A DNA stretch of 64,000 nucleotides from Methanofollis liminatans DSM 4140 (GTDB taxonomy: Archaea; Halobacteriota; Methanomicrobia; Methanomicrobiales; Methanofollaceae). The position numbers and the translations under genes are program-made. The DNA is taken from the NCBI RefSeq assembly GCF_000275865.1, contig NZ_CM001555.1, positions 2,258,967-2,322,966 of the forward strand, in the 5' to 3' direction. Positions 1 to 64,000 of the stretch are shown one piece after another; position 1 is the first letter of the stretch, and the number at the start of each line of letters is the position of its first letter. Under the pieces are notes generated by a model that was given only the letters and a program-made list of their open reading frames with translations, did not search any database and was not told the DNA's origin.

Positions 1-217
1 CCACCGGGGTCTCGCCCAGGGCCAGCATCTGGATGGCCATGATCACCATCAGCAGGCCGAGTTGACCGTCCGGGGAGAAGGGGATCATCCCCAGGTTGAC
101 CGGGAAGAGGAGAAGCCCGAGAAGGACCAGGAGGGTGGCGACCGGGAGGACGATCGCGACCTGGAGGGGGATGGACGCATCCCCGAAGAGTCCGGGGCGA
201 TCGGTCTCTGGCGTCAT
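1..217 (-). CDS. Small integral membrane protein, C-terminus cut off by window edge
   Basis: The visible 72 residues start MTPETDRPGLFGD and continue into two hydrophobic segments separated by a short PFSPDG loop. The end lies beyond position 1. The ATG overlaps the TGA of the upstream minus-strand gene (ATGA, 214-217), so the two are translationally coupled. The pattern of helix, Pro-Asp loop, helix and then GETPVG is clearly related to residues of the upstream gene (helix, YAPDSTYG loop, helix, GKTPFG). They are therefore paralogues from a tandem duplication. No catalytic motif is visible and the function is unknown. Confidence 0.75.
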   Translation of the reverse strand, partial: MTPETDRPGLFGDASIPLQVAIVLPVATLLVLLGLLLFPVNLGMIPFSPDGQLGLLMVIMAIQMLALGETPV

Positions 218-864
218 TCCGGCACCTCCGGCATATCAGGTCGTTCGGGCGGGTACCGGCGGTTCGCCGCCTGGATGCACCACGAGAGGTAGAAGAAGCA
301 GATCCCGTAGAGGATCAGGAGGACGGCGGTCTGGGGGTCGGTGGTGATCCCGGGGAGGAGGGTGACCGCCCCCAGGACGATCGAGAAGAGATAGACGAGG
401 GCGCAGGCGAGGGTCAGGTGCCGGAGCACGCCGGGAACCTTCATCCAGGTCCGGGCCCGCCCTTCCGGGATGACGAGCTGGAGGAACAGGGCGAACCCGC
501 CGGCAAAGAGCAGAACGCCGACCAGGATCCTGACAGGTTCGGAGAGGGGGCCCGGGATGAAGCAGGCGGTCATCCCGACGATCGCCGTAAAGATCCCGAG
601 GACGATCACCGCCCACGAACGGCGGAGGTCGCCGAACGGGGTTTTGCCCATCGTGATCACCTGCAGGGAGACGATGACCAGAAAGAGACCGTAGGTGCTG
701 TCCGGGGCGTACGGCAGGTCGCCGGTATGGATTTTGAAGAGGAGGAGACCGAAGAGGAGCATGAATACGCCGAAGACGATCAGGATGACGACCTCGAGGG
801 AGAGGTCGGATTCCCATCTCGATCTCAGAGAGGATTGTTCGTTCTGCTGGTTCTCAGATACCAT
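214..864 (-). CDS. Integral membrane protein, paralogue of its downstream neighbour
   Basis: This 216-aa protein has about five or six hydrophobic helices, a charged N-terminus (MVSENQQNEQ) and a WCIQAANRRYPP tail. The reading frame is open to an ATG at 909, but the ATG at 864 is preferred. It has GGGAG about 10 nt ahead, and an AT-rich TATA-like stretch (about 912-925) would place transcription start between the two ATGs. It probably forms a two-gene operon with the partial gene at 1-217. I recognise no family. Confidence 0.7.
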   Translation of the reverse strand: MVSENQQNEQSSLRSRWESDLSLEVVILIVFGVFMLLFGLLLFKIHTGDLPYAPDSTYGLFLVIVSLQVITMGKTPFGDLRRSWAVIVLGIFTAIVGMTACFIPGPLSEPVRILVGVLLFAGGFALFLQLVIPEGRARTWMKVPGVLRHLTLACALVYLFSIVLGAVTLLPGITTDPQTAVLLILYGICFFYLSWCIQAANRRYPPERPDMPEVPE

Positions 865-1024
865 ATTCAGATCGCTCCCGGGATTTTTTCGGCAACATGA
901 CCGCCGCATACCCCTGATTAAATAAATAACATCTCAATGACTCCCGATATATTTATGCGTATGTTTAATCAGTTCTACACCGCGTCTCCAGAAACGGATG
1001 CGTAAGAGGAGTCAGATCCACAGA

Positions 1025-1036
1025 TGTATATAATAT
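1025..1036 (+). promoter_or_regulatory. TATA box for the acetoacetate-decarboxylase-like gene
   Basis: The sequence GTATATAATATG is centred about 33 nt ahead of the ATG at 1064. No SD site lies just ahead of that ATG, so the transcript is probably leaderless or nearly so. Confidence 0.55.
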
Positions 1037-1063
1037 GAAATATGAGATCAGGCAAATGGACTG

Positions 1064-1864
1064 ATGCCGATGTTCCGAACGCAGAACGACTGTACCTACC
1101 TGATGCCCGTTCACTTCGGGGGCGGGAAATTTGATCCCGGGACGATCGTCTCCCAGAGAACGGTTGCACTCGGGATCACCTACGAGACCGATGGAAAACT
1201 TCTTGAAAACTATATCCCCGAGGGGTTTGAGTTGCTGGCGCCTGAGGTGCAGGTGACCTTCAATAAGTTCACCGAGATCAACTGGATGCACGGGGGGTAC
1301 TATAACCTGATCAACGTGGCGGCGCCGGTCAGGTTCCACGGGAAGAAGGACCACCTGGACGGGTCGTATACTCTGGTGGTCTGGGAGAACCGGACGGCGC
1401 CGATCCTGGGCGGGCGGGAGCAGACGGGCATCCCGAAGATTTACGCGGATATCGAGGACCTGCACGTGCTGCGCCCCCATTACTCGACGACGGTCAGTTA
1501 TGAGGGGAACACCTTCCTCACCATGGACTTTGAAGCGGCGGGGGCGGTCACCGGGGACGACCTGGAAGGGTTGCGGTCGGGTTTCGCCTCCATAAACACC
1601 ATCGGGTGGCGGTATATCCCGAAGGTGGGCGCACCGGGGGCGGATTTAAGCCAGTTCGTCCTCTACCCGCAGGGGATGGAGGTGGAGACGGCGCAGGTGG
1701 GGACCGGCACCCTGAAGTGGACCGAACTGACCCCGGTGCAGAACCCGGCGCAGTATTACATCATCAACAGTCTTGCCGCTCTGCCGATGAAAAGGATCAC
1801 GCAGGCGGCGCTGATGGAGGGCAGGGCAATTCTCCGTGCGATGGGGGCACGGGTCATCGAGTGA
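1064..1864 (+). CDS. Acetoacetate decarboxylase (ADC) family protein
   Basis: The 266-aa protein matches the ADC fold in length and layout. The block [14 protein letters not shown] (about residues 125-138) holds the lysine that forms the Schiff base with substrate in true ADC, and it is followed by the small beta-barrel half. An upstream [16 protein letters not shown] segment fits the family's substrate pocket. ADC releases acetone from acetoacetate, but many archaeal homologues have unknown substrates, so the family is secure and the reaction is not. The gene lies 16 nt ahead of an SDR oxidoreductase on the same strand, suggesting a two-gene pathway for a keto acid or hydroxy acid. Confidence 0.75.
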
Positions 1865-1880
1865 AGGGAGGGTGAGAGCG

Positions 1881-2714
1881 ATGGATTCAGAGTATTATAC
1901 GGGTAAGATCTGCATCGTCACCGGTGCGAACTCCGGGATCGGGTATGCGGTCAGCGAAGAACTCTTAAAACGCGGGGCGATCGTCTATCTGGCCGGGCGG
2001 AGTCGGGAGAAGATCGACGCCGCGGCGGCGCAACTCCAGGCGTACGGGGACCGCGTCCGCACGCTGATCATGGACGTGACGAAGCAGGAGGAGGTGCAGA
2101 AGGGGATCGAGGGGACGGCGGCAGAGACCGGGAGACTGGATTTCCTCTTCAACAACGCAGGCGTCGGGGGGACGATCCCGTTCGAGCGGGCGACCCTCGA
2201 GGACTGGAGGCAGATCATCGACGTCAACCTCTGGAGCGTCATCTACGGCGTCCATACCGCCGTCCCGATCATGCTTGCGCAGGGGTCGGGCCATATCGTG
2301 AACACCGGGTCGATCGCAGGGATTGTGCCGCCGCCGTTTCAGGCGCTCTATTCGCTGACGAAATACGGGGTCGTCGGCATGACCGAGTGCCTGAAATACG
2401 AGTTTGCAGAGAAGGGGCTCCACTTTTCCGTGATCTGTCCGGCAAATATTGCGACCCCGATCTTCAACAAAGGGATCGACGGCAGGGCGTATGGCGAACT
2501 GAGGATCCCGGAGGACGCGTATCCGGCGGAGAAAGCGGCGTCAGATATCCTCGACCGGGTGGCAGAGCATAAAGGGATCATCGTGGTCCCGGAGGAGCCG
2601 AATACCCGTCTCTGGCAGGGATATGTGATGGGCACCCCGGAGATCGAGGAGGTGTTGAGGCAGATGGCGCACGACCGGCGGGAAGCGTTCGAGAAGGGCG
2701 GGACGTATTTCTGA
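1881..2714 (+). CDS. Short-chain dehydrogenase/reductase (SDR)
   Basis: This is a 277-aa classical SDR. The nucleotide-binding TGANSGIG motif (about residues 15-22), NNAG, an active-site serine in NTGSIAG, and YSLTK (YxxxK) are all present and correctly spaced. It should catalyse NAD(P)-dependent reduction or oxidation of a carbonyl/alcohol; the substrate is unknown. The ATG at 1881 is chosen because GGGAGGGTGA sits just ahead; the frame is open to 1836 but those residues overlap the preceding gene. It probably forms an operon with the ADC-like gene. Confidence 0.85.
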   Translation: MDSEYYTGKICIVTGANSGIGYAVSEELLKRGAIVYLAGRSREKIDAAAAQLQAYGDRVRTLIMDVTKQEEVQKGIEGTAAETGRLDFLFNNAGVGGTIPFERATLEDWRQIIDVNLWSVIYGVHTAVPIMLAQGSGHIVNTGSIAGIVPPPFQALYSLTKYGVVGMTECLKYEFAEKGLHFSVICPANIATPIFNKGIDGRAYGELRIPEDAYPAEKAASDILDRVAEHKGIIVVPEEPNTRLWQGYVMGTPEIEEVLRQMAHDRREAFEKGGTYF

Positions 2715-2737
2715 TACCGGGAGCGGGGTCTGCTCTC

Positions 2738-2744
2738 AAAAAAA
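2738..2744 (-). terminator. Oligo-T terminator after the parvulin gene
   Basis: A run of seven A on the plus strand (T on the minus strand) lies about 23 nt beyond the stop of the parvulin gene. Archaeal termination typically uses such T-runs. Confidence 0.45.
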
Positions 2745-2766
2745 GGGGATGGGGCTTACGGGCCCC

Positions 2767-3045
2767 TCACTTCTTTCCGTCGATCCTGATGACGTGCCAG
2801 CCGAACTGGGTCTTCACCGGGCCGACGACCTCGCCCTCTTTCCCGGCGAGGCATGCCTTCTCGAAGGGTGCGACCATCTGCCCCCTCGAAAACCAGCCGA
2901 GTTTTCCCCCGTCCTTGCCCGAGGGGCACTTCGAGTGTTTCCGGGCGAGGGCCGCGAAGTCTTCGCCTGAGGCGATCCGCTGCATGAGCTCCTGCGCCTC
3001 TGCCATGGTTCCCACCAGGATGTGGGAGGCGTTGCACTGTGCCAT
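2767..3045 (-). CDS. Parvulin-type peptidyl-prolyl cis-trans isomerase
   Basis: The 92-aa protein is one complete parvulin domain with no signal peptide or anchor. Hallmarks are ASHILV near the N-terminus, GEDFAALARKHS, a GGKLGWF turn and the C-terminal FGWHVIRID strand. This matches stand-alone cytoplasmic parvulins (about 92 aa) that catalyse proline isomerisation during folding. It is a single gene, convergent with the SDR gene. Confidence 0.9.
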   Translation of the reverse strand: MAQCNASHILVGTMAEAQELMQRIASGEDFAALARKHSKCPSGKDGGKLGWFSRGQMVAPFEKACLAGKEGEVVGPVKTQFGWHVIRIDGKK

Positions 3046-3308
3046 AGATCTATGGTTGGACGCCGGGCGATATCAGGGAAACGGTCGGGGCCGGTGCTGA
3101 TGGTCTTTGGCACCTCTTCGGTGAAAACGACCGGGAGGGTGCCAGTGCCATACCGGGTAGGGCCCGCAGGAAACCCCCTCTTCTTCCCGGGCGCGTTCAG
3201 CCCATCCTGGATCATCGCTCTCGCCGGAACGTACTTATTCACCCCTGACAACAGGGACATCATTCTACGGACGGTTCAGGCCGCCCGCAGAACAGGGGGG
3301 AAGAGAAC

Positions 3309-3698
3309 ATGAGTTTTGCAAGTCAGGTAACGGTTGTCTACCCGAGGATGGAGATGCTCGACAGGATCCTCGGGAGTTCGGTGAAAAGTGTAGCAGAAGA
3401 GCACCTCGGCGTGATCGATTCCCTGATGATCGATACGTCCTCCGGGCTGGTCACCTTCGGTGTCATCTCCTCGGGCGGGATCCTGGGCCTCGGTGAGAAA
3501 TACTTCCCTGTACCCTGGCAGGCACTCTCGCGTGAGCCAGGACAGGATGAATATACCCTGAAGGTCCGGGAGGAGACATTTAAAAATGCCCCAAGTTTCG
3601 ACAGGGGCAACCCACCGAGGTCCGACGACCTCACATGGTTCGAACGGGTGTACCATTTCTACGGGGTCGAACCGGTCTGGGAAGGAGGGGCCAGGTGA
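3309..3698 (+). CDS. PRC-barrel-like domain protein
   Basis: This soluble 129-aa protein starts after a strong SD site (AGGGGGGAAGAG). It carries a PRC-barrel-like pattern: a short beta region around LGSSVKSV, then LGVIDSLMIDTSSGLVTFGVISSG, then KYFPVPWQAL, followed by a charged tail (TWFERVYHFYGV). In photosynthetic reaction-centre H subunits and RimM this fold binds other proteins or RNA. The archaeal stand-alone versions have no fixed role. The gene is convergent with the DUF4956 gene. Confidence 0.65.
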   Translation: MSFASQVTVVYPRMEMLDRILGSSVKSVAEEHLGVIDSLMIDTSSGLVTFGVISSGGILGLGEKYFPVPWQALSREPGQDEYTLKVREETFKNAPSFDRGNPPRSDDLTWFERVYHFYGVEPVWEGGAR

Positions 3699-3729
3699 AC
3701 AGTCCGCAGGGGGGGGGCAGAACCCCTCC

Positions 3730-4326
3730 TCACTTCTTCTCCACCGGGCCCCCGGCATAGTACACGCTGATCTCCGCCGTGTCCCGGAGGAAATCGATCC
3801 GCTCGACCTCGCACCTGACGACGTCCAGCCCGGTCCGCTCCCTGAGGTCGGCGATCATCTCCTCCCGGCGGTCGGCCCGCACGAGGTCGATCTTCTCGTA
3901 GACGACCTGTTTTCGCCTGAGTTCTGGCCGGAAGCCGAAACCTTTCTCGAGCGCCCAGAGAATCAGGATGATCACGGCGTCCGAGAGGAGGAGTTGCGCG
4001 TACGCCCCGGTCCTGAGCAGGATCGAGTTCAGGACCGGCAGGGCCACCATCACGAAGAGGTAGGTCATCTCCCGGATCGGCACCGTCTCGGTCCGGTAGC
4101 GCAGCACCGAGAAGAGGGCGAAGAGGCCGAACCCGGCCCCGATCGAGATCTCCACGCTGGTGAAGAGCCCCATGATGAAATAGACCACGGTGTTGAAGGC
4201 CAGGAAGGTGAAGATGTAGGTGTGCTCGCCGTTCCTCAGGTAGTAGATGTACCTGACGATGATAGAGGCGAAGAGCAGGTTGACCAGGGACCCGGCGACG
4301 AAGAGCAGTTCGGTATCGCTCAGCAT
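3730..4326 (-). CDS. DUF4956 membrane protein
   Basis: The 198-aa protein has about four N-terminal transmembrane helices and a cytoplasmic C-terminal alpha/beta domain. The family-typical block GLFALFSVLRYRTETVPIREMTYLF is readable around residues 68-92. The gene begins inside the last codons of the VTC-domain gene (7-nt overlap), so the two are co-translated. In many genomes DUF4956 and VTC-domain genes are neighbours, often with a CotH-like or small secreted protein. The joint function is unproven, though polyphosphate metabolism or surface polymer handling is possible. Confidence 0.8.
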   Translation of the reverse strand: MLSDTELLFVAGSLVNLLFASIIVRYIYYLRNGEHTYIFTFLAFNTVVYFIMGLFTSVEISIGAGFGLFALFSVLRYRTETVPIREMTYLFVMVALPVLNSILLRTGAYAQLLLSDAVIILILWALEKGFGFRPELRRKQVVYEKIDLVRADRREEMIADLRERTGLDVVRCEVERIDFLRDTAEISVYYAGGPVEKK

Positions 4327-5132
4327 ACGCTCCCTCCTTCAGACGAGAGTTTCTCCAGGAAGAGGAGGTTTCGCTTGAAGCGGTTGTGCTTCAGTCCGGC
4401 ATAGAGGAGCGAGACCCCGATGCAGTACTTCGAGAACCCGGTCTTCCTGACACCGGCCCGCCCGAGGGCGGTCATCGCCGGCGAGCGGCGCAGGGCCCGG
4501 TCGTGCTTGATCTCGCCGATCACCACCTTCGGGTACGAACGGCTTTCCGTGCCGTTGTCGAACGTCAGGTTCAGGTCGAAGGTGAGGCGCTCGGCGTGGT
4601 CCCTGGCGACCAGGGTGATCCGGTCGTACGCCGTCAGCAGGACGGGGTGGAACGCCCCGGCGTCGTAGGGGAACGATTCGGCAAGGAACGTCCCCGGCCC
4701 GGGATCTGAGAGCTCGGGGAGGCCATCGGTCTCCAGGCGTTTTTTGACCGTGCGCCCGGTGTTCCTCTTCTCCTTGACCTCCAGGAAGGTCGTGTCCGAG
4801 GAGAGGTAGTGCCGAAACCGCAGTTTGTAGCGGGTGGCCCGGCCGTTGTGGTGCTGGAGGTAGGTGAGGAAACCGTCGGTGTCGTAGTATTCGGTCTCGT
4901 ACCTCCCCTGCCGGGCGCCCTCGATCTCCAGCACCCGGTAGGCGTCCCCGAGGTCAGGGAGGATCTGCACGAACCGGTCGGCGGTCATCAGGAATTTCGT
5001 CTCGGTCCGATCGAGGAGGTTCGCATCAGAGCCTTCGAGGGCGTCGAGGGTGATCGGCTCGAACGCCGCCAGGGCGGCGGCGAGATCGAGGCCGGCGTTC
5101 TGACGGTCCGGTGGGGATAGGGACTGCATCAT
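4320..5132 (-). CDS. VTC-domain (polyphosphate polymerase-like) protein
   Basis: The 270-aa protein shows the CYTH/triphosphate-tunnel pattern of VTC domains: DRTETKFLM, ETEYYDTDGFLTYLQHH, ATRYKLRFRHY, TTFLEVKEKRNTGRTVKKR, and a late VIGEIKHDRA strand. The alternating Arg/Lys/Glu residues line the tunnel that binds polyphosphate and metal in yeast Vtc4. The start at 5132 is chosen over the open frame to 5231 because GGAGGTG stands 8 nt ahead. The gene is coupled to DUF4956 downstream. Whether it makes polyphosphate or merely senses it cannot be read from sequence. Confidence 0.8.
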   Translation of the reverse strand: MMQSLSPPDRQNAGLDLAAALAAFEPITLDALEGSDANLLDRTETKFLMTADRFVQILPDLGDAYRVLEIEGARQGRYETEYYDTDGFLTYLQHHNGRATRYKLRFRHYLSSDTTFLEVKEKRNTGRTVKKRLETDGLPELSDPGPGTFLAESFPYDAGAFHPVLLTAYDRITLVARDHAERLTFDLNLTFDNGTESRSYPKVVIGEIKHDRALRRSPAMTALGRAGVRKTGFSKYCIGVSLLYAGLKHNRFKRNLLFLEKLSSEGGSVC

Positions 5133-5264
5133 CTTCTGGACACCTCCGTTGCATGGGATCCCTGTTCTTTCGAGAGAGACGCCAGGACGGCGTCGTGCCG
5201 CCACAAGAGATTGGTTTTTCTTGCCTGTCAATGGTCTTTCCCCCTGTCTCCTCCCGGTCGCCCC

Positions 5265-5693
5265 TCAGGCGGCCGAAGGCGCCTGTGGCGGCGTGCCGTT
5301 CATCGGCGCCTGCCCGTCAGGCGGCATCGTCCCTCCGGACTGCCCGCCGAGGGCGTCCTGCAGGTCCTCGACGGTCACGCCGAGTTCGGAGGCCGCCCCT
5401 TCGAGGTCCATTCCCCCGTTTCCGGTTCCGTCCCCGAGCGCATCACGGAGGGCATCTTCTGTCACGCCCAGGGTGGCGGCCGCCGATGCGAGGTCAGGGC
5501 CGCCGCGTGTGCCGTTCTCCGGCGGGGTCCGCTGCATGTCGCCCTGCGGTGCCTGCGAGATCTCCGTCACGCCGGAGGATTGGTCGGTCGTCGTGTTTTC
5601 GACCGTGGTGCACCCGCAGGCCAGTGCGCAGAATGCCAGGCCCGCCATGACGAGGGCGAGAACCACGTGCCGGCAGGTTTTCGTAGTTTCCAT
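5265..5693 (-). CDS. Small lipoprotein with two helical repeats
   Basis: The 142-aa protein has a signal peptide ending in a lipobox-like ALACGC, then a Thr-rich linker. Two copies of a helical unit follow: DLASAAATLGVTEDALRDALG (about residues 67-87) and DLEGAASELGVTVEDLQDALG (about 95-115). A Pro/Gly-rich tail ends the protein. The repeat resembles short helix-turn-helix units found in secreted proteins beside VTC/DUF4956 genes. It is probably tethered outside the membrane. It lies 132 nt upstream of the VTC gene on the same strand and may share its promoter. Function unknown. Confidence 0.75.
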   Translation of the reverse strand: METTKTCRHVVLALVMAGLAFCALACGCTTVENTTTDQSSGVTEISQAPQGDMQRTPPENGTRGGPDLASAAATLGVTEDALRDALGDGTGNGGMDLEGAASELGVTVEDLQDALGGQSGGTMPPDGQAPMNGTPPQAPSAA

Positions 5694-5840
5694 ATGTCAC
5701 TCACACTCCCGATATCCCGGAGAGGCAGATGCCCCCCGTTCGGTTTTCGTACCGGGTGCCCGCTGAGGCACTCCGTTGAAAATCGGCATTTTGGGATATA
5801 TATTCCTAAAATAGGATTTATTCACGGGGTTCACGTTCTC

Positions 5841-5855
5841 GTTCAAGCGTTGAAC
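5841..5855. promoter_or_regulatory. Perfect inverted repeat between divergent genes
   Basis: GTTCAA-GCG-TTGAAC, six-base arms around a 3-nt centre, sits in the 284-nt interval between the lipoprotein gene (minus) and the PreA-like gene (plus). An AT-rich ATATATA stretch at about 5800 may be the lipoprotein's promoter. It could be an operator; no regulator gene is adjacent. Confidence 0.3.
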
Positions 5856-5977
5856 CGGGGGGTCAGGGGTATCAGAGAGGGCGCGGGCCTCCCTCGCCGG
5901 ACTCATGCGGGATGCAACAAAGCCCGGATCCCAAAGAACATAAGGACGCCCGCGACACTCCGTTAAGGAAAAATCAC

Positions 5978-7180
5978 ATGCCCGCATCCCCCCACACGCT
6001 CAAAACCACCGTAGGCACCCTCTCGCTCGACAACCCCTTCATCCTCGCCTCGGGCCCCCCGACCGCATCGGGCGACCAGATCAGGCACGCCTTCAGGCTC
6101 GGCTGGGGCGGGGCGGTGACAAAGACCATTGTCCCGGACTCGATGGAGATCACGGACGTCTCGCCCAGGTTTGCCGCCTGGAAAGGAGAGGACACCGGGC
6201 TCCTCGGTTTCGAGAACATCGAACTGCTCAGCAAGCGGGACCTCGCCTGCTGGACCGGGGAGATCGCCGCCATCAAAAAGGAATACCCGGACCGGGTCCT
6301 GATCGCAAGCATCATGGCCTCGCCCGACCCCGCGGAGTGGCGGGACCTCGCCAGCGCCGTTGTCGATGCCGGGGCCGATGCGGTCGAACTGAACGTCTCC
6401 TGCCCCCACGGCATGCCCGAACGGGGCGTCGGCGCCGCACTCGGGCAGCACCCTCATCTTGTCAGGGGGGTGACGCATGCCGTGCGGGACGCCGTCGAGG
6501 TCCCGCTGGTCGTCAAACTCACGCCCAACGTGACCGACATCCTGCCCGTCGCCGAGGCGGCGGTGGCGGGCGGGGCCGATATCCTCGCGGCGATCAACAC
6601 GGTCCAGTGCCTGATGGGCATCGACCTCGACACCCTCGAACCCCTCCCGTCGGTCGCCGGGGCCGGCACCTACGGGGGATACTCGGGCCCCGCGGTAAAA
6701 CCGATCGGGCTCCGCATCGTCTCGCAGATCGCACGGGAACTCCCGGTCCCGATCATGGGCGTCGGCGGCGTCTCGCGCTGGCAGGATGCGGCCGAGTACA
6801 TCGCGGTGGGGGCGTCGGCGGTCCAGGTCTGCACCGCGGTGATGTGGCGGGGGGCCGGGATCGTCCGGGGCATGAACGAGGGGCTCGCGGGCTACCTTGC
6901 CGAGCGGGGCCTTTCGGGGCCGGGAGCCCTGCGGGGCCTCGCCCTCCCCAGGATCGGGACGCACGAGGCCCTCTCCCGCGATGCCTCATCCCGCGCCCGT
7001 GCAGAGCACCCGGAGCGGTGCACCGTCTGCGGGCGCTGCGTCACCGCCTGCCGCGACGGGGGATCGGGTGCGATCTCGATCGGTGAGCGGGCCGTGGCGA
7101 TCGACGAGGGGCGGTGCGACGGGTGCGGGTTGTGCGCCCTCGTGTGCCCGGAAGGCGTGATGGTCGTGCGGCGGGGATGA
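5978..7180 (+). CDS. Dihydroorotate/dihydropyrimidine dehydrogenase-like protein with two [4Fe-4S] sites (PreA-like)
   Basis: The 400-aa protein consists of an FMN-binding TIM barrel (about residues 1-325) fused to a bacterial-type ferredoxin. LDNPFILASGPPT and AVELNVSCPHGM are the family's N-terminal and active-site blocks, and VVKLTPN and MGVGGVSRWQDAAEYI complete the barrel. The ferredoxin end has CTVCGRCVTAC and CDGCGLCALVCP. The active-site residue is Cys in SCPH, as in dihydropyrimidine dehydrogenase and class 1B DHODs. It likely reduces or oxidises a pyrimidine-like ring with ferredoxin electrons; the substrate is uncertain. The ATG at 5978 is preferred to 5912 because homology begins just after it. 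Confidence 0.75.
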   Translation: MPASPHTLKTTVGTLSLDNPFILASGPPTASGDQIRHAFRLGWGGAVTKTIVPDSMEITDVSPRFAAWKGEDTGLLGFENIELLSKRDLACWTGEIAAIKKEYPDRVLIASIMASPDPAEWRDLASAVVDAGADAVELNVSCPHGMPERGVGAALGQHPHLVRGVTHAVRDAVEVPLVVKLTPNVTDILPVAEAAVAGGADILAAINTVQCLMGIDLDTLEPLPSVAGAGTYGGYSGPAVKPIGLRIVSQIARELPVPIMGVGGVSRWQDAAEYIAVGASAVQVCTAVMWRGAGIVRGMNEGLAGYLAERGLSGPGALRGLALPRIGTHEALSRDASSRARAEHPERCTVCGRCVTACRDGGSGAISIGERAVAIDEGRCDGCGLCALVCPEGVMVVRRG

Positions 7181-7298
7181 TCTCTCGACAGTGATCTCGA
7201 TCGAGCAGGCGCATAAGAAGTACAGGAATCTCTAAACAGGGGCCAGGTCCTTCCCTCTGCCATCCTATTTTATCCCGCCCCGGCAACACTTTCTCTCA

Positions 7299-8996
7299 AT
7301 GTCTCCCATCTCCCCCCTCAGCGGCAGACCCGTATGGCAGCAGGCCATCATCGGCGCCACCGTCCTCGTCTGCATCCTCCTCTTCATCGTCGCACTCCCG
7401 TATCAGGTACACCCCGCGCCGGTGCACGTCCAGATCCTGGCGATCAACGACTTCCACGGGCAGGTGTCCGAAGGGCAGAACCTCGACGGAGAACCGGCCG
7501 GCAGCGCCCCGGTGCTCGCCTCGTACCTCGAAGCCGCCCTCGCCGACGAAGGGCAGTCGGCCACCTTCATCGCCCTGCCCGGCGACGTGGTCGGCGCCTC
7601 GCCCCCGGAGTCAGGCCTCCTCCTCGACGAGCCCACGATGCTCTTCTTCAACGCCTTCGCCGAGGACTGCGAGGGCGGGCCGTACACGATGATCGCCACC
7701 TTCGGCAACCACGAGTTCGATAAGGGCACGGCCGAGTTGATGCGGAAGATCGAGGGCGGGAACGGCACGACGAACATCACCCACCTGGTCGACCCCTATC
7801 CGGGCTCGAACATGACCTTCGTCTCCTCGAACGTGGTCTGGAAGACCAACGACACGCCCCTCGTCGATCCCTACGTGATCCTGGACGCCGGCGGCGTGCG
7901 GATCGCCTTCATCGGCGCCGACACCATCAAGACGCCCTCGATCCAGAAGGCGGCAAACATCGAGGGCGTCGTCTTCAAAGACGAGGCCGGATCGATCAAC
8001 CGCTACGTCCCCGAAATCCAGCAGGAGGGCGTGCACGCCATCGTCGTCCTCCTCCACGAGGGGGGTGAGCAGGAGGCCTACGACGGCCAGACCAGGAACG
8101 GCGGCAACGTCACCGGCCGGGTCACGGAGATCGTCGCCGCCCTCGACCCGGACGTCGACGTCGTCCTCTCGGCCCACACCCACGAGTTCACCAACGCCTA
8201 CCTGGAGAACGCCGGCAAAAACCCGGTGCTCGTGACCCAGGCGTACAGCTACAGCAGGGCGTTCGCCGACGTTGACCTCTATATCGACCCTGTATCCGGG
8301 GAGATCGTCGATAAGTCGGCCGAGATCGTTCGGGCATATGCCGACCGGCCGCCCGGGACCAGCCCCGATCCGGAGGCGTCCGCCTTCCTCGCCGCGGACG
8401 AGCAGGTGGTCGGCCCCATGATCGACCGGCCCGTTACGACGGCCTCGGCCGACATCACCGGGGAGCAGACCGGCGCCGGCGAATCCGCGCTCGGCAACCT
8501 CGTCGCCGACGCCCAGCGGGCGGCGATGGGCGCCGAGATCGCCTTCGTCACCACGGGATCGCTGCGGGCCGATATCGCGAAGGGCAATGTCACCTGGGGC
8601 GATCTCTACGCCGTGCAGCCCTTCTCGTCGAGCGTGCTCTCGATGACCCTGACCGGGGCGGAGGTCGAAGACGCCCTGGAGCGGCAGTGGGAGGCACCGC
8701 TGCCGCCCCACAACCTGGCCGTCTCCGGGCTCATCTACACCTACGACGCCACGAAACCGGCCGGCGAGAGGGTCGTCGCCGTCCTGGTGAACGGCACGCC
8801 CCTCGATCCGGCCGCGAACTACACGGCGGCGATGGTCGACTTCCTGGCCGGCGGCGGCGACGGCTACACCGTGTTCACGAACGGCACCGATCTCGCCTAC
8901 GGCCCGGTGGACGTCGATGCCCTGGTCTCGTACATGGGTACGCTTCCCGCCCCGGTGGAGGCGCCGGAACAGACGCGGATCGCGAAGACGACGTGA
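7299..8996 (+). CDS. Membrane-anchored 5'-nucleotidase/UDP-sugar hydrolase family protein
   Basis: The 565-aa protein has one N-terminal transmembrane anchor (about residues 16-35) and the catalytic part outside the cell. Metal ligands appear in order: AINDFHG, GDVVGASP, GNHEFDKG and SAHTHEF, the standard metallophosphoesterase set. The C-terminal 5'-nucleotidase domain (about 390-550) carries ESALGNLVADA and the substrate-stacking region DFLAGGGDGYTVF. It should remove phosphate from extracellular nucleotides or split nucleotide sugars. It is a single gene. Confidence 0.88.
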   Translation: MSPISPLSGRPVWQQAIIGATVLVCILLFIVALPYQVHPAPVHVQILAINDFHGQVSEGQNLDGEPAGSAPVLASYLEAALADEGQSATFIALPGDVVGASPPESGLLLDEPTMLFFNAFAEDCEGGPYTMIATFGNHEFDKGTAELMRKIEGGNGTTNITHLVDPYPGSNMTFVSSNVVWKTNDTPLVDPYVILDAGGVRIAFIGADTIKTPSIQKAANIEGVVFKDEAGSINRYVPEIQQEGVHAIVVLLHEGGEQEAYDGQTRNGGNVTGRVTEIVAALDPDVDVVLSAHTHEFTNAYLENAGKNPVLVTQAYSYSRAFADVDLYIDPVSGEIVDKSAEIVRAYADRPPGTSPDPEASAFLAADEQVVGPMIDRPVTTASADITGEQTGAGESALGNLVADAQRAAMGAEIAFVTTGSLRADIAKGNVTWGDLYAVQPFSSSVLSMTLTGAEVEDALERQWEAPLPPHNLAVSGLIYTYDATKPAGERVVAVLVNGTPLDPAANYTAAMVDFLAGGGDGYTVFTNGTDLAYGPVDVDALVSYMGTLPAPVEAPEQTRIAKTT

Positions 8997-9015
8997 CTGC
9001 GTCGAAGCGCCGTTC

Positions 9016-9022
9016 AAAAAAA
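9016..9022 (-). terminator. Oligo-T terminator after the Yip1-family gene
   Basis: Seven A on the plus strand (T on the minus strand) lie about 30 nt past the Yip1 gene stop, between two convergent genes. Confidence 0.45.
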
Positions 9023-9050
9023 GAGTGTTCGGTTTATGTGCCCGGCAGTC

Positions 9051-9593
9051 TTACATCAGAACCGGCGTCACCGTCGCGACCGAGACCATGAAATAGGCGG
9101 CGAGGAGGGCGATGAGGACGAGCGGGATGACGACGGCGATCGCGATCGCGATGACCGCCCGTGCGGTGCTGATCCCCTGGAGCTCGCGGACGCCGAGCAC
9201 GTACAGCACCAGCGACCAGAGCGAGAAGATGATGCCGACGAACGGGATCCAGCCGAGGAGTAGGCTGGGCGTGCTCCCGTAGAAGAGTGCATTCACGGTC
9301 TGCATTACCCCATAGCGCCCGCCGACGACGTAGACCCAGAGGTGCACCCATGCGGCGAAGACGAGCATGCCGACAAAGCCGCCGATGACCGTCAGGATCA
9401 GGTCCGCTACGATCCCGGCCGCTCCGCCGGTCCCGGAGACGGCGCGGACCAGCGAGGAGAGGACGGCGTAGAAGAGGAGGAGCGCGCCGAAATACGTGAA
9501 TACTGTGCCCAGGTCGTCTTTTCTGGACGCCCTGAACGTCTCGACGGGTTTTAAGAAGAATCCTTTCACCCGGTCAACCATGGTGTCGATCAT
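9051..9593 (-). CDS. Yip1-family membrane protein
   Basis: The 180-aa protein begins with the archaeal Yip1-type N-terminus (MVDRVKGFFLKPVETFRASR) followed by five hydrophobic helices. The start at 9593 is supported by a TATA box (GTATAAAG on plus, 9618-9625) about 28 nt ahead and no SD, implying a leaderless transcript. The longer frame to 9704 is Cys/Pro-rich and unlike the family. An ATG four codons further in (9581) is an alternative. Yip1 proteins act in membrane traffic in eukaryotes; the archaeal role is unknown. Confidence 0.75.
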   Translation of the reverse strand: MIDTMVDRVKGFFLKPVETFRASRKDDLGTVFTYFGALLLFYAVLSSLVRAVSGTGGAAGIVADLILTVIGGFVGMLVFAAWVHLWVYVVGGRYGVMQTVNALFYGSTPSLLLGWIPFVGIIFSLWSLVLYVLGVRELQGISTARAVIAIAIAVVIPLVLIALLAAYFMVSVATVTPVLM

Positions 9594-9713
9594 ACTATGC
9601 GGTATTGTCGTGCATGGGTATAAAGAAGGGGGATTTGAAGGCCATGATTGTTTTGGGGCCGGGTGCGGCACCGAACAGGGTGCCGATCCGCAAGACCCCC
9701 TCATCCGGCCGGA

Positions 9714-10760
9714 TCATCCCCGGTGCGGATTGAAATACGATCGGATCCTTTCCCCGACGTTTTTCCTCAGGTTCTCGTAGAAGATGGCGTAGTCGTACAT
9801 GTGGTACACGCCCGGCGGGAAGGTGACGCTCGTCGCCGGCAGGTCTTCGGGGTGGGAGATCTCCGTGATCACGAGCGCATTACCCTTCACCTGCGCCGCC
9901 GCGAAGTGCGGGTGCCTGACCAGGTGTTCGGGATCGCCGCGCCTGAAGAAGACCGCCTCGATGTTGGACGAAGCCGGAGCAAAGGCGGTGTCGGTCCGCC
10001 AGGTCAGGGGGTTTACCACGACGGTGCCGGGGATCACGGTCGGGGCCTGCCGCTCCCTGCCCTCCTCGTCTGATATGGTATTGTAGGTGATGAAGCAGCC
10101 CGTCTCCTCCGCGCTCTCGCCGACCTTCATCAGCGGGTTTTTCTCCAGGTCGGCCGGCGTGATCGAGTAGCCGATGACGTACGCCGCCACAAGCCGCTCC
10201 AGCGAAGCGAGATCGCCGGTGAGGAGTTCCCCGGCCTTCGAGAGTTCGACGACCCTGACCGACCCCTGACTGTGGGCGGCCAGGATGATCGGCCTCTCCC
10301 CCCGGTTGATGTGCTCCATGAAATACGCGAAGGCGGCGACGAGGTCGCCCTGCCCGAGGGCGAAGATCGGCGCCGCTTCGGTCAGCATCAGGGGGTTGAT
10401 CTTCACGTTGTTCTGCCGGTAATAGGGGGCGTAAATGTTCGCCTGCCCGTCGAATATGCTCGCCTGCTCCACCAGGGTCCAGACCGCCTTCTCCCGCAGG
10501 CCGGGATCGCGGGTGTCCATCAGGTAGGTCGCGTCGTCGGAGAGGATCGTGGGGTAGACCCAGAAGACGTCCACGGGCTGCCGCTCGGTGCCGAAATGTG
10601 CGGGCAGGGCGAGCCAGCTCTCCGGGTCGGCGTAGTCGGGCGCATCGGGCACGTCCCGGTCGAGATCGAACGGGGGGAGGGCGACCGGCACCCCGAGCGC
10701 CCTTCCCCGCAGGTCTTCGAGCGTCGGCGCACCTCCGTTTGCACGCTGCATTCCCGTCAT
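9714..10760 (-). CDS. DUF3089 alpha/beta-hydrolase-like protein, no signal peptide
   Basis: The 348-aa protein is a DUF3089 member. It has FWVYPTI, SIFDGQANIYAPYYRQ, and the nucleophile elbow AAHSQGS with Ser at about residue 178. No signal peptide or anchor is visible, so it appears cytoplasmic, unlike its upstream paralogue. Its start overlaps the paralogue's stop by 4 nt (ATGA), and the two proteins have the same length (348 aa), consistent with tandem duplication. It probably hydrolyses an ester or lactone; the substrate is unknown. Confidence 0.75.
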   Translation of the reverse strand: MTGMQRANGGAPTLEDLRGRALGVPVALPPFDLDRDVPDAPDYADPESWLALPAHFGTERQPVDVFWVYPTILSDDATYLMDTRDPGLREKAVWTLVEQASIFDGQANIYAPYYRQNNVKINPLMLTEAAPIFALGQGDLVAAFAYFMEHINRGERPIILAAHSQGSVRVVELSKAGELLTGDLASLERLVAAYVIGYSITPADLEKNPLMKVGESAEETGCFITYNTISDEEGRERQAPTVIPGTVVVNPLTWRTDTAFAPASSNIEAVFFRRGDPEHLVRHPHFAAAQVKGNALVITEISHPEDLPATSVTFPPGVYHMYDYAIFYENLRKNVGERIRSYFNPHRG

Positions 10761-11803
10761 GCTCCGCCCGATCCTGTCGCGTTCAGGTAGGCGTCGATCC
10801 GGTCGCCGACGTTCTGCTCCAGGTTCCGGTACCAGAAGGCGTAGTCGTAGCGGTGGTACACGCCTTCCGAATACGGGCCGATGTCCAGGTCTTCGCCCTC
10901 CGGTATCGTCGTGGTGAGCGCCCCGGTCTCGGGATCGATCCGTGCATCACAGTAGTGCTCCACCTCGCGGAGGAACTCGCCGGTCGTGTCGTTGTAGAAG
11001 CGTGCGCCCAGGTTTTCCGATGCCGGGGCGTAGGCGTCGTCGGTCGTCCAGGTGAGCGGGTTGATGCAGTGGGCGCCTGCCATCAGCATCGGGCCGCCGG
11101 CCGAGGTCGGCGACTGCGTGTTGTAGGTGACGACGACGCCGGTGTCGTTCGCGCCCTGTGCCGCCGTCAGCCCGGCCGCCGCGAGGTCGGCGTCCGTGAC
11201 GGTGTAGCCGATCAGGTACGCCGCCACCAGGCGGCTGCGGAGGTCAGCGTCGTCCCCGAAACGGTTCTTGATCAACTCGATCAGGGCCATCGTTCCCTGG
11301 CTGTGGCCCGCGATGATGAACGGACGGCCTTCGTTGAGGTGTTCGATGTAGTAGTCGAAGGCCCGCTCGACGTCAACGGCGCCGCGTTTGAACTCCGCCG
11401 TGTCGGTCGCGAGCATTCCCGGCTCCACCGCCACCTGCGTCGACATCTGCCGGTAGTAGGGAGAGAAGACGTTGGCGTTTGGTTCGTACACGCTTGCCTG
11501 CGCCGCAAAAATGCCCTGCGCCAGCGCCCGCTCATTGACGCTGTTGACGTCCATGAAGCCGGTGGCGTTGCTGCTGACCGTCGGGTACACGTAGAAGACG
11601 TCCACCGGTTTATCTGCGGACGGCAGGGAGAGCCAGTAATACGGGTCGGCGTAGTCCGGGTCCTGGACGGGGTCGACCGCCCCGGCCGGGAGCGTCTCGT
11701 TGCCGCCGGCCGGGGATCCCCCGTTCGCGCAGCCGCAGGTAAAAATGAAACATACCCCCATCACGGCGATGAGGCAGATCAAAGAGCGAGTATTGGTAAT
11801 CAT
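10757..11803 (-). CDS. DUF3089 alpha/beta-hydrolase-like lipoprotein
   Basis: The 348-aa protein has a signal peptide ending in TCGCAN, a lipobox-like site. The DUF3089 blocks follow: FYVYPTV, FSPYYRQM, and the nucleophile motif IAGHSQGT with the serine near residue 177. It should sit on the outer face of the membrane. The ATG at 11803 has AGGAGA about 8 nt ahead; the frame extends to 11902 but that part is charged and unlike a signal peptide. It heads a two-gene operon with the cytoplasmic-looking paralogue. Confidence 0.78.
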   Translation of the reverse strand: MITNTRSLICLIAVMGVCFIFTCGCANGGSPAGGNETLPAGAVDPVQDPDYADPYYWLSLPSADKPVDVFYVYPTVSSNATGFMDVNSVNERALAQGIFAAQASVYEPNANVFSPYYRQMSTQVAVEPGMLATDTAEFKRGAVDVERAFDYYIEHLNEGRPFIIAGHSQGTMALIELIKNRFGDDADLRSRLVAAYLIGYTVTDADLAAAGLTAAQGANDTGVVVTYNTQSPTSAGGPMLMAGAHCINPLTWTTDDAYAPASENLGARFYNDTTGEFLREVEHYCDARIDPETGALTTTIPEGEDLDIGPYSEGVYHRYDYAFWYRNLEQNVGDRIDAYLNATGSGGA

Positions 11804-12439
11804 CACAAGGTCTCCTGGGTGGTTGTACAGGCCCGAAACGAATTTTTTCCGCGGGTCTGGTGAGCGGAAGGGGCCAGGCAGTCCCTCCGGCTCGCCACGC
11901 AAAAACGCTCGATACCGACGCCGGGGATCGCCTCTCCGGCCGATTTGTTCCAGAACGCGGGCGTTCAGGCGATTTTGGACGATGAACGCACCGGAAGGGT
12001 TCGGGAGCCGTACAATACTAAAATCCGCGTCGACAAGAAAAATAAACTTTTCCCGGGCTCGATTTTGTTCGAGAGATTAGGCTTTGTTGAATTTCTCAAC
12101 CACTACAACAACGAGGATCGCTTGAATGCACCCTGGTGAGGGTATGACAGATCTCCCCTTTATCGTGGAACCGGACCACGGGATGGTCTGGACGAACCCA
12201 TTCGCCCGGCAGTTTCAGGGAGCAGATGGGGGATCGGTGTGCCGCAAAACGGCGATTGGGGTGGGGACGGGCACACCACGCCGGCACGCCCACCCACCAT
12301 TTTTGATCGAGAGATGCTCCGCCCGACCAGTCCCCGTATATCAGGGGCAATCCGCTCCAAGGGGATGCAACCCACGGCGTACGGGAAATCGATCAGCCTC
12401 CTCCCGGTGGGCCGGCCTCCCCCCGGTCCCCTCCCCCAT
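11804..12439. other. 636-nt stretch without a convincing gene
   Basis: This holds the promoter of the DUF3089 pair and otherwise no supported gene. Short frames on both strands lack SD sites and have erratic composition. An AT-rich segment (about 12000-12110) includes a small inverted repeat GTTGA-ATTTC-TCAAC. The GC-rich part at 12126-12400 could be a dispersed non-coding repeat or a decayed gene. Confidence 0.5.
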
Positions 12440-12449
12440 CTTTATATCC
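12440..12449 (+). promoter_or_regulatory. TATA box of the phosphoribosyltransferase gene
   Basis: CTTTATATCC is centred about 27 nt ahead of the ATG at 12471. No SD precedes the ATG, so the mRNA is probably leaderless. Confidence 0.65.
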
Positions 12450-12470
12450 CGTCTCTCCCATCCCTCCCCA

Positions 12471-13133
12471 ATGATCCCGGAAACCTTCACCTGCGACGCC
12501 GTCACCTGGGAGCGGGCCGTCTCTCTCTCCCGCACCCTGGCGGCGAAGGTCCGCGCCTCGGGCTTTCGCCCCGACCTCGTCGTCGCCGTCGGCCGCGGCG
12601 GCTATGTCCCGGCGAGAATCGTCTGCGACGAACTCCTGATCATGGACCTGGCCGGCATCAGGGTCGAGCACTGGGGGACGGCCGAGCACAAAAACGAACG
12701 GGCCGTGGTCCGCCGCCCCCTTACAGACGATATCGCCGGTCTCGCCATCCTGGTCGTCGACGACGTCACCGACACCGGCGATACCCTTGAGGCGGCGCTC
12801 GACCACCTGGAGGGCCGCGGGGCGGGCGAGATCAGGACCGGGGTGCTCGTCCACAAACAGGTCTGCGGGGTCGCCCCTGACTATCATGCCGAGTTCGCCC
12901 CGTCGTGGCACTGGGTGATCTTCCCCTGGGCCCGCCACGAGGACGTCTTCGGCTTCACCGGCAAGGTGCTTGCCGACGAGCCCGCCGACATGGCGGAGAT
13001 CAGGGCGATCCTGGCCGGGAAGTACGGCCTCCTCGCCGGCGAGGAGGAGGTCCTCGAAGCCCTCGCCGACCTGGTCGCCGCGGGTCGGGCGGTGCAGGAC
13101 GGCCCGCGCTACCTGCTCGCGCCCCGCGAGTGA
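12471..13133 (+). CDS. Phosphoribosyltransferase (hypoxanthine/xanthine PRTase-like)
   Basis: The 220-aa protein is a type I PRTase. LVVAVGRGGYVPARIV forms the first loop, and ILVVDDVTDTGDTLEAAL (about residues 94-111) is the PRPP-binding motif. The family used for purine salvage in methanogens looks like this, with a WVIFPWARHE strand near the base-binding site. The C-terminal 40 residues form a small extra helical segment. The start is fixed by the TATA box about 27 nt ahead. The base specificity cannot be assigned from sequence alone. Confidence 0.8.
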   Translation: MIPETFTCDAVTWERAVSLSRTLAAKVRASGFRPDLVVAVGRGGYVPARIVCDELLIMDLAGIRVEHWGTAEHKNERAVVRRPLTDDIAGLAILVVDDVTDTGDTLEAALDHLEGRGAGEIRTGVLVHKQVCGVAPDYHAEFAPSWHWVIFPWARHEDVFGFTGKVLADEPADMAEIRAILAGKYGLLAGEEEVLEALADLVAAGRAVQDGPRYLLAPRE

Positions 13134-13338
13134 GGGCGAAAACAACCGTTATTTCCCCCAAGAGACGGCATGGCGGCCGGTAAGGACGGGGCGACCTGCG
13201 GATCAGGGTCACCGTCTCGATCCCCCGGCGCCCGGACCGAGGGGCAGAGAGAACTCCTGCGACAATTCCTGGAAGAAAAGGGGTGACGCCGCCAGATCGC
13301 AATCTATACCACCGCCGGCGGCAGAGACTCTAATCTCC

Positions 13339-14520
13339 ATGCGCCGCTCCAGCCTGATCACCGCACTCTCAGTAATCGGGTTCTTCGCGATCTTCTCCAC
13401 CACGATCTCGAAAAACCCGGTCCTGCCCCTCTTCTCCCAGGCACTCGGCGCCGGCGAGGTGACGATCGGGCTGATCGCGGCAGTCTCGCCGGCCGCAGGG
13501 ATCCTCTTCTCCTTCCCGGTGGGCGTGCTCGCCGACCGCATCGGCGCAAAACGGTTACTCACCGGATCGGCCCTCGTCTTCCTCACCGCCCCGCTCCTCT
13601 ACCTCTTCGTTGCCGACCCCCTCTGGCTCATCCCGGTCAGATTTTTCCACGGCCTGGCGACGGCGATCCTGGGGCCGGTGGCATCGATCACGATCTACAC
13701 CGCCTACCCTGAGGCAAAGGGGGAGATGAGCGGAATCTACTCGTCGGCAACACTTGTGGGGCGGACGGCAGCGCCGCTCGCCGGCGGGATCATCCTCTCG
13801 GCCTCGGCTGCGGCGGCCGGACTCACTGCCTATCATCTGGTCTATGGCGCCGCATTCCTCGCAGCGATCCCGGTGCTCTTCCTGGTGCTCACCCTGAAAG
13901 ACGCACCGGGGGATCCGGCCGGGGCAAAGGGGCAGACGGTCTCCTTCACAGCAAGCCTGCGAGGATTTTTGCAGAGCCCGCCCCTCCTCTCCACAGCCCT
14001 CGTGGAGATGGCAGCGTACTTCACCTTCGGGATCTTCGAGACCTGGCTCCCGCTGTATCTCATCGCCGCCGGTGTCCAGGAGTACCTGATAGGTCTCCTC
14101 TTCGCCCTCCAGGTTGTCGCCGTCGCCGTCTCCAAACCGTTCTTCGGCGCCCTCTCGGATCAGAAGGGCAGGCGGATCCAGATCGTCGCCGGGCTCCTTG
14201 CCGAAGGGGGCTGCATCGCTGCCTTCGCCTTCACCGTCGCCGTCCCGGCGGTGATGGCGGTCGGCATCTGTTTCGGGCTTGCCCTCTCCCTGGTCACGGT
14301 ATCGACCGGGGCCTACATCGCCGACCTCTCTGACCGTGAACACCTCGGCGCCTCGATCGGCGCCCTCAGCGCGATCATGGACATCGGGCACGCATCAGGG
14401 CCGCTCGTCGCCGGGGCGGTCATCGCCATCGCAGGCTACGCCGCGGGTTTTTTCCTGCCGGCCGTTCTTGCCGCCGGTATCGCCGTAGTCTTTATCGGAG
14501 CGGGCAGGAGTGCTGGATAA
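13339..14520 (+). CDS. Major facilitator superfamily transporter
   Basis: The 393-aa protein has twelve hydrophobic segments in two halves. The MFS signature GVLADRIGAKRLL lies between helices 2 and 3, and its counterpart GALSDQKGRRIQIV lies in the second half. It resembles drug/sugar-type exporters with no partner genes; the substrate is unknown. A TATA-like AATCTATACC (13301-13310) lies about 33 nt ahead of the ATG with no SD. Confidence 0.85.
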   Translation: MRRSSLITALSVIGFFAIFSTTISKNPVLPLFSQALGAGEVTIGLIAAVSPAAGILFSFPVGVLADRIGAKRLLTGSALVFLTAPLLYLFVADPLWLIPVRFFHGLATAILGPVASITIYTAYPEAKGEMSGIYSSATLVGRTAAPLAGGIILSASAAAAGLTAYHLVYGAAFLAAIPVLFLVLTLKDAPGDPAGAKGQTVSFTASLRGFLQSPPLLSTALVEMAAYFTFGIFETWLPLYLIAAGVQEYLIGLLFALQVVAVAVSKPFFGALSDQKGRRIQIVAGLLAEGGCIAAFAFTVAVPAVMAVGICFGLALSLVTVSTGAYIADLSDREHLGASIGALSAIMDIGHASGPLVAGAVIAIAGYAAGFFLPAVLAAGIAVVFIGAGRSAG

Positions 14521-14526
14521 AAAAAA
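14519..14526 (-). terminator. Oligo-T terminator after the receiver-domain gene
   Basis: Eight A on the plus strand (T on the minus strand) lie 36 nt past the stop of the receiver gene and overlap the stop of the convergent MFS gene. Confidence 0.45.
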
Positions 14527-14561
14527 GAGTGGAGAGTCGTTTCCCTGAGCCCCGACCGGGT

Positions 14562-15011
14562 TCAGACCCTCACACCTGAACAGCACTCGGCCATTCCGGA
14601 AACCCCACCGCCCCGGAACCTCTCGACCGCCCCCCTGACGGCGGCGATGAGGTCGGTGTAGAATTTCACGCTGACGCCGCTTTTCTGGAGGACGTCCGAC
14701 GCCCCGGCGCCGCGGGCGCGCCGCTCAAGACCGTCTGAGAAGCTTCCGGTGATCAGGATATATGGGACGGGGTTCCCCTCCCTCCTGATCCGCCCGAGGA
14801 GCTGGACGCCGTTCATCTCCGGCATATCGTAGTCTGAGATGCAGATATCGAAGTACTCGGTCTCCAGCCTGTTCAGGGCGTCTCCCGGCGACCCTGTACT
14901 GGAGACCTCAAACCCTCCGATGTTCTCAAGATAAAGACTGATCGTGTCAAGCAACGCTGGATCGTCGTCCACGGTGAGGACCCTGATGGCCTCTCCGGTG
15001 TGGGGGCTCAT
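14562..15011 (-). CDS. Stand-alone response-regulator receiver protein
   Basis: The 149-aa protein is one CheY-like receiver domain. The acidic pocket is VDDDP near residue 15, the phospho-acceptor Asp is in ISDYDMPEMNG (about residue 60), the switch Thr is in ITGS and the conserved Lys is in LQKSG. No output domain is present. Such single receivers in methanogens pair with orphan histidine kinases, none of which is in the window. A TATA box about 26 nt ahead marks a leaderless start at 15011. Confidence 0.88.
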   Translation of the reverse strand: MSPHTGEAIRVLTVDDDPALLDTISLYLENIGGFEVSSTGSPGDALNRLETEYFDICISDYDMPEMNGVQLLGRIRREGNPVPYILITGSFSDGLERRARGAGASDVLQKSGVSVKFYTDLIAAVRGAVERFRGGGVSGMAECCSGVRV

Positions 15012-15031
15012 GAGAGGTAGTGTACAACCGC

Positions 15032-15041
15032 AATATATATG
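15032..15041 (-). promoter_or_regulatory. TATA box of the receiver-domain gene
   Basis: Minus-strand CATATATATTG is centred about 26 nt ahead of the ATG at 15011. Next to it (15046-15059) lies CCGATATATTCCGG, an imperfect palindrome that could be an operator. Confidence 0.55.
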
Positions 15042-15248
15042 ACTTCCGATATATTCCGGTATTAAAATTCAATGAATTATCCATCAGATTATTTTTAAAT
15101 CCGGATTCCCGGAAATTTGAGGTAATAACTCGGAGTAATATATATAGCACGGTATCGGAGGCGGATTCACCCTTCCGTTCCCCGGTATCGCTGCGAAATT
15201 CCTCGCAGTCATGGAATCCTTTATCCCTCTCCGGGAAGAGGTTGTTGC

Positions 15249-15836
15249 ATGAAGCGAATGGTGCTTGGAACCGCCGCCGCACTCCTGCTCTGCGCCTGCA
15301 TCCTCGGCGCAGGCTGCACCGGAGGGGAACCGGCGGACGTGACAACGCCGACGCCGACGGAGAACGGATCTGTCGGTATGGCGAACCCTGCCGCCGTATG
15401 GTGCGAGCAGATGGGATACGGCTATGAGATCAGGAAGGACGCCTCAGGAGGAGAGTACGGTGTGTGCATCTTCGGCAACGGCATGGAAGCCGACGAATGG
15501 GCGGTCTACCGTGCGGCAATGGGAGCCTACAACGAGACGGCGAACGGGACAGTGGTCGACGTCACGAAGGGCGACGTCGTGGCGATCGCCCTTGCGGAGA
15601 ACCCGACGACCGGGTACGGGTGGAACGCCACCCTCTCTGCCGGGCTCACCCTCTTAAACGACACCTATGTCGTGGATGATCACCCTGCGGGCATGGTCGG
15701 CGTCGGCGGAACGCGGACCTGGATCCTGAGGGCCGACGGGACGGGGGACCAGACCTTCTCCGCGGTGTACAAACGCCCCTGGGAGAACGCCACCGCCCAG
15801 GACGAGACCTTCTCCCTCTCCTTCACCGTCGCCTGA
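15249..15836 (+). CDS. Lipoprotein with DUF333 and chagasin-type protease-inhibitor domains
   Basis: The 195-aa protein has a signal peptide with lipobox LGAGC (Cys about residue 23) and a Thr/Pro linker. The DUF333 module follows (NPAAVWCEQMGYGYEI, YGVCIFGNG, about residues 46-88), then a chagasin-like domain (about 97-195). All three inhibitory loops of chagasin are visible: NPTTGYGW, GVGGTRTW and RPWE. Chagasins block papain-type cysteine proteases, so this is probably a surface-tethered inhibitor. The DUF333-chagasin pairing is known in methanogens. Confidence 0.85.
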   Translation: MKRMVLGTAAALLLCACILGAGCTGGEPADVTTPTPTENGSVGMANPAAVWCEQMGYGYEIRKDASGGEYGVCIFGNGMEADEWAVYRAAMGAYNETANGTVVDVTKGDVVAIALAENPTTGYGWNATLSAGLTLLNDTYVVDDHPAGMVGVGGTRTWILRADGTGDQTFSAVYKRPWENATAQDETFSLSFTVA

Positions 15837-15910
15837 GGCGGCACCCTCGCCCTCTCTTTTTTCCGGGACCATTGATATAGGAGGAGATGATATGGGGGGT
15901 GAGGATCGAG

Positions 15911-16480
15911 ATGAAGATCACCGGATTTGTCGGAAGCCCGAGAAAGGGGGGGAACACCGATGTGCTTGTCAGGCAGGCCCTCGCGGGAGCGGAGGAGGCG
16001 GGGGCGGCGACCAGGCTTATCTATCTCAACGACGTCGCGTTCCGCGACTGCCAGGGGTGCGGGTTCTGCAAACGTGCCGGGGCGTGCCGGCTCAACGACG
16101 GCATGGAAGAACTCTACGAGGCGATCAGGGAGTCGGACGGGATCGTCCTGGGGTCGCCGGTCTATTTCGGGATGATCACCGGCACGGCAAAAAGTTTCAT
16201 CGACCGCTGGTACGCCTTCCTCAACGACGACTTCACCAGCCGTATCCCGCCCGGAAAGACGGCCGCCCTCATCCTGCCACAGGGCGACGTAAACCCTGAC
16301 GTCTATGCGCCGATGGCCACCCATTTCTCGGTGACCCTGGAGTTCTTCGGCTTCCGTGTGGCGGCCCCGCTGATCGCCGCCGGGATGCTGGACGCGGGCG
16401 ACGCCGGGAAGGACGAGGCGCTGATGGCGCGGGCCTATGCCCTGGGGCAGGCGCTGGTCCCGTCGCAGACCGAGAAGTAG
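15911..16480 (+). CDS. NADPH-dependent FMN reductase/flavodoxin-like iron-sulfur flavoprotein family
   Basis: The 189-aa protein has the flavodoxin-like start KITGFVGSPRKGGNTDVLV, which binds the FMN phosphate. A short Cys cluster CQGCGFCKRAGAC (about residues 46-58) follows, as in archaeal iron-sulfur flavoproteins and related multimeric reductases. GSPVYFGMITGTAKSFIDR is the second FMN-contacting loop. The ATG at 15911 follows GGGGGTGAGG. Its last 46 nt overlap the 3' end of the convergent exonuclease gene. It is likely an electron-transfer flavoprotein. Confidence 0.8.
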   Translation: MKITGFVGSPRKGGNTDVLVRQALAGAEEAGAATRLIYLNDVAFRDCQGCGFCKRAGACRLNDGMEELYEAIRESDGIVLGSPVYFGMITGTAKSFIDRWYAFLNDDFTSRIPPGKTAALILPQGDVNPDVYAPMATHFSVTLEFFGFRVAAPLIAAGMLDAGDAGKDEALMARAYALGQALVPSQTEK

Positions 16481-17190
16481 GCCTCGGCCTCCTCCAGGAA
16501 CGACTCCCGACTGGCATAGAACTCCCGGGCGAGGAGGAAGATCCGGGCGGCGTCGCCGACCGCCCGGTGCGGACTCAGGAACGGAGAGTATCGATCCGGG
16601 ACCGGGTAGCGGTAATGGTTCGACCTGATGGCGCCGGCGCCCTTTCCAAACCCGATGATGCATCCGGCGCGATCGAGCGAGAGGAAATTTTTCATCCCGA
16701 GCGCCGCCCCGACCTCGCGCTGGAGGTCGGTGCAGGCGTACGGCCCGAGGTCGAACCCGGCCCGGTCGAGGGCCCGGCACTCCATGCTCCGGGCAAAGAA
16801 GGTGAATGCAGCCGGATCGTGTCTGGTGCAGAGGGCGTCCATGAAGAGGGCGAGATCGGCGAAGGAGGCCGACGCAGCCGCCCGCGCCTCCCGCCAGCCG
16901 GCCCGGTTGAGCCTGAAGCGCGGGTCGTACGGGAGGCCGCCGGTCCCCTGTCCCGGGTTCGCCACCGTGGTCATAACGCCGGTCCGGCGGCCGAGGTCGT
17001 CGGTGCTGCTTTTCCAGATCTCGACCTCGAGATCGTGGGCGAAGGTTCGTCCCGCAAACGCAGCGCAGTCGGCTACGGGATCGTAGGTGACCACGCCGAC
17101 CTCGATGGGCATGACGATTTTTCGGTGCGTCCCGTAGACATGGCCGAACTCCATGTCGATAAAGGCGACCGGCCCCTCTTCTGGTCCCAT
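16435..17190 (-). CDS. DEDDh-type 3'-5' exonuclease-like protein
   Basis: The 251-aa protein has an RNase H-fold exonuclease layout. FIDMEFG (DxE, near residue 11) is Exo I, the Exo II aspartate lies near ARSMECRALDRAGFD, and HRAVGDA (HxxxxDA) is Exo III. The ATG at 17190 lies one base after the rubredoxin stop (TAG-A-ATG), so the two are co-translated; the frame is open to 17517 but those residues overlap rubredoxin. It probably trims DNA or RNA 3' ends. It overlaps the convergent flavoprotein gene by 46 nt. Confidence 0.65.
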   Translation of the reverse strand: MGPEEGPVAFIDMEFGHVYGTHRKIVMPIEVGVVTYDPVADCAAFAGRTFAHDLEVEIWKSSTDDLGRRTGVMTTVANPGQGTGGLPYDPRFRLNRAGWREARAAASASFADLALFMDALCTRHDPAAFTFFARSMECRALDRAGFDLGPYACTDLQREVGAALGMKNFLSLDRAGCIIGFGKGAGAIRSNHYRYPVPDRYSPFLSPHRAVGDAARIFLLAREFYASRESFLEEAEAYFSVCDGTSACPRA

Positions 17191-17191
17191 T

Positions 17192-17353
17192 CTAGGATAC
17201 GACGACGAAGACCTTCTTCGTGGCGCCGCACCTGGGGCAGAGCCAGGTCTCGGGGAGTTTTTCAAAGGGCGTTTTCGGCGGGATGTTCTGGGAGGCGTCG
17301 CCGGAGCCCGGATTATAGATATAGCCGCACTTTGTGCACTTGTACATGTCCAT
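17192..17353 (-). CDS. Rubredoxin
   Basis: The 53-aa protein is a complete rubredoxin. [14 protein letters not shown] near the N-terminus and CPRCGA near the C-terminus supply the four cysteines for one iron. The family's aromatic/Pro core ([15 protein letters not shown]) lies between them. It is a cytoplasmic one-electron carrier, often serving oxygen or peroxide reduction in anaerobes. A TATA box (minus-strand CCATAAATACC, 17374-17384) stands about 26 nt ahead of the ATG, so the transcript is probably leaderless. The exonuclease gene follows after one base. Confidence 0.93.
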
Positions 17354-17378
17354 GGTGCGAAGGAGGGCACAATGGTAT

Positions 17379-18218
17379 TTATGGGTTTTGAAATCCGCGC
17401 AGAGACCGGTGCCAGACGTGCATGCTTTCGCACGCCCCGCAGATCTGGGTGTTGTTGATCAGGGTGCCGCCGTAGCGGTAGCCCGCCCCGGCGAAGAGGC
17501 GGTTGACCGGGTACCACCCGGCCCGGCAGATCGTATAGGCGGTCTGCATCCCCTGTTCGGCCATCCTCTCCTCCATCGCCAAAAGCAGAGCCGCCGAGAG
17601 GCCGCGACCCCGGAACTCCGGCCTGACGGCGAGATCGGTCATCTCGACGTTCTCGCCGTCCGGGTCCATCTCGGCGGAAGAGGCCGCCGCGATCGTTTCT
17701 CCCTGCCTGACGACGAAGAACCGGACGTCCGCGGCCATCGAACCTTCGATGTGGTCGGGGTCGTCGATCGGGAAGGGGTAGGTGGCGAAGGTTTCGGCGT
17801 ACAGGTCCGCGATCCCGGGGGCGTCCTCGGGTCCGGCCTCTTCGATCGAGAAACCCGCCGGGGGACCGGTGCGCCGGTCTGACGGTCCGTCCAGGAGCAA
17901 TCGGCGGTCGAGGACGGCGGCGGGATCGACGGAACGCCCCGCATCGAGGAACCGGGCGACGAAGTAACCGTCCTCCCGTCCGCTGTACAGCCCGGGCACC
18001 GCCGCCTCGACATGGTAGCCTGCCCGGAAAAAGCCGTCGAGCGCCGGCGCCGGGACGCGGGCGATCACCTTCGTATAACCCTGCTCCTCTGCCAGCGCCG
18101 CCAGGCGGTCGGGCATCTCCGGCATGTCGGTCCCGGCGAGGTGCATCAGGTAGACGCGATCGTTCTCCGGGCCGTGCTGGACCGTCGAACTCCCGATGAC
18201 CGTGACCTGATCAGGCAT
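17379..18218 (-). CDS. ablB: Beta-lysine N6-acetyltransferase
   Basis: The 279-aa protein is a GNAT acetyltransferase. The C-terminal half has the acetyl-CoA site ([15 protein letters not shown], about residues 200-214) and an AblB-like ending [28 protein letters not shown]. It converts beta-lysine to N-epsilon-acetyl-beta-lysine, a compatible solute made by salt-stressed methanogens. It overlaps ablA by 8 nt directly downstream, which confirms the assignment. Confidence 0.92.
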
Positions 18219-19524
18219 CGCCCCGCCGCTCCATCCTGTCGGTGTTCTCAGGGACCAGGGTGGTGGTCGGGTCGAGGTCTGAGAGGAGGCTTGCGATCCC
18301 GGTGGTGCCCTGCTCCTCTGCGCCCTCTTCCATCAGTTTGAGACTGCACTCGGCGCACCTGCCGTCGCAGTACGCCGGGCGGTAGTCTGCCGGTTCTGGA
18401 TAGGAGGTGATGACGCCCTCGTAGTTCCTGAGCACCACCCGCGAGTCCGACCACGAGATCAGGTAGGTGGGCATCACCGGGATCTTGCCGCCGCCGCCGG
18501 GTGCGTCGATGACATAGGTCGGGACGGCGAACCCGCTGGTGTGGCCGACGAGGTTCTCGATGATCTCGATGCCCTTTGCGACCGAGGTCCTGAAGTGGGA
18601 GAGGCCCTCGCTGAGGTCGCACTGGTAGAGGTAGTACGGGCGGACGCGGTTTTTGACGAGTTTCTGCACAAGGGTCCGCTGGAGCCGCGGGCAGTCGTTG
18701 ACGTTTGCCAGGAGGACGGTCTGGTTGCCGAGCGGGATGCCGGCATCGGCGAGTTTCGCGAGCGCCTGTTCGGCGGTGGCGGTGATCTCTTTGGGGTGGT
18801 TGAAATGGGTGTTGATCCAGAGCGGGTGATGGCGGGCGAGCATTTCGACGAGGTCGTCGGTGACCCGCTGCGGGAGGACGACCGGGATGCGGGTGCCGAT
18901 CCGCACCACCTCGACGTGCTCGATGGCGTCGAGTTCGGTGAGGATCCGGTCGAGGAGGGCGTCGGGGAGCATGAGGGGATCGCCGCCTGAGAGGAGGACG
19001 TCCCTGATCTCGGGGTGCGACCTGATGTAGGCGAGACCGGCGTCGATCTCTTCGTGCGAGGGGATGGAGTCTACGTCCCCCACCCGGCGTTTTCTGGTGC
19101 AGTGCCGGCAGTACATGGCGCAGAGGTTGGAGACCAGGAAGAGCACCCGGTCGGGGTAGCGGTGGGTGATGCAGGGCGCCGGGTGGTCGGCGTCCTCGGC
19201 CAGCGGGTCGGCGAGGTCGCACGCCCCGATCTCGAGTTCCTGTGTCGAGGGGAAGCACTGCATGAAGACGGGGTCGTTCGTGTAGTCCTCCCGGTCGATG
19301 AGGGAGAGGTAGTACGGGGTCACGCAGAGCGGGAACGTTGCCACCGTCTCTTCGAGGGCGTCCCGCTCTTCAGGCGGGAGGGCGATCCCGAGGGCCTGTT
19401 CAAAGGTCGCGATATCGCGGACGGCGTGGGCAACCTGCCACTGCCAGTCGTTCCACCGTGCCACGGCGGTGTCGGCGTCGATGCGCTCCGCGATCTTCTG
19501 CTCGGTCGTCGTGTCGGTCAGCAT
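18211..19524 (-). CDS. ablA: Lysine 2,3-aminomutase
   Basis: The 437-aa radical SAM, PLP-dependent enzyme converts L-lysine to L-beta-lysine. The [4Fe-4S]/SAM motif is [15 protein letters not shown] (CxxxCxxC). The substrate carboxylate and PLP region includes [10 protein letters not shown], and the PLP lysine lies in [13 protein letters not shown]-terminal zinc-type cluster CDGRCAEC is present. An SD (TTAGGAGA) precedes the ATG. With ablB it forms the osmolyte operon; a palindrome over the promoter suggests regulation. Confidence 0.95.
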
Positions 19525-19562
19525 AAAAAATCTCCTAAAGATCTCTATTTCCGACCTGTGAT

Positions 19563-19578
19563 ATATCGAACCCGATAT
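19563..19578 (-). promoter_or_regulatory. Palindrome over the ablA promoter
   Basis: ATATCG-AACC-CGATAT, perfect six-base arms, sits 39-54 nt ahead of the ablA start, next to a TATA-like TTATAAAAAAATATC (19574-19589). It overlaps where TBP/TFB or RNA polymerase would bind, so a salt-responsive repressor or activator site is plausible. Confidence 0.45.
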
Positions 19579-19588
19579 TTTTTTATAA

Positions 19589-20051
19589 GATGAATTTTGG
19601 AAAACCGGAACCGATTATTTGAGATCTGCCTCCGGGGGCGTTCGGGGAGCGGCGTGGATCCCGGTCACCGGCACCCTGGATGGCAGCCACGCCATCGGGG
19701 CCGTGAAGGGGGGGGGCCGTCCTGTTTTCCCGACGGTGCAGGTCTCCAGCGGCCAGACGACCACCCTCTTCGCAACCCTGAACGACGACGACGAGGAGCA
19801 CGGCTAAGCGCGACGGCTTCGGCAGACGGCACACCACCGAACCGGACCTCATCGACACGGACGACGACGGCCTCTCCGACGGCTACGAGGCCGGCGAGAC
19901 GGTCACTGAGAACGGCAAAACCTTCCGCAAACAGCGGAGCGATCCGACGAAGGCGGACACCGACGGCGACGGGCTGGACGACTACCTGGAGGATGCGATC
20001 GAGAGCGATCCGTTCTGCGCGGACACGGACGGCGACGGCCTCTCCGATTCA
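19589..20051 (+). pseudogene. Broken 5' part of a secreted polymorphic-toxin gene (PEGA-like and calcium-repeat segments)
   Basis: Frame 2 is open from 19589 to a TAA at 19805 and reads a PEGA-like C-terminus (TVQVSSGQTTTLFATL). It has no ATG and no signal peptide. Frame 0 is open from 19782 and reads three Asp-rich calcium-type repeats (DTDDDGLSDGYE, DTDGDGLDDYLE, DTDGDGLSDSLE), continuing without stop into the toxin domain. No ATG or GTG exists in frame 0 before 20052. The simplest reading is one ancestral secreted protein, truncated at its 5' end and shifted one frame near 19790-19805. A sequencing error at that site cannot be excluded. Confidence 0.65.
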
Positions 20052-20960
20052 TTGGAGTGGAACACCGTCGGCACCGACCTCTGGTCGGCCGACACGGACG
20101 ACGACGGCCATTCCGATTACGAAGAGTACAACGATCCCGACTACGACCCCCTCGTCTACGAGGAGCGCTACGGCCCCATGGAGATGGGCCGCGAGTTCCT
20201 CCTCGGCGCTGTCCTCGGGGAGTGGGGCGCCGACGACCACGACAACATCTACTACCTGGGCGGCTGGGTCGCAAGTGGCATCATTGCGATCGGCGACGTG
20301 CGGGACATCGCAACGACGATCTCGCGGGGCGACCTCGTCGGCACGGGCTTGAACATCGCCGCGCTGATCCCCGGTTACGGCGACGGGGCGAAGGTCGCGG
20401 TCGTCGTCGGGAAATTCGTGGTGAAGCACCCGGAGTTGTTGAAGCCAGCAATGGTGCTGCTGGTGGGGATCACGCCGTATGTGGATGAAGCCGCTGAGTG
20501 GGCAAACAATTTCCGAAAGATACACGGCGATGAGGCGCTTGATAAGTTCCTGAAAAACGGTATCACCGCAGAGGATCTGAGATTAATATCAAACAGCAAC
20601 GGAAACCTGCTGAAGACGCTGGCGGTTGTCAAGCGGAGCGATGGAAAGGCCGTCTGGATGGAGGAAGGATTGACGAAAGCTGAAGCGAAGGCCCTAAACA
20701 GAGCGACAACTGGTTGGAAGCACATTGAAGAGAAGCATATCCTTGATCCGGAAGGAAATCAGTTTGCTAATGTTTTTGGTGAGGTCTATCGAGATGAAAG
20801 TAAAATAAAAGACCTCATCATGGAAGGGGCTAAGGAAAGTCAAAAAATTAACGACAATGGAGTTTATCATTACGTAGAACCAAATACCGGAGAAATATTG
20901 TTGCTGGTTATCGGGAATAACGGCTATATTGTAACTGCATATCCCTTTAGGGTGAAATGA
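20052..20960 (+). CDS. Polymorphic-toxin C-terminal part: pre-toxin region and nuclease-like toxin domain
   Basis: The intact frame is read from a TTG at 20052 (302 aa); an internal ATG lies at 20178. A last calcium-type repeat (DTDDDGHSDYEEY) comes first. A hydrophobic pre-toxin region follows, with GDVRDIATTISRGD and NIAALIPGYGDGAK (about residues 80-114), typical of polymorphic toxins. The last 80 residues have WKHIEEKH (222-229) and end in GYIVTAYPFRVK, resembling BECR-fold RNase toxins of contact-dependent systems; this domain call is inference. Base composition turns AT-rich from about 20500. The next gene starts one base after the stop and is the likely immunity gene. Confidence 0.65.
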   Translation: MEWNTVGTDLWSADTDDDGHSDYEEYNDPDYDPLVYEERYGPMEMGREFLLGAVLGEWGADDHDNIYYLGGWVASGIIAIGDVRDIATTISRGDLVGTGLNIAALIPGYGDGAKVAVVVGKFVVKHPELLKPAMVLLVGITPYVDEAAEWANNFRKIHGDEALDKFLKNGITAEDLRLISNSNGNLLKTLAVVKRSDGKAVWMEEGLTKAEAKALNRATTGWKHIEEKHILDPEGNQFANVFGEVYRDESKIKDLIMEGAKESQKINDNGVYHYVEPNTGEILLLVIGNNGYIVTAYPFRVK

Positions 20961-20961
20961 T

Positions 20962-21459
20962 ATGAAGAATAGTTTGAAAGAAAAAATCAAATTTTTTACC
21001 CGAATCCTGGGTACAGAACCTGACACAGAATATATGAACAGAGTTTATACGCAGTTTACTCTCATCGAATTCAAAAATGGACAAAAGACGTACGTATTCG
21101 ATGGTGCCTTTGAAGGCCATATGCTTTGCACCGCAGATATGATCGGAAAAACCAAAGAAATTGTGCTGGTGATGTTAGTATTGTCTCTTGAAAGGGTTGC
21201 AAGCGAGGGTAAGAGCATAGTCCCTTCATCAAAACATGGAGACAATTACTTCGGGCCGATCTTGAGTGTTAATGGATGTATAGAGGAGATCATCATCCAG
21301 GATGATCCCAAAAATGCCAAAAGGTGGCAGGATGCCATCGTCGATTTCGGGGTCGGGAAGATACTGATTGAGATCGACAAAAAGTACTTCCATCTCCAGT
21401 TAAAAGAGGGGGATTACATTCACATTATCGGTCGTGTCGATCTGCGGGGTATTGAATAA
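20962..21459 (+). CDS. Putative immunity protein for the adjacent toxin
   Basis: The 165-aa cytoplasmic protein has no signal peptide or helix typical of membranes and no family I recognise. It begins MKNSLKEKIKFF and ends in a beta-rich segment (YFHLQLKEGDYIHIIGRV). GGGTGAAATGAT just ahead is both the toxin's last codons and the SD, so the two are co-translated. The gene is AT-rich compared with everything around, a sign of recent transfer together with the toxin domain. Its role rests only on position, size and composition. Confidence 0.6.
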   Translation: MKNSLKEKIKFFTRILGTEPDTEYMNRVYTQFTLIEFKNGQKTYVFDGAFEGHMLCTADMIGKTKEIVLVMLVLSLERVASEGKSIVPSSKHGDNYFGPILSVNGCIEEIIIQDDPKNAKRWQDAIVDFGVGKILIEIDKKYFHLQLKEGDYIHIIGRVDLRGIE

Positions 21460-21656
21460 ATATTATTTCGACTACGTGGAATATCCCGACCCCATCGCGT
21501 AACGAAGATCGTCGCGCCCCGATGAAACACCTGATCGCTAAAAACCCCTATTCCGTGGGGATCGCCGGCAATGCATCGCACAGGCCGCAGAGAGGAGACC
21601 CTCTCACCCAATCTCCCGCGAGGATTTATCGGCCGCCCGTCCAAACCTGTAGGAGG

Positions 21657-22772
21657 ATGTACTACCACCTCATCCTCACCGACGCCTGCAACCTCTGCTG
21701 CTCGTACTGCCGGGCAAAGGACTTCGAGGAGAGCGATCCCCCGGAGCGGGAGGCAGAGGTGGACGAGAATATCCCGTCGGATCTCGCCTTCGACCTCGCC
21801 GGCCTCTACCGTTTCCTGGGAGAGGATCCCACCCCGGTCCTCACCTTCTACGGCGGCGAGCCCCTGCTGAGATCCGACCTGATCGAGGAGATCATGGAGC
21901 ACGCCCCGCCCTGCCGGTTCATGATCCAGACCAACGGCCTCCTCCTCCACAGGCTTGAGCGCGAAATCGTCAACCGTTTCTCGACGGTGCTCGTCTCGAT
22001 CGACGGACCCGCGGCTCTCACCGACGCCCACCGCGGCGCCGGTGTCTATGCGGCGGTGATGAAGAACGTCCGGGCGCTCCGTGCCGGCGGCTATGCCGGC
22101 GAACTCATCGCCCGGATGACCGCCGACGAGGAGACCGATATCGAGGCGGCGGTCCTCCACCTCGATGGGATCGAGGAGAACCCCTTCTCGGCGATCCACT
22201 GGCAGATCGACGCCAACTTCTGGGGCGACTGGCGGCGCCGGGACTTCGCCCGGTGGGCGGAGGAGGCGTACAACCCCGGCATCAGCCGCCTGGTCAGGCG
22301 CTGGGTCGGCGAGATGGAGGGGGGGAGGGTGCCGCGGTGGTACCCCTTCCTCGGGTGCATGGCCGACCTCCTTTCAGGGCAGGAGAGCCGCCTGCGCTGC
22401 GGCTGCGGCTATATGAACTACACGGTGATGACCGACGGCACGATCGTCCCCTGCCCGTGCATGGCCGGGATGAAGGAGTGGTACCTCGGGCATGTCTCGA
22501 CGACCGTCCCGGCCGATCTCCCGGTCGCCCCGGTGGGAGAGCCCTGCACCACCTGCGATATCGCCGGGTTCTGCGGGGGGCGGTGCCTGTACTCCAACAT
22601 CCTGCGCCCCTGGCCTGCCGAAGGGCGAAGCGTCGTCTGCGGGACGGTCAGGAACCTCCGCGACGCCCTTGTCGGGGCAGTCCCTGCCGTGCGCCGCCTC
22701 ATCGACGATGGCGTCATCTCGACCGAGGACTTCGCCTTCGAGCGCTACAACGGCTGCGAGATCATCCCGTGA
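21657..22772 (+). CDS. Radical SAM protein, AF1577-like putative peptide-modifying family
   Basis: The 371-aa protein opens with LILTDACNLCCSYC, carrying the CxxxCxxC radical SAM cluster. FYGGEPLLR and TNGLLLHRLE follow. The C-terminal SPASM-like part has clustered cysteines (RCGCGY, VPCPCMAG, CTTCDIAGFCGGRC), likely holding extra Fe-S clusters. It resembles the AF1577 family of methanogen enzymes proposed to modify peptides. The start at 21657 is chosen because family similarity begins there; AGGATTTATC (21621-21630) is a likely TATA box. No precursor-peptide gene is obvious nearby. Confidence 0.8.
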   Translation: MYYHLILTDACNLCCSYCRAKDFEESDPPEREAEVDENIPSDLAFDLAGLYRFLGEDPTPVLTFYGGEPLLRSDLIEEIMEHAPPCRFMIQTNGLLLHRLEREIVNRFSTVLVSIDGPAALTDAHRGAGVYAAVMKNVRALRAGGYAGELIARMTADEETDIEAAVLHLDGIEENPFSAIHWQIDANFWGDWRRRDFARWAEEAYNPGISRLVRRWVGEMEGGRVPRWYPFLGCMADLLSGQESRLRCGCGYMNYTVMTDGTIVPCPCMAGMKEWYLGHVSTTVPADLPVAPVGEPCTTCDIAGFCGGRCLYSNILRPWPAEGRSVVCGTVRNLRDALVGAVPAVRRLIDDGVISTEDFAFERYNGCEIIP

Positions 22773-22824
22773 ACCGGGCAATACCATCATAACGGCCCGG
22801 CCGAAAGATAGAGAGAGAGAACGC

Positions 22825-24054
22825 ATGGACAACGATGAGATTCGCCGGTACCTGATAGACTACACCCTCTCAGCCTCGCAGGCGACGCAGGTCGAGGAGA
22901 TCGCCATCGGCGAAGGGCGCTATCCCCGCTACGTCAACGAGTACTGGACGGCCGCACAGCGACAGACCTCATCGATCCACGAGATATCGTACCGCGCCTG
23001 CTTCAAACCCCAGCTCCCGGCCTTTTTTATAAAATGGCTCTCGGGCGAGGGGGACACCGTCTACGACCCCTTCGGCGGCCGGGGGACGACGGCGATCGAG
23101 GCGGCGCTGCTGAAGCGGCGGGTCATCTCAAACGACGCCAACCCCCTGAGCAGGATCCTCACCGAACCGCGGCTGCATATCCCGGCAATGGACGAGATCG
23201 CCCGGAGGCTGGAGGAGATCGAGACCGGCGGGGATGAGTGCGCCGATATCGACCTCTCGATGTTCTACCACCCGAAGACCGAGGCGGAGATCGTCTCCCT
23301 GAGAGACTACCTCGCCGACCGGCGTCTCGACGGCACCGAGGACGCCGTCGACCGGTGGATCAGGATGGTCGCCACAAACCGGCTGACCGGACACTCCAGG
23401 GGTTTTTTCTCGGTATATACGCTGCCCCCGAACCAGGCGGTATCGCAGGAGAGCCAGAGAAAGATCAACGAGAAGCGGACCCAGGCGCCCGAGTACAGGA
23501 ATACGAAAGAGCTCATCCTGAAAAAGTCCAGGAGCCTGGTGCGAAACCTCACCCCCGAGCAGATCGACGCCCTGAACGCCGCAGGGAGAACGGCCCGGTT
23601 CTTGCATGGGGACGCGAGATCGACCCGGGAGATCAGGGCCGGTTCGGTCAGGGTGACGGTCACCTCGCCCCCGTTCTTGAACATCGTCCAGTATTCAAAG
23701 GACAACTGGCTGCGGTGCTGGTTCAACGCCCTGGACACGGAGCGGATCGCAGGACAGATCACGATGGCGAGGACCGTCGAGGCGTGGTCCGCTGTCATGA
23801 GCGACGTCTTCAGGGAACTCTACAGGATCACGACCGGCGGCGGGTATGTCGCCTTCGAGGTCGGCGAGGTAGACCGGGGGCGGGTCTGCCTGGACGAGCA
23901 CGTGATCCCGCTCGGCCTCGGTGCAGGCTTCGAGTGCCCGGGCGTCCTGGCCAACGTCCAGGAGTTCACGAAGACCTCCAATATCTGGGGCGTGAACAAC
24001 AACAACGCCGGGACGAACACGAACAGGATCGTCCTGTTCAGAAAGGCGGCGTGA
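22825..24054 (+). CDS. DNA methyltransferase (N6-adenine or N4-cytosine type)
   Basis: The 409-aa protein has an SAM-binding motif DPFGGRGTTAIEAALL (about residues 81-96) and, far downstream, the catalytic motif TSPPFLNIVQY (about 280). Motif I therefore precedes motif IV. The central 180 residues are probably target recognition. TSPPF can occur in both N4-cytosine and N6-adenine enzymes. No restriction endonuclease is adjacent, so it may be an orphan or regulatory methylase. The start ATG follows GAGAGAGAGA. Confidence 0.82.
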   Translation: MDNDEIRRYLIDYTLSASQATQVEEIAIGEGRYPRYVNEYWTAAQRQTSSIHEISYRACFKPQLPAFFIKWLSGEGDTVYDPFGGRGTTAIEAALLKRRVISNDANPLSRILTEPRLHIPAMDEIARRLEEIETGGDECADIDLSMFYHPKTEAEIVSLRDYLADRRLDGTEDAVDRWIRMVATNRLTGHSRGFFSVYTLPPNQAVSQESQRKINEKRTQAPEYRNTKELILKKSRSLVRNLTPEQIDALNAAGRTARFLHGDARSTREIRAGSVRVTVTSPPFLNIVQYSKDNWLRCWFNALDTERIAGQITMARTVEAWSAVMSDVFRELYRITTGGGYVAFEVGEVDRGRVCLDEHVIPLGLGAGFECPGVLANVQEFTKTSNIWGVNNNNAGTNTNRIVLFRKAA

Positions 24055-24070
24055 CCCCGGCGGGGTCAGG

Positions 24071-24077
24071 AAAAAAA
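24071..24077 (-). terminator. Oligo-T terminator after the zinc-ribbon gene
   Basis: Seven A on the plus strand (T on the minus strand) lie about 19 nt past the stop of the zinc-ribbon gene, between convergent genes. Confidence 0.4.
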
Positions 24078-24095
24078 TGGATCCGGACCCTCCCC

Positions 24096-24515
24096 TCAGG
24101 GGAAGGAGAGGGACATCTCGCGTTTTGCCTGGATATTGAGCCTGGTCGAGTAGGTCCCGGCCGAATGACCGGCACCAGATACGTCGCCGTGCGCGAGGTC
24201 GCGCAGGAGGATGTCCCTGATCACCATGCTCGCATGCACCTGGATATAGCTGCGCTGGTCGTGCGTCCACCACCGGTGCACCGGGGCGGTGAACCCGCAG
24301 TACGGGCAGGAGTAGTCGGCGCCCGAGTCCTCCTCAAAGGCATAGAGGCGGTTCGAGTTCAGTACGTTGAACGAGTTCAGGCGGGCCTTTGAGATGCGCT
24401 CAACCTCCTGTTCGTTCAGCTGCATCTTGAAGGTCCGTGCACAGGACGGGCAGGTCCTGGCAATAAACCCGTCGTCATCAAAAGGAAACGGAATACGAAT
24501 GGTAATGTCGCTCAT
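24096..24515 (-). CDS. Zinc-ribbon protein of unknown function
   Basis: The 139-aa protein has two CxxC knuckles, CPSC (about residues 23-26) and CPYC (about 71-74), expected to bind one zinc ion. Between them is a charged helix; after them comes WWTHDQRSYIQVHA. The ATG at 24515 is preferred; GGGGTGAGC lies ahead, and a TATA box (minus-strand GAGTATATATTGG, about 24598-24610) would give a leader of roughly 60 nt. No enzyme motif is visible. A nucleic-acid or protein-binding role is possible. Confidence 0.65.
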   Translation of the reverse strand: MSDITIRIPFPFDDDGFIARTCPSCARTFKMQLNEQEVERISKARLNSFNVLNSNRLYAFEEDSGADYSCPYCGFTAPVHRWWTHDQRSYIQVHASMVIRDILLRDLAHGDVSGAGHSAGTYSTRLNIQAKREMSLSFP

Positions 24516-24619
24516 GGCATGCTCACCCCGGGGATCTCTTCCCGGCAGCGTGGGGGCGGGGATCTCTCGAGTTCCCCATTCACAATGAATCCAGAGCCAA
24601 TATATACTCTTCGAAATGA

Positions 24620-24641
24620 TGCCATGCTCTGGTGCATGGCA
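24620..24641. repeat. Short hairpin between the zinc-ribbon and HEAT-repeat genes
   Basis: TGCCATG and CATGGCA, seven-base arms around an 8-nt loop, lie between the divergent promoters. It could be an operator. Confidence 0.3.
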
Positions 24642-24729
24642 GATATGCATTCCAACATCTCCTCGCAAATCATAATATTTTCTCAGGATAAGGGAGGGAT
24701 GCCGCACGGGTGCGGCGGAGGGGGGACAA

Positions 24730-25212
24730 ATGGGAAAGATCGAAGAGATGGAGTCCGCAGGCGATCTCGACGGGATCGCCGATAAAGTGCGAAGCGGGGC
24801 GACGAGCGAGCGGGTCGCCGCCGCATGGAAACTGGGGGCCCACGGCGACGAAGGCGTCAGGCGCCTGATGCCGCTCCTCCTCGATGGAAGCCTCGAGGAG
24901 CGGTGGCGGGCGGCCATGGGGCTGACCAGGGCCGGCGAGAAGGCGGTCGATCCCCTGATCGGCGCCCTCGCCAGCGAACGCCCCGAGACAAGGAGCGCCG
25001 CGGCCTGGGCCCTGCAGGAGATTGGGGACCGAAAGGCCGTAAAACCGCTGATCAAGGCGCTCGAAGATTCGGAGGATTCGTGCCGCTGGATGGCGGCGGC
25101 CTGCCTGATCAGGTTCGCCGACGAAGAAGGGCTCAAGGCGCTTGAGGATGCCCTTGGAAAAGAGAGCGAGGAGGGCAGGGGGTATATCGGCCTGCTCGCG
25201 GAGGGGTCCTGA
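24730..25212 (+). CDS. HEAT-repeat (PBS lyase-like) protein
   Basis: The 160-aa protein is almost entirely helical HEAT-type repeats of about 30 residues. Three or four are readable, each with AxxALxxIGD/xAVxPLI-like units (for example AAWALQEIGDRKAVKPLIKAL). Such proteins are scaffolds for protein contact. GGAGGGGGGACAA precedes the ATG. The gene is convergent with the ABC exporter genes and has no clear partner. Confidence 0.85.
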   Translation: MGKIEEMESAGDLDGIADKVRSGATSERVAAAWKLGAHGDEGVRRLMPLLLDGSLEERWRAAMGLTRAGEKAVDPLIGALASERPETRSAAAWALQEIGDRKAVKPLIKALEDSEDSCRWMAAACLIRFADEEGLKALEDALGKESEEGRGYIGLLAEGS

Positions 25213-25230
25213 GGGGCCGCCCCGCACCTG

Positions 25231-25236
25231 TTTTTT
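25231..25236 (+). terminator. Oligo-T terminator after the HEAT-repeat gene
   Basis: Six T lie about 19 nt beyond the HEAT gene stop and end at the start of the convergent permease gene's stop region. Confidence 0.4.
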
Positions 25237-26392
25237 ATTCCGCCCCGAGCGCCTCGATCGGGTTGAGGCGTGCCGCCCGCAGCGCCGGGTACACCCCAGA
25301 GAGCAGGCAGACACCGATCCCGATCCCCATGCCGACCGGGATGTACACCAGTGTCTGCGGGGCGAAGAAGAAGGTCGTGTCCCCGAACATGAAGGAGATC
25401 AGCAGGTATCCGCCGAGCAGGCTCACCAGGGCACCGACGAACGAGCCCGCAACTCCCAGGATCACCGCCTCGTACAGGAATATCAGACTGATCTCGTGCT
25501 TCTGCACCCCGATGCTCCGCAGGATCCCGATCTCCTTGATCCGCTCGGAGACCGACATCAGCATCACGTTGAAGATGCTCACCGCCGCCACGATGAGGGA
25601 GATCCCGCCGATCGCCATCACGAAGAGGGAGATGCTCCCGAGGGCCTGGTTGACCATGTCCAGGAAGGCGCGGGAGTCCCAGACCGTCACCGTATCCTCG
25701 CGCCGGTTCATCTTGGACTCGATGCTCTCCTTCACCCGGTCGATTGCCGAGAGGTCCTTGACGACGATCTGGACCATGCTGTAGCCTTTGTCCCCGTAGA
25801 TCGAGGTGAAGGTGTTTTCCGCCACGACGATGGCGTTGTCGGTCATCATCGCCCCGGAAAACCCGGACTCTTTCAGGATGCCGACGACCCGCAGACTCCG
25901 TCCGCCCTCAGAACCAAGAACGATCCGGCTCCCGACGCGCATGTCGTACTCCCTCGCCAGGGCCGGGCCGACGAGAGCGCCTTCGCCGCCGCGGACAGAC
26001 ACCCCCCGATCGACCTCGGCGATCTCCCCGATGTCGCCGGGGTCGAGGCCGTATACGCTTGCATACCCGTCCTCCGAGCCGACGGCGATCCGGTCGGAGC
26101 CCGACATGATCGGGATCACCGGGTTTGTCCCGGCCGAGAGTTTGATGTCCCGGAGCTGCCGCTCGGTGATCCCCTCGTCGCTCCCCGTGGTCATATACGG
26201 GTAGACGACAAGGGTGTTCGCGCCCTCCGAGAGCTGGGACGAGACAGAGAGCTGGAGGGTCGAGCCCATCATCCCCATCGCCGTGATCGCCAGCACGCCG
26301 ATGACGATCCCGACGGCCGCCAGGAGAGAGCGGAGAAAGTGGAGCCTGACGTTCCGCGTCGCAAGGTCGAAGAGGATCCTGGAGAAGATCAT
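25235..26392 (-). CDS. MacB/FtsX-type ABC transporter permease
   Basis: The 385-aa protein has one N-terminal transmembrane helix (about residues 22-45), a long extracellular MacB-core domain (about 50-260) and three C-terminal helices. The helices contain the FtsX-like block SERIKEIGILRSIGVQKHEI. This architecture drives export or outer-surface mechanotransmission rather than uptake. Its start overlaps the ATPase gene stop by 4 nt, so they form one transporter. Confidence 0.9.
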   Translation of the reverse strand: MIFSRILFDLATRNVRLHFLRSLLAAVGIVIGVLAITAMGMMGSTLQLSVSSQLSEGANTLVVYPYMTTGSDEGITERQLRDIKLSAGTNPVIPIMSGSDRIAVGSEDGYASVYGLDPGDIGEIAEVDRGVSVRGGEGALVGPALAREYDMRVGSRIVLGSEGGRSLRVVGILKESGFSGAMMTDNAIVVAENTFTSIYGDKGYSMVQIVVKDLSAIDRVKESIESKMNRREDTVTVWDSRAFLDMVNQALGSISLFVMAIGGISLIVAAVSIFNVMLMSVSERIKEIGILRSIGVQKHEISLIFLYEAVILGVAGSFVGALVSLLGGYLLISFMFGDTTFFFAPQTLVYIPVGMGIGIGVCLLSGVYPALRAARLNPIEALGAE

Positions 26393-27063
26393 CGGGCGAT
26401 CCTCCCGTCAGAGATGGTGACGACCCGGTCGGCATATGCGGCCGTTCTGGCGTCATGGGTGACCATCACGATCGTCCGCCCCTCCTGGTGGAGATCGGCC
26501 AGCAGGTCCATGATCTGCGTCCCGGTCTTTGAGTCCAGGTTCCCGGTGGGTTCGTCGGCGAGCAGGATCCGTGGATTGTTTGCAAGCGCCCGCGCGATCG
26601 CCACCCGCTGCTGCTGCCCGCCAGAGAGTTCGGGGGGCGTGTGGGTGATCATCTCCCCCTCGAGCCCCACCTTCCGCAGGAGCTCGGCCGGGCGGCCCGA
26701 GACATCGCGGCGCCGGTGCTTCATGATCAGGGGGAGTTCGACGTTCTCGTAGGCGGTGAGCAGGGGGATGAGGTTGAACTTCTGGAAGATGAACCCGATC
26801 GCGTCCCGCCTGAGGTTGGTGAGCTCGATGTCGCTGAGATCCCGAACGTCGGTGCCGTCGATGAGGAGGCGGCCCGAGGTCGGGACGTCCAGGCAGCCGA
26901 GCTGGTTGAGAAGGGTGGACTTGCCCGAGCCCGAGGCGCCCATGATCGCCACGAACTCGCCCTCCTCGATCGAGAGCGTGACGCCGTTCAGCGCCACCAC
27001 GTCCCCTGCAGGGCGGGGATAGACCTTCCTGACCTCTTCGAGTCTGATGACCGGTGCGTCCAT
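26389..27063 (-). CDS. ABC transporter ATPase, LolD/MacB type
   Basis: The 224-aa ATPase has Walker A GASGSGKST, the Q-loop FQKFNLIPLLTAYENV, signature LSGGQQQRVAIARAL, Walker B ILLADEPTGNLD and the H-loop VTHD. The Q-loop wording is typical of MacB/LolD ATPases. It pairs with the FtsX-type permease next to it. No periplasmic adaptor is present, as usual in archaea. Confidence 0.93.
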   Translation of the reverse strand: MDAPVIRLEEVRKVYPRPAGDVVALNGVTLSIEEGEFVAIMGASGSGKSTLLNQLGCLDVPTSGRLLIDGTDVRDLSDIELTNLRRDAIGFIFQKFNLIPLLTAYENVELPLIMKHRRRDVSGRPAELLRKVGLEGEMITHTPPELSGGQQQRVAIARALANNPRILLADEPTGNLDSKTGTQIMDLLADLHQEGRTIVMVTHDARTAAYADRVVTISDGRIAR

Positions 27064-27201
27064 GTGATTCTGTTATCTCCCAACATACCCGGCACGCTGC
27101 ACGAAGATTATGCCTAACAGTTCTTTACCCCGGCGCCAATATACCTGACGTTCGGACCCTCAGGATAGATAGATATGCCCGGCGGAAGAGTGATCTGATC
27201 G

Positions 27202-27891
27202 ATGTTTATCCTCTCCCACCTGGTCGCCGGCATCATCGTCGGGATCATCCTCGCGCGGGCCTTCCACGACCGCCGGGCGATCCCGGCCGCTGCCTTCGGG
27301 GCCCTCCTCCCCGACATCATCGACAAGCCCCTGGGCCATATCTTTCTCGCCAGTTCCCTGGGTTACGGGAGGATCTACTCGCACACGCTTCTCTTCCTCA
27401 CCATTGCCACCCTGATCGGGATCGTGATCTTCTGGCGCTACCGCAGCATCCTCGCGCTCGCGGCGGCGGCCGGAATCGCCTCCCACCAGGTCCTGGACGC
27501 GATGTGGCGGGAGCCTGTGAACTGGCTCTATCCCATGTTCGGCCCGTTCACCAGGGGGAGCGGGGGCCGGTCCTTTTTCGACCTCGTCATGTCTGAGCTG
27601 GCCGAGCCCACCGAATGGATCCTCTTCGCCGCCGTCCTCCTCCTCGGCCTGGCGTTGCTGTACCAGGAGAGGCACGAGACGGTCAGGGCGCGGTTTGCCC
27701 CCCTGCTGGAGAAAGCCCTGCTCGTCCTGGGGATCCTTCTGCTGGCCGCGGGGCTCTGGGTCGCCGGGTGCGCCTTCCTGAATCTTTCCTGCCCCCTCAC
27801 CGGGCTGCGGAGTCCTGAGGATCATCTCATCTGTGGCTTTGTGATCATGCTCGCCGGCATTGCGGCGCTCTCCTGCAGGAAACCACAGTAA
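27202..27891 (+). CDS. YdjM/DUF457-type membrane metal-dependent hydrolase
   Basis: The 229-aa protein has about five to six helices. The family's N-terminal SHLVAGIIVG, GALLPDIIDKPLG and YSHTLLF blocks contain the conserved His/Asp residues thought to bind metal. Another His is in ASHQVLDAMWREPVNWLYP. The family includes LexA-regulated YdjM; archaeal substrates are unknown, possibly phospholipid-like. AGAGTGATC lies ahead of the start. Confidence 0.8.
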   Translation: MFILSHLVAGIIVGIILARAFHDRRAIPAAAFGALLPDIIDKPLGHIFLASSLGYGRIYSHTLLFLTIATLIGIVIFWRYRSILALAAAAGIASHQVLDAMWREPVNWLYPMFGPFTRGSGGRSFFDLVMSELAEPTEWILFAAVLLLGLALLYQERHETVRARFAPLLEKALLVLGILLLAAGLWVAGCAFLNLSCPLTGLRSPEDHLICGFVIMLAGIAALSCRKPQ

Positions 27892-28533
27892 CGGGTCCCA
27901 TTACTTCGCTAAAATGTTTGAGACAGCCATCAGAAGATCAAACCATCAACGTCCCTTCGCGTATCTTCGCGGACTATAGCGTGAGTTTTCAGCACTGGGT
28001 GTGATAGAGCCTCACGCGAAGCCGCGAAGTCCGTGTGCTGCTAAATCCGTTTTGAGTCGTCGCGCGAGACCGCATCGCTCGATGTCGGATGTCAAAATGA
28101 GCGAAGTACTGGGTCCTCTTTTCCGTCTCGAAAAACCGGTTGCGCACGGGGCCTGCCACCCCACCGAAGTGCGATAGGGGGAGATGGCAGGATTTTATTC
28201 CGGGATTATCCAGGAGAGTCTCACGCTCTAGGCGTGAAAAGACGCACAGATCCGGGGAGGAGAACGGCGCTTTATTTCTTCGCGGCCGATCGCGTCTTCG
28301 CGTGAGTTGGCGGTGTGCCGGTGACGGGGACGGTAGGCGCTCTTTCTACTCGGGTTTTTTCGTGTGTTCTCGGCCGATCGCGCGGGTCGGTCGGCACGCA
28401 GGGGACGGGAATAGGCCCGTCCGGTTTTTCCTGAGAACGGTCGGCCCACATGCTCCAGGAGCGAGGACGCAGGGAGTGTTCCTGGATATCATGTTTTAAG
28501 AAGCGTGCAGAAGAAAAAAAGAAATTTTTGGGG
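27892..28533. repeat. Non-coding stretch rich in CTTCGCG-type inverted and direct repeats
   Basis: No supported gene lies here. CTTCGCG occurs at 27955, 27965, 28278 and 28296, and its complement CGCGAAG at 28015 and 28023. The segment 27965-27985 can pair with 28011-28029 into a long hairpin. CTTCGCGTGAG (28296-28306) is the exact complement of 28011-28021. CGGCCGATCGCG occurs twice (28283-28294, 28371-28382). It could be a structured RNA, a dispersed repeat or a decayed mobile element. Confidence 0.55.
28514..28520 (-). terminator. Oligo-T terminator ending the cohesin/dockerin operon
   Basis: Seven A on the plus strand (T on the minus strand) lie about 14 nt past the last stop of the four-gene operon. 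Confidence 0.45.
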
Positions 28534-31500
28534 TTACTGCCGCTGCATGTAGATGTATGCACCGGCAGCGACAGCGATGATCACGATGATCACGATGACC
28601 CAGAGCCACGGGAAGCCGCCCTCATCAGAGGGGGTGGCCGGGGTCGTGGTCGTCGTGGCCGGAGCGGTCGTTGTCGGGGTCGTGGGCTCTGTCGTGACCG
28701 GGGTCACGATCGTCGAGTCGGAGAAGAGCCCGTAGGTGCTGAAGTGCGTGATCGAGGCGGTCACGGTGTGGTGCACGGTGTCGACGGTCGTCGGGACGCT
28801 CTCCCATTCGCCAGTCGACGGGTTGTACCACTTCACGACCAGGTTCTCGGCCTTGCCGCCGACCTTCTCCATCACTTCAGCCCATTCCTCAGCAGTCAGG
28901 GTGAAGGTCAGGTCGATCGCCGGCGAGAAGGTGGCGCCTGCAGGCGAGCACTCGACCGCATAGCCCAGGAAGGAGAAGACCGCACCGGTCGGAGCGGCCG
29001 GGACCTCGTCGCTCTCCAGGTCGGCGATGGTGATCTCGCTGACAGGCTTGCCGTCTCCGAGAAGGGCGGTCACGCCGGTGGCGAGGAAGAGGTTTGCCGT
29101 GCCTTCGTCAGAGTTGATCTGGTAGGGCTTGAGCACGCCGCCCCATGAAGAGGTCAGGAGGTCTGCCGAACCGGTCGAGGTGGTCGTCGAGACCGAGCTG
29201 CCGCCACCGCCACCGCCAGAGGGCCGCGGGGTCGGGGTTGGCGTCGGGGTCGGGGCCACAACGATCTGGTGGTAGCCGTAGGCCTGGACCGTGCCGTTCA
29301 CATGCTCGGCGAGCAGGTGGACGTCGTAGGTACCGGCGAGCAGGCCGCTGGTCCCGACGGTGACGGTGGTGGTGTTCTGAGCCGCGGCGTACTTAGCCGA
29401 GTTCGGGCTCGTGTAGATGTTGCCGGCGAGCTTCTGTGTCGCCGGGATGCCGCCGTAGGTCAGGTTCGCACTGATCATATTGGGGCCGATGGTGCTGGCG
29501 TCAATGCCAGCCTGGGCGTCCCAGGTGTCGTGCCTGACCATGACTGCCGCCACACGGCGGGCAGGGGTGGTAAAGGAGACGTCGAACGAGGTCCCGAGGG
29601 TCACGGATGCCGGGACGGTGCCGACCTCGTTCATGTTCATGACCGTGAAGGGCAGCACTTCGATGATGCCGATGCGGTCGTTATCCACGCTGATGGCAGC
29701 GAGGACGTAGTCACCGGCCGGGAAGGTAAGGGCAGGAAGCGCCTGCGTGCTGAGCCGGTAGCCGGCGTTCAGGTCGGCCTGGTTGTTGGTCAGGGCCAGG
29801 GTGTCCGTGATCTTGCCTGAGGCCGCGACGGCCAGCGGGGCGCCCACGGAGACAGGCTGGGAGAAGGTACCGTCAGGGTTGACCTCGATCTTCGTGTAGC
29901 CGCCGTTGATGAAGAACCAGGCGCTCTTCTTGAAGAGGTCGTTGTAGTTAATGTTGCTGGCCGCCCTGCCCTCATCGAGCATCCTGGCGAGGTAGGACTC
30001 GTTCGCCTCGAGGATCAGGAGGTTTGCGCCGTTGATGTTGGGCGCCTGCACCTGGAAGTCAAGAACACTGGACGGGTTGTAGGTCCAGAGTTTGTTGTAG
30101 GTCTGAGCGCCGGTGTAGGTCCGGTTTGCGGTGTTGTCCACTGCCACAAAGGTGTCGGCCGTCACCTGACCAACGTGGGTCACGGAGCGGACGATCGTGC
30201 CGAAGGGCGGGAGCGGGGCCTCACGGGCGTTGTAGAAGGTGACCGAGCCCTGGGCTGCGAGGTCGATCTGGCGCATCGCCGTGAGGTTCATGTCGATGCC
30301 CGAGACCGTGCCCGTGCGAGTGGAGTTCACCCAGGCCATGTAGTTGTAGTAGAGGTGGAAAGGCACATAGGCGACGTTGCCGGCATTATCGAATGCGGCG
30401 AAGACCATCGCGCGGTTGCCGACCGGGACGGTAACACTGTCCGAACCGGCGGCGGCAGTCGAGGTGAAGAAGACCGTCTGCGTGGTGTTGTCCTTGATCT
30501 CGACACGGTCAGCGCCGGCGACGTTCCAGTTGAAGTTCAACTGTTCGCCGGCCTCAATGTAACCGTCACCGTCGGTGTCGGTGATGGTGAACGAGGTGAT
30601 CACCGGCGGGACACGGTCGAGGGTGAAGGTCCACTCAAGTGAGCGGGATTCGCCGCCGACGGTGTCGGTGCCGGTGGCATTCACGGTCCAGGTGCCGTCA
30701 ACGAGTGCCGGGACGGTGGCGTTCTGTGCGTAGGCGCCGTCGAAGGTCACGCCGAGCGGGATCATTGCCGGGCCCGAGAGGGTCATCGTGACCGTGGCCG
30801 GGTCGATCTGCTGGGTGAAGACCTTGATCACGGTGGGCTGCGCGTTGATGAATCCGGTGGGCTCGGGGTACGAGAACCCGACCTGCGAGACGGTGACGAA
30901 CGCGCTGTTCGAACCGGTGTTGCCGGCGGCGTCGGTCGCCGTGACGTCGATGCGCACCGCTTCATAGGTCGTCCAGGTCACGCTGGTCGAGAACGTCCAG
31001 GTGCTGGGAGAAGTCTGCGTCAACGGAAGGTTGACCGTCTGGGTGGCGCCTGAGATGAGGCCGGTGAGCGTTGCCGATGGCGTACCCGTACCCATGCCGC
31101 CGACGTCAGTGACCGTGCCGGTGACGGCGAAGGTCTGGGAGACGGTGGCAGATGTGGTGATGGCGATGGCCGGGGCGACCTCGTCTAGGGTGGAGAAGGT
31201 GCCGTTGACTATGGTCGGTCCCACTACCGGATCGCCCAGGTTGTCATTGAAACCCAGACTCACCATTCCGAGTTCCGAAACACTACCATCATTTTTCAAT
31301 GCCGTAAATGAGATGTCAGCAAGGTGAAGATCGCCATTGGCATATCCACCGGCAAAATTGAATCCACCCATGTCGATATAGGTCGGATTGACATTCGCAA
31401 CCGACATTTGATCCATGTACACATCACTAGCGGTGACGGAGACAACTGTTGGATCAAAATACAGATAGAACTGATAGTTCCCAAGTTTCGGGTTGTAATC

Positions 31501-31665
31501 ATTTGCCACATATATGCTGACGTTGTGCGATGTTCCCTGTGCAATGTCCGATGCACTGGTTACATTAAGCACTCCTGATCCAGCTGCGGTTGCCGCAGGG
31601 GCCAAAAGTAACGTAAGCAAGAGGGCAAAGGATAGTATCCCCAGGCAATGTTTTTGTTGTGCCAT
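28534..31665 (-). CDS. Membrane-anchored surface protein with N-terminal cohesin-like domain and Ig-like repeats
   Basis: This 1043-aa secreted protein has a signal peptide (ends APAATAA). A cohesin-like domain comes first (about 27-170; YQFYLYFDPTVVSVTASDV). Ig-like beta-domains follow, one with a calcium-type DTDGDGYIEAGE. A PTPTP/Gly linker then leads to a membrane-proximal beta-domain (ATFSPAIDLTFTLT, HFSTYGLF) and a Thr-rich stalk. A C-terminal helix (WLWVIVIIVIIAVAAGAYI) anchors it, with a short basic end. It is last in the four-gene operon. The ATG at 31665 has GGAGG 8 nt ahead. It could be the anchoring scaffold that receives dockerins from its neighbours; this is inference. Confidence 0.75.
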   Translation of the reverse strand: MAQQKHCLGILSFALLLTLLLAPAATAAGSGVLNVTSASDIAQGTSHNVSIYVANDYNPKLGNYQFYLYFDPTVVSVTASDVYMDQMSVANVNPTYIDMGGFNFAGGYANGDLHLADISFTALKNDGSVSELGMVSLGFNDNLGDPVVGPTIVNGTFSTLDEVAPAIAITTSATVSQTFAVTGTVTDVGGMGTGTPSATLTGLISGATQTVNLPLTQTSPSTWTFSTSVTWTTYEAVRIDVTATDAAGNTGSNSAFVTVSQVGFSYPEPTGFINAQPTVIKVFTQQIDPATVTMTLSGPAMIPLGVTFDGAYAQNATVPALVDGTWTVNATGTDTVGGESRSLEWTFTLDRVPPVITSFTITDTDGDGYIEAGEQLNFNWNVAGADRVEIKDNTTQTVFFTSTAAAGSDSVTVPVGNRAMVFAAFDNAGNVAYVPFHLYYNYMAWVNSTRTGTVSGIDMNLTAMRQIDLAAQGSVTFYNAREAPLPPFGTIVRSVTHVGQVTADTFVAVDNTANRTYTGAQTYNKLWTYNPSSVLDFQVQAPNINGANLLILEANESYLARMLDEGRAASNINYNDLFKKSAWFFINGGYTKIEVNPDGTFSQPVSVGAPLAVAASGKITDTLALTNNQADLNAGYRLSTQALPALTFPAGDYVLAAISVDNDRIGIIEVLPFTVMNMNEVGTVPASVTLGTSFDVSFTTPARRVAAVMVRHDTWDAQAGIDASTIGPNMISANLTYGGIPATQKLAGNIYTSPNSAKYAAAQNTTTVTVGTSGLLAGTYDVHLLAEHVNGTVQAYGYHQIVVAPTPTPTPTPRPSGGGGGGSSVSTTTSTGSADLLTSSWGGVLKPYQINSDEGTANLFLATGVTALLGDGKPVSEITIADLESDEVPAAPTGAVFSFLGYAVECSPAGATFSPAIDLTFTLTAEEWAEVMEKVGGKAENLVVKWYNPSTGEWESVPTTVDTVHHTVTASITHFSTYGLFSDSTIVTPVTTEPTTPTTTAPATTTTTPATPSDEGGFPWLWVIVIIVIIAVAAGAYIYMQRQ

Positions 31666-31688
31666 AGATAACCTCCAATACGATTTAA

Positions 31689-32438
31689 TCAATCTTTCTT
31701 CATATAAATACTTTGGAATACGATGAACGAAACGAGGAGAGAGAGCATAACGAAGAGAGAATTTGTCGGTGATTGCAGTGGTTCTGTCATAGATGCAGAA
31801 TTCACACCTATAGTCTCAGTCACATCAGTATCTATGCCCGGTGTTGTCGAGATCTGGATCGGTCCTTCGGTCAGGACCGGAATCCCTGTCTGTACCTGGG
31901 AACCTGCACCGGTTGATTCAGTCTGACATATAGGCTGGCCCCCACTCTCCTGTGTTGTTTCCACCGGGCTTTCAGGTACTGCAGTAGGTACAGCTGTTGG
32001 CGTAACATCACCAGAGATGGGCCCTGTTGTGCCCTCCCTATAGGTGGGATTTACAGTTTTAATCGGGTCTCCCATCACGTTATAAAATTCATTGACATAG
32101 ACCGTTACCGTTCCCGAACCGTTCACTCCAAGCCGAATTAAAGGAACATCCCCTTTTGGAGCATCGGCAGATGTTGTTAAACCACCAATTCGTGTAATTC
32201 CCTCCTGATTCTGAACATTGATCGCCCCTGAATATGGATACATCCATTCTCCTGCTTCAAGAGAAACATCAGAGCCATATACAAGGATGATGTTAAAGGC
32301 TCCAAGACCGTATTCATCATTCTGGTCCTCTACAATGAGTACACCATCCCGAAGAACAACCTCAGTAGCTCCTGCTGAAACGATAACAAGCGCAAAAAGA
32401 AGAATCCCTGTGATTGCTGAAAAAAAAGAGGTTTTCAT
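31689..32438 (-). CDS. Small secreted cohesin-like, membrane-anchored protein
   Basis: The 249-aa protein has a signal peptide (MKTSFFSAITGILLFAL...), a single cohesin-like beta-domain (about residues 25-130; GLGAFNIILVYGSDVSLE, VPLIRLGVNGSGTVTVYV), a Pro/Thr/Glu-rich stalk and a C-terminal helix with a KKD end. The SD GGGTGATC overlaps the stop codon of the large thioester-protein gene, so the two are coupled. It is probably a small docking point on the cell surface. The gene is somewhat AT-richer than the others in the operon. Confidence 0.7.
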   Translation of the reverse strand: MKTSFFSAITGILLFALVIVSAGATEVVLRDGVLIVEDQNDEYGLGAFNIILVYGSDVSLEAGEWMYPYSGAINVQNQEGITRIGGLTTSADAPKGDVPLIRLGVNGSGTVTVYVNEFYNVMGDPIKTVNPTYREGTTGPISGDVTPTAVPTAVPESPVETTQESGGQPICQTESTGAGSQVQTGIPVLTEGPIQISTTPGIDTDVTETIGVNSASMTEPLQSPTNSLFVMLSLLVSFIVFQSIYMKKD

Positions 32439-32445
32439 ATGATGA

Positions 32446-35400
32446 TCACCCAATCCATTGATAACTATTGTCCCTCAGGCCGACAGACTTCTGGGCAATG
32501 AACATCGCATCGTTCATATTGATCAGGCCGTCGCCGTTCACATCTGGATAATCATAGGTAGCCGGGGAGCGAAGGTTCACAGCACATTGGGCAGTGTACA
32601 TGGCATCGTTCATTGTAATGTAACGGCCCTTAGTATCTATTTTCCCATCGGCATCTCCCCAGGCATCGCCAGTAAGCGAGATCCCGATCTCGTTCACGCC
32701 GTCCGGGGCGTCGTAGACGATCAGGGTGGCGTTGGTGGTGGTGTACGACTTGGACTGGGGGTTGTACGCAAACGTCCCGTTCCTGATCTCATAATAAGGC
32801 TCGTTTCCGACCCTGGACTCACTATCATTGAGCACCACGCCGTTCAGCGTGACCACAGGGTTATGGAACATGAACCGCTGCGGGAACTCAAGGGCAAGGC
32901 CCATCATCCCACCGTTGCCGATCAGGGTCGCCGTATAGGTGGCGTTCTCCGCAAAGCCAGCCGAAAGTTCGGGCGGCACCGACGAGACGCCGCCGAGCGA
33001 GCCCGTTCCCTGCGAGAGGATCAGCCGCGGGGTAGAGAGATCGGTCGGCATGGAGACAGTGACGTTCGTCTGGTCGTTTGCCGTCACGCTCACCGTGGTG
33101 CTGACGTTGGCGCAGCCCTCCTTCGAGACCGAGAGCGGGTAGGAGCCCGCGAGGAGGCCGGTGAAGGTGTGGCTCGATTTGACGACAGGGGCCAGGTCGC
33201 CGAGGGCGATCGTCGCCGATACCGCGGCGCCGGTCTCATTGATGACCTGCACCGCCACGTCGCCGCGGCCGGTAACGGTCAGGCTCTTCTCAGAGAGGGT
33301 GACGTTCGTCTCGTCGTAGAGGGGCCTGAACCTGAGGTGGAAGTCGAGGTCGCCCACGTTCGTCGGGGTGATGTCGAAGACATAGGTGTAGGTCGAACCA
33401 CTGCGCCAGTGGTTGGGCTCGATGTAGATCGAGGTGGCGTCGGCGTTGACCGAGCTGTTAAGCACTTCGTACGAGACCGGCGCACCGTTCTGGGTGATCG
33501 TGCCGTTCGCGAAGGTGAAGCCCTCGATCGGGACCTCAATCAGCGGGGAGAGGACATCCTCGCCTGAGATGACCTGGAGGGTCAGCGCGCCGGACTCGTT
33601 CGCGACGAGCGGAGACGGGGTCGAGGTCAGGGAAACAGACGAGAAGATCGCCTGCGGTGCGGCGTCGCCGAGGAGGTCCATGTTCTCGGAGAGGACCAGG
33701 GCGTCGGAGGACGGGGCACTGCTGCCGAACATCTGGATGGTGCCGCTGTCCCTGATCGTAGAGTCGATCTCGTTGACCGGGGCGCGCTGGGAGTTCTCGA
33801 CCGAGACCAGGATCGTCCCGGTACCGCCTGTCCGGTCCACGTCGACCAGGTGCTCCTTTACGGTTGAGTAGGGGACGGGATAACGCGTCTCGGTGCCGTT
33901 CGCCATCATCGCCGCCATCTGGTCGGCGGTGAGGGTGTACTCGTCCTTCGGATTGGTGGCGTCGACATTCAGGGTGCAGATGTGGGTGCCGTCGATGGAG
34001 ACGTCCACCGTGCCGCTGCTGACGCTGATGGGCTGACAGTGGATCAGGGCGTCGATCGCCGCCTGGGTCGCCCAGGTGTAGCCCCAGCTGCCGCCGGACT
34101 CATACTGGTTGATGAGCCAGTTCACGCCCTTCTGGATCGTGGTATCATCCGCCTTAATGCCGGTGGCGTTCAGGGCGAGGACCGTGTAGGCGGTGCTCTC
34201 AGTCGTACGGCCGTTGCTGTACCATCCGTAGGACGAGTCGGCGTCCCAGGAGCCGTCGGCGTTCTGGTTGGCGACGAGCCACGCCGTGGCGTTCGCCTTC
34301 GCAGTGTCGATCTGGGCCTGGGTCACGTCGTCCGAGTTCGTCCCGTAGGACTGGAGGCCCCAGAGGCCGAGTGCCGTCGCCATCGCCTTGTCGCTGCTGC
34401 CGCCCCAGGATCCGTCTGCGGCCTGGTTCTGGACGAAGTAGCGGGTGGCGTTCTGCATGTTCTTTGTCATGTAGGTCGCATAGGGCTCTGAGATCGTGCC
34501 CTGCTGCCTGATCATGTCGTGGATCAGCATCACGAACCCGGTGTTCGAGGTCGGGGTCCATGCATGGCAGACACCGGCGCTCCAGGTCCAGGTGCCGCTC
34601 GACGGGTTGTCAGGGTTCAGATAGAACCACTCGACGAGTTTATCGAAGTTCACCGTGCCCGGATTGACCGTGGCATTCTTGCTGATCTTGCCGGTCAGGA
34701 GGCGGTTTAAGTCCTCACCCGACTCGTTCACCCGTGCAAGGGTGTAGGCGGCGTACGAACTCGATGAGGCCTCGGATTCGCCGTAGCCCCAGAGGCTCCA
34801 GCCGCCGTCGTCGTGCTGGCCGCGCAGGGCGCCTTTCACCAGGACGCTGATGCCGCCTTCGACCGATTCGTTCGCCCGGCTGCGGATCGAGGCGAAGTCG
34901 CTCGGCTTGTCAGGGCGGTCGAGGTAGTAGTTCTTCACGTTCAGGGAGGCGAGCATCTGCGAGGTGGTCTGCTCGACGCAGCCGTACGGGTAGCGGACCA
35001 GGTAGCCGAGGCCCGTCAGGGTGCGGCCCCGGGCGCCGGACTGGGCGGTGATGGTAGTGCGGTTGTCATAGGTGTTGTTGGTGTGGAGGGTGTTGTAGGT
35101 CATATCGAAGGTGCTGTCGCTGTCAGCGCTCACCGAGTCGACCGATTTGACCTGGATGGAGGGGATCCAGATGAGGACGTCATGAGTCGATGCTTTAGAG
35201 GCCGTTTTGCCGTTCGCCGAGGCGGTCAGGCTGATCGAACCGGCCGCAAGCGTTCCGGGCCTGGATGACCGCATCCAGTATGATACGTAGTTCCAGTATC
35301 CTCCAGACATCCACTGGGTGACGTTGGCGCCGCCCCATACCTCGACGCCGGCCGGGGCTGTGAGGTTCAGCTGGACATTTCCGCTCTCGCTCGGCTTGAC

Positions 35401-36294
35401 GTACCAGCTCAGGTAGAACCAGTCGCCCACCGCGGCGCGGGAGTATCCGTAGACATAATCGTACACCTCAAGGGTGTAGGTCCGTGCGGTCACCGAGCGC
35501 TCAGCCGTCGTGGTCCCGACGACCGGCAGCCCGGTGTCCGAGGTCACGTTGACCTTGAGGGTGTAGGTGCCTGCCGTCGCCGGGATCCACGCTATCCGCT
35601 GGACGTCCTGGGCGTACGCCGGCAGCACAACCCCGCTCCGCTCGGTGGTGTTGACGATCGAGCCGTCGGGGGCGGTGATGGTGGTGTTGACCGTCAGCGC
35701 CGAGGTTGAAATGCCGCGCCGGTTCGTCACCGTGAAGACGGCGAAGGTCGAGGCGCCGTCAGGAACGTTCTGGCTCGCCGCACCGACGCTGGCGACGATA
35801 CGGTTGATCTGCTGGGTGGTGATGGTGGCATTGTCGATCGAGGCCACCGGGATGTCGTTGCCGCTCGTCGAGTTCAGGAAACCGTAGTTGTTCACCACGG
35901 CCGAAACAGCCGTCGATTTCCCGGTGTCGTCGATAGCCCTGAAGCGCGCCGTAAAGAGATCGGCGCTGCCCGAAACGCCGCCAAGGGTGGCGTTCACCGC
36001 AGCGACGCGGATGCGCCCGCTCTGGGTGTAGACGGCGCTGTTGTTCACGTGGCCCGAGAAGAGCGGGCCGATCTGGACGTCCCCGGTTTCAAGTTCGACG
36101 ACCGAAGGGTCCCAGCGCAGGTCGATATCGAACCCGCCGAGGTTCTCGACGTTCTGGACACCGACCGTCAGCGCGGCGGTATCGCCGTACGCCAGGGTGG
36201 AGGTCTGCGGCGTGACGACAATGTCGGCCGCAGATACCGATAAGACGAGGGTGAGGAGGAGGATCCCCACCATCAGGAAGTTTCGTGTTTTCAT
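32446..36294 (-). CDS. Secreted cohesin-thioester-domain (A2M/complement-like)-dockerin protein
   Basis: The 1282-aa protein has a signal peptide, then a cohesin-like domain (about residues 24-160; GGFDIDLRWDPSVVELETGDVQI) and Ig-like domains (about 165-390). A helical toroid of the alpha-2-macroglobulin thioester type begins near 420 with GYLVRYPYGCVEQTTSQM; Cys439 and Gln442 could form the internal thioester. The toroid repeats run on (GGWSLWGYGESEASSSSYAAYTLARV, AADGSWGGSSDKAMATALGLW, NADGSWDADSSYGWY). Later beta-domains lead to a dockerin-like end (DVNGDGLINMNDAMFIAQKSVGLRD). The macroglobulin MG domains of full A2M are not evident. GAGGTGAA precedes the ATG. Confidence 0.8.
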   Translation of the reverse strand: MKTRNFLMVGILLLTLVLSVSAADIVVTPQTSTLAYGDTAALTVGVQNVENLGGFDIDLRWDPSVVELETGDVQIGPLFSGHVNNSAVYTQSGRIRVAAVNATLGGVSGSADLFTARFRAIDDTGKSTAVSAVVNNYGFLNSTSGNDIPVASIDNATITTQQINRIVASVGAASQNVPDGASTFAVFTVTNRRGISTSALTVNTTITAPDGSIVNTTERSGVVLPAYAQDVQRIAWIPATAGTYTLKVNVTSDTGLPVVGTTTAERSVTARTYTLEVYDYVYGYSRAAVGDWFYLSWYVKPSESGNVQLNLTAPAGVEVWGGANVTQWMSGGYWNYVSYWMRSSRPGTLAAGSISLTASANGKTASKASTHDVLIWIPSIQVKSVDSVSADSDSTFDMTYNTLHTNNTYDNRTTITAQSGARGRTLTGLGYLVRYPYGCVEQTTSQMLASLNVKNYYLDRPDKPSDFASIRSRANESVEGGISVLVKGALRGQHDDGGWSLWGYGESEASSSSYAAYTLARVNESGEDLNRLLTGKISKNATVNPGTVNFDKLVEWFYLNPDNPSSGTWTWSAGVCHAWTPTSNTGFVMLIHDMIRQQGTISEPYATYMTKNMQNATRYFVQNQAADGSWGGSSDKAMATALGLWGLQSYGTNSDDVTQAQIDTAKANATAWLVANQNADGSWDADSSYGWYSNGRTTESTAYTVLALNATGIKADDTTIQKGVNWLINQYESGGSWGYTWATQAAIDALIHCQPISVSSGTVDVSIDGTHICTLNVDATNPKDEYTLTADQMAAMMANGTETRYPVPYSTVKEHLVDVDRTGGTGTILVSVENSQRAPVNEIDSTIRDSGTIQMFGSSAPSSDALVLSENMDLLGDAAPQAIFSSVSLTSTPSPLVANESGALTLQVISGEDVLSPLIEVPIEGFTFANGTITQNGAPVSYEVLNSSVNADATSIYIEPNHWRSGSTYTYVFDITPTNVGDLDFHLRFRPLYDETNVTLSEKSLTVTGRGDVAVQVINETGAAVSATIALGDLAPVVKSSHTFTGLLAGSYPLSVSKEGCANVSTTVSVTANDQTNVTVSMPTDLSTPRLILSQGTGSLGGVSSVPPELSAGFAENATYTATLIGNGGMMGLALEFPQRFMFHNPVVTLNGVVLNDSESRVGNEPYYEIRNGTFAYNPQSKSYTTTNATLIVYDAPDGVNEIGISLTGDAWGDADGKIDTKGRYITMNDAMYTAQCAVNLRSPATYDYPDVNGDGLINMNDAMFIAQKSVGLRDNSYQWIG

Positions 36295-36305
36295 CTCTAT
36301 TCACC

Positions 36306-39300
36306 TCACAGGATCCTGAAGTAGGGGTCCCTCAGGCCAGCATTCTTCTGGGCGATGAACATCGCATCGCCCACCTCGATGGCGGTGTTCTCATGGACGT
36401 CGGTCTGGAGGAAAGCCATCGATCCGGCGGCCGGTTTTGCCGTCAGGCCGACGACCTCACGCAGCACGCGGAGGGTGTCGGCCTGGTCGACCACGCCGTC
36501 GCCATTCGCGTCACCGTAGAGGAGCAGCACTGCGCCGCCCGCGGTCACCTCGACCGGGATCGGGTACTCGGCAGCGTCCCAGAGCTGGGCCGCAAGCCCG
36601 AACACCGTCTCATCGCCGCTCGAACCGATCGCCGAGAGGTGGATCGTCGCAACGGTCACGTTGCCCGAGATGCCGGTGGTGGTCCCGCCGTTGAAGGCGA
36701 CCGTCCCGGTCCCGATGTTCTTGGCGGTCAGGGGGATCGCCCCCGAGGTCACGTCCGTGACCGTGACGACCGCCGGGTCGAAGGTGAAGGTCATCTGGTA
36801 GGCCGCGAGGTTCTCCGCACCGTTCACCACGACCGGCAGGTCATAGGTCGTGCCGGGCACGAGCACCTGCTCCTGCGGCAGTACGATTGAGGTCGACGGG
36901 TGGAGGTAGCAGTGGACCGTCCGGTTCGCCTTGTTGTTCGCAAACGTCGTCTCGTAGTCGGTGGCACCGTTCGGGTTCACCTCGAGACTGAGCGTGTAGG
37001 TGCCCGGGCTTGCCAGGAGGGTCTGGTTCCGCCAGACCGTGTAGGACTCGCCGGCGCCGAGGGCGGGAACGGCGATCGTCGCGGTCGGGCTCCCGGTGAT
37101 CACGTAGGTCATCGTGGTCGCAACGGCCGGGACCTCTCCCTGGTTCGTGACCACAAGGGCGATCGGCGTTGCGGTGCCGCTCTGGATCACGATCGATGGG
37201 GTCATGATCTGCGCCGCAAGGTCGGGTGCGGTGATCCGCACCGGGTAAACCACGTTGTTGTTCGCGTAGGAGATCTCACCGATCGTGCGGTCGGGGTTCA
37301 CCGTCACGTCGACGTTCGTGTTCACCGGCAGGTGATAGTCGCTGGTGTTGATGCCATAATCCGAAGCCCTGGCCTGGAAACTTGTGTGCAGGGCCTGTTT
37401 CGTCTCACCCACGGCGATGTTGCCCGAATAGGTGGTGGATTGGTCCTTGCTCCCGACCGATGCACGGACTACGATGTCCTTGTCGGTGCGGATGAAGTCA
37501 GCGGTGCCCTGGTTCGTAATATAGAGATAGAGGTCGTTGACCGCTATCGAGTCGTCGCGGTTGAGTTTCACTACGTGCGGGGCCTGGACCGAGGGGACGA
37601 AGTCGGGCAGGGCGGCGGTGGTGAGCATGAAGGCACCGTCGACACCCTGCCATACCGCTCCGCCCTTGAGCACCTCATCGTCCTTGTAGCAGGAGACGCG
37701 GTACGGGACGTAGTCAGAGAACCCGAGGGCCCCTCTGTAGAGCATCATCTCAGCCGACGGGGCGTGGAAGGTCAGGGTGACCTGGCCGTTTGTGTCGGTG
37801 TAGCCGGTCAGCACCTCGGCGTAGGGGTCGGGGTAGATGTTATCCATGTGGAGGATGTTGAGCGGGCGGACCTCGTCGTCGGAGACGCCGTAATCGAAGC
37901 TTGAAGCGCCGCCCAGGAAGAACCCGACCTTGGCGTTGCTGATCGGATTGCCGTCGTTGTCCGTGACCGTGAAGGTCACCGGCACCGTCTCGCCGGCAAG
38001 GACGTCCTTCTTCACGGTGTAGGCCACACCGGCGCCGGGCACGTCAAAGTCCTGGCTCATCCAGTTGAACGAACTGGTGCCGGGCACCAGCACGGCGGCG
38101 GAGACCTCATAGGTACCGTCCTGCGAGGGCGTGAGGTTCATCGCCCATTCGCCGGTGTAGGCGAGGGTGCTGGCAAACTCGGTTCCGAGCGAATTCCAGC
38201 CCTCGATCGGGCTCCCGGTAAAGATGCCGCGCTCGACGATCGCCTCATCGTCAGGGCCGTAGGAGTGGAGCGAGACCATGTAGGCGCCGTTGCCCTGGTA
38301 GTCGACGTCCATCCACCTGTACTCGGAGTCAGGGTAGAGTGTCCAGATCTCGGCAGCCGCCTGCTGCTCTCCGGAGAGGATGCCCGGGCGGATCCGGCTG
38401 TATGAGTCCGGATAGAACGGCATGTAATCATCAGCCCAGCCATAGGTGCTGATCCCCTCCGTGATCAGGATCGCATCTTCGAAGGTCTTCCCGGCGACGT
38501 CGAGGGTGAAGGTGCAGGTGCCGTCGGCGCCGGTGGTCTTCGTCTGGACGCCGTCTGCGGTGTAGAGCCAGACCGTCTTCCCGGCCAGGGGCGTCTCTGT
38601 TTCGGTGGTGCCGTTGCAGGTGTACACGATGGCGGTCAGGTTCGCCCCGTCGCCAGGCACCGAGCAGTAATTCTCCTGATCCCAGGTCGCCGACCAGTCG
38701 AAGTCGTAGACATTGACATAGGTGCTGTCGCCCGTGTTCAGGGAGACCGGCACCGTCGGGGTCACGCGGTGGAGGGTCCAGGGCGACATCGAACCGTAGA
38801 CGACCGAGACCATGAACGAGTCATAGTAGCCTTCGAAGTTTTCGGGGTCGGCGAACTTGACGACCGCCACGTAGCAGTCCTCGGGCATCGTGAAGTCATA
38901 GATACCGATGCCGTTTCTCACCTGCACCGTCCCGACGAACTCCTCGGACTTCATGCCGCCGGTCGCCTCGATCAGGGCGGCGCCGTCCACCGGCATGCCG
39001 GCGGCGAGCGGGCCGCTGATCTCGGACGGGAGGGAGAGGATCTCGGTCTCGGTGAAGGCGGTCACGTAGACGGCATAGTCCTTCGAGGTGACCGTCCCGC
39101 CGGACCCATGGTTCCCGGCAACCGAGAGGGCGATATCGATCGAGCCTGTCGGCGGGCAGATCGCCATCTTCGGCGAGGAGAACGCCTCATACCAGACCTC
39201 ATACGAGAACGAGATGGAGCCGGCGTATCGTTCGTTGATCTTGACGTCGAGGCCCCCATAGGGGTTCACGTTGAAGCCTGCAAAGTCGATCGTCGCCTCG

Positions 39301-41567
39301 ATCACGCCGTTGGTCGGGGCCAGGGTCTCATCATAGATCTCTCCCACAGTCAGCCCGACCGGTTCGGTGTAGGCCGATCCGTCGGCCTTCAGCAGGGGGT
39401 AGCGGACTGTGACCGAACCGTTCACCGGGGCGATGAAACCCTGCGAGACGAAGAGGGGTTCGGTTACCGCAGCCCCGCCGTTGGACGGGACGTACTTGTG
39501 CTCAGAGTCGGAGAGGGTGCGACCGTCCCAGGTCATATCGGTGTAGAACGAGGCACCCGGGGGGACGGCGCTGATGCCGATGGTGGCGGTCGCCATACCG
39601 TTGGCATCGGTCACAAACGTTTCGTTGAAGATCTCGACGGGGGATGAGGCATCAAGATAGTGGACCCGGAAGTTCACCGTCTCTCCTGCCATGGGTGCAC
39701 CCGCTGTGGCGTTCCAGCAGACGGAGAGCATCTTCACGTTGTTCGGGTCGACGGAGCCGTCGTATGACGACCCGCCGAAGAGTTCGGTGAGGTAGGGCAG
39801 GGGTGCGGTCCCGTGCAGCCCGCCGGTCGCCTCGACCGCGCTGTAGGCGTTGATCCTGCCTGCGCCATAGAGGTTGTTCAGCTCAGGGGTCGCCATCGCC
39901 GTGCCGTCTTCCTTGATGTGGACGGCCGTCTCCATGAGGGTCTCCTTCACCGCTCCCGGCGTCAGCGTCTCGTTACCCGCAAGCATGAGGGCGACGGTGC
40001 CGGCGACGCCCGGCGTGGCCATCGAGGTGCCGTCCATGACAGCGTACCGGCCGTTCGGGTAGGCGGAGAGGATCCCGACGCCCGGTGCCATCAGGTCGGG
40101 CTTGACGTACGGGTTCGCCCGGTTCACCGGTCCGATGGAGCTGAAGGTCGCCCGGTAGTCCATGCAGTAGTCGGTGGCGCCGACGGTGATCACGTCCTCG
40201 GCCGTGCCGGGGGTGCCGATGGTGCCGGTGCCAAAGTAGCCTGAGTTTCCGGCCGAAACCACCGCCACCACGCCGCTGTCGGCGAGGGTGTTCAGTGCGT
40301 CTTCGTAGGCGGTGTTGCCGTTGGCCTGGTAGGCAGCGGCGATCCGGGCTTCATCGAGCCAGACTATATCGTTGCCGTTGTTGGTGATCTCAACGGTCCA
40401 GAAACCGTTCCAGTTCCCGCTGTTGTTCACGTACGGCGCCTTGAACGTCACCTTGTTCGACAGATGGTCGAAACCGTCCCAGTCGATGTAACCGCCGGTG
40501 GCGGCCGACATGCCAGGAGCGTACAGGGCCATCGAGAGATTGGCCGGTTCGGGCTCATACGGGGAGATCCCCACAGCCATGCCCATCTCAGGGAGCGTGT
40601 AGCCGCCGACGACGAACTGGGGTTCATACAGGCCGCCATCATAGCCGATGTTCCCTCCGACTTCGAGCGTCAGGCTGACCGTCTCGCCGGGCCAGATCTC
40701 AATGGGCGTCGTATTCTTGTCCAGATAATACGACCCGACGCTGAGGGAGATCACGTCGGCCCCGTTCTCGACCGACCACTCGATCCCCTTGAGGATGGCG
40801 CTGGTAGTACCGGAACCTGCCGAGTTCAGCACCTTCGCGCCGATCAGGTCGGCACCGGGGGCGACGCCCAGGAGAACATTGTACTCGCCGCTATACGACG
40901 AGACGACGACCTCGCCGCCGGCAGCCGTGCCGGCGCAGTGGGTGCCGTGGCCGTTGTCGTCGTAGGCCGAGGTGTTGTCAGAATTGACAAAATCGGCGAA
41001 GGCCTTCACGCGGCCGCCGAAGGCCGGGTGCGAACCGTCGATGCCGGTGTCCACGACGGCGATCGTCACGCCTTCGCCCTGGTTCCCGGCGTTCCAGACG
41101 GCCGGGGTCTCGATCCAGTCGAGGTGCCAGGGGAGCATGAACTCCTCGCTGCTCCGGATGTACTGGGCATCGACTGCGTCAGAGACCTCATAGACCGGGT
41201 CGTCCACCTGCATCTGCATATCTGGCTCGACATGGTCGACACCGGGCAGGAGGGCGATCCGTTCGATCGTCGCCTCGTCTGCCTCGACCCGGATCGCGTT
41301 CACGATCCAGAACTGCTCGGCAGACTGCGCAGTGGCTCGATCGATCGCACTGATCGACGAGAGCACCGTGGCCTGGCTTGATGCAGCCTGTGCTTTCATC
41401 ATCGCATATGATGTACCGCTGTCCGGCTGGTCCTTGAGCACCACGAGATACGGCATCCGATCGTCTGTCCCGACAACGGATCCGCCAGGTGCTCCGGCGG
41501 CTGCAAAGCCGACCAGTACCAGCAATAGAAAAATAGTCAGAATACTCCGCGAAGTAACGCGCGTCAA
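36306..41567 (-). CDS. Secreted subtilisin-like protease with C-terminal cohesin and dockerin domains
   Basis: The protein is 1753 aa: signal peptide, I9-type propeptide (about 38-120), then an S8 catalytic domain. Its triad is Asp (IAVVDTGIDG, about 173), His (NGHGTHCAG, about 207) and Ser (MDGTSMATPG, about 515). An unusual beta-rich stretch of about 140 residues sits between His and the oxyanion Asn (SAGNSG). Many Ig/CARDB-like domains follow. A cohesin-like domain (YQMTFTFDPAVVTVTDV) and a dockerin (GDANGDGVVDQADTLRVLREVVGL, VGDAMFIAQKNAGLRD) end the protein. The start is TTG at 41567, behind an SD-like GAGGTGAT; GTG at 41576 is the alternative. Confidence 0.85.
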   Translation of the reverse strand: MTRVTSRSILTIFLLLVLVGFAAAGAPGGSVVGTDDRMPYLVVLKDQPDSGTSYAMMKAQAASSQATVLSSISAIDRATAQSAEQFWIVNAIRVEADEATIERIALLPGVDHVEPDMQMQVDDPVYEVSDAVDAQYIRSSEEFMLPWHLDWIETPAVWNAGNQGEGVTIAVVDTGIDGSHPAFGGRVKAFADFVNSDNTSAYDDNGHGTHCAGTAAGGEVVVSSYSGEYNVLLGVAPGADLIGAKVLNSAGSGTTSAILKGIEWSVENGADVISLSVGSYYLDKNTTPIEIWPGETVSLTLEVGGNIGYDGGLYEPQFVVGGYTLPEMGMAVGISPYEPEPANLSMALYAPGMSAATGGYIDWDGFDHLSNKVTFKAPYVNNSGNWNGFWTVEITNNGNDIVWLDEARIAAAYQANGNTAYEDALNTLADSGVVAVVSAGNSGYFGTGTIGTPGTAEDVITVGATDYCMDYRATFSSIGPVNRANPYVKPDLMAPGVGILSAYPNGRYAVMDGTSMATPGVAGTVALMLAGNETLTPGAVKETLMETAVHIKEDGTAMATPELNNLYGAGRINAYSAVEATGGLHGTAPLPYLTELFGGSSYDGSVDPNNVKMLSVCWNATAGAPMAGETVNFRVHYLDASSPVEIFNETFVTDANGMATATIGISAVPPGASFYTDMTWDGRTLSDSEHKYVPSNGGAAVTEPLFVSQGFIAPVNGSVTVRYPLLKADGSAYTEPVGLTVGEIYDETLAPTNGVIEATIDFAGFNVNPYGGLDVKINERYAGSISFSYEVWYEAFSSPKMAICPPTGSIDIALSVAGNHGSGGTVTSKDYAVYVTAFTETEILSLPSEISGPLAAGMPVDGAALIEATGGMKSEEFVGTVQVRNGIGIYDFTMPEDCYVAVVKFADPENFEGYYDSFMVSVVYGSMSPWTLHRVTPTVPVSLNTGDSTYVNVYDFDWSATWDQENYCSVPGDGANLTAIVYTCNGTTETETPLAGKTVWLYTADGVQTKTTGADGTCTFTLDVAGKTFEDAILITEGISTYGWADDYMPFYPDSYSRIRPGILSGEQQAAAEIWTLYPDSEYRWMDVDYQGNGAYMVSLHSYGPDDEAIVERGIFTGSPIEGWNSLGTEFASTLAYTGEWAMNLTPSQDGTYEVSAAVLVPGTSSFNWMSQDFDVPGAGVAYTVKKDVLAGETVPVTFTVTDNDGNPISNAKVGFFLGGASSFDYGVSDDEVRPLNILHMDNIYPDPYAEVLTGYTDTNGQVTLTFHAPSAEMMLYRGALGFSDYVPYRVSCYKDDEVLKGGAVWQGVDGAFMLTTAALPDFVPSVQAPHVVKLNRDDSIAVNDLYLYITNQGTADFIRTDKDIVVRASVGSKDQSTTYSGNIAVGETKQALHTSFQARASDYGINTSDYHLPVNTNVDVTVNPDRTIGEISYANNNVVYPVRITAPDLAAQIMTPSIVIQSGTATPIALVVTNQGEVPAVATTMTYVITGSPTATIAVPALGAGESYTVWRNQTLLASPGTYTLSLEVNPNGATDYETTFANNKANRTVHCYLHPSTSIVLPQEQVLVPGTTYDLPVVVNGAENLAAYQMTFTFDPAVVTVTDVTSGAIPLTAKNIGTGTVAFNGGTTTGISGNVTVATIHLSAIGSSGDETVFGLAAQLWDAAEYPIPVEVTAGGAVLLLYGDANGDGVVDQADTLRVLREVVGLTAKPAAGSMAFLQTDVHENTAIEVGDAMFIAQKNAGLRDPYFRIL

Positions 41568-41608
41568 CAATATCACCTCTGGGGATAGATAGATAAATGC
41601 GTCAATTC

Positions 41609-41618
41609 TGATTTAAAT
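41609..41618 (-). promoter_or_regulatory. TATA box of the cohesin/dockerin operon
   Basis: Minus-strand ATATTTAAATC lies about 45 nt ahead of the TTG start, leaving a short leader with the SD. An alternative AT-rich box is at 41651-41663. The palindrome-like CCCGGATATTCGGG (41677-41690) lies between this and the divergent gene's TATA box (41728-41736). Confidence 0.5.
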
Positions 41619-41756
41619 ATTCCGGATTCTGGGGTTTTTGCCAGATAGAAAATAATATATAATGCAATGATTTGAACCCGGATATTCGGGAAAAACGAGA
41701 GAGATCCACCAGCAGAGTCCACAAAAGAGATATAGTATCCACCAAGAGTAGTGTGC

Positions 41757-42944
41757 ATGAAAGAGCCCAGAATCGGGCGGTTGCTTGCAGTGATCCTGGG
41801 GCTGATCGCAGTCGTCGCCCCGATCGCCGCCGCCACCGTCACCATCGCGCCGGACACGATCCAGGAAGGCACGCCGATCACCGTCTCGGTCAAAGGCCTC
41901 CCTGACGAGAGTACCTTTATGATCAGGGTCGAGGCCTCGATCCCCCTCGACAGCAGCGGAAAATATTCTCTGAGCACCAATAACCTTCAGATGCCCTTCG
42001 CCCTCACCGGCGGCCAGATTGATATCCGGGCCGAGAACGTGAAGACGGCGAACTTCAGCGCGCGGATGGGCGGTCGGGCCGTGACAATCTTCGGCGATGC
42101 TGAAAACGGGCTCGTGACCATAAACCAGCCAGGGGACATCCCACAGGGGCTCATCACCTATATCACCCTCGAAGGATCGGGCGCCGATGGAGCGGGAGCC
42201 GTTACGTCCTCCATGGACCTCAGTGGCAAGAAGGTCGGAGCCACCGATGCGGACGTCACCTTCACCGTGAACGGCTTCGGCAGCGGCAGTGTCAACGTGA
42301 AGGTCTATGTGGACGGCAGCCTGGTCGCCACCGTCCCGGCCTCGACGCCCACGACGACAGTGCCGGGCGGTTCCTCCTCTGGCGGCGAAACGACCACAAC
42401 CCCGGCCGCGGACGAAACCCTGACCGTCTCCTCCCTCGACGACCTGGCCGTCCTGACCTTTGAGCGCGGTGCACTCTCGGGCGCCGGCGCCGACGACCTC
42501 ACCGTGATGGTGAGCAACCGGGCCGTGCCTGAGGGCTGGACGGCCCTCGCCGGACCGTTTGCGATCCTGCCGTCAGACGCAACCTTTAATCCCTCCGCGG
42601 ACTTCAGCATCACGATGACCGCGGACGGGAAGGACACCTCGGTGCCGTACACCATACTCGGCTACACCGGGGGGACCTGGAAGCCCCTGCAGAGCCGGAT
42701 CGACGGCGACACCATCTCCACCTCGATCGCCGCGGCAGGAGAGTACGCTCTGGTCATGCCCCGCGAAGAGACGACGACGGCAGTGACGACAGGAGCGACC
42801 ACCGCCCCGACCGGGACGACGACGACCGTAGCAGCCGCAGAGACGACCGAACCGGCGACGACCCCCGTGGCAACGCCCCTCTCCCTCCTGTGCGCCCTTG
42901 GTGGTGTTGCAGCCGCCGGTCTGCTGTATAGAAAACTGCCCTGA
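41757..42944 (+). CDS. Membrane-anchored surface protein with a cohesin-like N-terminal domain
   Basis: The 395-aa protein has a signal peptide, a beta-rich N-terminal domain with the TITVSVKGLPDES pattern, and two further beta-domains. One near the membrane (ATFNPSADFSITMT, YTGGTWKPLQSRIDGDTISTSI) resembles the membrane-proximal domain of the 1043-aa operon protein. A Thr-rich stalk and a C-terminal helix (LSLLCALGGVAAAGLLY) anchor it. AGATATAGT (41728-41736) stands about 25 nt ahead of the ATG, indicating a leaderless start divergent from the cohesin/dockerin operon. Confidence 0.7.
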   Translation: MKEPRIGRLLAVILGLIAVVAPIAAATVTIAPDTIQEGTPITVSVKGLPDESTFMIRVEASIPLDSSGKYSLSTNNLQMPFALTGGQIDIRAENVKTANFSARMGGRAVTIFGDAENGLVTINQPGDIPQGLITYITLEGSGADGAGAVTSSMDLSGKKVGATDADVTFTVNGFGSGSVNVKVYVDGSLVATVPASTPTTTVPGGSSSGGETTTTPAADETLTVSSLDDLAVLTFERGALSGAGADDLTVMVSNRAVPEGWTALAGPFAILPSDATFNPSADFSITMTADGKDTSVPYTILGYTGGTWKPLQSRIDGDTISTSIAAAGEYALVMPREETTTAVTTGATTAPTGTTTTVAAAETTEPATTPVATPLSLLCALGGVAAAGLLYRKLP

Positions 42945-42946
42945 AT

Positions 42947-42954
42947 TTTTTTTG
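42947..42954 (+). terminator. Oligo-T terminator after the surface-protein gene
   Basis: Eight T directly follow the stop and precede the DUF1616 gene start by 7 nt. Confidence 0.5.
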
Positions 42955-42961
42955 TGATGCC

Positions 42962-43942
42962 ATGAGCGAAGACAAGCCCGCGATCGTTGAGGCCCTGGAA
43001 CCCGGGGCCGTGCCAAAGGATCTCGTCGCCATCGCCCTCTGGACGGTGGCGACAGTGCTCTGCGTCTATCTTCCGGTGCTGAACACGAGCGTCCTGCGGG
43101 TGGTCTTCGGCCTGCCCATGGTCCTCTTCATTCCGGGCTACGCCCTGATCGCCGCCCTCTTCCCGGCAAAAGACGATCTCGACGGCATCGAGCGGGTCGC
43201 CCTCTCCTTCGGGCTATCGATCGCTGTCGTCCCCCTGATCGGGCTTGCCCTCAACTACACACCCTGGGGGATCAGGCTCGATCCGATCCTCACCGCCCTG
43301 GTAATCTTCACCTTTGCGATGATCGCCGCCGCACACTGGCGGCGGGTCATGCTCCCGCAGGAAAAACGTTTTTTCGTTCCGTTCGCCAGCATGGCGGCGG
43401 AGGCGCGATCAGAACTCTTCCCGGCTGAAAGTTCGAGGCTCGACCGGGCGCTCTCGGTCGTCCTGATCGTCGCCATCGCGGCCGCCATTGTCACCACGGT
43501 CTACGTGATCGTCGTCCCGAAAGAGGGCGAGCATTTCACCGAGTTCTACATCCTGGGATCAGGCGGGAAGGCCGCCGACTACCCGACCGACTTTTTTGCC
43601 GGGACCGAGCAGTCCCTGATCATCGGGGTCGGTAACCACGAGTACAGGAACGTCACCTACACCGTCGAGGTGCTGCTCACCGACCAGACCTTCGATACGG
43701 CGACAAACACTTCCACGGTAAACAAAATGGAGCGTATCGGGAGGTTCTCCCTTGAGATCCCCCACAACACCACGGTCGAAGAGCCGTACTCCTTCTCCAT
43801 CGAGAGGACCGACATGAACCGGCTCCAGTTCCTCCTTTTCAACGAGACCATCCCCTCAGACGCCGTCTGGGGCGAGGATAGGATCGAGGCGAGCTACCGG
43901 GACCTCCACCTCTGGGTCCGGGTCAGGCCGCCTGTTCAATAA
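42962..43942 (+). CDS. DUF1616 membrane protein
   Basis: The 326-aa protein has four transmembrane helices in the N-terminal half, including FGLPMVLFIPGYALIAALFP and the family signature GIERVALSFGLSIAVVPLIGLALN. A fifth helix is at about residue 165. The outer C-terminal domain is beta-rich (FYILGSGGKAADYPTDFFAGTEQSLIIGVGNHEY), like a CARDB/NPCBM-type binding module. DUF1616 genes often stand near S-layer or glycosylation genes in archaea. Its 3' end overlaps the convergent gene by 20 nt. Confidence 0.82.
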   Translation: MSEDKPAIVEALEPGAVPKDLVAIALWTVATVLCVYLPVLNTSVLRVVFGLPMVLFIPGYALIAALFPAKDDLDGIERVALSFGLSIAVVPLIGLALNYTPWGIRLDPILTALVIFTFAMIAAAHWRRVMLPQEKRFFVPFASMAAEARSELFPAESSRLDRALSVVLIVAIAAAIVTTVYVIVVPKEGEHFTEFYILGSGGKAADYPTDFFAGTEQSLIIGVGNHEYRNVTYTVEVLLTDQTFDTATNTSTVNKMERIGRFSLEIPHNTTVEEPYSFSIERTDMNRLQFLLFNETIPSDAVWGEDRIEASYRDLHLWVRVRPPVQ

Positions 43943-44687
43943 TGATCTGCAGACCGTCCCCTGAGGGCACCGCCGAGGCGATCCTGCAGGGGGCGGCCAG
44001 ACCCTCTGCGGCGACGCAGGCGGCAAGGCTGCAGATCGGGCACCCGACCATCGTGCAGCACTTCGGCGATGCTTTTCTAACCGCCTGACACCCTTTGAGG
44101 AGCGTGAAGTTCCTGAGGTCGATGACGAGGTTCTCGCCCTCGAACCGTGCGGTCACCGGCCCGGCCACCTCGAGGACGTTCCCGAAGATTTCGACGATCG
44201 CCTCGCAGAGCTGCTCCCGGTCTGAGGGAATCTCGAGGGAGCAGGAGCGTTTGAGGTGGTCGAGAAGCGGGGCGGCAAGGGGGGCCATGACGACGGCGGC
44301 GCCGTCTGCGGCGGTCACGTAGGAATATCCTGCAGGCAGGGAAGAGGGGACGTTCGCCCCGGCAGGGACGACCTCGACGACAGTGCCGTCTTCGCCCGGC
44401 GGCATGAACAGGGCATCGCCCTGGACGCCAAGGTCGGCGATGAGGGTGGCGATCCCCACCGTTCCCTGCACCGGGAGCAGGGCGGCGACTGCCGGGTCCA
44501 TCGGCTCGCCTTTATACAGGGCAAGGAGAAACACGCCGGCGATAAAGGAGCCGAAGCCGGCAAGCACCAGGGTGGCGCTCGTCAGGTCGCCCCGGCCGGT
44601 CAGGGTCGCCACGATGAGGGCGGCGGCGGCGGCGCCCAGGAGGAGGAACGCTGCAAGATAGGTATCGTTCAGGTCTGACAACTTCAT
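43923..44687 (-). CDS. Membrane protein with cysteine-rich C-terminus
   Basis: The 254-aa protein has two N-terminal transmembrane helices and a soluble domain of about 180 residues. The C-terminal block KCCTMVGCPICSLAAC, plus two more cysteines nearby, could bind a metal or Fe-S centre, or be a disulfide pattern. It is the last gene of the MoxR/DUF58 operon and starts inside the preceding gene's stop (4-nt overlap), after AAGGTGAA. It resembles an archaeal family of uncharacterised proteins in these operons. Confidence 0.7.
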   Translation of the reverse strand: MKLSDLNDTYLAAFLLLGAAAAALIVATLTGRGDLTSATLVLAGFGSFIAGVFLLALYKGEPMDPAVAALLPVQGTVGIATLIADLGVQGDALFMPPGEDGTVVEVVPAGANVPSSLPAGYSYVTAADGAAVVMAPLAAPLLDHLKRSCSLEIPSDREQLCEAIVEIFGNVLEVAGPVTARFEGENLVIDLRNFTLLKGCQAVRKASPKCCTMVGCPICSLAACVAAEGLAAPCRIASAVPSGDGLQIIIEQAA

Positions 44688-45136
44688 GGTTCACCTTTCT
44701 GTGAGGTCCATACGAGCCTGTACCACAGCACCGCCAGCACACCCACCCCGGCGAGGGCCGCGGCGAGCAGGAGGGCAAGCGGGAGGGGGACGTGGCGCAG
44801 CCCGGCCATGGGAATGAAGAGGAGGGCGGCGACGGTAAAGAGAACATAGGCCCGGCGGTCTCGCGGGGTTTTCAGGAGGTCGAGGTCGCCCTCGACCCAC
44901 GCAAGAAGGACGAGCATGATCGCCGCCGTCCAGAGGAGCGAGGAGAGGCCGGCAGCGACGGCGACGAGCGAGCCCGCGGTGAGATGCGAGTACCACTGCC
45001 ATGAGTGCAGGGGGGAGAGGAAGACCACCGCACAGAAGACACCGACCGCCGCCACGCCGGCCAGCCCCGAGACGCCGGAGAAGGCCGAAGCAAGGCCGAG
45101 AAGCGCCACCGCCAGTGCCGGATATCGTCCGTCCAC
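44684..45136 (-). CDS. Small hydrophobic membrane protein of the MoxR/DUF58 operon
   Basis: The 150-aa protein has five or six transmembrane helices and a few charged loops (WVEGDLDLLKTPRDRRAYV). A GTG at 45136 is the preferred start: GGAGGAGG stands a few bases ahead, and the DUF58 stop overlaps the SD zone (TAG C GTG). The frame is open to 45166. Similar small membrane proteins accompany MoxR-DUF58 pairs in haloarchaea. Function unknown. Confidence 0.65.
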   Translation of the reverse strand: MDGRYPALAVALLGLASAFSGVSGLAGVAAVGVFCAVVFLSPLHSWQWYSHLTAGSLVAVAAGLSSLLWTAAIMLVLLAWVEGDLDLLKTPRDRRAYVLFTVAALLFIPMAGLRHVPLPLALLLAAALAGVGVLAVLWYRLVWTSQKGEP

Positions 45137-45137
45137 G

Positions 45138-46427
45138 CTAGACCTCCTCCACCGTTGCAGCCTCATGGGCCGCCAGCATCCGCCCGACGGCTCCGGCGCC
45201 TGCAGGGCCTGAGGCGCGGACGGTGACCGGCATCCCCTGCCGCTGCGCTTCCTGGACGACCTGGACGATATGACTCAGGTCGCCCAGCGCCGTCGTGTAC
45301 AGCAGGACCGAGGCGGCCCCGGAGGAACGCATCGCTCGCGCCACCTGCTGCCTGAAGATGACGGGAACGCCGTCCCCGCCGAATGCGGATATGGTGCTGG
45401 AGAGAGATTCGCCGAACCCGCCGGGATCCGCGCCTTCCCGTCTGAGAGCGCGGATCCGGGCTCTCGCCATCGCCGGATCGAGATACCTGTAGAGGTGGAC
45501 CGAACGTTCGACCGGGCGGATCCCGGCGAGAGTCTGGAAGAGTTCTTTCTCGCCGGCGCCCGGCGGGATATATGTGACGATATCGCCCCCTGAAAGGATC
45601 AGGAGTGGACAGGAGCCGAACTTCGTGAACGATCCCTGCACCGCCCCGTTCACCGCCAGGGCATAGCGGTCGAAGAGGTCCCTTTCAGGGGCATCGTGCC
45701 GGTCGGGCAGGTCCACGACGATAAATGGCCTCCCACCGGAGAGCCCCTCGGCCTCCCTGACGTACATCTCCCCGTACTTCGCAGAGAGCTTCCAGTCCAC
45801 CAGGTCAAGGCTGTCGCCGGTGATATACTCCCGGTAGCCGCGCGTTTCCTGACCCTTGAGAAGGCGCAGGGATCCGCCCTCTTCATCGCCCGAACCGTGG
45901 CCCTTTCCTCTGCCGGAGAGAGGCAGGACCTGCGGAGTGACACGGAGAGCCGGGTTTTTCAGGGCAGACTTTCGCAGGGAGAGCGTGGCCGAGAAGAAGG
46001 GATCCTTTGCCACAAGCCCGATCCCGCCAAAGGAGGTGTCGCCGGCGGCCATAACCCTGAACGAGTGCCTGAGGACGACACGGCCGGGCCCGACCACCCG
46101 GGACTTCTGCTCGCTTGCAGCCACCGCCACCCCCGGGATCAGGTCTTCCACCTCCACCGCAAGAGCGGTCCCGGGATCGTAGGAGACATTTGTCTCCACC
46201 GCGAGCAGCGATCCCTGCCGGACGATACGCTTGCCGACAGCCCGTTCAACCGAAATGGTGGCGGCAAGGTGGGAGATGCCATGGAGAAAGACCGCTCCTC
46301 TGAAAACGAGGAAAAAAAGAACCGTTCCAGCGGCCAAAAGCCCTGCGAGGTCATCGAAGATGAGGGCATACGCAGCGAGGGCGACGGCAAGGACGGCCCC
46401 GCCTTCAGCCGCAGGGCTGGGCTTCAC
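45138..46427 (-). CDS. DUF58 domain protein
   Basis: The 429-aa protein begins with two transmembrane helices and a beta-domain. The DUF58 core is readable as RGYREYITGDSLDLVDWKLSAKYGEMYVREAEG (about 205-237). A von Willebrand-like remainder follows. DUF58 proteins act with MoxR ATPases, probably in surface or membrane-complex assembly. The GTG start at 46427 lies 3 nt after the MoxR stop, with GAGGTG ahead. Confidence 0.88.
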   Translation of the reverse strand: MKPSPAAEGGAVLAVALAAYALIFDDLAGLLAAGTVLFFLVFRGAVFLHGISHLAATISVERAVGKRIVRQGSLLAVETNVSYDPGTALAVEVEDLIPGVAVAASEQKSRVVGPGRVVLRHSFRVMAAGDTSFGGIGLVAKDPFFSATLSLRKSALKNPALRVTPQVLPLSGRGKGHGSGDEEGGSLRLLKGQETRGYREYITGDSLDLVDWKLSAKYGEMYVREAEGLSGGRPFIVVDLPDRHDAPERDLFDRYALAVNGAVQGSFTKFGSCPLLILSGGDIVTYIPPGAGEKELFQTLAGIRPVERSVHLYRYLDPAMARARIRALRREGADPGGFGESLSSTISAFGGDGVPVIFRQQVARAMRSSGAASVLLYTTALGDLSHIVQVVQEAQRQGMPVTVRASGPAGAGAVGRMLAAHEAATVEEV

Positions 46428-46430
46428 AGA

Positions 46431-47399
46431 TCAGGACACCTCGACGGAGTTCAGGATCTCCTCGACGACCGTGTTCACCGAGATCTGCCCGATGATCGCA
46501 TCACGCTCCATCAGGAGGCGGTGGCGGAGCACGGGCATGGCAAGCGTCTTGACGTCGTCGGGGAGGACATACGGCCGGCCGTCCATCGCGGCCCTGACCT
46601 TTGCGCCCCGCAGGAGGGCAAGCGAGGCGCGGGAGCTCGCCCCGAGACGAACGTCCCCATGGGACCGCGTCGCCGCAACGAGGTCGGCGATATACCTGAG
46701 CACCGCCTCATCGACATGGACCTGACGGACGACGCCGATCATCTCCCCGATATCCTCCGGGCTCAGCAGGGCAGGGAGGGACTCCTCAAAGTCGGTCCAG
46801 CTCAGCCCGCCGCCATTGTCGCGCCTGATAATTTCGAGTTCGTCCTCGACATTGAGATGGTCGAGCGGGATGCTGTACATAAAACGGTCGCGCTGAGCTT
46901 CCACCAGGGAAAACGTCCCCTCGAACTCGTAGGGGTTCTGGGTGGCGATCACGAAGAACGGTTTTGGGAGCGGGTAGGTGTTCCCGTCGATCGTTGCCTG
47001 GTGCTCGCTCATCGACTCCAGGAGCGCCGACTGGGTCTTCGGGGTCAGCCGGTTGATCTCGTCCACAAGGACGAAGTTCGAGAAGATAGGCCCCTTCTGG
47101 AGTATGAACTGATTTTCACGGGCGACATAGATGCGGACACCGATGATGTCGGCGGGCTGGACGTCCACCGCACCCTGGATCCGCTTGAAGGAGTACGAGA
47201 GGAGTTTCGCCATGATCTTCGAGACCGTGGTCTTCGCCGTTCCGGGCACCCCCTCGATGAGCACCGCACCGTCGGAGAGGACGCCGGTGAAGATCAGGTC
47301 GATCAGGGGCCTGTTCCCGACCACAAACCGTTGCGTGGTCTCCAGCACCTCATGATAGGCATCGGCAATATAACTTACATCGAGGTCTGTCGCATCCAT
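46431..47399 (-). CDS. MoxR-family AAA+ ATPase
   Basis: The 322-aa ATPase has Walker A GVPGTAKTT (about residue 53), Walker B FVLVDEINR, sensor 1 ATQNPYEFEGTF, and arginine-finger/sensor 2 blocks (LGASSRASLALLRGAKVRA). MoxR proteins act as chaperones that insert cofactors or mature DUF58/VWA partners. Its neighbours DUF4350 and DUF58 fit this role. Confidence 0.92.
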   Translation of the reverse strand: MDATDLDVSYIADAYHEVLETTQRFVVGNRPLIDLIFTGVLSDGAVLIEGVPGTAKTTVSKIMAKLLSYSFKRIQGAVDVQPADIIGVRIYVARENQFILQKGPIFSNFVLVDEINRLTPKTQSALLESMSEHQATIDGNTYPLPKPFFVIATQNPYEFEGTFSLVEAQRDRFMYSIPLDHLNVEDELEIIRRDNGGGLSWTDFEESLPALLSPEDIGEMIGVVRQVHVDEAVLRYIADLVAATRSHGDVRLGASSRASLALLRGAKVRAAMDGRPYVLPDDVKTLAMPVLRHRLLMERDAIIGQISVNTVVEEILNSVEVS

Positions 47400-47404
47400 G
47401 TCAT

Positions 47405-48277
47405 CTACCTAATGATCCTCTTTCTAAAAAAATATGCAGCCGCACCGATAAAGAGTCCGGCAACGGCAATCTGAAGGAGGGGATATTCCTTTGCCAGGCG
47501 GACGGCGGCGGTCGGTGCTCCAGCCGAGGCCGTGCGGCTCCAGCCCTGATCGACGAGCAGCACCGGGCGCAGGGAGATGAGGGCCTCGATGAACTGCCGG
47601 TTCTCGCCGGAGAACCCGGACATCGCATTGAGGAAGATGCCGGGGTCGCCGATGACGATCACCTCGCCGCCGCCGACCCGCTCGACGGCGCATACCGGGT
47701 ACCTGCTCACCACCTCATCGCCGTCGATCCGTCCGTTCGAGTTTCTGTCCACCCATGAGAGAAGGGAGGTCTGAAGGAGCGGCGTGCCACCTTTTAACGC
47801 CGCCGGACGGTTGAAGAGGACAGTCGAGACATTTTCGACGAGGGTGTGGTTTCCGGCACGGTAGCCCCTCACCGCCGCACCGTCGGCATAGTCCCGGTCG
47901 ACCGAGGTGAGGTTGCCGGGCAGAATCGTAATGCCCGACCCGACCGCGGCGAGGAACTCGTTGCCGCTCCCGAAATCGTCGCAGAGGACGACGGTGTTGT
48001 TCCGCGCCAGGAATGCCCGGTATGCGGCGATCTGTTCTGCGTCCGGAGATCCCTGCGGGGCGATGACGATGAGGACGGCGTCGTTGTAACCGCCCAGATC
48101 CGCCGGCCTCCAGACCTCATGTGCACCACGATCCTCCAGGTGAGAGAAGAACGAGGAGGTGCCGTTCCACTGGATGTTGTGGCGGCTATAGTCGTCATAG
48201 GTGGTGAACAGATGGACGCCCGCTGCGAGGGCGAGAACGAGGAGCACGGCGGCTGCAGCGACGAAACGGCCCTGCAT
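47405..48277 (-). CDS. DUF4350 membrane protein
   Basis: The 290-aa protein has an N-terminal helix and a C-terminal one (about residues 262-282) with a short basic tail. The body has the DUF4350 fold: GGYNDAVLIVIAPQGSPDAEQIAAYRAF, LCDDFGSGNEFL and VIGDPGIFLNAMSG. It resembles the glutamine-amidotransferase-like/ThuA fold without an evident active site. Its ATG overlaps the binding-protein stop by one base (TGATG). It is likely part of a MoxR-centred envelope system. Confidence 0.85.
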   Translation of the reverse strand: MQGRFVAAAAVLLVLALAAGVHLFTTYDDYSRHNIQWNGTSSFFSHLEDRGAHEVWRPADLGGYNDAVLIVIAPQGSPDAEQIAAYRAFLARNNTVVLCDDFGSGNEFLAAVGSGITILPGNLTSVDRDYADGAAVRGYRAGNHTLVENVSTVLFNRPAALKGGTPLLQTSLLSWVDRNSNGRIDGDEVVSRYPVCAVERVGGGEVIVIGDPGIFLNAMSGFSGENRQFIEALISLRPVLLVDQGWSRTASAGAPTAAVRLAKEYPLLQIAVAGLFIGAAAYFFRKRIIR

Positions 48278-49464
48278 CAGGCATCACCCGGATAGACGAA
48301 GGTCCCAGAGACGCCGGAGAGCCCGCAGAACCGCGAGAGATACTCCTCATGCACGGCCGCCGGGTCCAGCCCTGCGCAGCGGTCAGGGTGGAGCCAGCGT
48401 GCACTATAGTGCAGCCCGACGACATACCTTGGCCCCTCGACGAGGCTGGCGTGGATCAGGTAGACCCTTTCCTCCCGCTCGGCAGGGAGGGCGCTCCAAC
48501 CAGGGCGATTGCCGATGGCGTTCCTGACCTCGATGAACCTGAGGGGGAGACGGTCGCCGAAGCCCCCGAATCTGGAGGGGTCCTCCCCGACCAGTTTGAT
48601 GACGACGGCAGGGGCGGCGGCGATTACCATCCCGTCGTCGACCCCGATCATGCCGGAGCCGGCAGGAACCGGGCTGCCCCCACCAAGAAGGACGAGGTCG
48701 CCGGCAGGCGTTCCGGCGCCGCAGGCGATATACGCCGGGAAGGATTCCACATAGACGGCCCGGACCTGATCGGCCGGCAAATCGTCGAAGCAGGCCCGCA
48801 CCGCCTCATCCTGTTCGTCGAGGAAGCGGCAGAGGTCTTCGGCGCCGTCCTGGCAGCCGAGGAGGGAACCGATCGCGAGGGCCTCGCCCCGGATGGAGGC
48901 CGGGGCGGTGCAGGAGAACCTGAGCACCGGAATCCCGAGAGCGGAGGCGGTAGCCGCCGCAAGATCCCCTTCAGGGCCGACCGGGGCAAAAACGACGTCT
49001 GGGAAAAGGGAGGCGAGGGCAGCGGCGTCGGGGTCGTCGAGGCTGCCGACCGCCCTGCACCCGACGAGATCAGGGAAGAATATTCGGTCCATGAGGATCG
49101 AATGTTCAGCGCCCCGCACATATCCCATCGGATAGCCGATCGCACGGATCGTCTCCAGGGTCTGCGGGGACATGACGGCCACGGCCCGGATCGGTCGTTC
49201 AAAGATGACCGTGCGCCCCGCTGCATCGGTGCACTCCCAGGGGGCGCCGCCCCAGTGATGGTAGATAAAGGAGGCATCCTGGAGATCGGCAGGCGACGGA
49301 GCAGTTCCGGTGCCGTTCCGGTAGGTGACGTCGAGGTACGAAAAAATCGCCCCGACCATCTCGCCCTCCGAGAGCCTGCCGTCGTCGTCGGTGTCGCACG
49401 GTATCGCCGCCAAGCAGGGCACTGCAAGGAAGAGGCAGAGGACGACAGCAAAGGCGGCCTTCAT
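48277..49464 (-). CDS. Secreted BtuF/FepB-like substrate-binding protein with an EF-hand-type N-terminus
   Basis: The 395-aa protein has a signal peptide, then a short calcium-type/dockerin-like stretch (DTDDDGRLSEGEMVGAIFSYL, about residues 24-44). The periplasmic-binding domain for metal-chelate or cobamide follows (FERPIRAVAVMSPQTLETIRAIG). No permease or ATPase is nearby. The ATG at 49464 follows GGAGGTC. It overlaps the upstream gene by 4 nt and is co-translated with DUF4350, so it may sense a ligand for the operon rather than import it. Confidence 0.75.
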   Translation of the reverse strand: MKAAFAVVLCLFLAVPCLAAIPCDTDDDGRLSEGEMVGAIFSYLDVTYRNGTGTAPSPADLQDASFIYHHWGGAPWECTDAAGRTVIFERPIRAVAVMSPQTLETIRAIGYPMGYVRGAEHSILMDRIFFPDLVGCRAVGSLDDPDAAALASLFPDVVFAPVGPEGDLAAATASALGIPVLRFSCTAPASIRGEALAIGSLLGCQDGAEDLCRFLDEQDEAVRACFDDLPADQVRAVYVESFPAYIACGAGTPAGDLVLLGGGSPVPAGSGMIGVDDGMVIAAAPAVVIKLVGEDPSRFGGFGDRLPLRFIEVRNAIGNRPGWSALPAEREERVYLIHASLVEGPRYVVGLHYSARWLHPDRCAGLDPAAVHEEYLSRFCGLSGVSGTFVYPGDA

Positions 49465-49955
49465 CCCGACCTCCTCCAGGCAAACAGGGCGGCTGCAAGT
49501 GCGAGGAGAGCACCCGGCACTGAAAAGCCCGGTGCGGCTGCAGGGGTCGAGGAGGCCGCCGCCTCCCACGGTTCTGTTGTGGGGGAGATCCAGGTCGGCG
49601 CCACAGTGCCGTTCTCGCCGGCGACAAAATCCTCCCAGTACCCGGTGATCACGCCCTCTCCCCCCGTCTGGGCGCGGAGACGGTAGCTGACTTTCCGGTC
49701 GTCGAGGAGGGCGAAGGAGATCTGCCGATCGGCGACCGAGACGCGTCCGGGCGGATGAGTGGAGGAGACGAACAAAAACCCTTCCGGGATCGTCTCGACA
49801 AGCCCGCCGACGGCGATTCCGCTCACATTCAGGGTGACGACAAACTCTCCACCCGGCAGGGGGGTGCCCGTGACCGTCCGTTCAGGCGCCGCAAGGACGG
49901 GGGCTGATAACAGTGCCAGAAGAAGACAGGAGATGATGAGGGGGCCGGGTTTCAT
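49461..49955 (-). CDS. Secreted protein with a PGF-CTERM-like sorting tail
   Basis: The 164-aa protein has a signal peptide and a beta-domain of about 85 residues (TGTPLPGGEFVVTLNVSGI, VSYRLRAQTGGEG), as in archaeal adhesin-like repeats. The end APGFSVPGALLALAAALFAWRRSG resembles PGF-CTERM signals, which archaeosortase A removes while linking lipid. No archaeosortase gene is in the window. It overlaps the helicase stop by 4 nt upstream. Confidence 0.7.
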   Translation of the reverse strand: MKPGPLIISCLLLALLSAPVLAAPERTVTGTPLPGGEFVVTLNVSGIAVGGLVETIPEGFLFVSSTHPPGRVSVADRQISFALLDDRKVSYRLRAQTGGEGVITGYWEDFVAGENGTVAPTWISPTTEPWEAAASSTPAAAPGFSVPGALLALAAALFAWRRSG

Positions 49956-52105
49956 TCGTTATGGAGGTGAGGGCCCGGCGCACATATATCTTCTCTCAGG
50001 AGGCCCAGCGGGGTCCGGGCGAGGAGAGCGGCCATAGCAGGGCAGTCGTCGTGGTCGGCGCGTACCATTTCGGCGAAAAGCGACGGAGGGAGGAGCGGAC
50101 CGAACTTCCAGTCATCGGGTGCCGGCAGGGGGAGGGCGGCGGCGATCTCTGCCGCGGTCCACCGCTGCACCGCACCGAGGGTGTCCCTGACCTCCCCGGC
50201 CGGATCCGGCCCGGTCACCCCTGAGACGAGGAGCCAGAGATCGGAGATGCGGATCTTCGGCCCGTCCCCGAGCGCCCGTTCTAAGAGAGCGGCGAGCGCC
50301 CGGTTGAACTGCCCCCCATGGCAGGAGAGAATAAAAATACCATCGGCTCGCTCCCTGACCAGGAAGCCCTCGGCGGGGATGCCACTCCCGATCTCCTCGG
50401 CAACCCCATGGATCGACGCCTGTTCCCGTTTCCCGAGGGGGAGGGAGGAGGAGCCGCGGGCGAGGAGGCGCTGAACTGAGCGGGCGACTATCGGACTCAT
50501 CGGGGCGCCGGCGCCCGACCAGAATGGGCGGCGGTCTGAGGAGCGAGGGCCGCCGCCCTCAGGGACGACGGTGGCGATCCGGTGGTCGCTGTCGAGGGCG
50601 ATGATCCGCCACCGCCGCCCTCCGAGGGTGCAGACCGTCCCGACGCCCCCGGCCACAAACCTGGGATCGAGGGCGCCGGCCTCCTCTCCTTCAGGTGTGA
50701 GGGCGCGGAAGGTACCGGCGCCCGCGAAGACCGAGAGGAGGTCGCGGCCGTGGACGCGGGCGACCGTGCGTTCGGCCACCGGCCCGAGCATCAGAAAGAC
50801 GCCGTCCGCCGAGAGTATGCCCTCCGCGAGGAGGTGATCGACGATCGCTCCGGCGTCCTCTTCCCTGATCCCGGCGAAGGCGGCACATGAGAGGAGGGAG
50901 GAGGTTACACCCCGCCGCGGCGCCCGCCGCTCCTTCAGGAGCACAAGAAGAAGTTGCTGGATGAAGACGGTGTACGGCAGGACCGGGGGGCGGAGGGGCT
51001 CGACCTCGCGGCGCGTCGCCGCCTCGACGGTCGCCGCCGCCACCAGCAGGTCGAGGTCGTCCGCGAGCACAAAGGCCATCCGTGCCGGCGAGCCGCGCCG
51101 CCCGGTCCGCCCGAGCCTCTGGAGGAACGACGAGACCGAGGGCGGGGGACCGATCTGGACGACGAGGTCGAGGCCGCCGATATCGATGCCGAGTTCGAGG
51201 GTGCTCGTGCAGATCACGCAGGCGGCGCCCGATTCGGAGAGCGACGCCTCGGCGGCCTTTCTGGCGGCGGGAGGGATAGAGGAGTGGTGGACAGAAAGAC
51301 CGTCGACCGTCCCGGCAAGGGCGGAGGAGAGCCTTTCAGCCTCGCTCCGGCTCCTGACAAAGACGAGGGCGCGCTGGCCGCGGACCAGGCGGGATACGGT
51401 AGCGGCCAGCCCGGACCGGTCGGTCACGAGAAACGAAAACTGTTTTTTTCCCGGCGGGGACGGGACGGCCACGAGGCTGGCCCGGCGACCCGGGCCGGAG
51501 AACCATGCGAGAACCTCCCGGGGATTTCCCAGGGTCGCCGAGAGCCCGATCCGCTGGAGGGGCCGACCGGCCGCGCCGTCGAGACGGTCGAGGAGGCAGC
51601 GGAGGTGCACACCCCGCAGGTCGCCGGCAAAGGCGTGGACCTCGTCGACGATGACGAAACGGAGGTTTCGCAGGTCGCCGGCGAGGAAGGGGTCGAGGAG
51701 GATCACCTCAAGCGACTCCGGGGTTGTAAGGAGCATGTGAGGGGGGTCGCAACCGCCCCAGGAGCGTTCGCCCTTCGGAACGTCGCCGTGCCATTTCTGC
51801 ACCGAAAGGCCGGCCGGGGTACAGAGGGCGAGCATCCGCTCCTCCTGATCGTTGATCAGGGCCTTGAGAGGCGAGAGACAGATGCAGCAGACACCGGAGA
51901 GGCCGCCCTTTAAGACGGCGTCGATCACCGGGATCAGCGCCGCCTCGGTCTTGCCCCCGGCCGTTCCCGCCACCACCAGGAGATCGTTTCCTTCGGCCGC
52001 GGCGAGGGCCGCCTCCTCCTGCACCGGCCGCAGGTCGTCCCATCCAAGGCGGTGGGCAAGCATGCCCTGCAATGTCGGATGAAGGGATGCAAAGACCTCT
52101 GACAC
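49952..52105 (-). CDS. Lhr-like DExH superfamily 2 helicase
   Basis: The 717-aa protein has the SF2 set: Q-like LRPVQEEA, motif I GTAGGKTEAAL (an unusual AGGKT form), motif Ib TTPESLEV, motif II DEVHAFAG, motif III LSATLGNPREV, motif V LELGIDIGGLDLVVQIG and motif VI LQRLGRTGRRG. C-terminal winged-helix/beta parts resemble Lhr/Hel308-like enzymes. The likely start is GTG at 52105. Motif I lacks the common GSGKT spelling. It heads the MoxR operon, an odd partner for envelope genes. Confidence 0.85.
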   Translation of the reverse strand: MSEVFASLHPTLQGMLAHRLGWDDLRPVQEEAALAAAEGNDLLVVAGTAGGKTEAALIPVIDAVLKGGLSGVCCICLSPLKALINDQEERMLALCTPAGLSVQKWHGDVPKGERSWGGCDPPHMLLTTPESLEVILLDPFLAGDLRNLRFVIVDEVHAFAGDLRGVHLRCLLDRLDGAAGRPLQRIGLSATLGNPREVLAWFSGPGRRASLVAVPSPPGKKQFSFLVTDRSGLAATVSRLVRGQRALVFVRSRSEAERLSSALAGTVDGLSVHHSSIPPAARKAAEASLSESGAACVICTSTLELGIDIGGLDLVVQIGPPPSVSSFLQRLGRTGRRGSPARMAFVLADDLDLLVAAATVEAATRREVEPLRPPVLPYTVFIQQLLLVLLKERRAPRRGVTSSLLSCAAFAGIREEDAGAIVDHLLAEGILSADGVFLMLGPVAERTVARVHGRDLLSVFAGAGTFRALTPEGEEAGALDPRFVAGGVGTVCTLGGRRWRIIALDSDHRIATVVPEGGGPRSSDRRPFWSGAGAPMSPIVARSVQRLLARGSSSLPLGKREQASIHGVAEEIGSGIPAEGFLVRERADGIFILSCHGGQFNRALAALLERALGDGPKIRISDLWLLVSGVTGPDPAGEVRDTLGAVQRWTAAEIAAALPLPAPDDWKFGPLLPPSLFAEMVRADHDDCPAMAALLARTPLGLLREDICAPGPHLHNE

Positions 52106-52153
52106 AGAAGAATGTTCGGCATCCGGGTTTAACTACATTGCAGCGCGAGAGAA

Positions 52154-52164
52154 ATATTTAAATA
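52154..52164 (+). promoter_or_regulatory. TATA box of the pterin dehydratase gene
   Basis: ATATTTAAATATAA is centred about 28 nt ahead of the ATG at 52186, and no SD is present. The same AT-rich block lies about 50 nt ahead of the divergent helicase gene. Confidence 0.6.
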
Positions 52165-52185
52165 TAATGACCCGAAGGCATATCC

Positions 52186-52533
52186 ATGCCTCTCAGCACA
52201 GAATCGGTGCAGCCGATTGTTCCGGGTGTGCCGCCGCTCACCCGCCGGGAGATCATGGCCCTGCTCCCGCAGGTGCCGGGGTGGTCGTTCGAGAACGGGA
52301 AGTTGAAGAGACGGTTCACCTTCGAATCAGTCGGGGAAGCGGCCGCCTTCATCGGTCAGGTGATCGCCCTCGGCGCCGAGAGCGCGGACCACTACCCTGA
52401 CATCTGCCTCACCAGGTACAGGCATGTGGACATATTCTGGTACACGCACGCCTCGGGCGGCCTCACCCGGACCGATTTCGTGCTCGCCGCAAAACTCGGG
52501 GAGATGGTCGGGGGAAGGACGTTATTCAGATAG
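52186..52533 (+). CDS. Pterin-4a-carbinolamine dehydratase
   Basis: The 115-aa protein is a complete PCD. It has the WSFENGKLKRRFTFESVGEAAAFI block and the catalytic NHxP-like site as DHYPDI, with a second His in YRHVDI. The enzyme dehydrates pterin carbinolamines; in archaea it may act on molybdopterin-type or methanopterin-related pterins. Its end overlaps the convergent thioredoxin gene by 12 nt. Confidence 0.88.
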   Translation: MPLSTESVQPIVPGVPPLTRREIMALLPQVPGWSFENGKLKRRFTFESVGEAAAFIGQVIALGAESADHYPDICLTRYRHVDIFWYTHASGGLTRTDFVLAAKLGEMVGGRTLFR

Positions 52534-52923
52534 ACCAAACGCCCTCTTCACCTGCGACCTGAGCGTCTCGCGCGGCAGGGCACCGGTAAGCCTCCCGACC
52601 GGCCGGCCGTTTGAGAAGAAGACCAGCGTCGGTATCACCTCGACCCCGAACGACGCCGAAGTTTTTGGATTTTCATCGACATTGCATTTTCCAAAGGCGA
52701 CCTGCCCCGCAAACTCCAGAGCGAGGGCCTCGATCTCAGGGGCGACCCTCTGGCAGGGACCACACCACTCTGCCCAGAAGTCCACGACAAGATAGCGATG
52801 AGCGGCAATGGCGCCGGCAAAGCCGTGGTCCGATATCTCGATCACGCCGTCTTTCATGGCAGAAAACCGCGAAGCCAGTTCAAGCCGTTTTCTCTCCCTG
52901 ATCCGTTCGAGTTCGTCGTCCAT
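52522..52923 (-). CDS. Thioredoxin
   Basis: The 133-aa protein has a 35-residue charged N-terminal extension (MDDELERIRERKRLELASRF) and then a thioredoxin fold. The active site is WAEWCGPCQRV, the cis-Pro lies in VIPTLVFF, and FSNGRPVGRLTGAL follows. It reduces protein disulfides. The extension is unusual in thioredoxins but common in archaeal ones. Confidence 0.93.
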   Translation of the reverse strand: MDDELERIRERKRLELASRFSAMKDGVIEISDHGFAGAIAAHRYLVVDFWAEWCGPCQRVAPEIEALALEFAGQVAFGKCNVDENPKTSASFGVEVIPTLVFFSNGRPVGRLTGALPRETLRSQVKRAFGLSE

Positions 52924-53014
52924 GCATGGGATAGGAAGGAGGGGATTATCCAGATATCTATCGGGGAGCAGGGAAACTATATACGCAAGAAACGACTAGA
53001 TGTATATCCCGCAC

Positions 53015-53089
53015 AGCGAGGTGGGGTAGTCAGGAAATCCCGACGGGCTCATAACCCGTAGACCGATGGTTCAAATCCATCCCTCGCTA
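53015..53089 (+). tRNA. tRNA-Met (CAT), initiator type
   Basis: This 75-nt cloverleaf has acceptor arms AGCGAGG/CCTCGCT with A1:U72, an anticodon arm ACGGG-CTCATAA-CCCGT, and a T arm GATGG-TTCAAAT-CCATC. A CAT anticodon with three G:C pairs next to it and A1:U72 are hallmarks of archaeal initiator tRNA. No CCA is encoded. An oligo-T run (53102-53106) follows. Confidence 0.88.
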
Positions 53090-53131
53090 CTATTCTGCAC
53101 ATTTTTCCCGCTTTTTGCCAGGAGGAGAGCG

Positions 53132-53242
53132 ATGGCGCCGTTCAAACTTCAGCGCCCCGGAACAGGGATCAGGGAGCGCCCGCAGCGCGCAGCCGTACAA
53201 CGGACAGGGGCGGCAGAGACGACCGCCGCCGTCGGACCCTGA
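53132..53242 (+). CDS. Possible 36-aa basic peptide between the two tRNA genes
   Basis: The frame reads MAPFKLQRPGTGIRERPQ and so on to a TGA at 53240-53242. An SD-like AGGAGGAGAGCG directly precedes the ATG, stronger than for many genes here. No TATA box or homology is recognised, so it may be chance. Confidence 0.3.
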   Translation: MAPFKLQRPGTGIRERPQRAAVQRTGAAETTAAVGP

Positions 53243-53285
53243 GATTCTTATATATGAGAGAACCTACAAACAATATAACCAGCGA

Positions 53286-53360
53286 AGCGAGGTGGGGTAG
53301 TCAGGAAATCCCGACGGGCTCATAACCCGTAGACCGATGGTTCAAATCCATCCCTCGCTA
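53286..53360 (+). tRNA. tRNA-Met (CAT), initiator type, second copy
   Basis: This is identical over 75 nt to the copy at 53015-53089. Its 3' flank (ACTGTTCTTCACGTTTTTC) differs from the first copy's at only three of the first 19 positions, so the duplicated unit includes the terminator. A TATA-like CTTATATATG lies about 35 nt upstream, so it has its own promoter. Confidence 0.88.
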
Positions 53361-53518
53361 CTGTTCTTCACGTTTTTCACCGTTTACGAGATTTATTCCC
53401 TGATCTCATCCTTCAGGTCAGCCTCCGGCATGTCCATCCACACGCACGAAGAAGCAACGCCCTGAAACGTTCCCCCGCTGAAAACAATTATCCGACAGGA
53501 AAGAAAGGGGAAAAAGAG

Positions 53519-54931
53519 TTACTCCACGTCCAGACGCGTCTGGACGCTTCCCTTCTGAAACTCGACGCACCGCGCGTCGCAGCACTCCCCCGGCACCTCG
53601 ACCGGGTACTGCCCGGTGAGGCAGGCCGTACAGAGGTTGCCGACATCGATCCCGATCGCCTCCACCATCTTGCAGAGGGGAACGTGATAGAGCGAATCGG
53701 CGTGGATCAGGTCCTTCACCTCCTCGGTGCACCGGGAACTTGCGATCAGTTCGGTGCGGGTGGGAAAATCCACGCCAAGGTAGCAGGGGGCGACGATCGG
53801 CGGCGATCCCACGCGGAGGTGGACCTGACGCGCCCCGGCGTCCCTGACGATATCGATGAGTCGGCGCGAGGTCGTGCCCCGCACCACCGAGTCATCGATG
53901 AGAACGACGGACTTGTTCTCAAGGTGCTTTTTGATCGGGTTGAGCTTGATGCGCACGGCGTTCTCCCGCATCTGCTGGTCGGGCATGATGAAGGTCCGGC
54001 CCATATACCGGTTTTTCATCAGCCCTTCGAGATAGGGAGTCCCTGACGCCTGCGAATACCCGATCGCATATGCCGTCCCCGAGTCCGGCACCGGCGCCAC
54101 CATGTCGGCGTCCATCGGCGCGCCCAGGAAAAGTTCCTCGCCGATCTTCCGCCGGGCGTCGTAGACGAGCGTGCCGTCGATGACCGAGTCCGCCCGCGCG
54201 AAATAGACGAACTCGAACATGCAGTGCGCCCTCCGATCTGAGATGGCGAGCTGCGTCGAGGTGATCCCGTTCTCCGTGACCCTGACCAGCTCGCCAGGGG
54301 CGACGTCCCGCAGGAGGGTCCCGTTCAGGGCGTCGACAGCCACACTCTCCGAGGCCACGATATAGCCCGAGCGCGTCCTGCCGATGCAGAGGGGCTTGAT
54401 CCCGAGCGGGTCGCGGAAGGCGTAGAGGGCGTCGTCCAGCGTGAGAACAACAGAGTACGAGCCCTGCAGTTTCTGCATCGCAACCCCCACGGCGTCCTCC
54501 ACCGATCCAGAACGGCGGATCTCGTGGGCGATGATCGTTGCGATCACCTCGGAGTCGGTGGTCGTGCAGAAGATCTGCCCGTCCTGCTCGTAGCAGGTGC
54601 GCAGGGCGTTGGTGTTCACCAGGTTCCCGTTATGGGCAAGAGAGAGCGTATGCTCCCGAAAGACAAAATTGAACGGCTGGATATTCTCGGGCAGATTAGC
54701 CCCTGTCGTGGGATATCTTACATGCCCGATCCCGACGGTGCCCCTCAACCTTCCGAGTATCTGTTCGTCAAATACCTCGGCCACAAGCCCCCGTCCCTTA
54801 TGGACGAAGGGCCTCCGGTCAAAAGTTGATATTCCCGTGCTCTCCTGTCCCCGGTGCTGGAGAGCATACAGGGCATAATACAGCGGGAAAGAGACACCGC
54901 CAGCATCCACGATGCCAACGATCCCACACAT
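53519..54931 (-). CDS. purF: Amidophosphoribosyltransferase
   Basis: The 470-aa protein starts MCGIVGIVD, with Cys2 as the glutaminase nucleophile. The glutaminase has HVRYPTTGAN and AHNGNLVNT; the PRTase half has the PRPP motif VVLIDDSVVRGTT. A Cys-rich end (CTACLTGQYPVE, CCDARC) binds an Fe-S cluster in many PurF enzymes. It makes phosphoribosylamine, the first step of purine synthesis. It lies downstream of eL37 on the same strand. Confidence 0.96.
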   Translation of the reverse strand: MCGIVGIVDAGGVSFPLYYALYALQHRGQESTGISTFDRRPFVHKGRGLVAEVFDEQILGRLRGTVGIGHVRYPTTGANLPENIQPFNFVFREHTLSLAHNGNLVNTNALRTCYEQDGQIFCTTTDSEVIATIIAHEIRRSGSVEDAVGVAMQKLQGSYSVVLTLDDALYAFRDPLGIKPLCIGRTRSGYIVASESVAVDALNGTLLRDVAPGELVRVTENGITSTQLAISDRRAHCMFEFVYFARADSVIDGTLVYDARRKIGEELFLGAPMDADMVAPVPDSGTAYAIGYSQASGTPYLEGLMKNRYMGRTFIMPDQQMRENAVRIKLNPIKKHLENKSVVLIDDSVVRGTTSRRLIDIVRDAGARQVHLRVGSPPIVAPCYLGVDFPTRTELIASSRCTEEVKDLIHADSLYHVPLCKMVEAIGIDVGNLCTACLTGQYPVEVPGECCDARCVEFQKGSVQTRLDVE

Positions 54932-54940
54932 GTTCAGACC

Positions 54941-55123
54941 TTAATGCGTTGGAACCTTGGGGCGCTTCGTCGTCCACTTCCAGCTGCTCATCTTCGTGCT
55001 GCGCCCGAACCCGCAGGCAGAGCAGACTTTGTGTTTCGCATGGAAGGATAACTTCCCACACCTGCGGCAGGTGATGTGGCTGTGGTGCTGCCGCTTACCC
55101 ATTGATGGCGTACCTTTTGACAT
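54941..55123 (-). CDS. rpl37e: 50S ribosomal protein eL37
   Basis: The 60-aa protein matches the archaeal/eukaryotic eL37 exactly in layout: [16 protein letters not shown], then the zinc knuckle CRRCG...CSACGFG, then a basic tail. It has no bacterial counterpart. It lies between the Sm gene and purF. Confidence 0.97.
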
Positions 55124-55138
55124 TTTAATTCACCCAGA

Positions 55139-55366
55139 TTATTCGACTGAAGGAGAGATATAGATCACATTGTCCCCGCGCACTATCAGTGTGCCGCGCT
55201 TTACAACGGCACCGTCGACCTCTTCCTCAGCCCGGTCAAGGACGAGGTTGAGATGGACATCGTATCCCTGCAGGACCCCCCGGATTTCATGCCCGCCCTT
55301 CAAAGAAATGATAACGGGCTGGCCGTTGAGCACCTGATCAAGAATCTCCAGTGGTCTTTTCGTCAT
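55139..55366 (-). CDS. Archaeal Sm-like RNA-binding protein (SmAP)
   Basis: The 75-aa protein has the Sm1 motif ([22 protein letters not shown]) and Sm2 motif ([10 protein letters not shown]). It forms rings that bind U-rich RNA. The start [10 protein letters not shown] at 55366 is preferred to 55405 since archaeal Sm proteins begin there. The upstream TATA-like box (55415-55427) is too near 55405. It is co-directional with eL37, the usual archaeal pairing. Confidence 0.93.
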
Positions 55367-55476
55367 GGCAATTACCTTTAGGACCTCTTCAAGAGTACCA
55401 TACATGCGTGTGGAATCTACTTAAACATACCGCGGCGAACGATTTAAAGAAGAATAAAAGCAAATTGTACTGAAGA

Positions 55477-55974
55477 ATGGAAGCAATCGTGGTGAAAAAG
55501 AGGCACACGATCAAGAAGTCAGAGGGCTCACGCGTCCAGCGAGCGCTCGCCGACGAGATCGGGGCCGCCGAGGAACAGTTCCGCTCGAAAAATATCGAGG
55601 TGGTCGAGACGAACTCCCCCTTCACCCTCTACCTCATCGACAAACGGCCGCTCCTGATGGAGATGGACGGCCGCGTCTTTCCCACGGTCAGGGGTGCGGT
55701 GGAGCGTCCGTTCGCGGAGCGGCGGATCACCGTTGATTCCGGGGCGGTGCCGTACGTAATGAACGGCGCCGACATCATGCGCCCGGGCGTGGTGGGGGTG
55801 AGCCCTGACGTAAAAAAGGATGCTCCCTGCGTCATCGCCGAAGAGCGGCACGGGAAGCCGCTTGCCATCGGCATCGCCCTGTACGATGCCGCGGACCTCC
55901 TTGCCATGGAGAAAGGAAAGGTCGTAAAGATGCTCCACCGGGTCGGGGACGACGTCTGGAACCTGGAACTCTGA
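55477..55974 (+). CDS. PUA-domain RNA-binding protein
   Basis: The 165-aa protein has an N-terminal basic domain (VVKKRHTIKKSEGSRVQRAL) typical of the archaeal pre-PUA family, then a PUA domain (about residues 80-160; VDSGAVPYVMNGADIMRPGVVGV). It is thought to act on rRNA or tRNA with translation factors. A TATA-like GATTTAAAGA lies about 31 nt before the ATG. Divergent from Sm. Confidence 0.88.
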   Translation: MEAIVVKKRHTIKKSEGSRVQRALADEIGAAEEQFRSKNIEVVETNSPFTLYLIDKRPLLMEMDGRVFPTVRGAVERPFAERRITVDSGAVPYVMNGADIMRPGVVGVSPDVKKDAPCVIAEERHGKPLAIGIALYDAADLLAMEKGKVVKMLHRVGDDVWNLEL

Positions 55975-56021
55975 AGAAGGATTGGATACCCTTAAATAAA
56001 TTCCATTCTACAGTTCTTTTC

Positions 56022-56393
56022 ATGGGTAAATTCCTCGACTCCATCATCGGCAAATCTGCTCCGGCGAAGCAGGACGATTATATGGAACTCGATCTCGCCA
56101 CATACGAGGGGGCGACCGGCGAAGAGCCCGCCTCGATGTACGTCAGGGTCGCACAGGTCGCAGACATCAAAGACACCCCCAAGGTCAAGGACGAGGTCTA
56201 CAACGGCAACATCGTCATCGTGGACATCTCCCGCTTAAAGCTCGACAAGATCATGTACGAGCGCGTGCTCAAGGATCTGCGGGAGGTTGCCCACGACGTC
56301 AACGGCGACATCATCGGCCTTGGAGACCAGCACTATGTGCTCGTCACCCCGATGTCGGTGAAGATCTCCCGGGAAAAGATCGGGGGACTGTAG
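56022..56393 (+). CDS. sepF: SepF cell-division protein
   Basis: The 123-aa protein has an amphipathic N-terminal helix MGKFLDSIIGK that tethers it to the membrane, then a SepF beta-domain (VYNGNIVIVDISRLKLDKI, GDQHYVLVTP). Archaeal SepF links FtsZ to the membrane. CTTAAATAAA (55991-56000) sits about 26 nt ahead, so the transcript is probably leaderless. It overlaps the ZPR1-like gene by one nucleotide. Confidence 0.92.
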   Translation: MGKFLDSIIGKSAPAKQDDYMELDLATYEGATGEEPASMYVRVAQVADIKDTPKVKDEVYNGNIVIVDISRLKLDKIMYERVLKDLREVAHDVNGDIIGLGDQHYVLVTPMSVKISREKIGGL

Positions 56394-56902
56394 TGCGAAA
56401 CGTCCTCCGTGCGCCCTGTCCAGTCTGCAAACAGGAGATCGAGTACATCTACCAGACAGAAACCATCCCCTATTTTTCTGAGATCCTCATCGAGAGCGCC
56501 ACCTGCCCGTGCGGGTGGCGGATGGCCGACGCCTTCATTCTCAGGGAGGGGCAGCCGAACAGGTGCGAGTACGCCGTGACCTGCGAGGACGACCTCTGTG
56601 TGCGTGTGGTGCGGGGATCGGCAGGGACGGTCTCGGTCCCCGAGCTCGGCATCGTGATCAGGCCTGGCCCGGCGGCCGAAGGATATATCACCAATATCGA
56701 GGGGGTGCTCGACCGGATCGAGGACGTCCTGGACACGGCGCTCAGGACAGCCGAAGAAGAGGAGCGGGAGCGGGCGCTCGCCCTGAAAGAGCAGATCGCC
56801 CTCGTCAAGAAGGGGCAGGCACGGATAACCCTGATCATCGAGGACCCCTCAGGGAACTCGGCAATCATCAAAAATCCCGGCGACGCCACAGAAAAAAGAT
56901 GA
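56393..56902 (+). CDS. ZPR1-type zinc-finger protein
   Basis: The 169-aa protein has a four-Cys zinc site, CPVC (about residues 9-12) and CPCG (about 38-41), followed by a beta-rich ZPR1-like domain (VPELGIVIRPGPAAEGYITNIEGVLDRI). The eukaryotic protein binds translation factor eEF1A. The GTG start shares a base with the sepF stop (TAGTG), so the two are coupled. Confidence 0.88.
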   Translation: MRNVLRAPCPVCKQEIEYIYQTETIPYFSEILIESATCPCGWRMADAFILREGQPNRCEYAVTCEDDLCVRVVRGSAGTVSVPELGIVIRPGPAAEGYITNIEGVLDRIEDVLDTALRTAEEEERERALALKEQIALVKKGQARITLIIEDPSGNSAIIKNPGDATEKR

Positions 56903-56919
56903 GTTGAGAAGAAGAAATC

Positions 56920-57015
56920 TTACTTTCTCTTCCCTCCCTTTGCCGGTGCGCTCTTTGCTGTCTCCGGTTTCACTTCTTCAGGTTTTTTTGCCGCCGGTTT
57001 CTTCTTATCTGCCAT
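56920..57015 (-). CDS. 31-aa Lys/Ala/Pro-rich basic protein
   Basis: The peptide MADKKKPAAKKPEEVKPE... ends in GGKRK. GGGAGGTGAGTTC just ahead of the ATG is a near-perfect SD, and a TATA box (minus-strand ATATTTATATC, about 57059-57070) lies upstream. No predicted fold or signal peptide. Its composition resembles histone- or ribosome-tail peptides, so nucleic-acid binding is plausible but unproven. Confidence 0.7.
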   Translation of the reverse strand: MADKKKPAAKKPEEVKPETAKSAPAKGGKRK

Positions 57016-57117
57016 GAACTCACCTCCCTTCAGGTATGATGGGCAGTATATCGCTTGATGATATAAATATTCCTGATTTGTCCGGGAGACGACAAAAAAA
57101 GATGAGAGAGCAGTTTT

Positions 57118-58113
57118 TCAGTGGATGCGCACGCCGCGGAGAGAGGCCCCGCTCTCTTTCACGACCGCACCGCAGACCTGTGCATCCGGGACGATCTGCT
57201 GCAGCGTCCGGAGGCTCTCCTCAGGGACGACGAAGGCATAGCCCATGCCCATGTTGAAGGTGCGGTACATCTCGTTCCCGGAAAGCCCGCCCATCTCCTG
57301 TGTCCAGGCAAGGATCTCAGGGACCGGGAGGGGGTCGGTGATATCGAAGCCGAAGGACGAGAGGCGGGTGAAGTTCAGGAGACCGCCACCGGTGACATGG
57401 CACATCCCGTGCACCTCGCAGGCGGCCGCGGCGTCGAGGGCCTCACGGTAGATCCGGGTCGGGGTCAGCAGCGCCTCGCCGACGGTCCGGCCCGAGGGGA
57501 GGACGACGTCGAAGCCGCCGTTTTCGAGGGCGACCTTCCGCGCGAGGGTGTAGCCGTTCGAGTGGGCGCCGGTGGAAGGCACGCCGACGACAAGGTCGCC
57601 GGGGACGATCGCATCCCCGGTGACGACGTCGGCCTTCTTCTGTGCGCCAAGACAGGTGCCGGCGAGGTCGAGGCCGGTGACGAGCCCTTTCAGGGTCGCC
57701 GTCTCCCCGCCGACGATGTTCATGTTCGCCTGACGGGCGCCCTCATTGAGGCCGACGCCGATCTGGCGCATCTTCTCGATCGAGATCCCGTCGGTGGCGA
57801 TGTAATCGACAAACGCCACCGGTTCGAGATTCATCACGAAGAGGTCGTTCACGTTCATGGCGATGCAGTCGATCCCGACGGTCGTCCAGTCCTGGAGGGC
57901 GTCGGCGACGAGCATCTTCGTGCCCACGCCGTCGACGGCCAGGGCGAGCGCCATATCGCCGAACTCGATGAGCCCGGCGAAGTGGCCGACCGAACCGAGC
58001 ATGGGGAAGGCCCCGGTCCGTCTGAAGGTGAGCTGCTGGATGAGGGTCCGGACGCCCTGCGCCTCAAGATCGATGTCCACGCCGGCGTCGGCATAGGCCG
58101 AATCCTTACTCAT
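57118..58113 (-). CDS. purM: Phosphoribosylformylglycinamidine cyclo-ligase
   Basis: The 331-aa AIR synthetase begins YADAGVDID and holds the DGVGTKMLVADAL, GIDCIAMNVNDL and VGGETATLKG blocks of the PurM family, with GVPSTGAHSNGYTLAR in the C-terminal half. It forms aminoimidazole ribotide in purine synthesis. Its start overlaps the aspartate-kinase end by 8 nt. Confidence 0.96.
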   Translation of the reverse strand: MSKDSAYADAGVDIDLEAQGVRTLIQQLTFRRTGAFPMLGSVGHFAGLIEFGDMALALAVDGVGTKMLVADALQDWTTVGIDCIAMNVNDLFVMNLEPVAFVDYIATDGISIEKMRQIGVGLNEGARQANMNIVGGETATLKGLVTGLDLAGTCLGAQKKADVVTGDAIVPGDLVVGVPSTGAHSNGYTLARKVALENGGFDVVLPSGRTVGEALLTPTRIYREALDAAAACEVHGMCHVTGGGLLNFTRLSSFGFDITDPLPVPEILAWTQEMGGLSGNEMYRTFNMGMGYAFVVPEESLRTLQQIVPDAQVCGAVVKESGASLRGVRIH

Positions 58114-59509
58114 CGTCGCACGCCTCCGAGAGCCTGAACTCGTCGTGGAGCAGCTGGAGTGCCCGCCGGCTGTCGTCCTGCCGCACCACGAAGGAGACGT
58201 TCACCTCTGACGAGCCCTGCGAGATCATCATCACGTTCACCCCGGCCTTGCCGAGCGCCGTGAAGATCCGGCCGGATATGCCGGGCGTACCGGCCATTCC
58301 GGCGCCGACGACGGCCATCGCCACGACGTTCCGGTCAGAGGTGACCTCACGCACGATCCCGGACTTCACCGGGGCCGCGAGCACTTCGAGGGCTTCCGCA
58401 AGGTTTCCCTCGTCGATGATCAGGGAGATGTTCGCCTGCGAGGAGGCCTGCGAGATCATCATCACGTTGATCCCGGCGTCGCCCAGCGCCGTGAAGATCT
58501 CCCGCGCCACGCCGGGCCGGCCGATCATCTGGACGCCGTTGATGTTCACGAGCGCCACCCGCTCGATGTGGGTGACCGCCTTGACCACCCGTTTCTCCCG
58601 GTGCTCCTGGCGCCGCACGATCGTTCCCGGGTGGTCCGGGTTGAAGGTGTTCTTCACCCGGACGATGATGTCCTTTTCCATCGCGGGTTCGATGGACTTG
58701 GGGTGAAGCACCTTCGCCCCGAAGAACGAGAGTTCCATCGCCTCGCGGTAGCTGACGTACGGGAGGACGCGGACGTTCTTGATGATCCGCGGGTCAGAGG
58801 TCATGACGCCGTCCACATCGGTCCAGATCCAGACCTCGTCGGCGTCGATCGCCCGCCCGACGATCGCGCCCGAGTAGTCCGAACCGCTCCGGCCCAGGGT
58901 GGTGACGATTCCCTCGGGCGTGCAGCCCATGTAACCGGTGATCACCGGGACCGAGTTCATCAGGAGGGGAAGGATGCGGCTGTTGATCCGCGGATCGCTC
59001 GTCGGGAGGACAAGGGCGTCGCCGTGCTTGTTCGTCGTCAGGATCCCGGCCTCGCACCCGTCGAGCGCCGATGATGAGATGCCACGCTCGCGCAGGGCGG
59101 CGCTCACGATCAGAGCCGAGAGCCGCTCGCCGTAGGAGACGATATAGTCCTTGGAGCGGCGGGTGAGCTCGTGGAGGGCGTGGACCGCCGTCAGGATATG
59201 ATCGAGATTTTCGAGCCGGTCGTCGATGACACTCCCGACGGCGGCGGCCTGGCCCGGCGCGACGGCCTCGAGGGTCTTCATGTGTTTCGCCCGGATCGCC
59301 TGGATAAACGCCTCAATCGGGGGTTCTTCAACACTGGACTCGGCCTCTGCTGCGATGGCGTGGAGCTGGTCGGTCACCCCTGACATCGCCGAGACGACGA
59401 CGGCCATCTCGTGCCCTTCGGCATGGTAGCGTTCAAGGATGTCGACCGTACGACGGATACATTCCGCATCGCCAACGGATGTGCCCCCAAATTTCATTAC
59501 AAGCCTCAT
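58106..59509 (-). CDS. lysC: Aspartate kinase
   Basis: The 467-aa enzyme starts MRLVMKFGGTSVGDA and has the nucleotide/Asp site GRSGSDYSGAIVGRAIDADEVWIWTDVDG. Two ACT domains at the end (IGRPGVAREIFTALGDAGINVMMI; GTPGISGRIFTALGKAGVNVMMI) give allosteric control by end-product amino acids. The ATG at 59509 follows GAGTGAG; the frame is open to 59539. It phosphorylates aspartate for Lys/Thr/Met synthesis. Confidence 0.95.
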   Translation of the reverse strand: MRLVMKFGGTSVGDAECIRRTVDILERYHAEGHEMAVVVSAMSGVTDQLHAIAAEAESSVEEPPIEAFIQAIRAKHMKTLEAVAPGQAAAVGSVIDDRLENLDHILTAVHALHELTRRSKDYIVSYGERLSALIVSAALRERGISSSALDGCEAGILTTNKHGDALVLPTSDPRINSRILPLLMNSVPVITGYMGCTPEGIVTTLGRSGSDYSGAIVGRAIDADEVWIWTDVDGVMTSDPRIIKNVRVLPYVSYREAMELSFFGAKVLHPKSIEPAMEKDIIVRVKNTFNPDHPGTIVRRQEHREKRVVKAVTHIERVALVNINGVQMIGRPGVAREIFTALGDAGINVMMISQASSQANISLIIDEGNLAEALEVLAAPVKSGIVREVTSDRNVVAMAVVGAGMAGTPGISGRIFTALGKAGVNVMMISQGSSEVNVSFVVRQDDSRRALQLLHDEFRLSEACDDE

Positions 59510-59540
59510 TTCTGGCTCACTCTCGCTGATCCCACACAAT

Positions 59541-59550
59541 GGTATTTATG
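59541..59550. promoter_or_regulatory. TATA element shared by lysC and tfrA
   Basis: GGTATTTATG lies about 32 nt before the tfrA ATG and, read on the other strand (CATAAATACC), about 37 nt before the lysC start. Only 68 nt separate the genes, so they may compete for it. Confidence 0.5.
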
Positions 59551-59577
59551 TACTGACATGTCTCACGTAATAATAGG

Positions 59578-61200
59578 ATGCGCGCGCTGGAAGTAATCGA
59601 CTGCCATGTCCTGGTGATCGGGAGTGGCGGCGCCGGGGTCAGGGCGGCAATCGAGGCCGACCGATATGGCGAAACTGTCCTTCTTTCCAAGAGCATAACC
59701 GGAAAGGGAGGCTGCACGACGATGGCCGAGGGCGGGTACAACGCCGTCCTGAAAACCACCGACGCCTGCACCCTCCACCAGGAGGACACGATGCGGGGCG
59801 GGGCCTACCTCAACGACCCGGCGCTTGTCGAGGCGCTCGTCAACGACGCCCCTGCGCGGCTTTCCGACCTCGTATCGTGGGGAGCGGTCTTCGACGCCTC
59901 AGGGGACGGCGAGGTGGCCCAGCGCTCGTTCGGCGGCCAGTGCCGCCCGCGGACCTGCTATGCCGGCGACCGCACCGGCCACGAGATGATGGCGACCCTG
60001 ATGGAGCGGCTGAGAGGAAGCGGGGTCGAGCAGATCGAGGAGACAGCGGCGATCGAACTCTTAAAAGACGGTGATCGGGTCTGCGGCGCCCTGGCGCTGG
60101 ACAGAAAAGGCGATCTCCAGGCGATCCGGGCGGACGCCGTGGTGCTCGCCACCGGCGGCGGGGCGCGGGTCTACGACGTCTCCACCAACTCGGGTACCGG
60201 GAGCGGGGACGGGTTCGCCCTCGGCTACCGCGCCGGGGCCGGGCTGATCGATATGGAGATGGTCCAGTTCCACCCGACCGGGGCCGTGTACCCGTACGAC
60301 GCCCGCGGCAGGCTGGTGACCGAGGCGGTGCGGGGCGAGGGGGGTCGGCTGATCAACGCCGCCGGCGAACGGTTCATGGGACGCTACGACCAGACGCGCA
60401 TGGAGCTCTCGACCCGCGACGTCGTCGCCCGGGCGATCGCCACCGAGGTGCTCGAAGGAAGGGGGACGAAGAACGGCGGGGTCTGGCTCGATGTCACCCA
60501 CCTGCCGGCCAGGCAGATCGAGGAGCGGCTGCCGGTGATGCTGGAGCAGTTCCTCAGGTTCGGCGTCGACATCAGAAAGGAACCGATGGAGGTCGCTCCG
60601 ACCGCCCACCATATCATGGGCGGCCTTCGCATCACCCCTGAGGGAGGGACGACCCTGCCCGGCCTCTTCGCCTGCGGCGAGTGCTCGGGCGGCGTCCACG
60701 GCGCAAACCGTCTCGGCGGGAACGCCCTTGCGGATACGCAGGTCTTCGGAAAACGGGCCGGAGAGGCGGCGGGCCGGACACCGGCGCACACCGCGAGGAT
60801 CGATGCCGCACAGGTCGAGGCGCAGGAGAAGAGGCTCGCCGCCTTCTTCGAGGGCGAAGTGACGCCGGCGTCTGTGCAGGGGCACCTCCAGCGGGCGATG
60901 TGGGACGGCGCCGGGATACGAAGGGATGAAACAGGGCTTCGCACCGCCCTCCGCGCGGCCGAGGACCTGCTCGGCGCCCGACTGAAGGCGGCGTCAGGAC
61001 GGAACCTGCTCCAGTGCTGTGCGGTGCAGAACCTCTGCACCACGGCGATGCTCATTACGCGTTCAGCCCTTCTGCGCCCGGAAAACCGGGGGGCACATTA
61101 CCGGACCGACATCGTCCAGACATGGGACGCACAGACTTCGCCATTCGGCCATACCACGATCAGTCTGGAAGGGGCAGGGATCGAGGAGGTCAGGCGATGA
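59578..61200 (+). CDS. tfrA: Thiol:fumarate reductase (CoM/CoB), flavoprotein subunit A
   Basis: The 540-aa FAD subunit has the Rossmann VLVIGSGGAGVRAAIEADRYG, the FAD-His loop (GGCTTMAEGGYNAVL), the substrate motif HPTGAVYP and HHIMGGLRI. It is homologous to SdhA/FrdA but pairs with a CoM-SH/CoB-SH-linked subunit, as in Methanothermobacter. It reduces fumarate to succinate while forming CoM-S-S-CoB. The TGA overlaps tfrB by 4 nt (ATGA). Confidence 0.94.
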   Translation: MRALEVIDCHVLVIGSGGAGVRAAIEADRYGETVLLSKSITGKGGCTTMAEGGYNAVLKTTDACTLHQEDTMRGGAYLNDPALVEALVNDAPARLSDLVSWGAVFDASGDGEVAQRSFGGQCRPRTCYAGDRTGHEMMATLMERLRGSGVEQIEETAAIELLKDGDRVCGALALDRKGDLQAIRADAVVLATGGGARVYDVSTNSGTGSGDGFALGYRAGAGLIDMEMVQFHPTGAVYPYDARGRLVTEAVRGEGGRLINAAGERFMGRYDQTRMELSTRDVVARAIATEVLEGRGTKNGGVWLDVTHLPARQIEERLPVMLEQFLRFGVDIRKEPMEVAPTAHHIMGGLRITPEGGTTLPGLFACGECSGGVHGANRLGGNALADTQVFGKRAGEAAGRTPAHTARIDAAQVEAQEKRLAAFFEGEVTPASVQGHLQRAMWDGAGIRRDETGLRTALRAAEDLLGARLKAASGRNLLQCCAVQNLCTTAMLITRSALLRPENRGAHYRTDIVQTWDAQTSPFGHTTISLEGAGIEEVRR

Positions 61201-62660
61201 AAGAGATCACCTTCACGATTCTCCGCTTCAACCCGGAGACTGACGAAAGACCGCACCCGGAGACCTACACCGTCGCGGTGCACGAGGGGGCGCGGGTGCT
61301 CCACGCCCTCCACGCCGTCCATGCACAGGACCAGACGCTCGCCTATCGCTACTGCTGCGGTTCCGGGCAGTGCGGGAGCTGCGCCGTGCAGGTGAACGGT
61401 ACGCCGGTGCTCGCATGTCTCGCCGAGGCAAAGGACGGCATGACCGTCAGCCCGCTCGCCCTGCCGGTGGTGCAGGACCTCGAGGTGGACCTCGCCCCCT
61501 ATATCGGGCGCATCGCCCATATCGCCCCGGCCCCGTGCGCAACGTTCCCGAAAAAGGAGGAGATCGATGCGATCAAGCCCCTGCGCGACTGCATCGAGTG
61601 CATGGCCTGTGTCTCGGTCTGTCCGGCCCTGAAGGTAACCGATTTCGCCGGCCCGACGGCGATGCGCCAGGAGCTGCGCCTCGCCCTCGACCCCAGGGAC
61701 ACCGGCGACCGCGCCCCCGAGGCAGTGAAGGAAGGGCTCTTCTTCTGCACGAGCTGCCAGAAATGCTGGAAGGTCTGCCCGAAGGAGATCGAGATACCGG
61801 GCAAGGCGATCGAGAAACTGCGGGAGATCGCAAACCGGAAGGGCCTCACCCTGCCGCGCCACCAGGAGGTCGCCGAACTGGTCAGGACGACCGGCCGGAG
61901 CGTCCCGCGGATCAAGGAGACCTTCCTTGAACAGGTGCCCGAGGTGATCGAGCCCGATGGGGAGGTGCGGGCGACCGTAGGCTTCTTTGTCGGCTGCATG
62001 TACAACGGGCGTCTCCCCGACACCGCCCTCGATATGCTCGAGGTGATGCGCAGAAACGGCATCCGCGTCGTGATCCCGCACGAGCAGGTCTGCTGCGGCT
62101 CGCCCCTGATCAGGACGGGCCAGACCTCATTCATCGATCACCTCAAACGCCGGAACATCGAAGCCTTCCGCTCCCGCAATCTCGACGTGGTGATGACGAT
62201 GTGCGCGGGCTGCGGCTCGACCCTGAAAAACGATTATAAAACACCTTTCAGGGTGATGGACGCTACTGAAGTGCTCGACCGCTACGGGATCGAGCCCCCG
62301 GCAAAACTCGGGATCACCGCCACCTATCACGACCCCTGCCATCTCCTGCGCGGGCAGGGGATCTCCGAGGAGCCAAGAAAATTCCTCAGAGAGGTGGCCG
62401 GAACCTTCGTCGAGACCCCGAACCAGTGTTGCGGCTCGGGCGGCGGGGTGAGGTCGGGCGTGCCAGAGGAGGCGGCCGCCCTGGGGCGGATGCGGGGCGA
62501 GGCCTTCGAAGCGAGCGGTGCAGACGTGGTCGTCTCGTGCTGCCCCTTCTGCGAGTTCCACATCGCCGAGAACACGAAGCTGCCGGTGAAGGACCTGATG
62601 ACCCTGCTGCGCGAGGGGTATGAGGAGAAGGACCGGGAACAGGCCGGCAAATCCGAATAA
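61197..62660 (+). CDS. tfrB: Thiol:fumarate reductase (CoM/CoB), iron-sulfur/heterodisulfide subunit B
   Basis: The 487-aa subunit has an N-terminal 2Fe-2S domain (YCCGSGQCGSCAVQVNG), two [4Fe-4S] motifs (CIECMACVSVCP, CTSCQKCWKVCP) and a HdrB-like half with two CCG domains. Those domains read CCGSPLIRTG...CAGCGSTLKN and CCGSGGGVR...CCPFC. The CCG part oxidises CoM-SH and CoB-SH. GAGGAGG lies just ahead of the ATG inside tfrA. Confidence 0.95.
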   Translation: MKEITFTILRFNPETDERPHPETYTVAVHEGARVLHALHAVHAQDQTLAYRYCCGSGQCGSCAVQVNGTPVLACLAEAKDGMTVSPLALPVVQDLEVDLAPYIGRIAHIAPAPCATFPKKEEIDAIKPLRDCIECMACVSVCPALKVTDFAGPTAMRQELRLALDPRDTGDRAPEAVKEGLFFCTSCQKCWKVCPKEIEIPGKAIEKLREIANRKGLTLPRHQEVAELVRTTGRSVPRIKETFLEQVPEVIEPDGEVRATVGFFVGCMYNGRLPDTALDMLEVMRRNGIRVVIPHEQVCCGSPLIRTGQTSFIDHLKRRNIEAFRSRNLDVVMTMCAGCGSTLKNDYKTPFRVMDATEVLDRYGIEPPAKLGITATYHDPCHLLRGQGISEEPRKFLREVAGTFVETPNQCCGSGGGVRSGVPEEAAALGRMRGEAFEASGADVVVSCCPFCEFHIAENTKLPVKDLMTLLREGYEEKDREQAGKSE

Positions 62661-62821
62661 AAAAACCCAGAGTTTATTTTTAACCGGCAGGAGAGTACAG
62701 CGCTGAAGCGCCGGTTCGGTCGTGGAGAAGAAAGGGCACCGGCAGGATGCCTCCTCTGCCAGACCGGTTTTGAGAAACCTACATCTTCCCCTCTCACTGA
62801 ATTTGTACCTGTCAGATACCC

Positions 62822-64000
62822 ATGGAAGCATCGATCCTCACCGACATCGTCGTCATCTTCGGCCTCTCCATCGCCATCCTCTTCGTCTGCTCACGCCTGC
62901 GTATCCCGGCCATCGTCGGCTTTCTGATCACCGGCATGGTCGCCGGCCCCTACGCGCTCGGGCTCGTGCATGACACCGCGACGGTCGACGACTTCGCAGA
63001 GATCGGCGTGATCCTCCTCCTCTTCACCATCGGGATGGAGTTCTCGTTCAAAAGCCTCCTGCGGATCAAACGGGCGGTGCTCCTCGGCGGCTCCCTCCAG
63101 GTCGGCGGCACGATCCTGATCGTGGCGGCGGCCTCACTCCTCCTCGGTATCCCCTGGCAGGAAGCGGTGTTGTTCGGGTTTCTCCTCTCCCTCTCCAGCA
63201 CGGCGATCGTCCTCTCGGTCCTCCAGAGCCGCTCCGAGATGGAGAGCCCGCAGGGGCGGACGGCTCTGGGCATCCTGATCTTCCAGGACCTCGTGATCAT
63301 CCCGATGATGCTCCTGGTGCCGATCCTTGCCGGGGCGGACGATGGTTCGGGCATGTCGATCCCGGCCTTCCTGGCCACCTCGGTCGGGATCCTGATCTTC
63401 GTCATCGTCTCGGCGAACTGGCTCGTCCCAAAACTGCTCTTCCATGCCGCACGCCTGCGGATCCCTGAGATCTTCCTCCTCTCCATCGTCCTCATCTGCC
63501 TCTTCACCGCATGGCTCACTGCCAGCGCCGGCCTCTCCCTCGCCCTCGGGGCCTTCATCGCCGGGCTGATCATCTCGGAGTCCGAGTACTCCCACGAGGC
63601 CCTGGGCGCAATCCTCCCGTTCAAAGAGGTATTCACCAGTTTCTTCTTCGTCTCCGTCGGGATGCTCCTCAACATTGCCTTCCTCTTCGAGCATCTCGGC
63701 GTCGTCCTGCTCCTGGTGGCAGGCGTCGTCGCGGTCAAGGCGATCGTCGCGGGCGCCGCTACCCTGGCGATCGGCTACTCGATCCGCACCGCCCTCCTCG
63801 CCGGGCTTGCGATCAGCCAGATCGGAGAGTTCTCATTCGTGCTCTCCAAAACCGGGGCCGACTACGGCCTCATCGACAGCGGGGCATACCAGACCTTCCT
63901 CGCCGTCACGATCCTCACGATGATCGCCACCCCCTTCGTCATCGGGGGTGCGCCGACGGTCGCCAACCGAACAATGAGGCTCTCCCTGCCCGAACGGGTA
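62822..64000 (+). CDS. KefB/CPA2-type cation:proton antiporter, C-terminus beyond window
   Basis: 393 residues are visible, open at the right edge. About twelve transmembrane helices match the CPA2 family: VGFLITGMVAGPYALGLVHD, FTIGMEFSFKSL, GFLLSLSSTAIVLSVLQ, GILIFQDLVIIPM, SVGMLLNIAFLF. It exchanges K+ or Na+ for H+. A TrkA-N tail may follow outside the window. The ATG at 62822 is the first good start after 161 nt of gene-free sequence. Confidence 0.9.
   Translation, partial: MEASILTDIVVIFGLSIAILFVCSRLRIPAIVGFLITGMVAGPYALGLVHDTATVDDFAEIGVILLLFTIGMEFSFKSLLRIKRAVLLGGSLQVGGTILIVAAASLLLGIPWQEAVLFGFLLSLSSTAIVLSVLQSRSEMESPQGRTALGILIFQDLVIIPMMLLVPILAGADDGSGMSIPAFLATSVGILIFVIVSANWLVPKLLFHAARLRIPEIFLLSIVLICLFTAWLTASAGLSLALGAFIAGLIISESEYSHEALGAILPFKEVFTSFFFVSVGMLLNIAFLFEHLGVVLLLVAGVVAVKAIVAGAATLAIGYSIRTALLAGLAISQIGEFSFVLSKTGADYGLIDSGAYQTFLAVTILTMIATPFVIGGAPTVANRTMRLSLPERV

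What the first reader, a model, noticed from the sequence alone, without database searches (positions are those of the whole stretch)
28534..41567. Four-gene operon coding a cohesin/dockerin surface assembly built on a protease and a thioester protein
All four minus-strand genes encode secreted proteins. Each carries a cohesin-like domain, and the two largest also end in dockerin-like calcium repeats. One is a subtilase and one an A2M/complement-like thioester protein; the other two are membrane-anchored. Cohesin-dockerin pairing is established for bacterial cellulosomes and seen in some archaea. Pairing of a protease with a thioester protein in one such assembly is, to my knowledge, not described. 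Inference: a surface complex that captures and processes proteins, or defends against foreign proteases.
Basis: partly seen in the sequence, partly recalled or inferred. Interest (0 to 1): 0.85.

Follow-up and report, generated by a model that had tools for sequence, protein, structure and literature searches.

The report
Swappable docking cassette in archaeal protease-thioester operon
A methanogen operon encodes a secreted protease, a complement-like covalent-capture protein and two membrane-anchored receptors that appear to be clipped together by cohesin-dockerin couplings, and the DNA for one coupling is a hypervariable block that has been swapped between species, so each lineage may carry its own lock and key.

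Summary
Four minus-strand genes (28534-41576; Methanofollis, Methanomicrobiales) encode an S8 subtilase (SB), an alpha-2-macroglobulin-type thioester protein (TED) and two proteins with C-terminal membrane anchors (COH2, ANC). All four carry cohesins; SB and TED end in dockerins. Gene order is kept in 17 genomes of three families, and a diverged version exists in at least eight more. The TED protein is only the C-terminal half of a macroglobulin, with no bait half.

The main new finding: the end of TED, all of COH2 and the start of ANC (about 31.2-32.7 kb) form a low-GC, hypervariable cassette holding the TED dockerin and the two membrane cohesins. Its types cut across genera and conflict with the operon body. 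TED dockerin and ANC cohesin co-vary even where COH2 is unchanged or absent, and the dockerin's two repeats change together. The SB dockerin is the opposite: conserved, shared by other exoproteins, and nearly confined to operon-bearing genomes.

Best reading: a surface assembly in which TED docks on ANC through a lineage-specific, exchangeable lock and key. What the mounted machine does is inferred. Cohesin-dockerin pairing and archaeal macroglobulins are known; an exchangeable specificity cassette in such a system appears new.

The parts
36306..41576 (-). SB: secreted subtilase, 1756 aa (I9-like propeptide, S8 domain, Ig-like, CARDB, cohesin, dockerin)
39858..41078 (-). S8 protease domain (aa 167-573), Asp176/His210/Ser518 invariant in the alignment
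   Evidence: Pfam E 6e-49; alignment A3
36528..36890 (-). SB cohesin
   Evidence: Pfam Cohesin 30.8 bits, over cut-off
36309..36527 (-). SB dockerin, asymmetric and conserved; same type on four other exoproteins of this genome
32446..36294 (-). TED: thioester protein, 1282 aa (cohesin, CARDB-like, MG7-CUB-TED-CUB, PEGA, dockerin)
35803..36234 (-). TED N-terminal cohesin (aa 21-164)
   Evidence: VIA Z 15-16 to solved cohesins; hhalign 97.7% to the SB cohesin-dockerin profile
34024..35034 (-). thioester domain, alpha/alpha toroid (aa 421-757)
   Evidence: Pfam TED_complement; Foldseek to CD109, A2M, C3
34969..34980 (-). thioester motif Cys-Val-Glu-Gln (aa 439-442)
   Evidence: invariant in 16 orthologues
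32449..32670 (-). TED dockerin (aa 1209-1282), hypervariable between species, internally symmetric
31689..32453 (-). COH2: 254-aa cohesin protein with a C-terminal hydrophobic segment, fast-evolving
32046..32369 (-). COH2 cohesin
   Evidence: AlphaFold pLDDT 88.7; Foldseek 2xdh; VIA Z 11.8
28534..31692 (-). ANC: 1052-aa surface protein, N-terminal cohesin, C-terminal hydrophobic anchor
31204..31587 (-). ANC cohesin, hypervariable, best candidate partner of the TED dockerin
31204..32690 (-). exchangeable docking cassette (TED dockerin + COH2 + ANC cohesin): GC about 45-50% against about 64% in the flanks; sharp identity borders

Best explanation
A secreted, self-assembling surface complex. The membrane protein ANC displays a cohesin that catches the dockerin of the thioester protein TED. 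COH2 is a second anchored cohesin whose type also tracks the TED dockerin, less tightly. SB, and other exoproteins with the same conserved dockerin, attach to a conserved cohesin of the operon, most likely the one at the N-terminus of TED, giving ANC-TED-SB. The ANC-TED coupling is a lineage-specific lock and key, encoded in one contiguous cassette that is replaced by recombination between species, so that TED complexes mount on cells of the same type and not on neighbours. Once mounted, the thioester can bond covalently to nearby molecules and the protease can process them. Supported by sequence statistics: domain identities, conserved operon, cassette exchange, co-variation of TED dockerin with ANC cohesin. 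Inferred: physical binding, SB-TED docking, exclusion of neighbours, and the capture-and-process function.
For: Conserved operon in 17 genomes. Cohesin fold or family supported for all four proteins. Cassette borders: L031 vs L032 are about 82% identical along TED, then 11-28% in the dockerin, about 30% in COH2, 13-36% in the ANC cohesin, then 80% in the ANC body; L030 vs L032 is not lowered in the cassette. AU tests: the body rejects grouping window+L030+L032+L033 (p 4e-58), while the dockerin+ANC-cohesin data give it 100/99 support and reject a Methanofollis clade (p 0.001) and L031+L032 (p 8e-6). Partial Mantel with the body controlled: TED dockerin vs ANC cohesin r 0.73, p 0.0002, and 0.71, p 0.0002 without Methanofollis; vs COH2 0.69 falling to 0.37, p 0.11. 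COH2 is 88% alike in L034/L036 while dockerin and ANC cohesin are only 45% and 33% alike. In diverged operons without COH2 (L044, L045, L047, L048) the two still move together. Dockerin repeats: 66% identical within a protein, 30% between proteins, p 5e-5. A close relative, G003 (94% nt in flanks), has a different ANC cohesin: 33% to window, 72% to L029. Cassette GC3 is 34-56% against 87-88% in the flanking gene bodies. SB-type dockerin proteins beyond SB: 14/17 operon genomes; any SB-type dockerin: 5/215 others.
Against: No binding was measured or co-folded. TED dockerin, COH2 and ANC cohesin are neighbours on the DNA, so part of their co-variation may be linkage. The Mantel tests treat related genomes as exchangeable; SB dockerin vs TED cohesin is weak (r 0.35, p 0.011, 15 pairs tested; p 0.13 without Methanofollis). 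Both partners come from one cell, so exclusion of neighbours is only one possible driver. Not all operons have a protease next to TED. The TED toroid is modelled at only pLDDT 40-60.
Confidence: 0.6

Rival explanations
1. The cassette diversifies because the outward-facing ANC and COH2 cohesins are targets of viruses or of other microbes. The TED dockerin changes because it must keep fitting and because it is physically linked. The complex itself is an ordinary surface protein assembly.
For: Low GC and trans-genus types are typical of exposed, exchanged surface loci; the three parts are contiguous; ANC and COH2 are predicted exposed membrane proteins.
Against: Borders fall at domain edges and include the dockerin, which should be buried when docked. 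TED dockerin and ANC cohesin co-vary around an unchanged COH2 and where COH2 is absent. No relative of the SB dockerin was found in viral contigs (the cohesins were not searched there).
Confidence: 0.25
2. The operon is a macroglobulin-type protease defence: TED traps or blocks foreign proteases at the cell surface and the subtilase clears or activates them.
For: Intact CxEQ; the closest folds are CD109, A2ML1, A2M and bacterial A2M; bacterial A2Ms have been suggested to be protective inhibitors (PMC4498604 abstract).
Against: The bait-bearing N-terminal half is replaced by a cohesin and a CARDB-like domain, so the known trigger is missing; the operon encodes its own protease, which a broad trap would hit.
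Confidence: 0.2
3. A complement-like marking system: SB cleaves TED to expose the thioester, which bonds to surrounding cells or polymers.
For: Protease and thioester protein adjacent in one operon; an invariant His577 138 residues after the thioester Cys recalls the catalytic His of C3 (from memory, a lead only).
Against: No cleavage site identified; some operons lack the protease next to TED; the diverged versions appear to lack the His (read by eye).
Confidence: 0.2
4. The cassette pattern is an alignment or orthology artefact of fast-evolving modules.
For: Short modules; distant pairs are hard to align.
Against: The cassette can be more alike than the body (L030/L032: 75, 79 and 67% against bodies of 60-77%; G003/L029 72% against 61%); GC3 shifts at the same borders; the ANC cohesin model finds one full-score match per genome, at the operon.
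Confidence: 0.04

Closest known systems
Non-cellulosomal cohesin-dockerin proteins of archaea (Archaeoglobus cohesin 2xdh; ANME scaffolds, PMC9012536)
   Same: Cohesin and dockerin modules on secreted archaeal proteins, few cohesins per protein in the window version; diverged TED proteins look like multi-cohesin scaffolds.
   Different: Here the pair is joined to a protease and a thioester protein in one conserved operon, and one coupling is encoded in an exchangeable hypervariable cassette.
Cellulosomes with dockerin-borne peptidases and inhibitors (serpin PinA, Dpi; PMC12484212)
   Same: Dockerin-borne serine proteases and protease-interacting proteins on a scaffold; symmetric dual-binding dockerins.
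   Different: No glycoside hydrolases or CBMs found in the proteins tested. In mesophilic clostridia recognition residues are largely shared between species (PMC5748583); here they vary between close relatives.
Archaeal and bacterial alpha-2-macroglobulins, CD109, TEP1 (PMC8416519, PMC4498604)
   Same: MG7-CUB-TED-CUB half and CxEQ thioester.
   Different: Lacks the bait half; gains a cohesin and a dockerin. [quoted passage not shown] here the C-terminal dockerin is exchanged.
VARTIG modules of Thermococcales (PMC8416519)
   Same: Large secreted protein with a hypervariable C-terminal domain exchanged between species.
   Different: Different proteins; here the variable C-terminus is a dockerin whose likely partner cohesins are in the same cassette.

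Membership tests
Cohesin-dockerin systems (non-cellulosomal) | Cohesin fold in the receptor modules | tested here: met
   SB by Pfam, TED and COH2 by structure, ANC by profile to 2jh2
Cohesin-dockerin systems (non-cellulosomal) | Dockerin: duplicated calcium-loop/helix repeat | tested here: met
   Duplicated repeats; SB profile hits solved dockerins at E 0.003-0.01; TED-SB profile match 98.3%. Pfam Dockerin_1 scores of the single proteins are below the curated cut-off
Cohesin-dockerin systems (non-cellulosomal) | Measured cognate binding | not testable with these tools
   Only single-chain folding available; co-variation is indirect
Cellulosome | Glycoside hydrolases and carbohydrate-binding modules on the scaffold | tested here: not met
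   No GH or CBM in the four operon proteins or six dockerin proteins examined
Alpha-2-macroglobulin superfamily | Thioester CxEQ in a TED toroid framed by CUB and MG domains | tested here: met
   Invariant CVEQ; Foldseek CD109/A2M/C3, best E 1e-27, aa 272-858 on C3 825-1402; the toroid itself is low confidence
Alpha-2-macroglobulin superfamily | N-terminal MG1-6 ring with a protease bait region | tested here: not met
   That part is replaced by a cohesin and one CARDB-like domain
S8 subtilase | Full S8 domain with Asp/His/Ser triad | tested here: met
Polymorphic toxin systems | Variable C-terminal toxin domain with immunity gene | tested here: not met
   The variable C-terminus is a dockerin; no toxin family in Pfam or NCBIfam results
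VARTIG | arCOG07710 Ig protein with variable distal Ig domain, Thermococcales | not tested
   Described only from PMC8416519; the window is from Methanomicrobiales

The most novel reading that the evidence does not exclude
The cassette is an allelic compatibility locus: matched cohesin and dockerin alleles, swapped as a block between species, decide whose secreted thioester-protease complexes can be mounted on a cell, a kind of self-recognition or private-goods system for a complement-like machine in archaea.
Probability: 0.35. Interest if true: 0.88.

Novelty: new variant of a known kind. Interest (0 to 1): 0.72.

Why it matters
Cohesin-dockerin pairs are known mainly from cellulosomes, and their roles in archaea are unclear (PMC9012536). 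This locus gives one archaeal case with a defined architecture, two opposite docking codes (one conserved and shared by several exoproteins, one hypervariable and private) and natural swap experiments that predict which pairs should and should not bind. It also shows C-terminal exchange in an archaeal macroglobulin-type protein, which an earlier survey did not find (PMC8416519), and offers many naturally diverse cohesin-dockerin pairs to test for orthogonality.

Tried and rejected
A silent-cassette reservoir was sought with the ANC-cohesin and TED-dockerin models in 15 genomes: one full-score ANC cohesin per genome (three genomes had one weak extra match), no spare TED-type dockerin, so exchange between genomes is favoured over in-genome switching. 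COH2 profile hits to DARPins in the PDB are treated as chance. The SB dockerin was sought in viral contigs: no relative. A paper search for dockerin with alpha-2-macroglobulin gave none; Peer et al. 2009 was not held. A simple protease-trap reading was demoted because the bait half is missing. The small ORF 41573-41980 (minus) overlaps the oppositely oriented gene 41751-42944; I regard it as spurious (no Pfam hit). His577 as a C3-like catalytic His could not be confirmed by alignment to C3.

Full report
Setting. The window lies at 2258967-2322966 of a single-contig 2.475 Mb genome. The finding's four ORFs are present. Neighbours are a MacB-type ABC transporter (25235-27063, minus), a small surface-type protein (41751-42944, plus) and a DUF1616 gene (42962-43942, plus).

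Domains. SB has an I9-like propeptide, a complete S8 domain with Asp176, His210 and Ser518 invariant, Ig-like and CARDB domains, a cohesin and a dockerin. TED begins with a cohesin (VIA Z 15-16 to solved cohesins), then a CARDB-like domain, then MG7-CUB-TED-CUB as in C3 (model 272-858 on C3 825-1402), a PEGA domain and a dockerin. Foldseek's best matches are CD109, A2ML1, A2M, bacterial A2M and TEP1. The TED toroid itself is modelled poorly (pLDDT 40-60), so its identity rests on Pfam, the invariant CVEQ and the fold match together. The bait-bearing N-terminal half of macroglobulins is absent. COH2 folds as a cohesin. ANC's N-terminal module matches clostridial NagJ cohesin-like modules by profile.

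Conservation. A search of the order (232 genomes) finds 17 close orthologues of TED. Fetched neighbourhoods show SB-TED-COH2-ANC in all of them, across three families; in L029 SB is cut by the contig end, and in L043 the first gene keeps only the SB C-terminal part. A diverged version with TED proteins of about 1700-1990 aa, carrying several cohesins in those examined, and the motif GCPEQ, sits beside ANC in eight more genomes; four of these (L046, L049, L050, L051) also have COH2, and four (L044, L045, L047, L048) have a subtilase next to TED.

The docking cassette. Module-by-module identity shows that the TED dockerin, COH2 and the ANC cohesin do not follow the rest. L031 and L032 share about 82% of TED and 76% of the ANC body but 16%, 34% and 22% of these three modules; L030 and L032 share 75%, 79% and 67% of them but only 60-77% of the bodies. 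Trees and AU tests confirm the conflict both ways. In the window the cassette is a GC trough (about 64% falling to 43-50%), with GC3 of 34-56% between flanks of 87-88%; the shift recurs in the other high-GC genomes, less strongly in L033 and L034. A near relative, G003 (94% nt identity in the flanks), has no SB, TED or COH2 at this site (transposase-like ORFs, judged by eye, lie at the break) but keeps an ANC whose cohesin is 33% identical to the window's and 72% to that of a different species, L029; its body goes the other way (72% and 61%). There the nucleotide match to the window resumes at 31217, the end of the cohesin.

Who binds whom. Controlling for body divergence, the TED dockerin tracks the ANC cohesin (r 0.73, p 0.0002) and COH2 (0.69, p 0.0002); the SB and TED cohesins do not track it. 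Outside Methanofollis only the ANC link stays significant (0.71 against 0.37, p 0.11). In L034/L036 COH2 is 88% alike while the dockerins and ANC cohesins on either side of it are 45% and 33% alike. In diverged operons without COH2, L045 departs in both dockerin and ANC cohesin at once. These cases argue against pure linkage. The two dockerin repeats match each other (66%) far more than repeats of other proteins (30%, p 5e-5), most strongly at columns that I place at loop positions 9-11, 14, 17, 18 and 20. Positions 10, 11, 17 and 18 are the classical recognition sites (from memory); duplicated symmetric surfaces underlie dual binding in cellulosomes (PMC12484212).

The other code. The SB dockerin is asymmetric and 70% identical on average. 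The same type ends four other exoproteins in this genome, with PKD, Big_2 or NHL domains. Across the order, extra SB-type dockerin proteins occur in 14 of 17 operon genomes and SB-type dockerins in 5 of 215 others (Fisher p 7e-16, not corrected for relatedness). So the operon probably supplies their receptor. Among its cohesins only that of TED co-varies with the SB dockerin, weakly (r 0.35, p 0.011, uncorrected for 15 tests). I take SB-TED docking as likely but unproven.

Mechanism. Supported by sequence: secreted modules, a conserved operon, cassette exchange, co-variation. Inferred: ANC holds TED, TED holds SB and clients, and the thioester bonds to nearby nucleophiles. The exchangeable ANC-TED pair would keep a cell's secreted complexes on its own kind. 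Pressure from viruses or competitors on exposed cohesins is the main rival driver.

Comparison. Archaeal cohesins and dockerins (PMC9012536), archaeal A2M homologues, some near endoproteases (PMC8416519), and cellulosomal peptidases with serpins (PMC12484212) are known. [quoted passage not shown] I found no report of co-varying cohesin and dockerin exchanged as a cassette, but the library holds only open-licence papers. I therefore call this a new variant of a known kind.

Limits. No binding data, no two-chain model, shallow alignments, 16 genomes for statistics that ignore relatedness, and groups for the AU tests chosen after seeing the data.

Noticed in passing
L141 12912-16180 (G003:C1, near 1441-1444 kb): In a close relative of the window strain the operon is broken: transposase-like ORFs lie where COH2, TED and SB should be, an adjacent segment is inverted, and only ANC remains.
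   Followed up: partly
L055 2811-8103 (own genome, near 1123-1129 kb): Two adjacent dockerin proteins, one a subtilase, carry a different dockerin type (YNDVVVYY / FNDVVVYY), so this genome has at least three dockerin codes.
   Followed up: partly
L033 17421-18539; also L034, L035, L036, L041, L137 upstream of SB: A further gene upstream of the operon encodes a short protein with the conserved SB-type dockerin and, in those read, a PKD-like region (the L033 one also a cohesin), as if it had joined the operon.
   Followed up: partly
L044, L046, L049, L051 (diverged TED proteins, 1744-1990 aa): Thioester proteins that appear to carry several cohesins plus a dockerin: scaffold-like A2M relatives.
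   Followed up: partly
L043 11895-14654: The first gene keeps the C-terminal cohesin-dockerin of SB but its first half does not match the subtilase: the docked domain has been exchanged or lost.
   Followed up: no
window 34564-34566 (TED His577): Invariant His 138 residues after the thioester Cys in a VCHxW motif, possibly equivalent to the His that directs C3 to hydroxyl targets; not confirmed by alignment.
   Followed up: partly
window 41751-43942: A secreted surface-type protein gene and a DUF1616 gene flank the operon or its diverged version in many of the loci fetched.
   Followed up: partly
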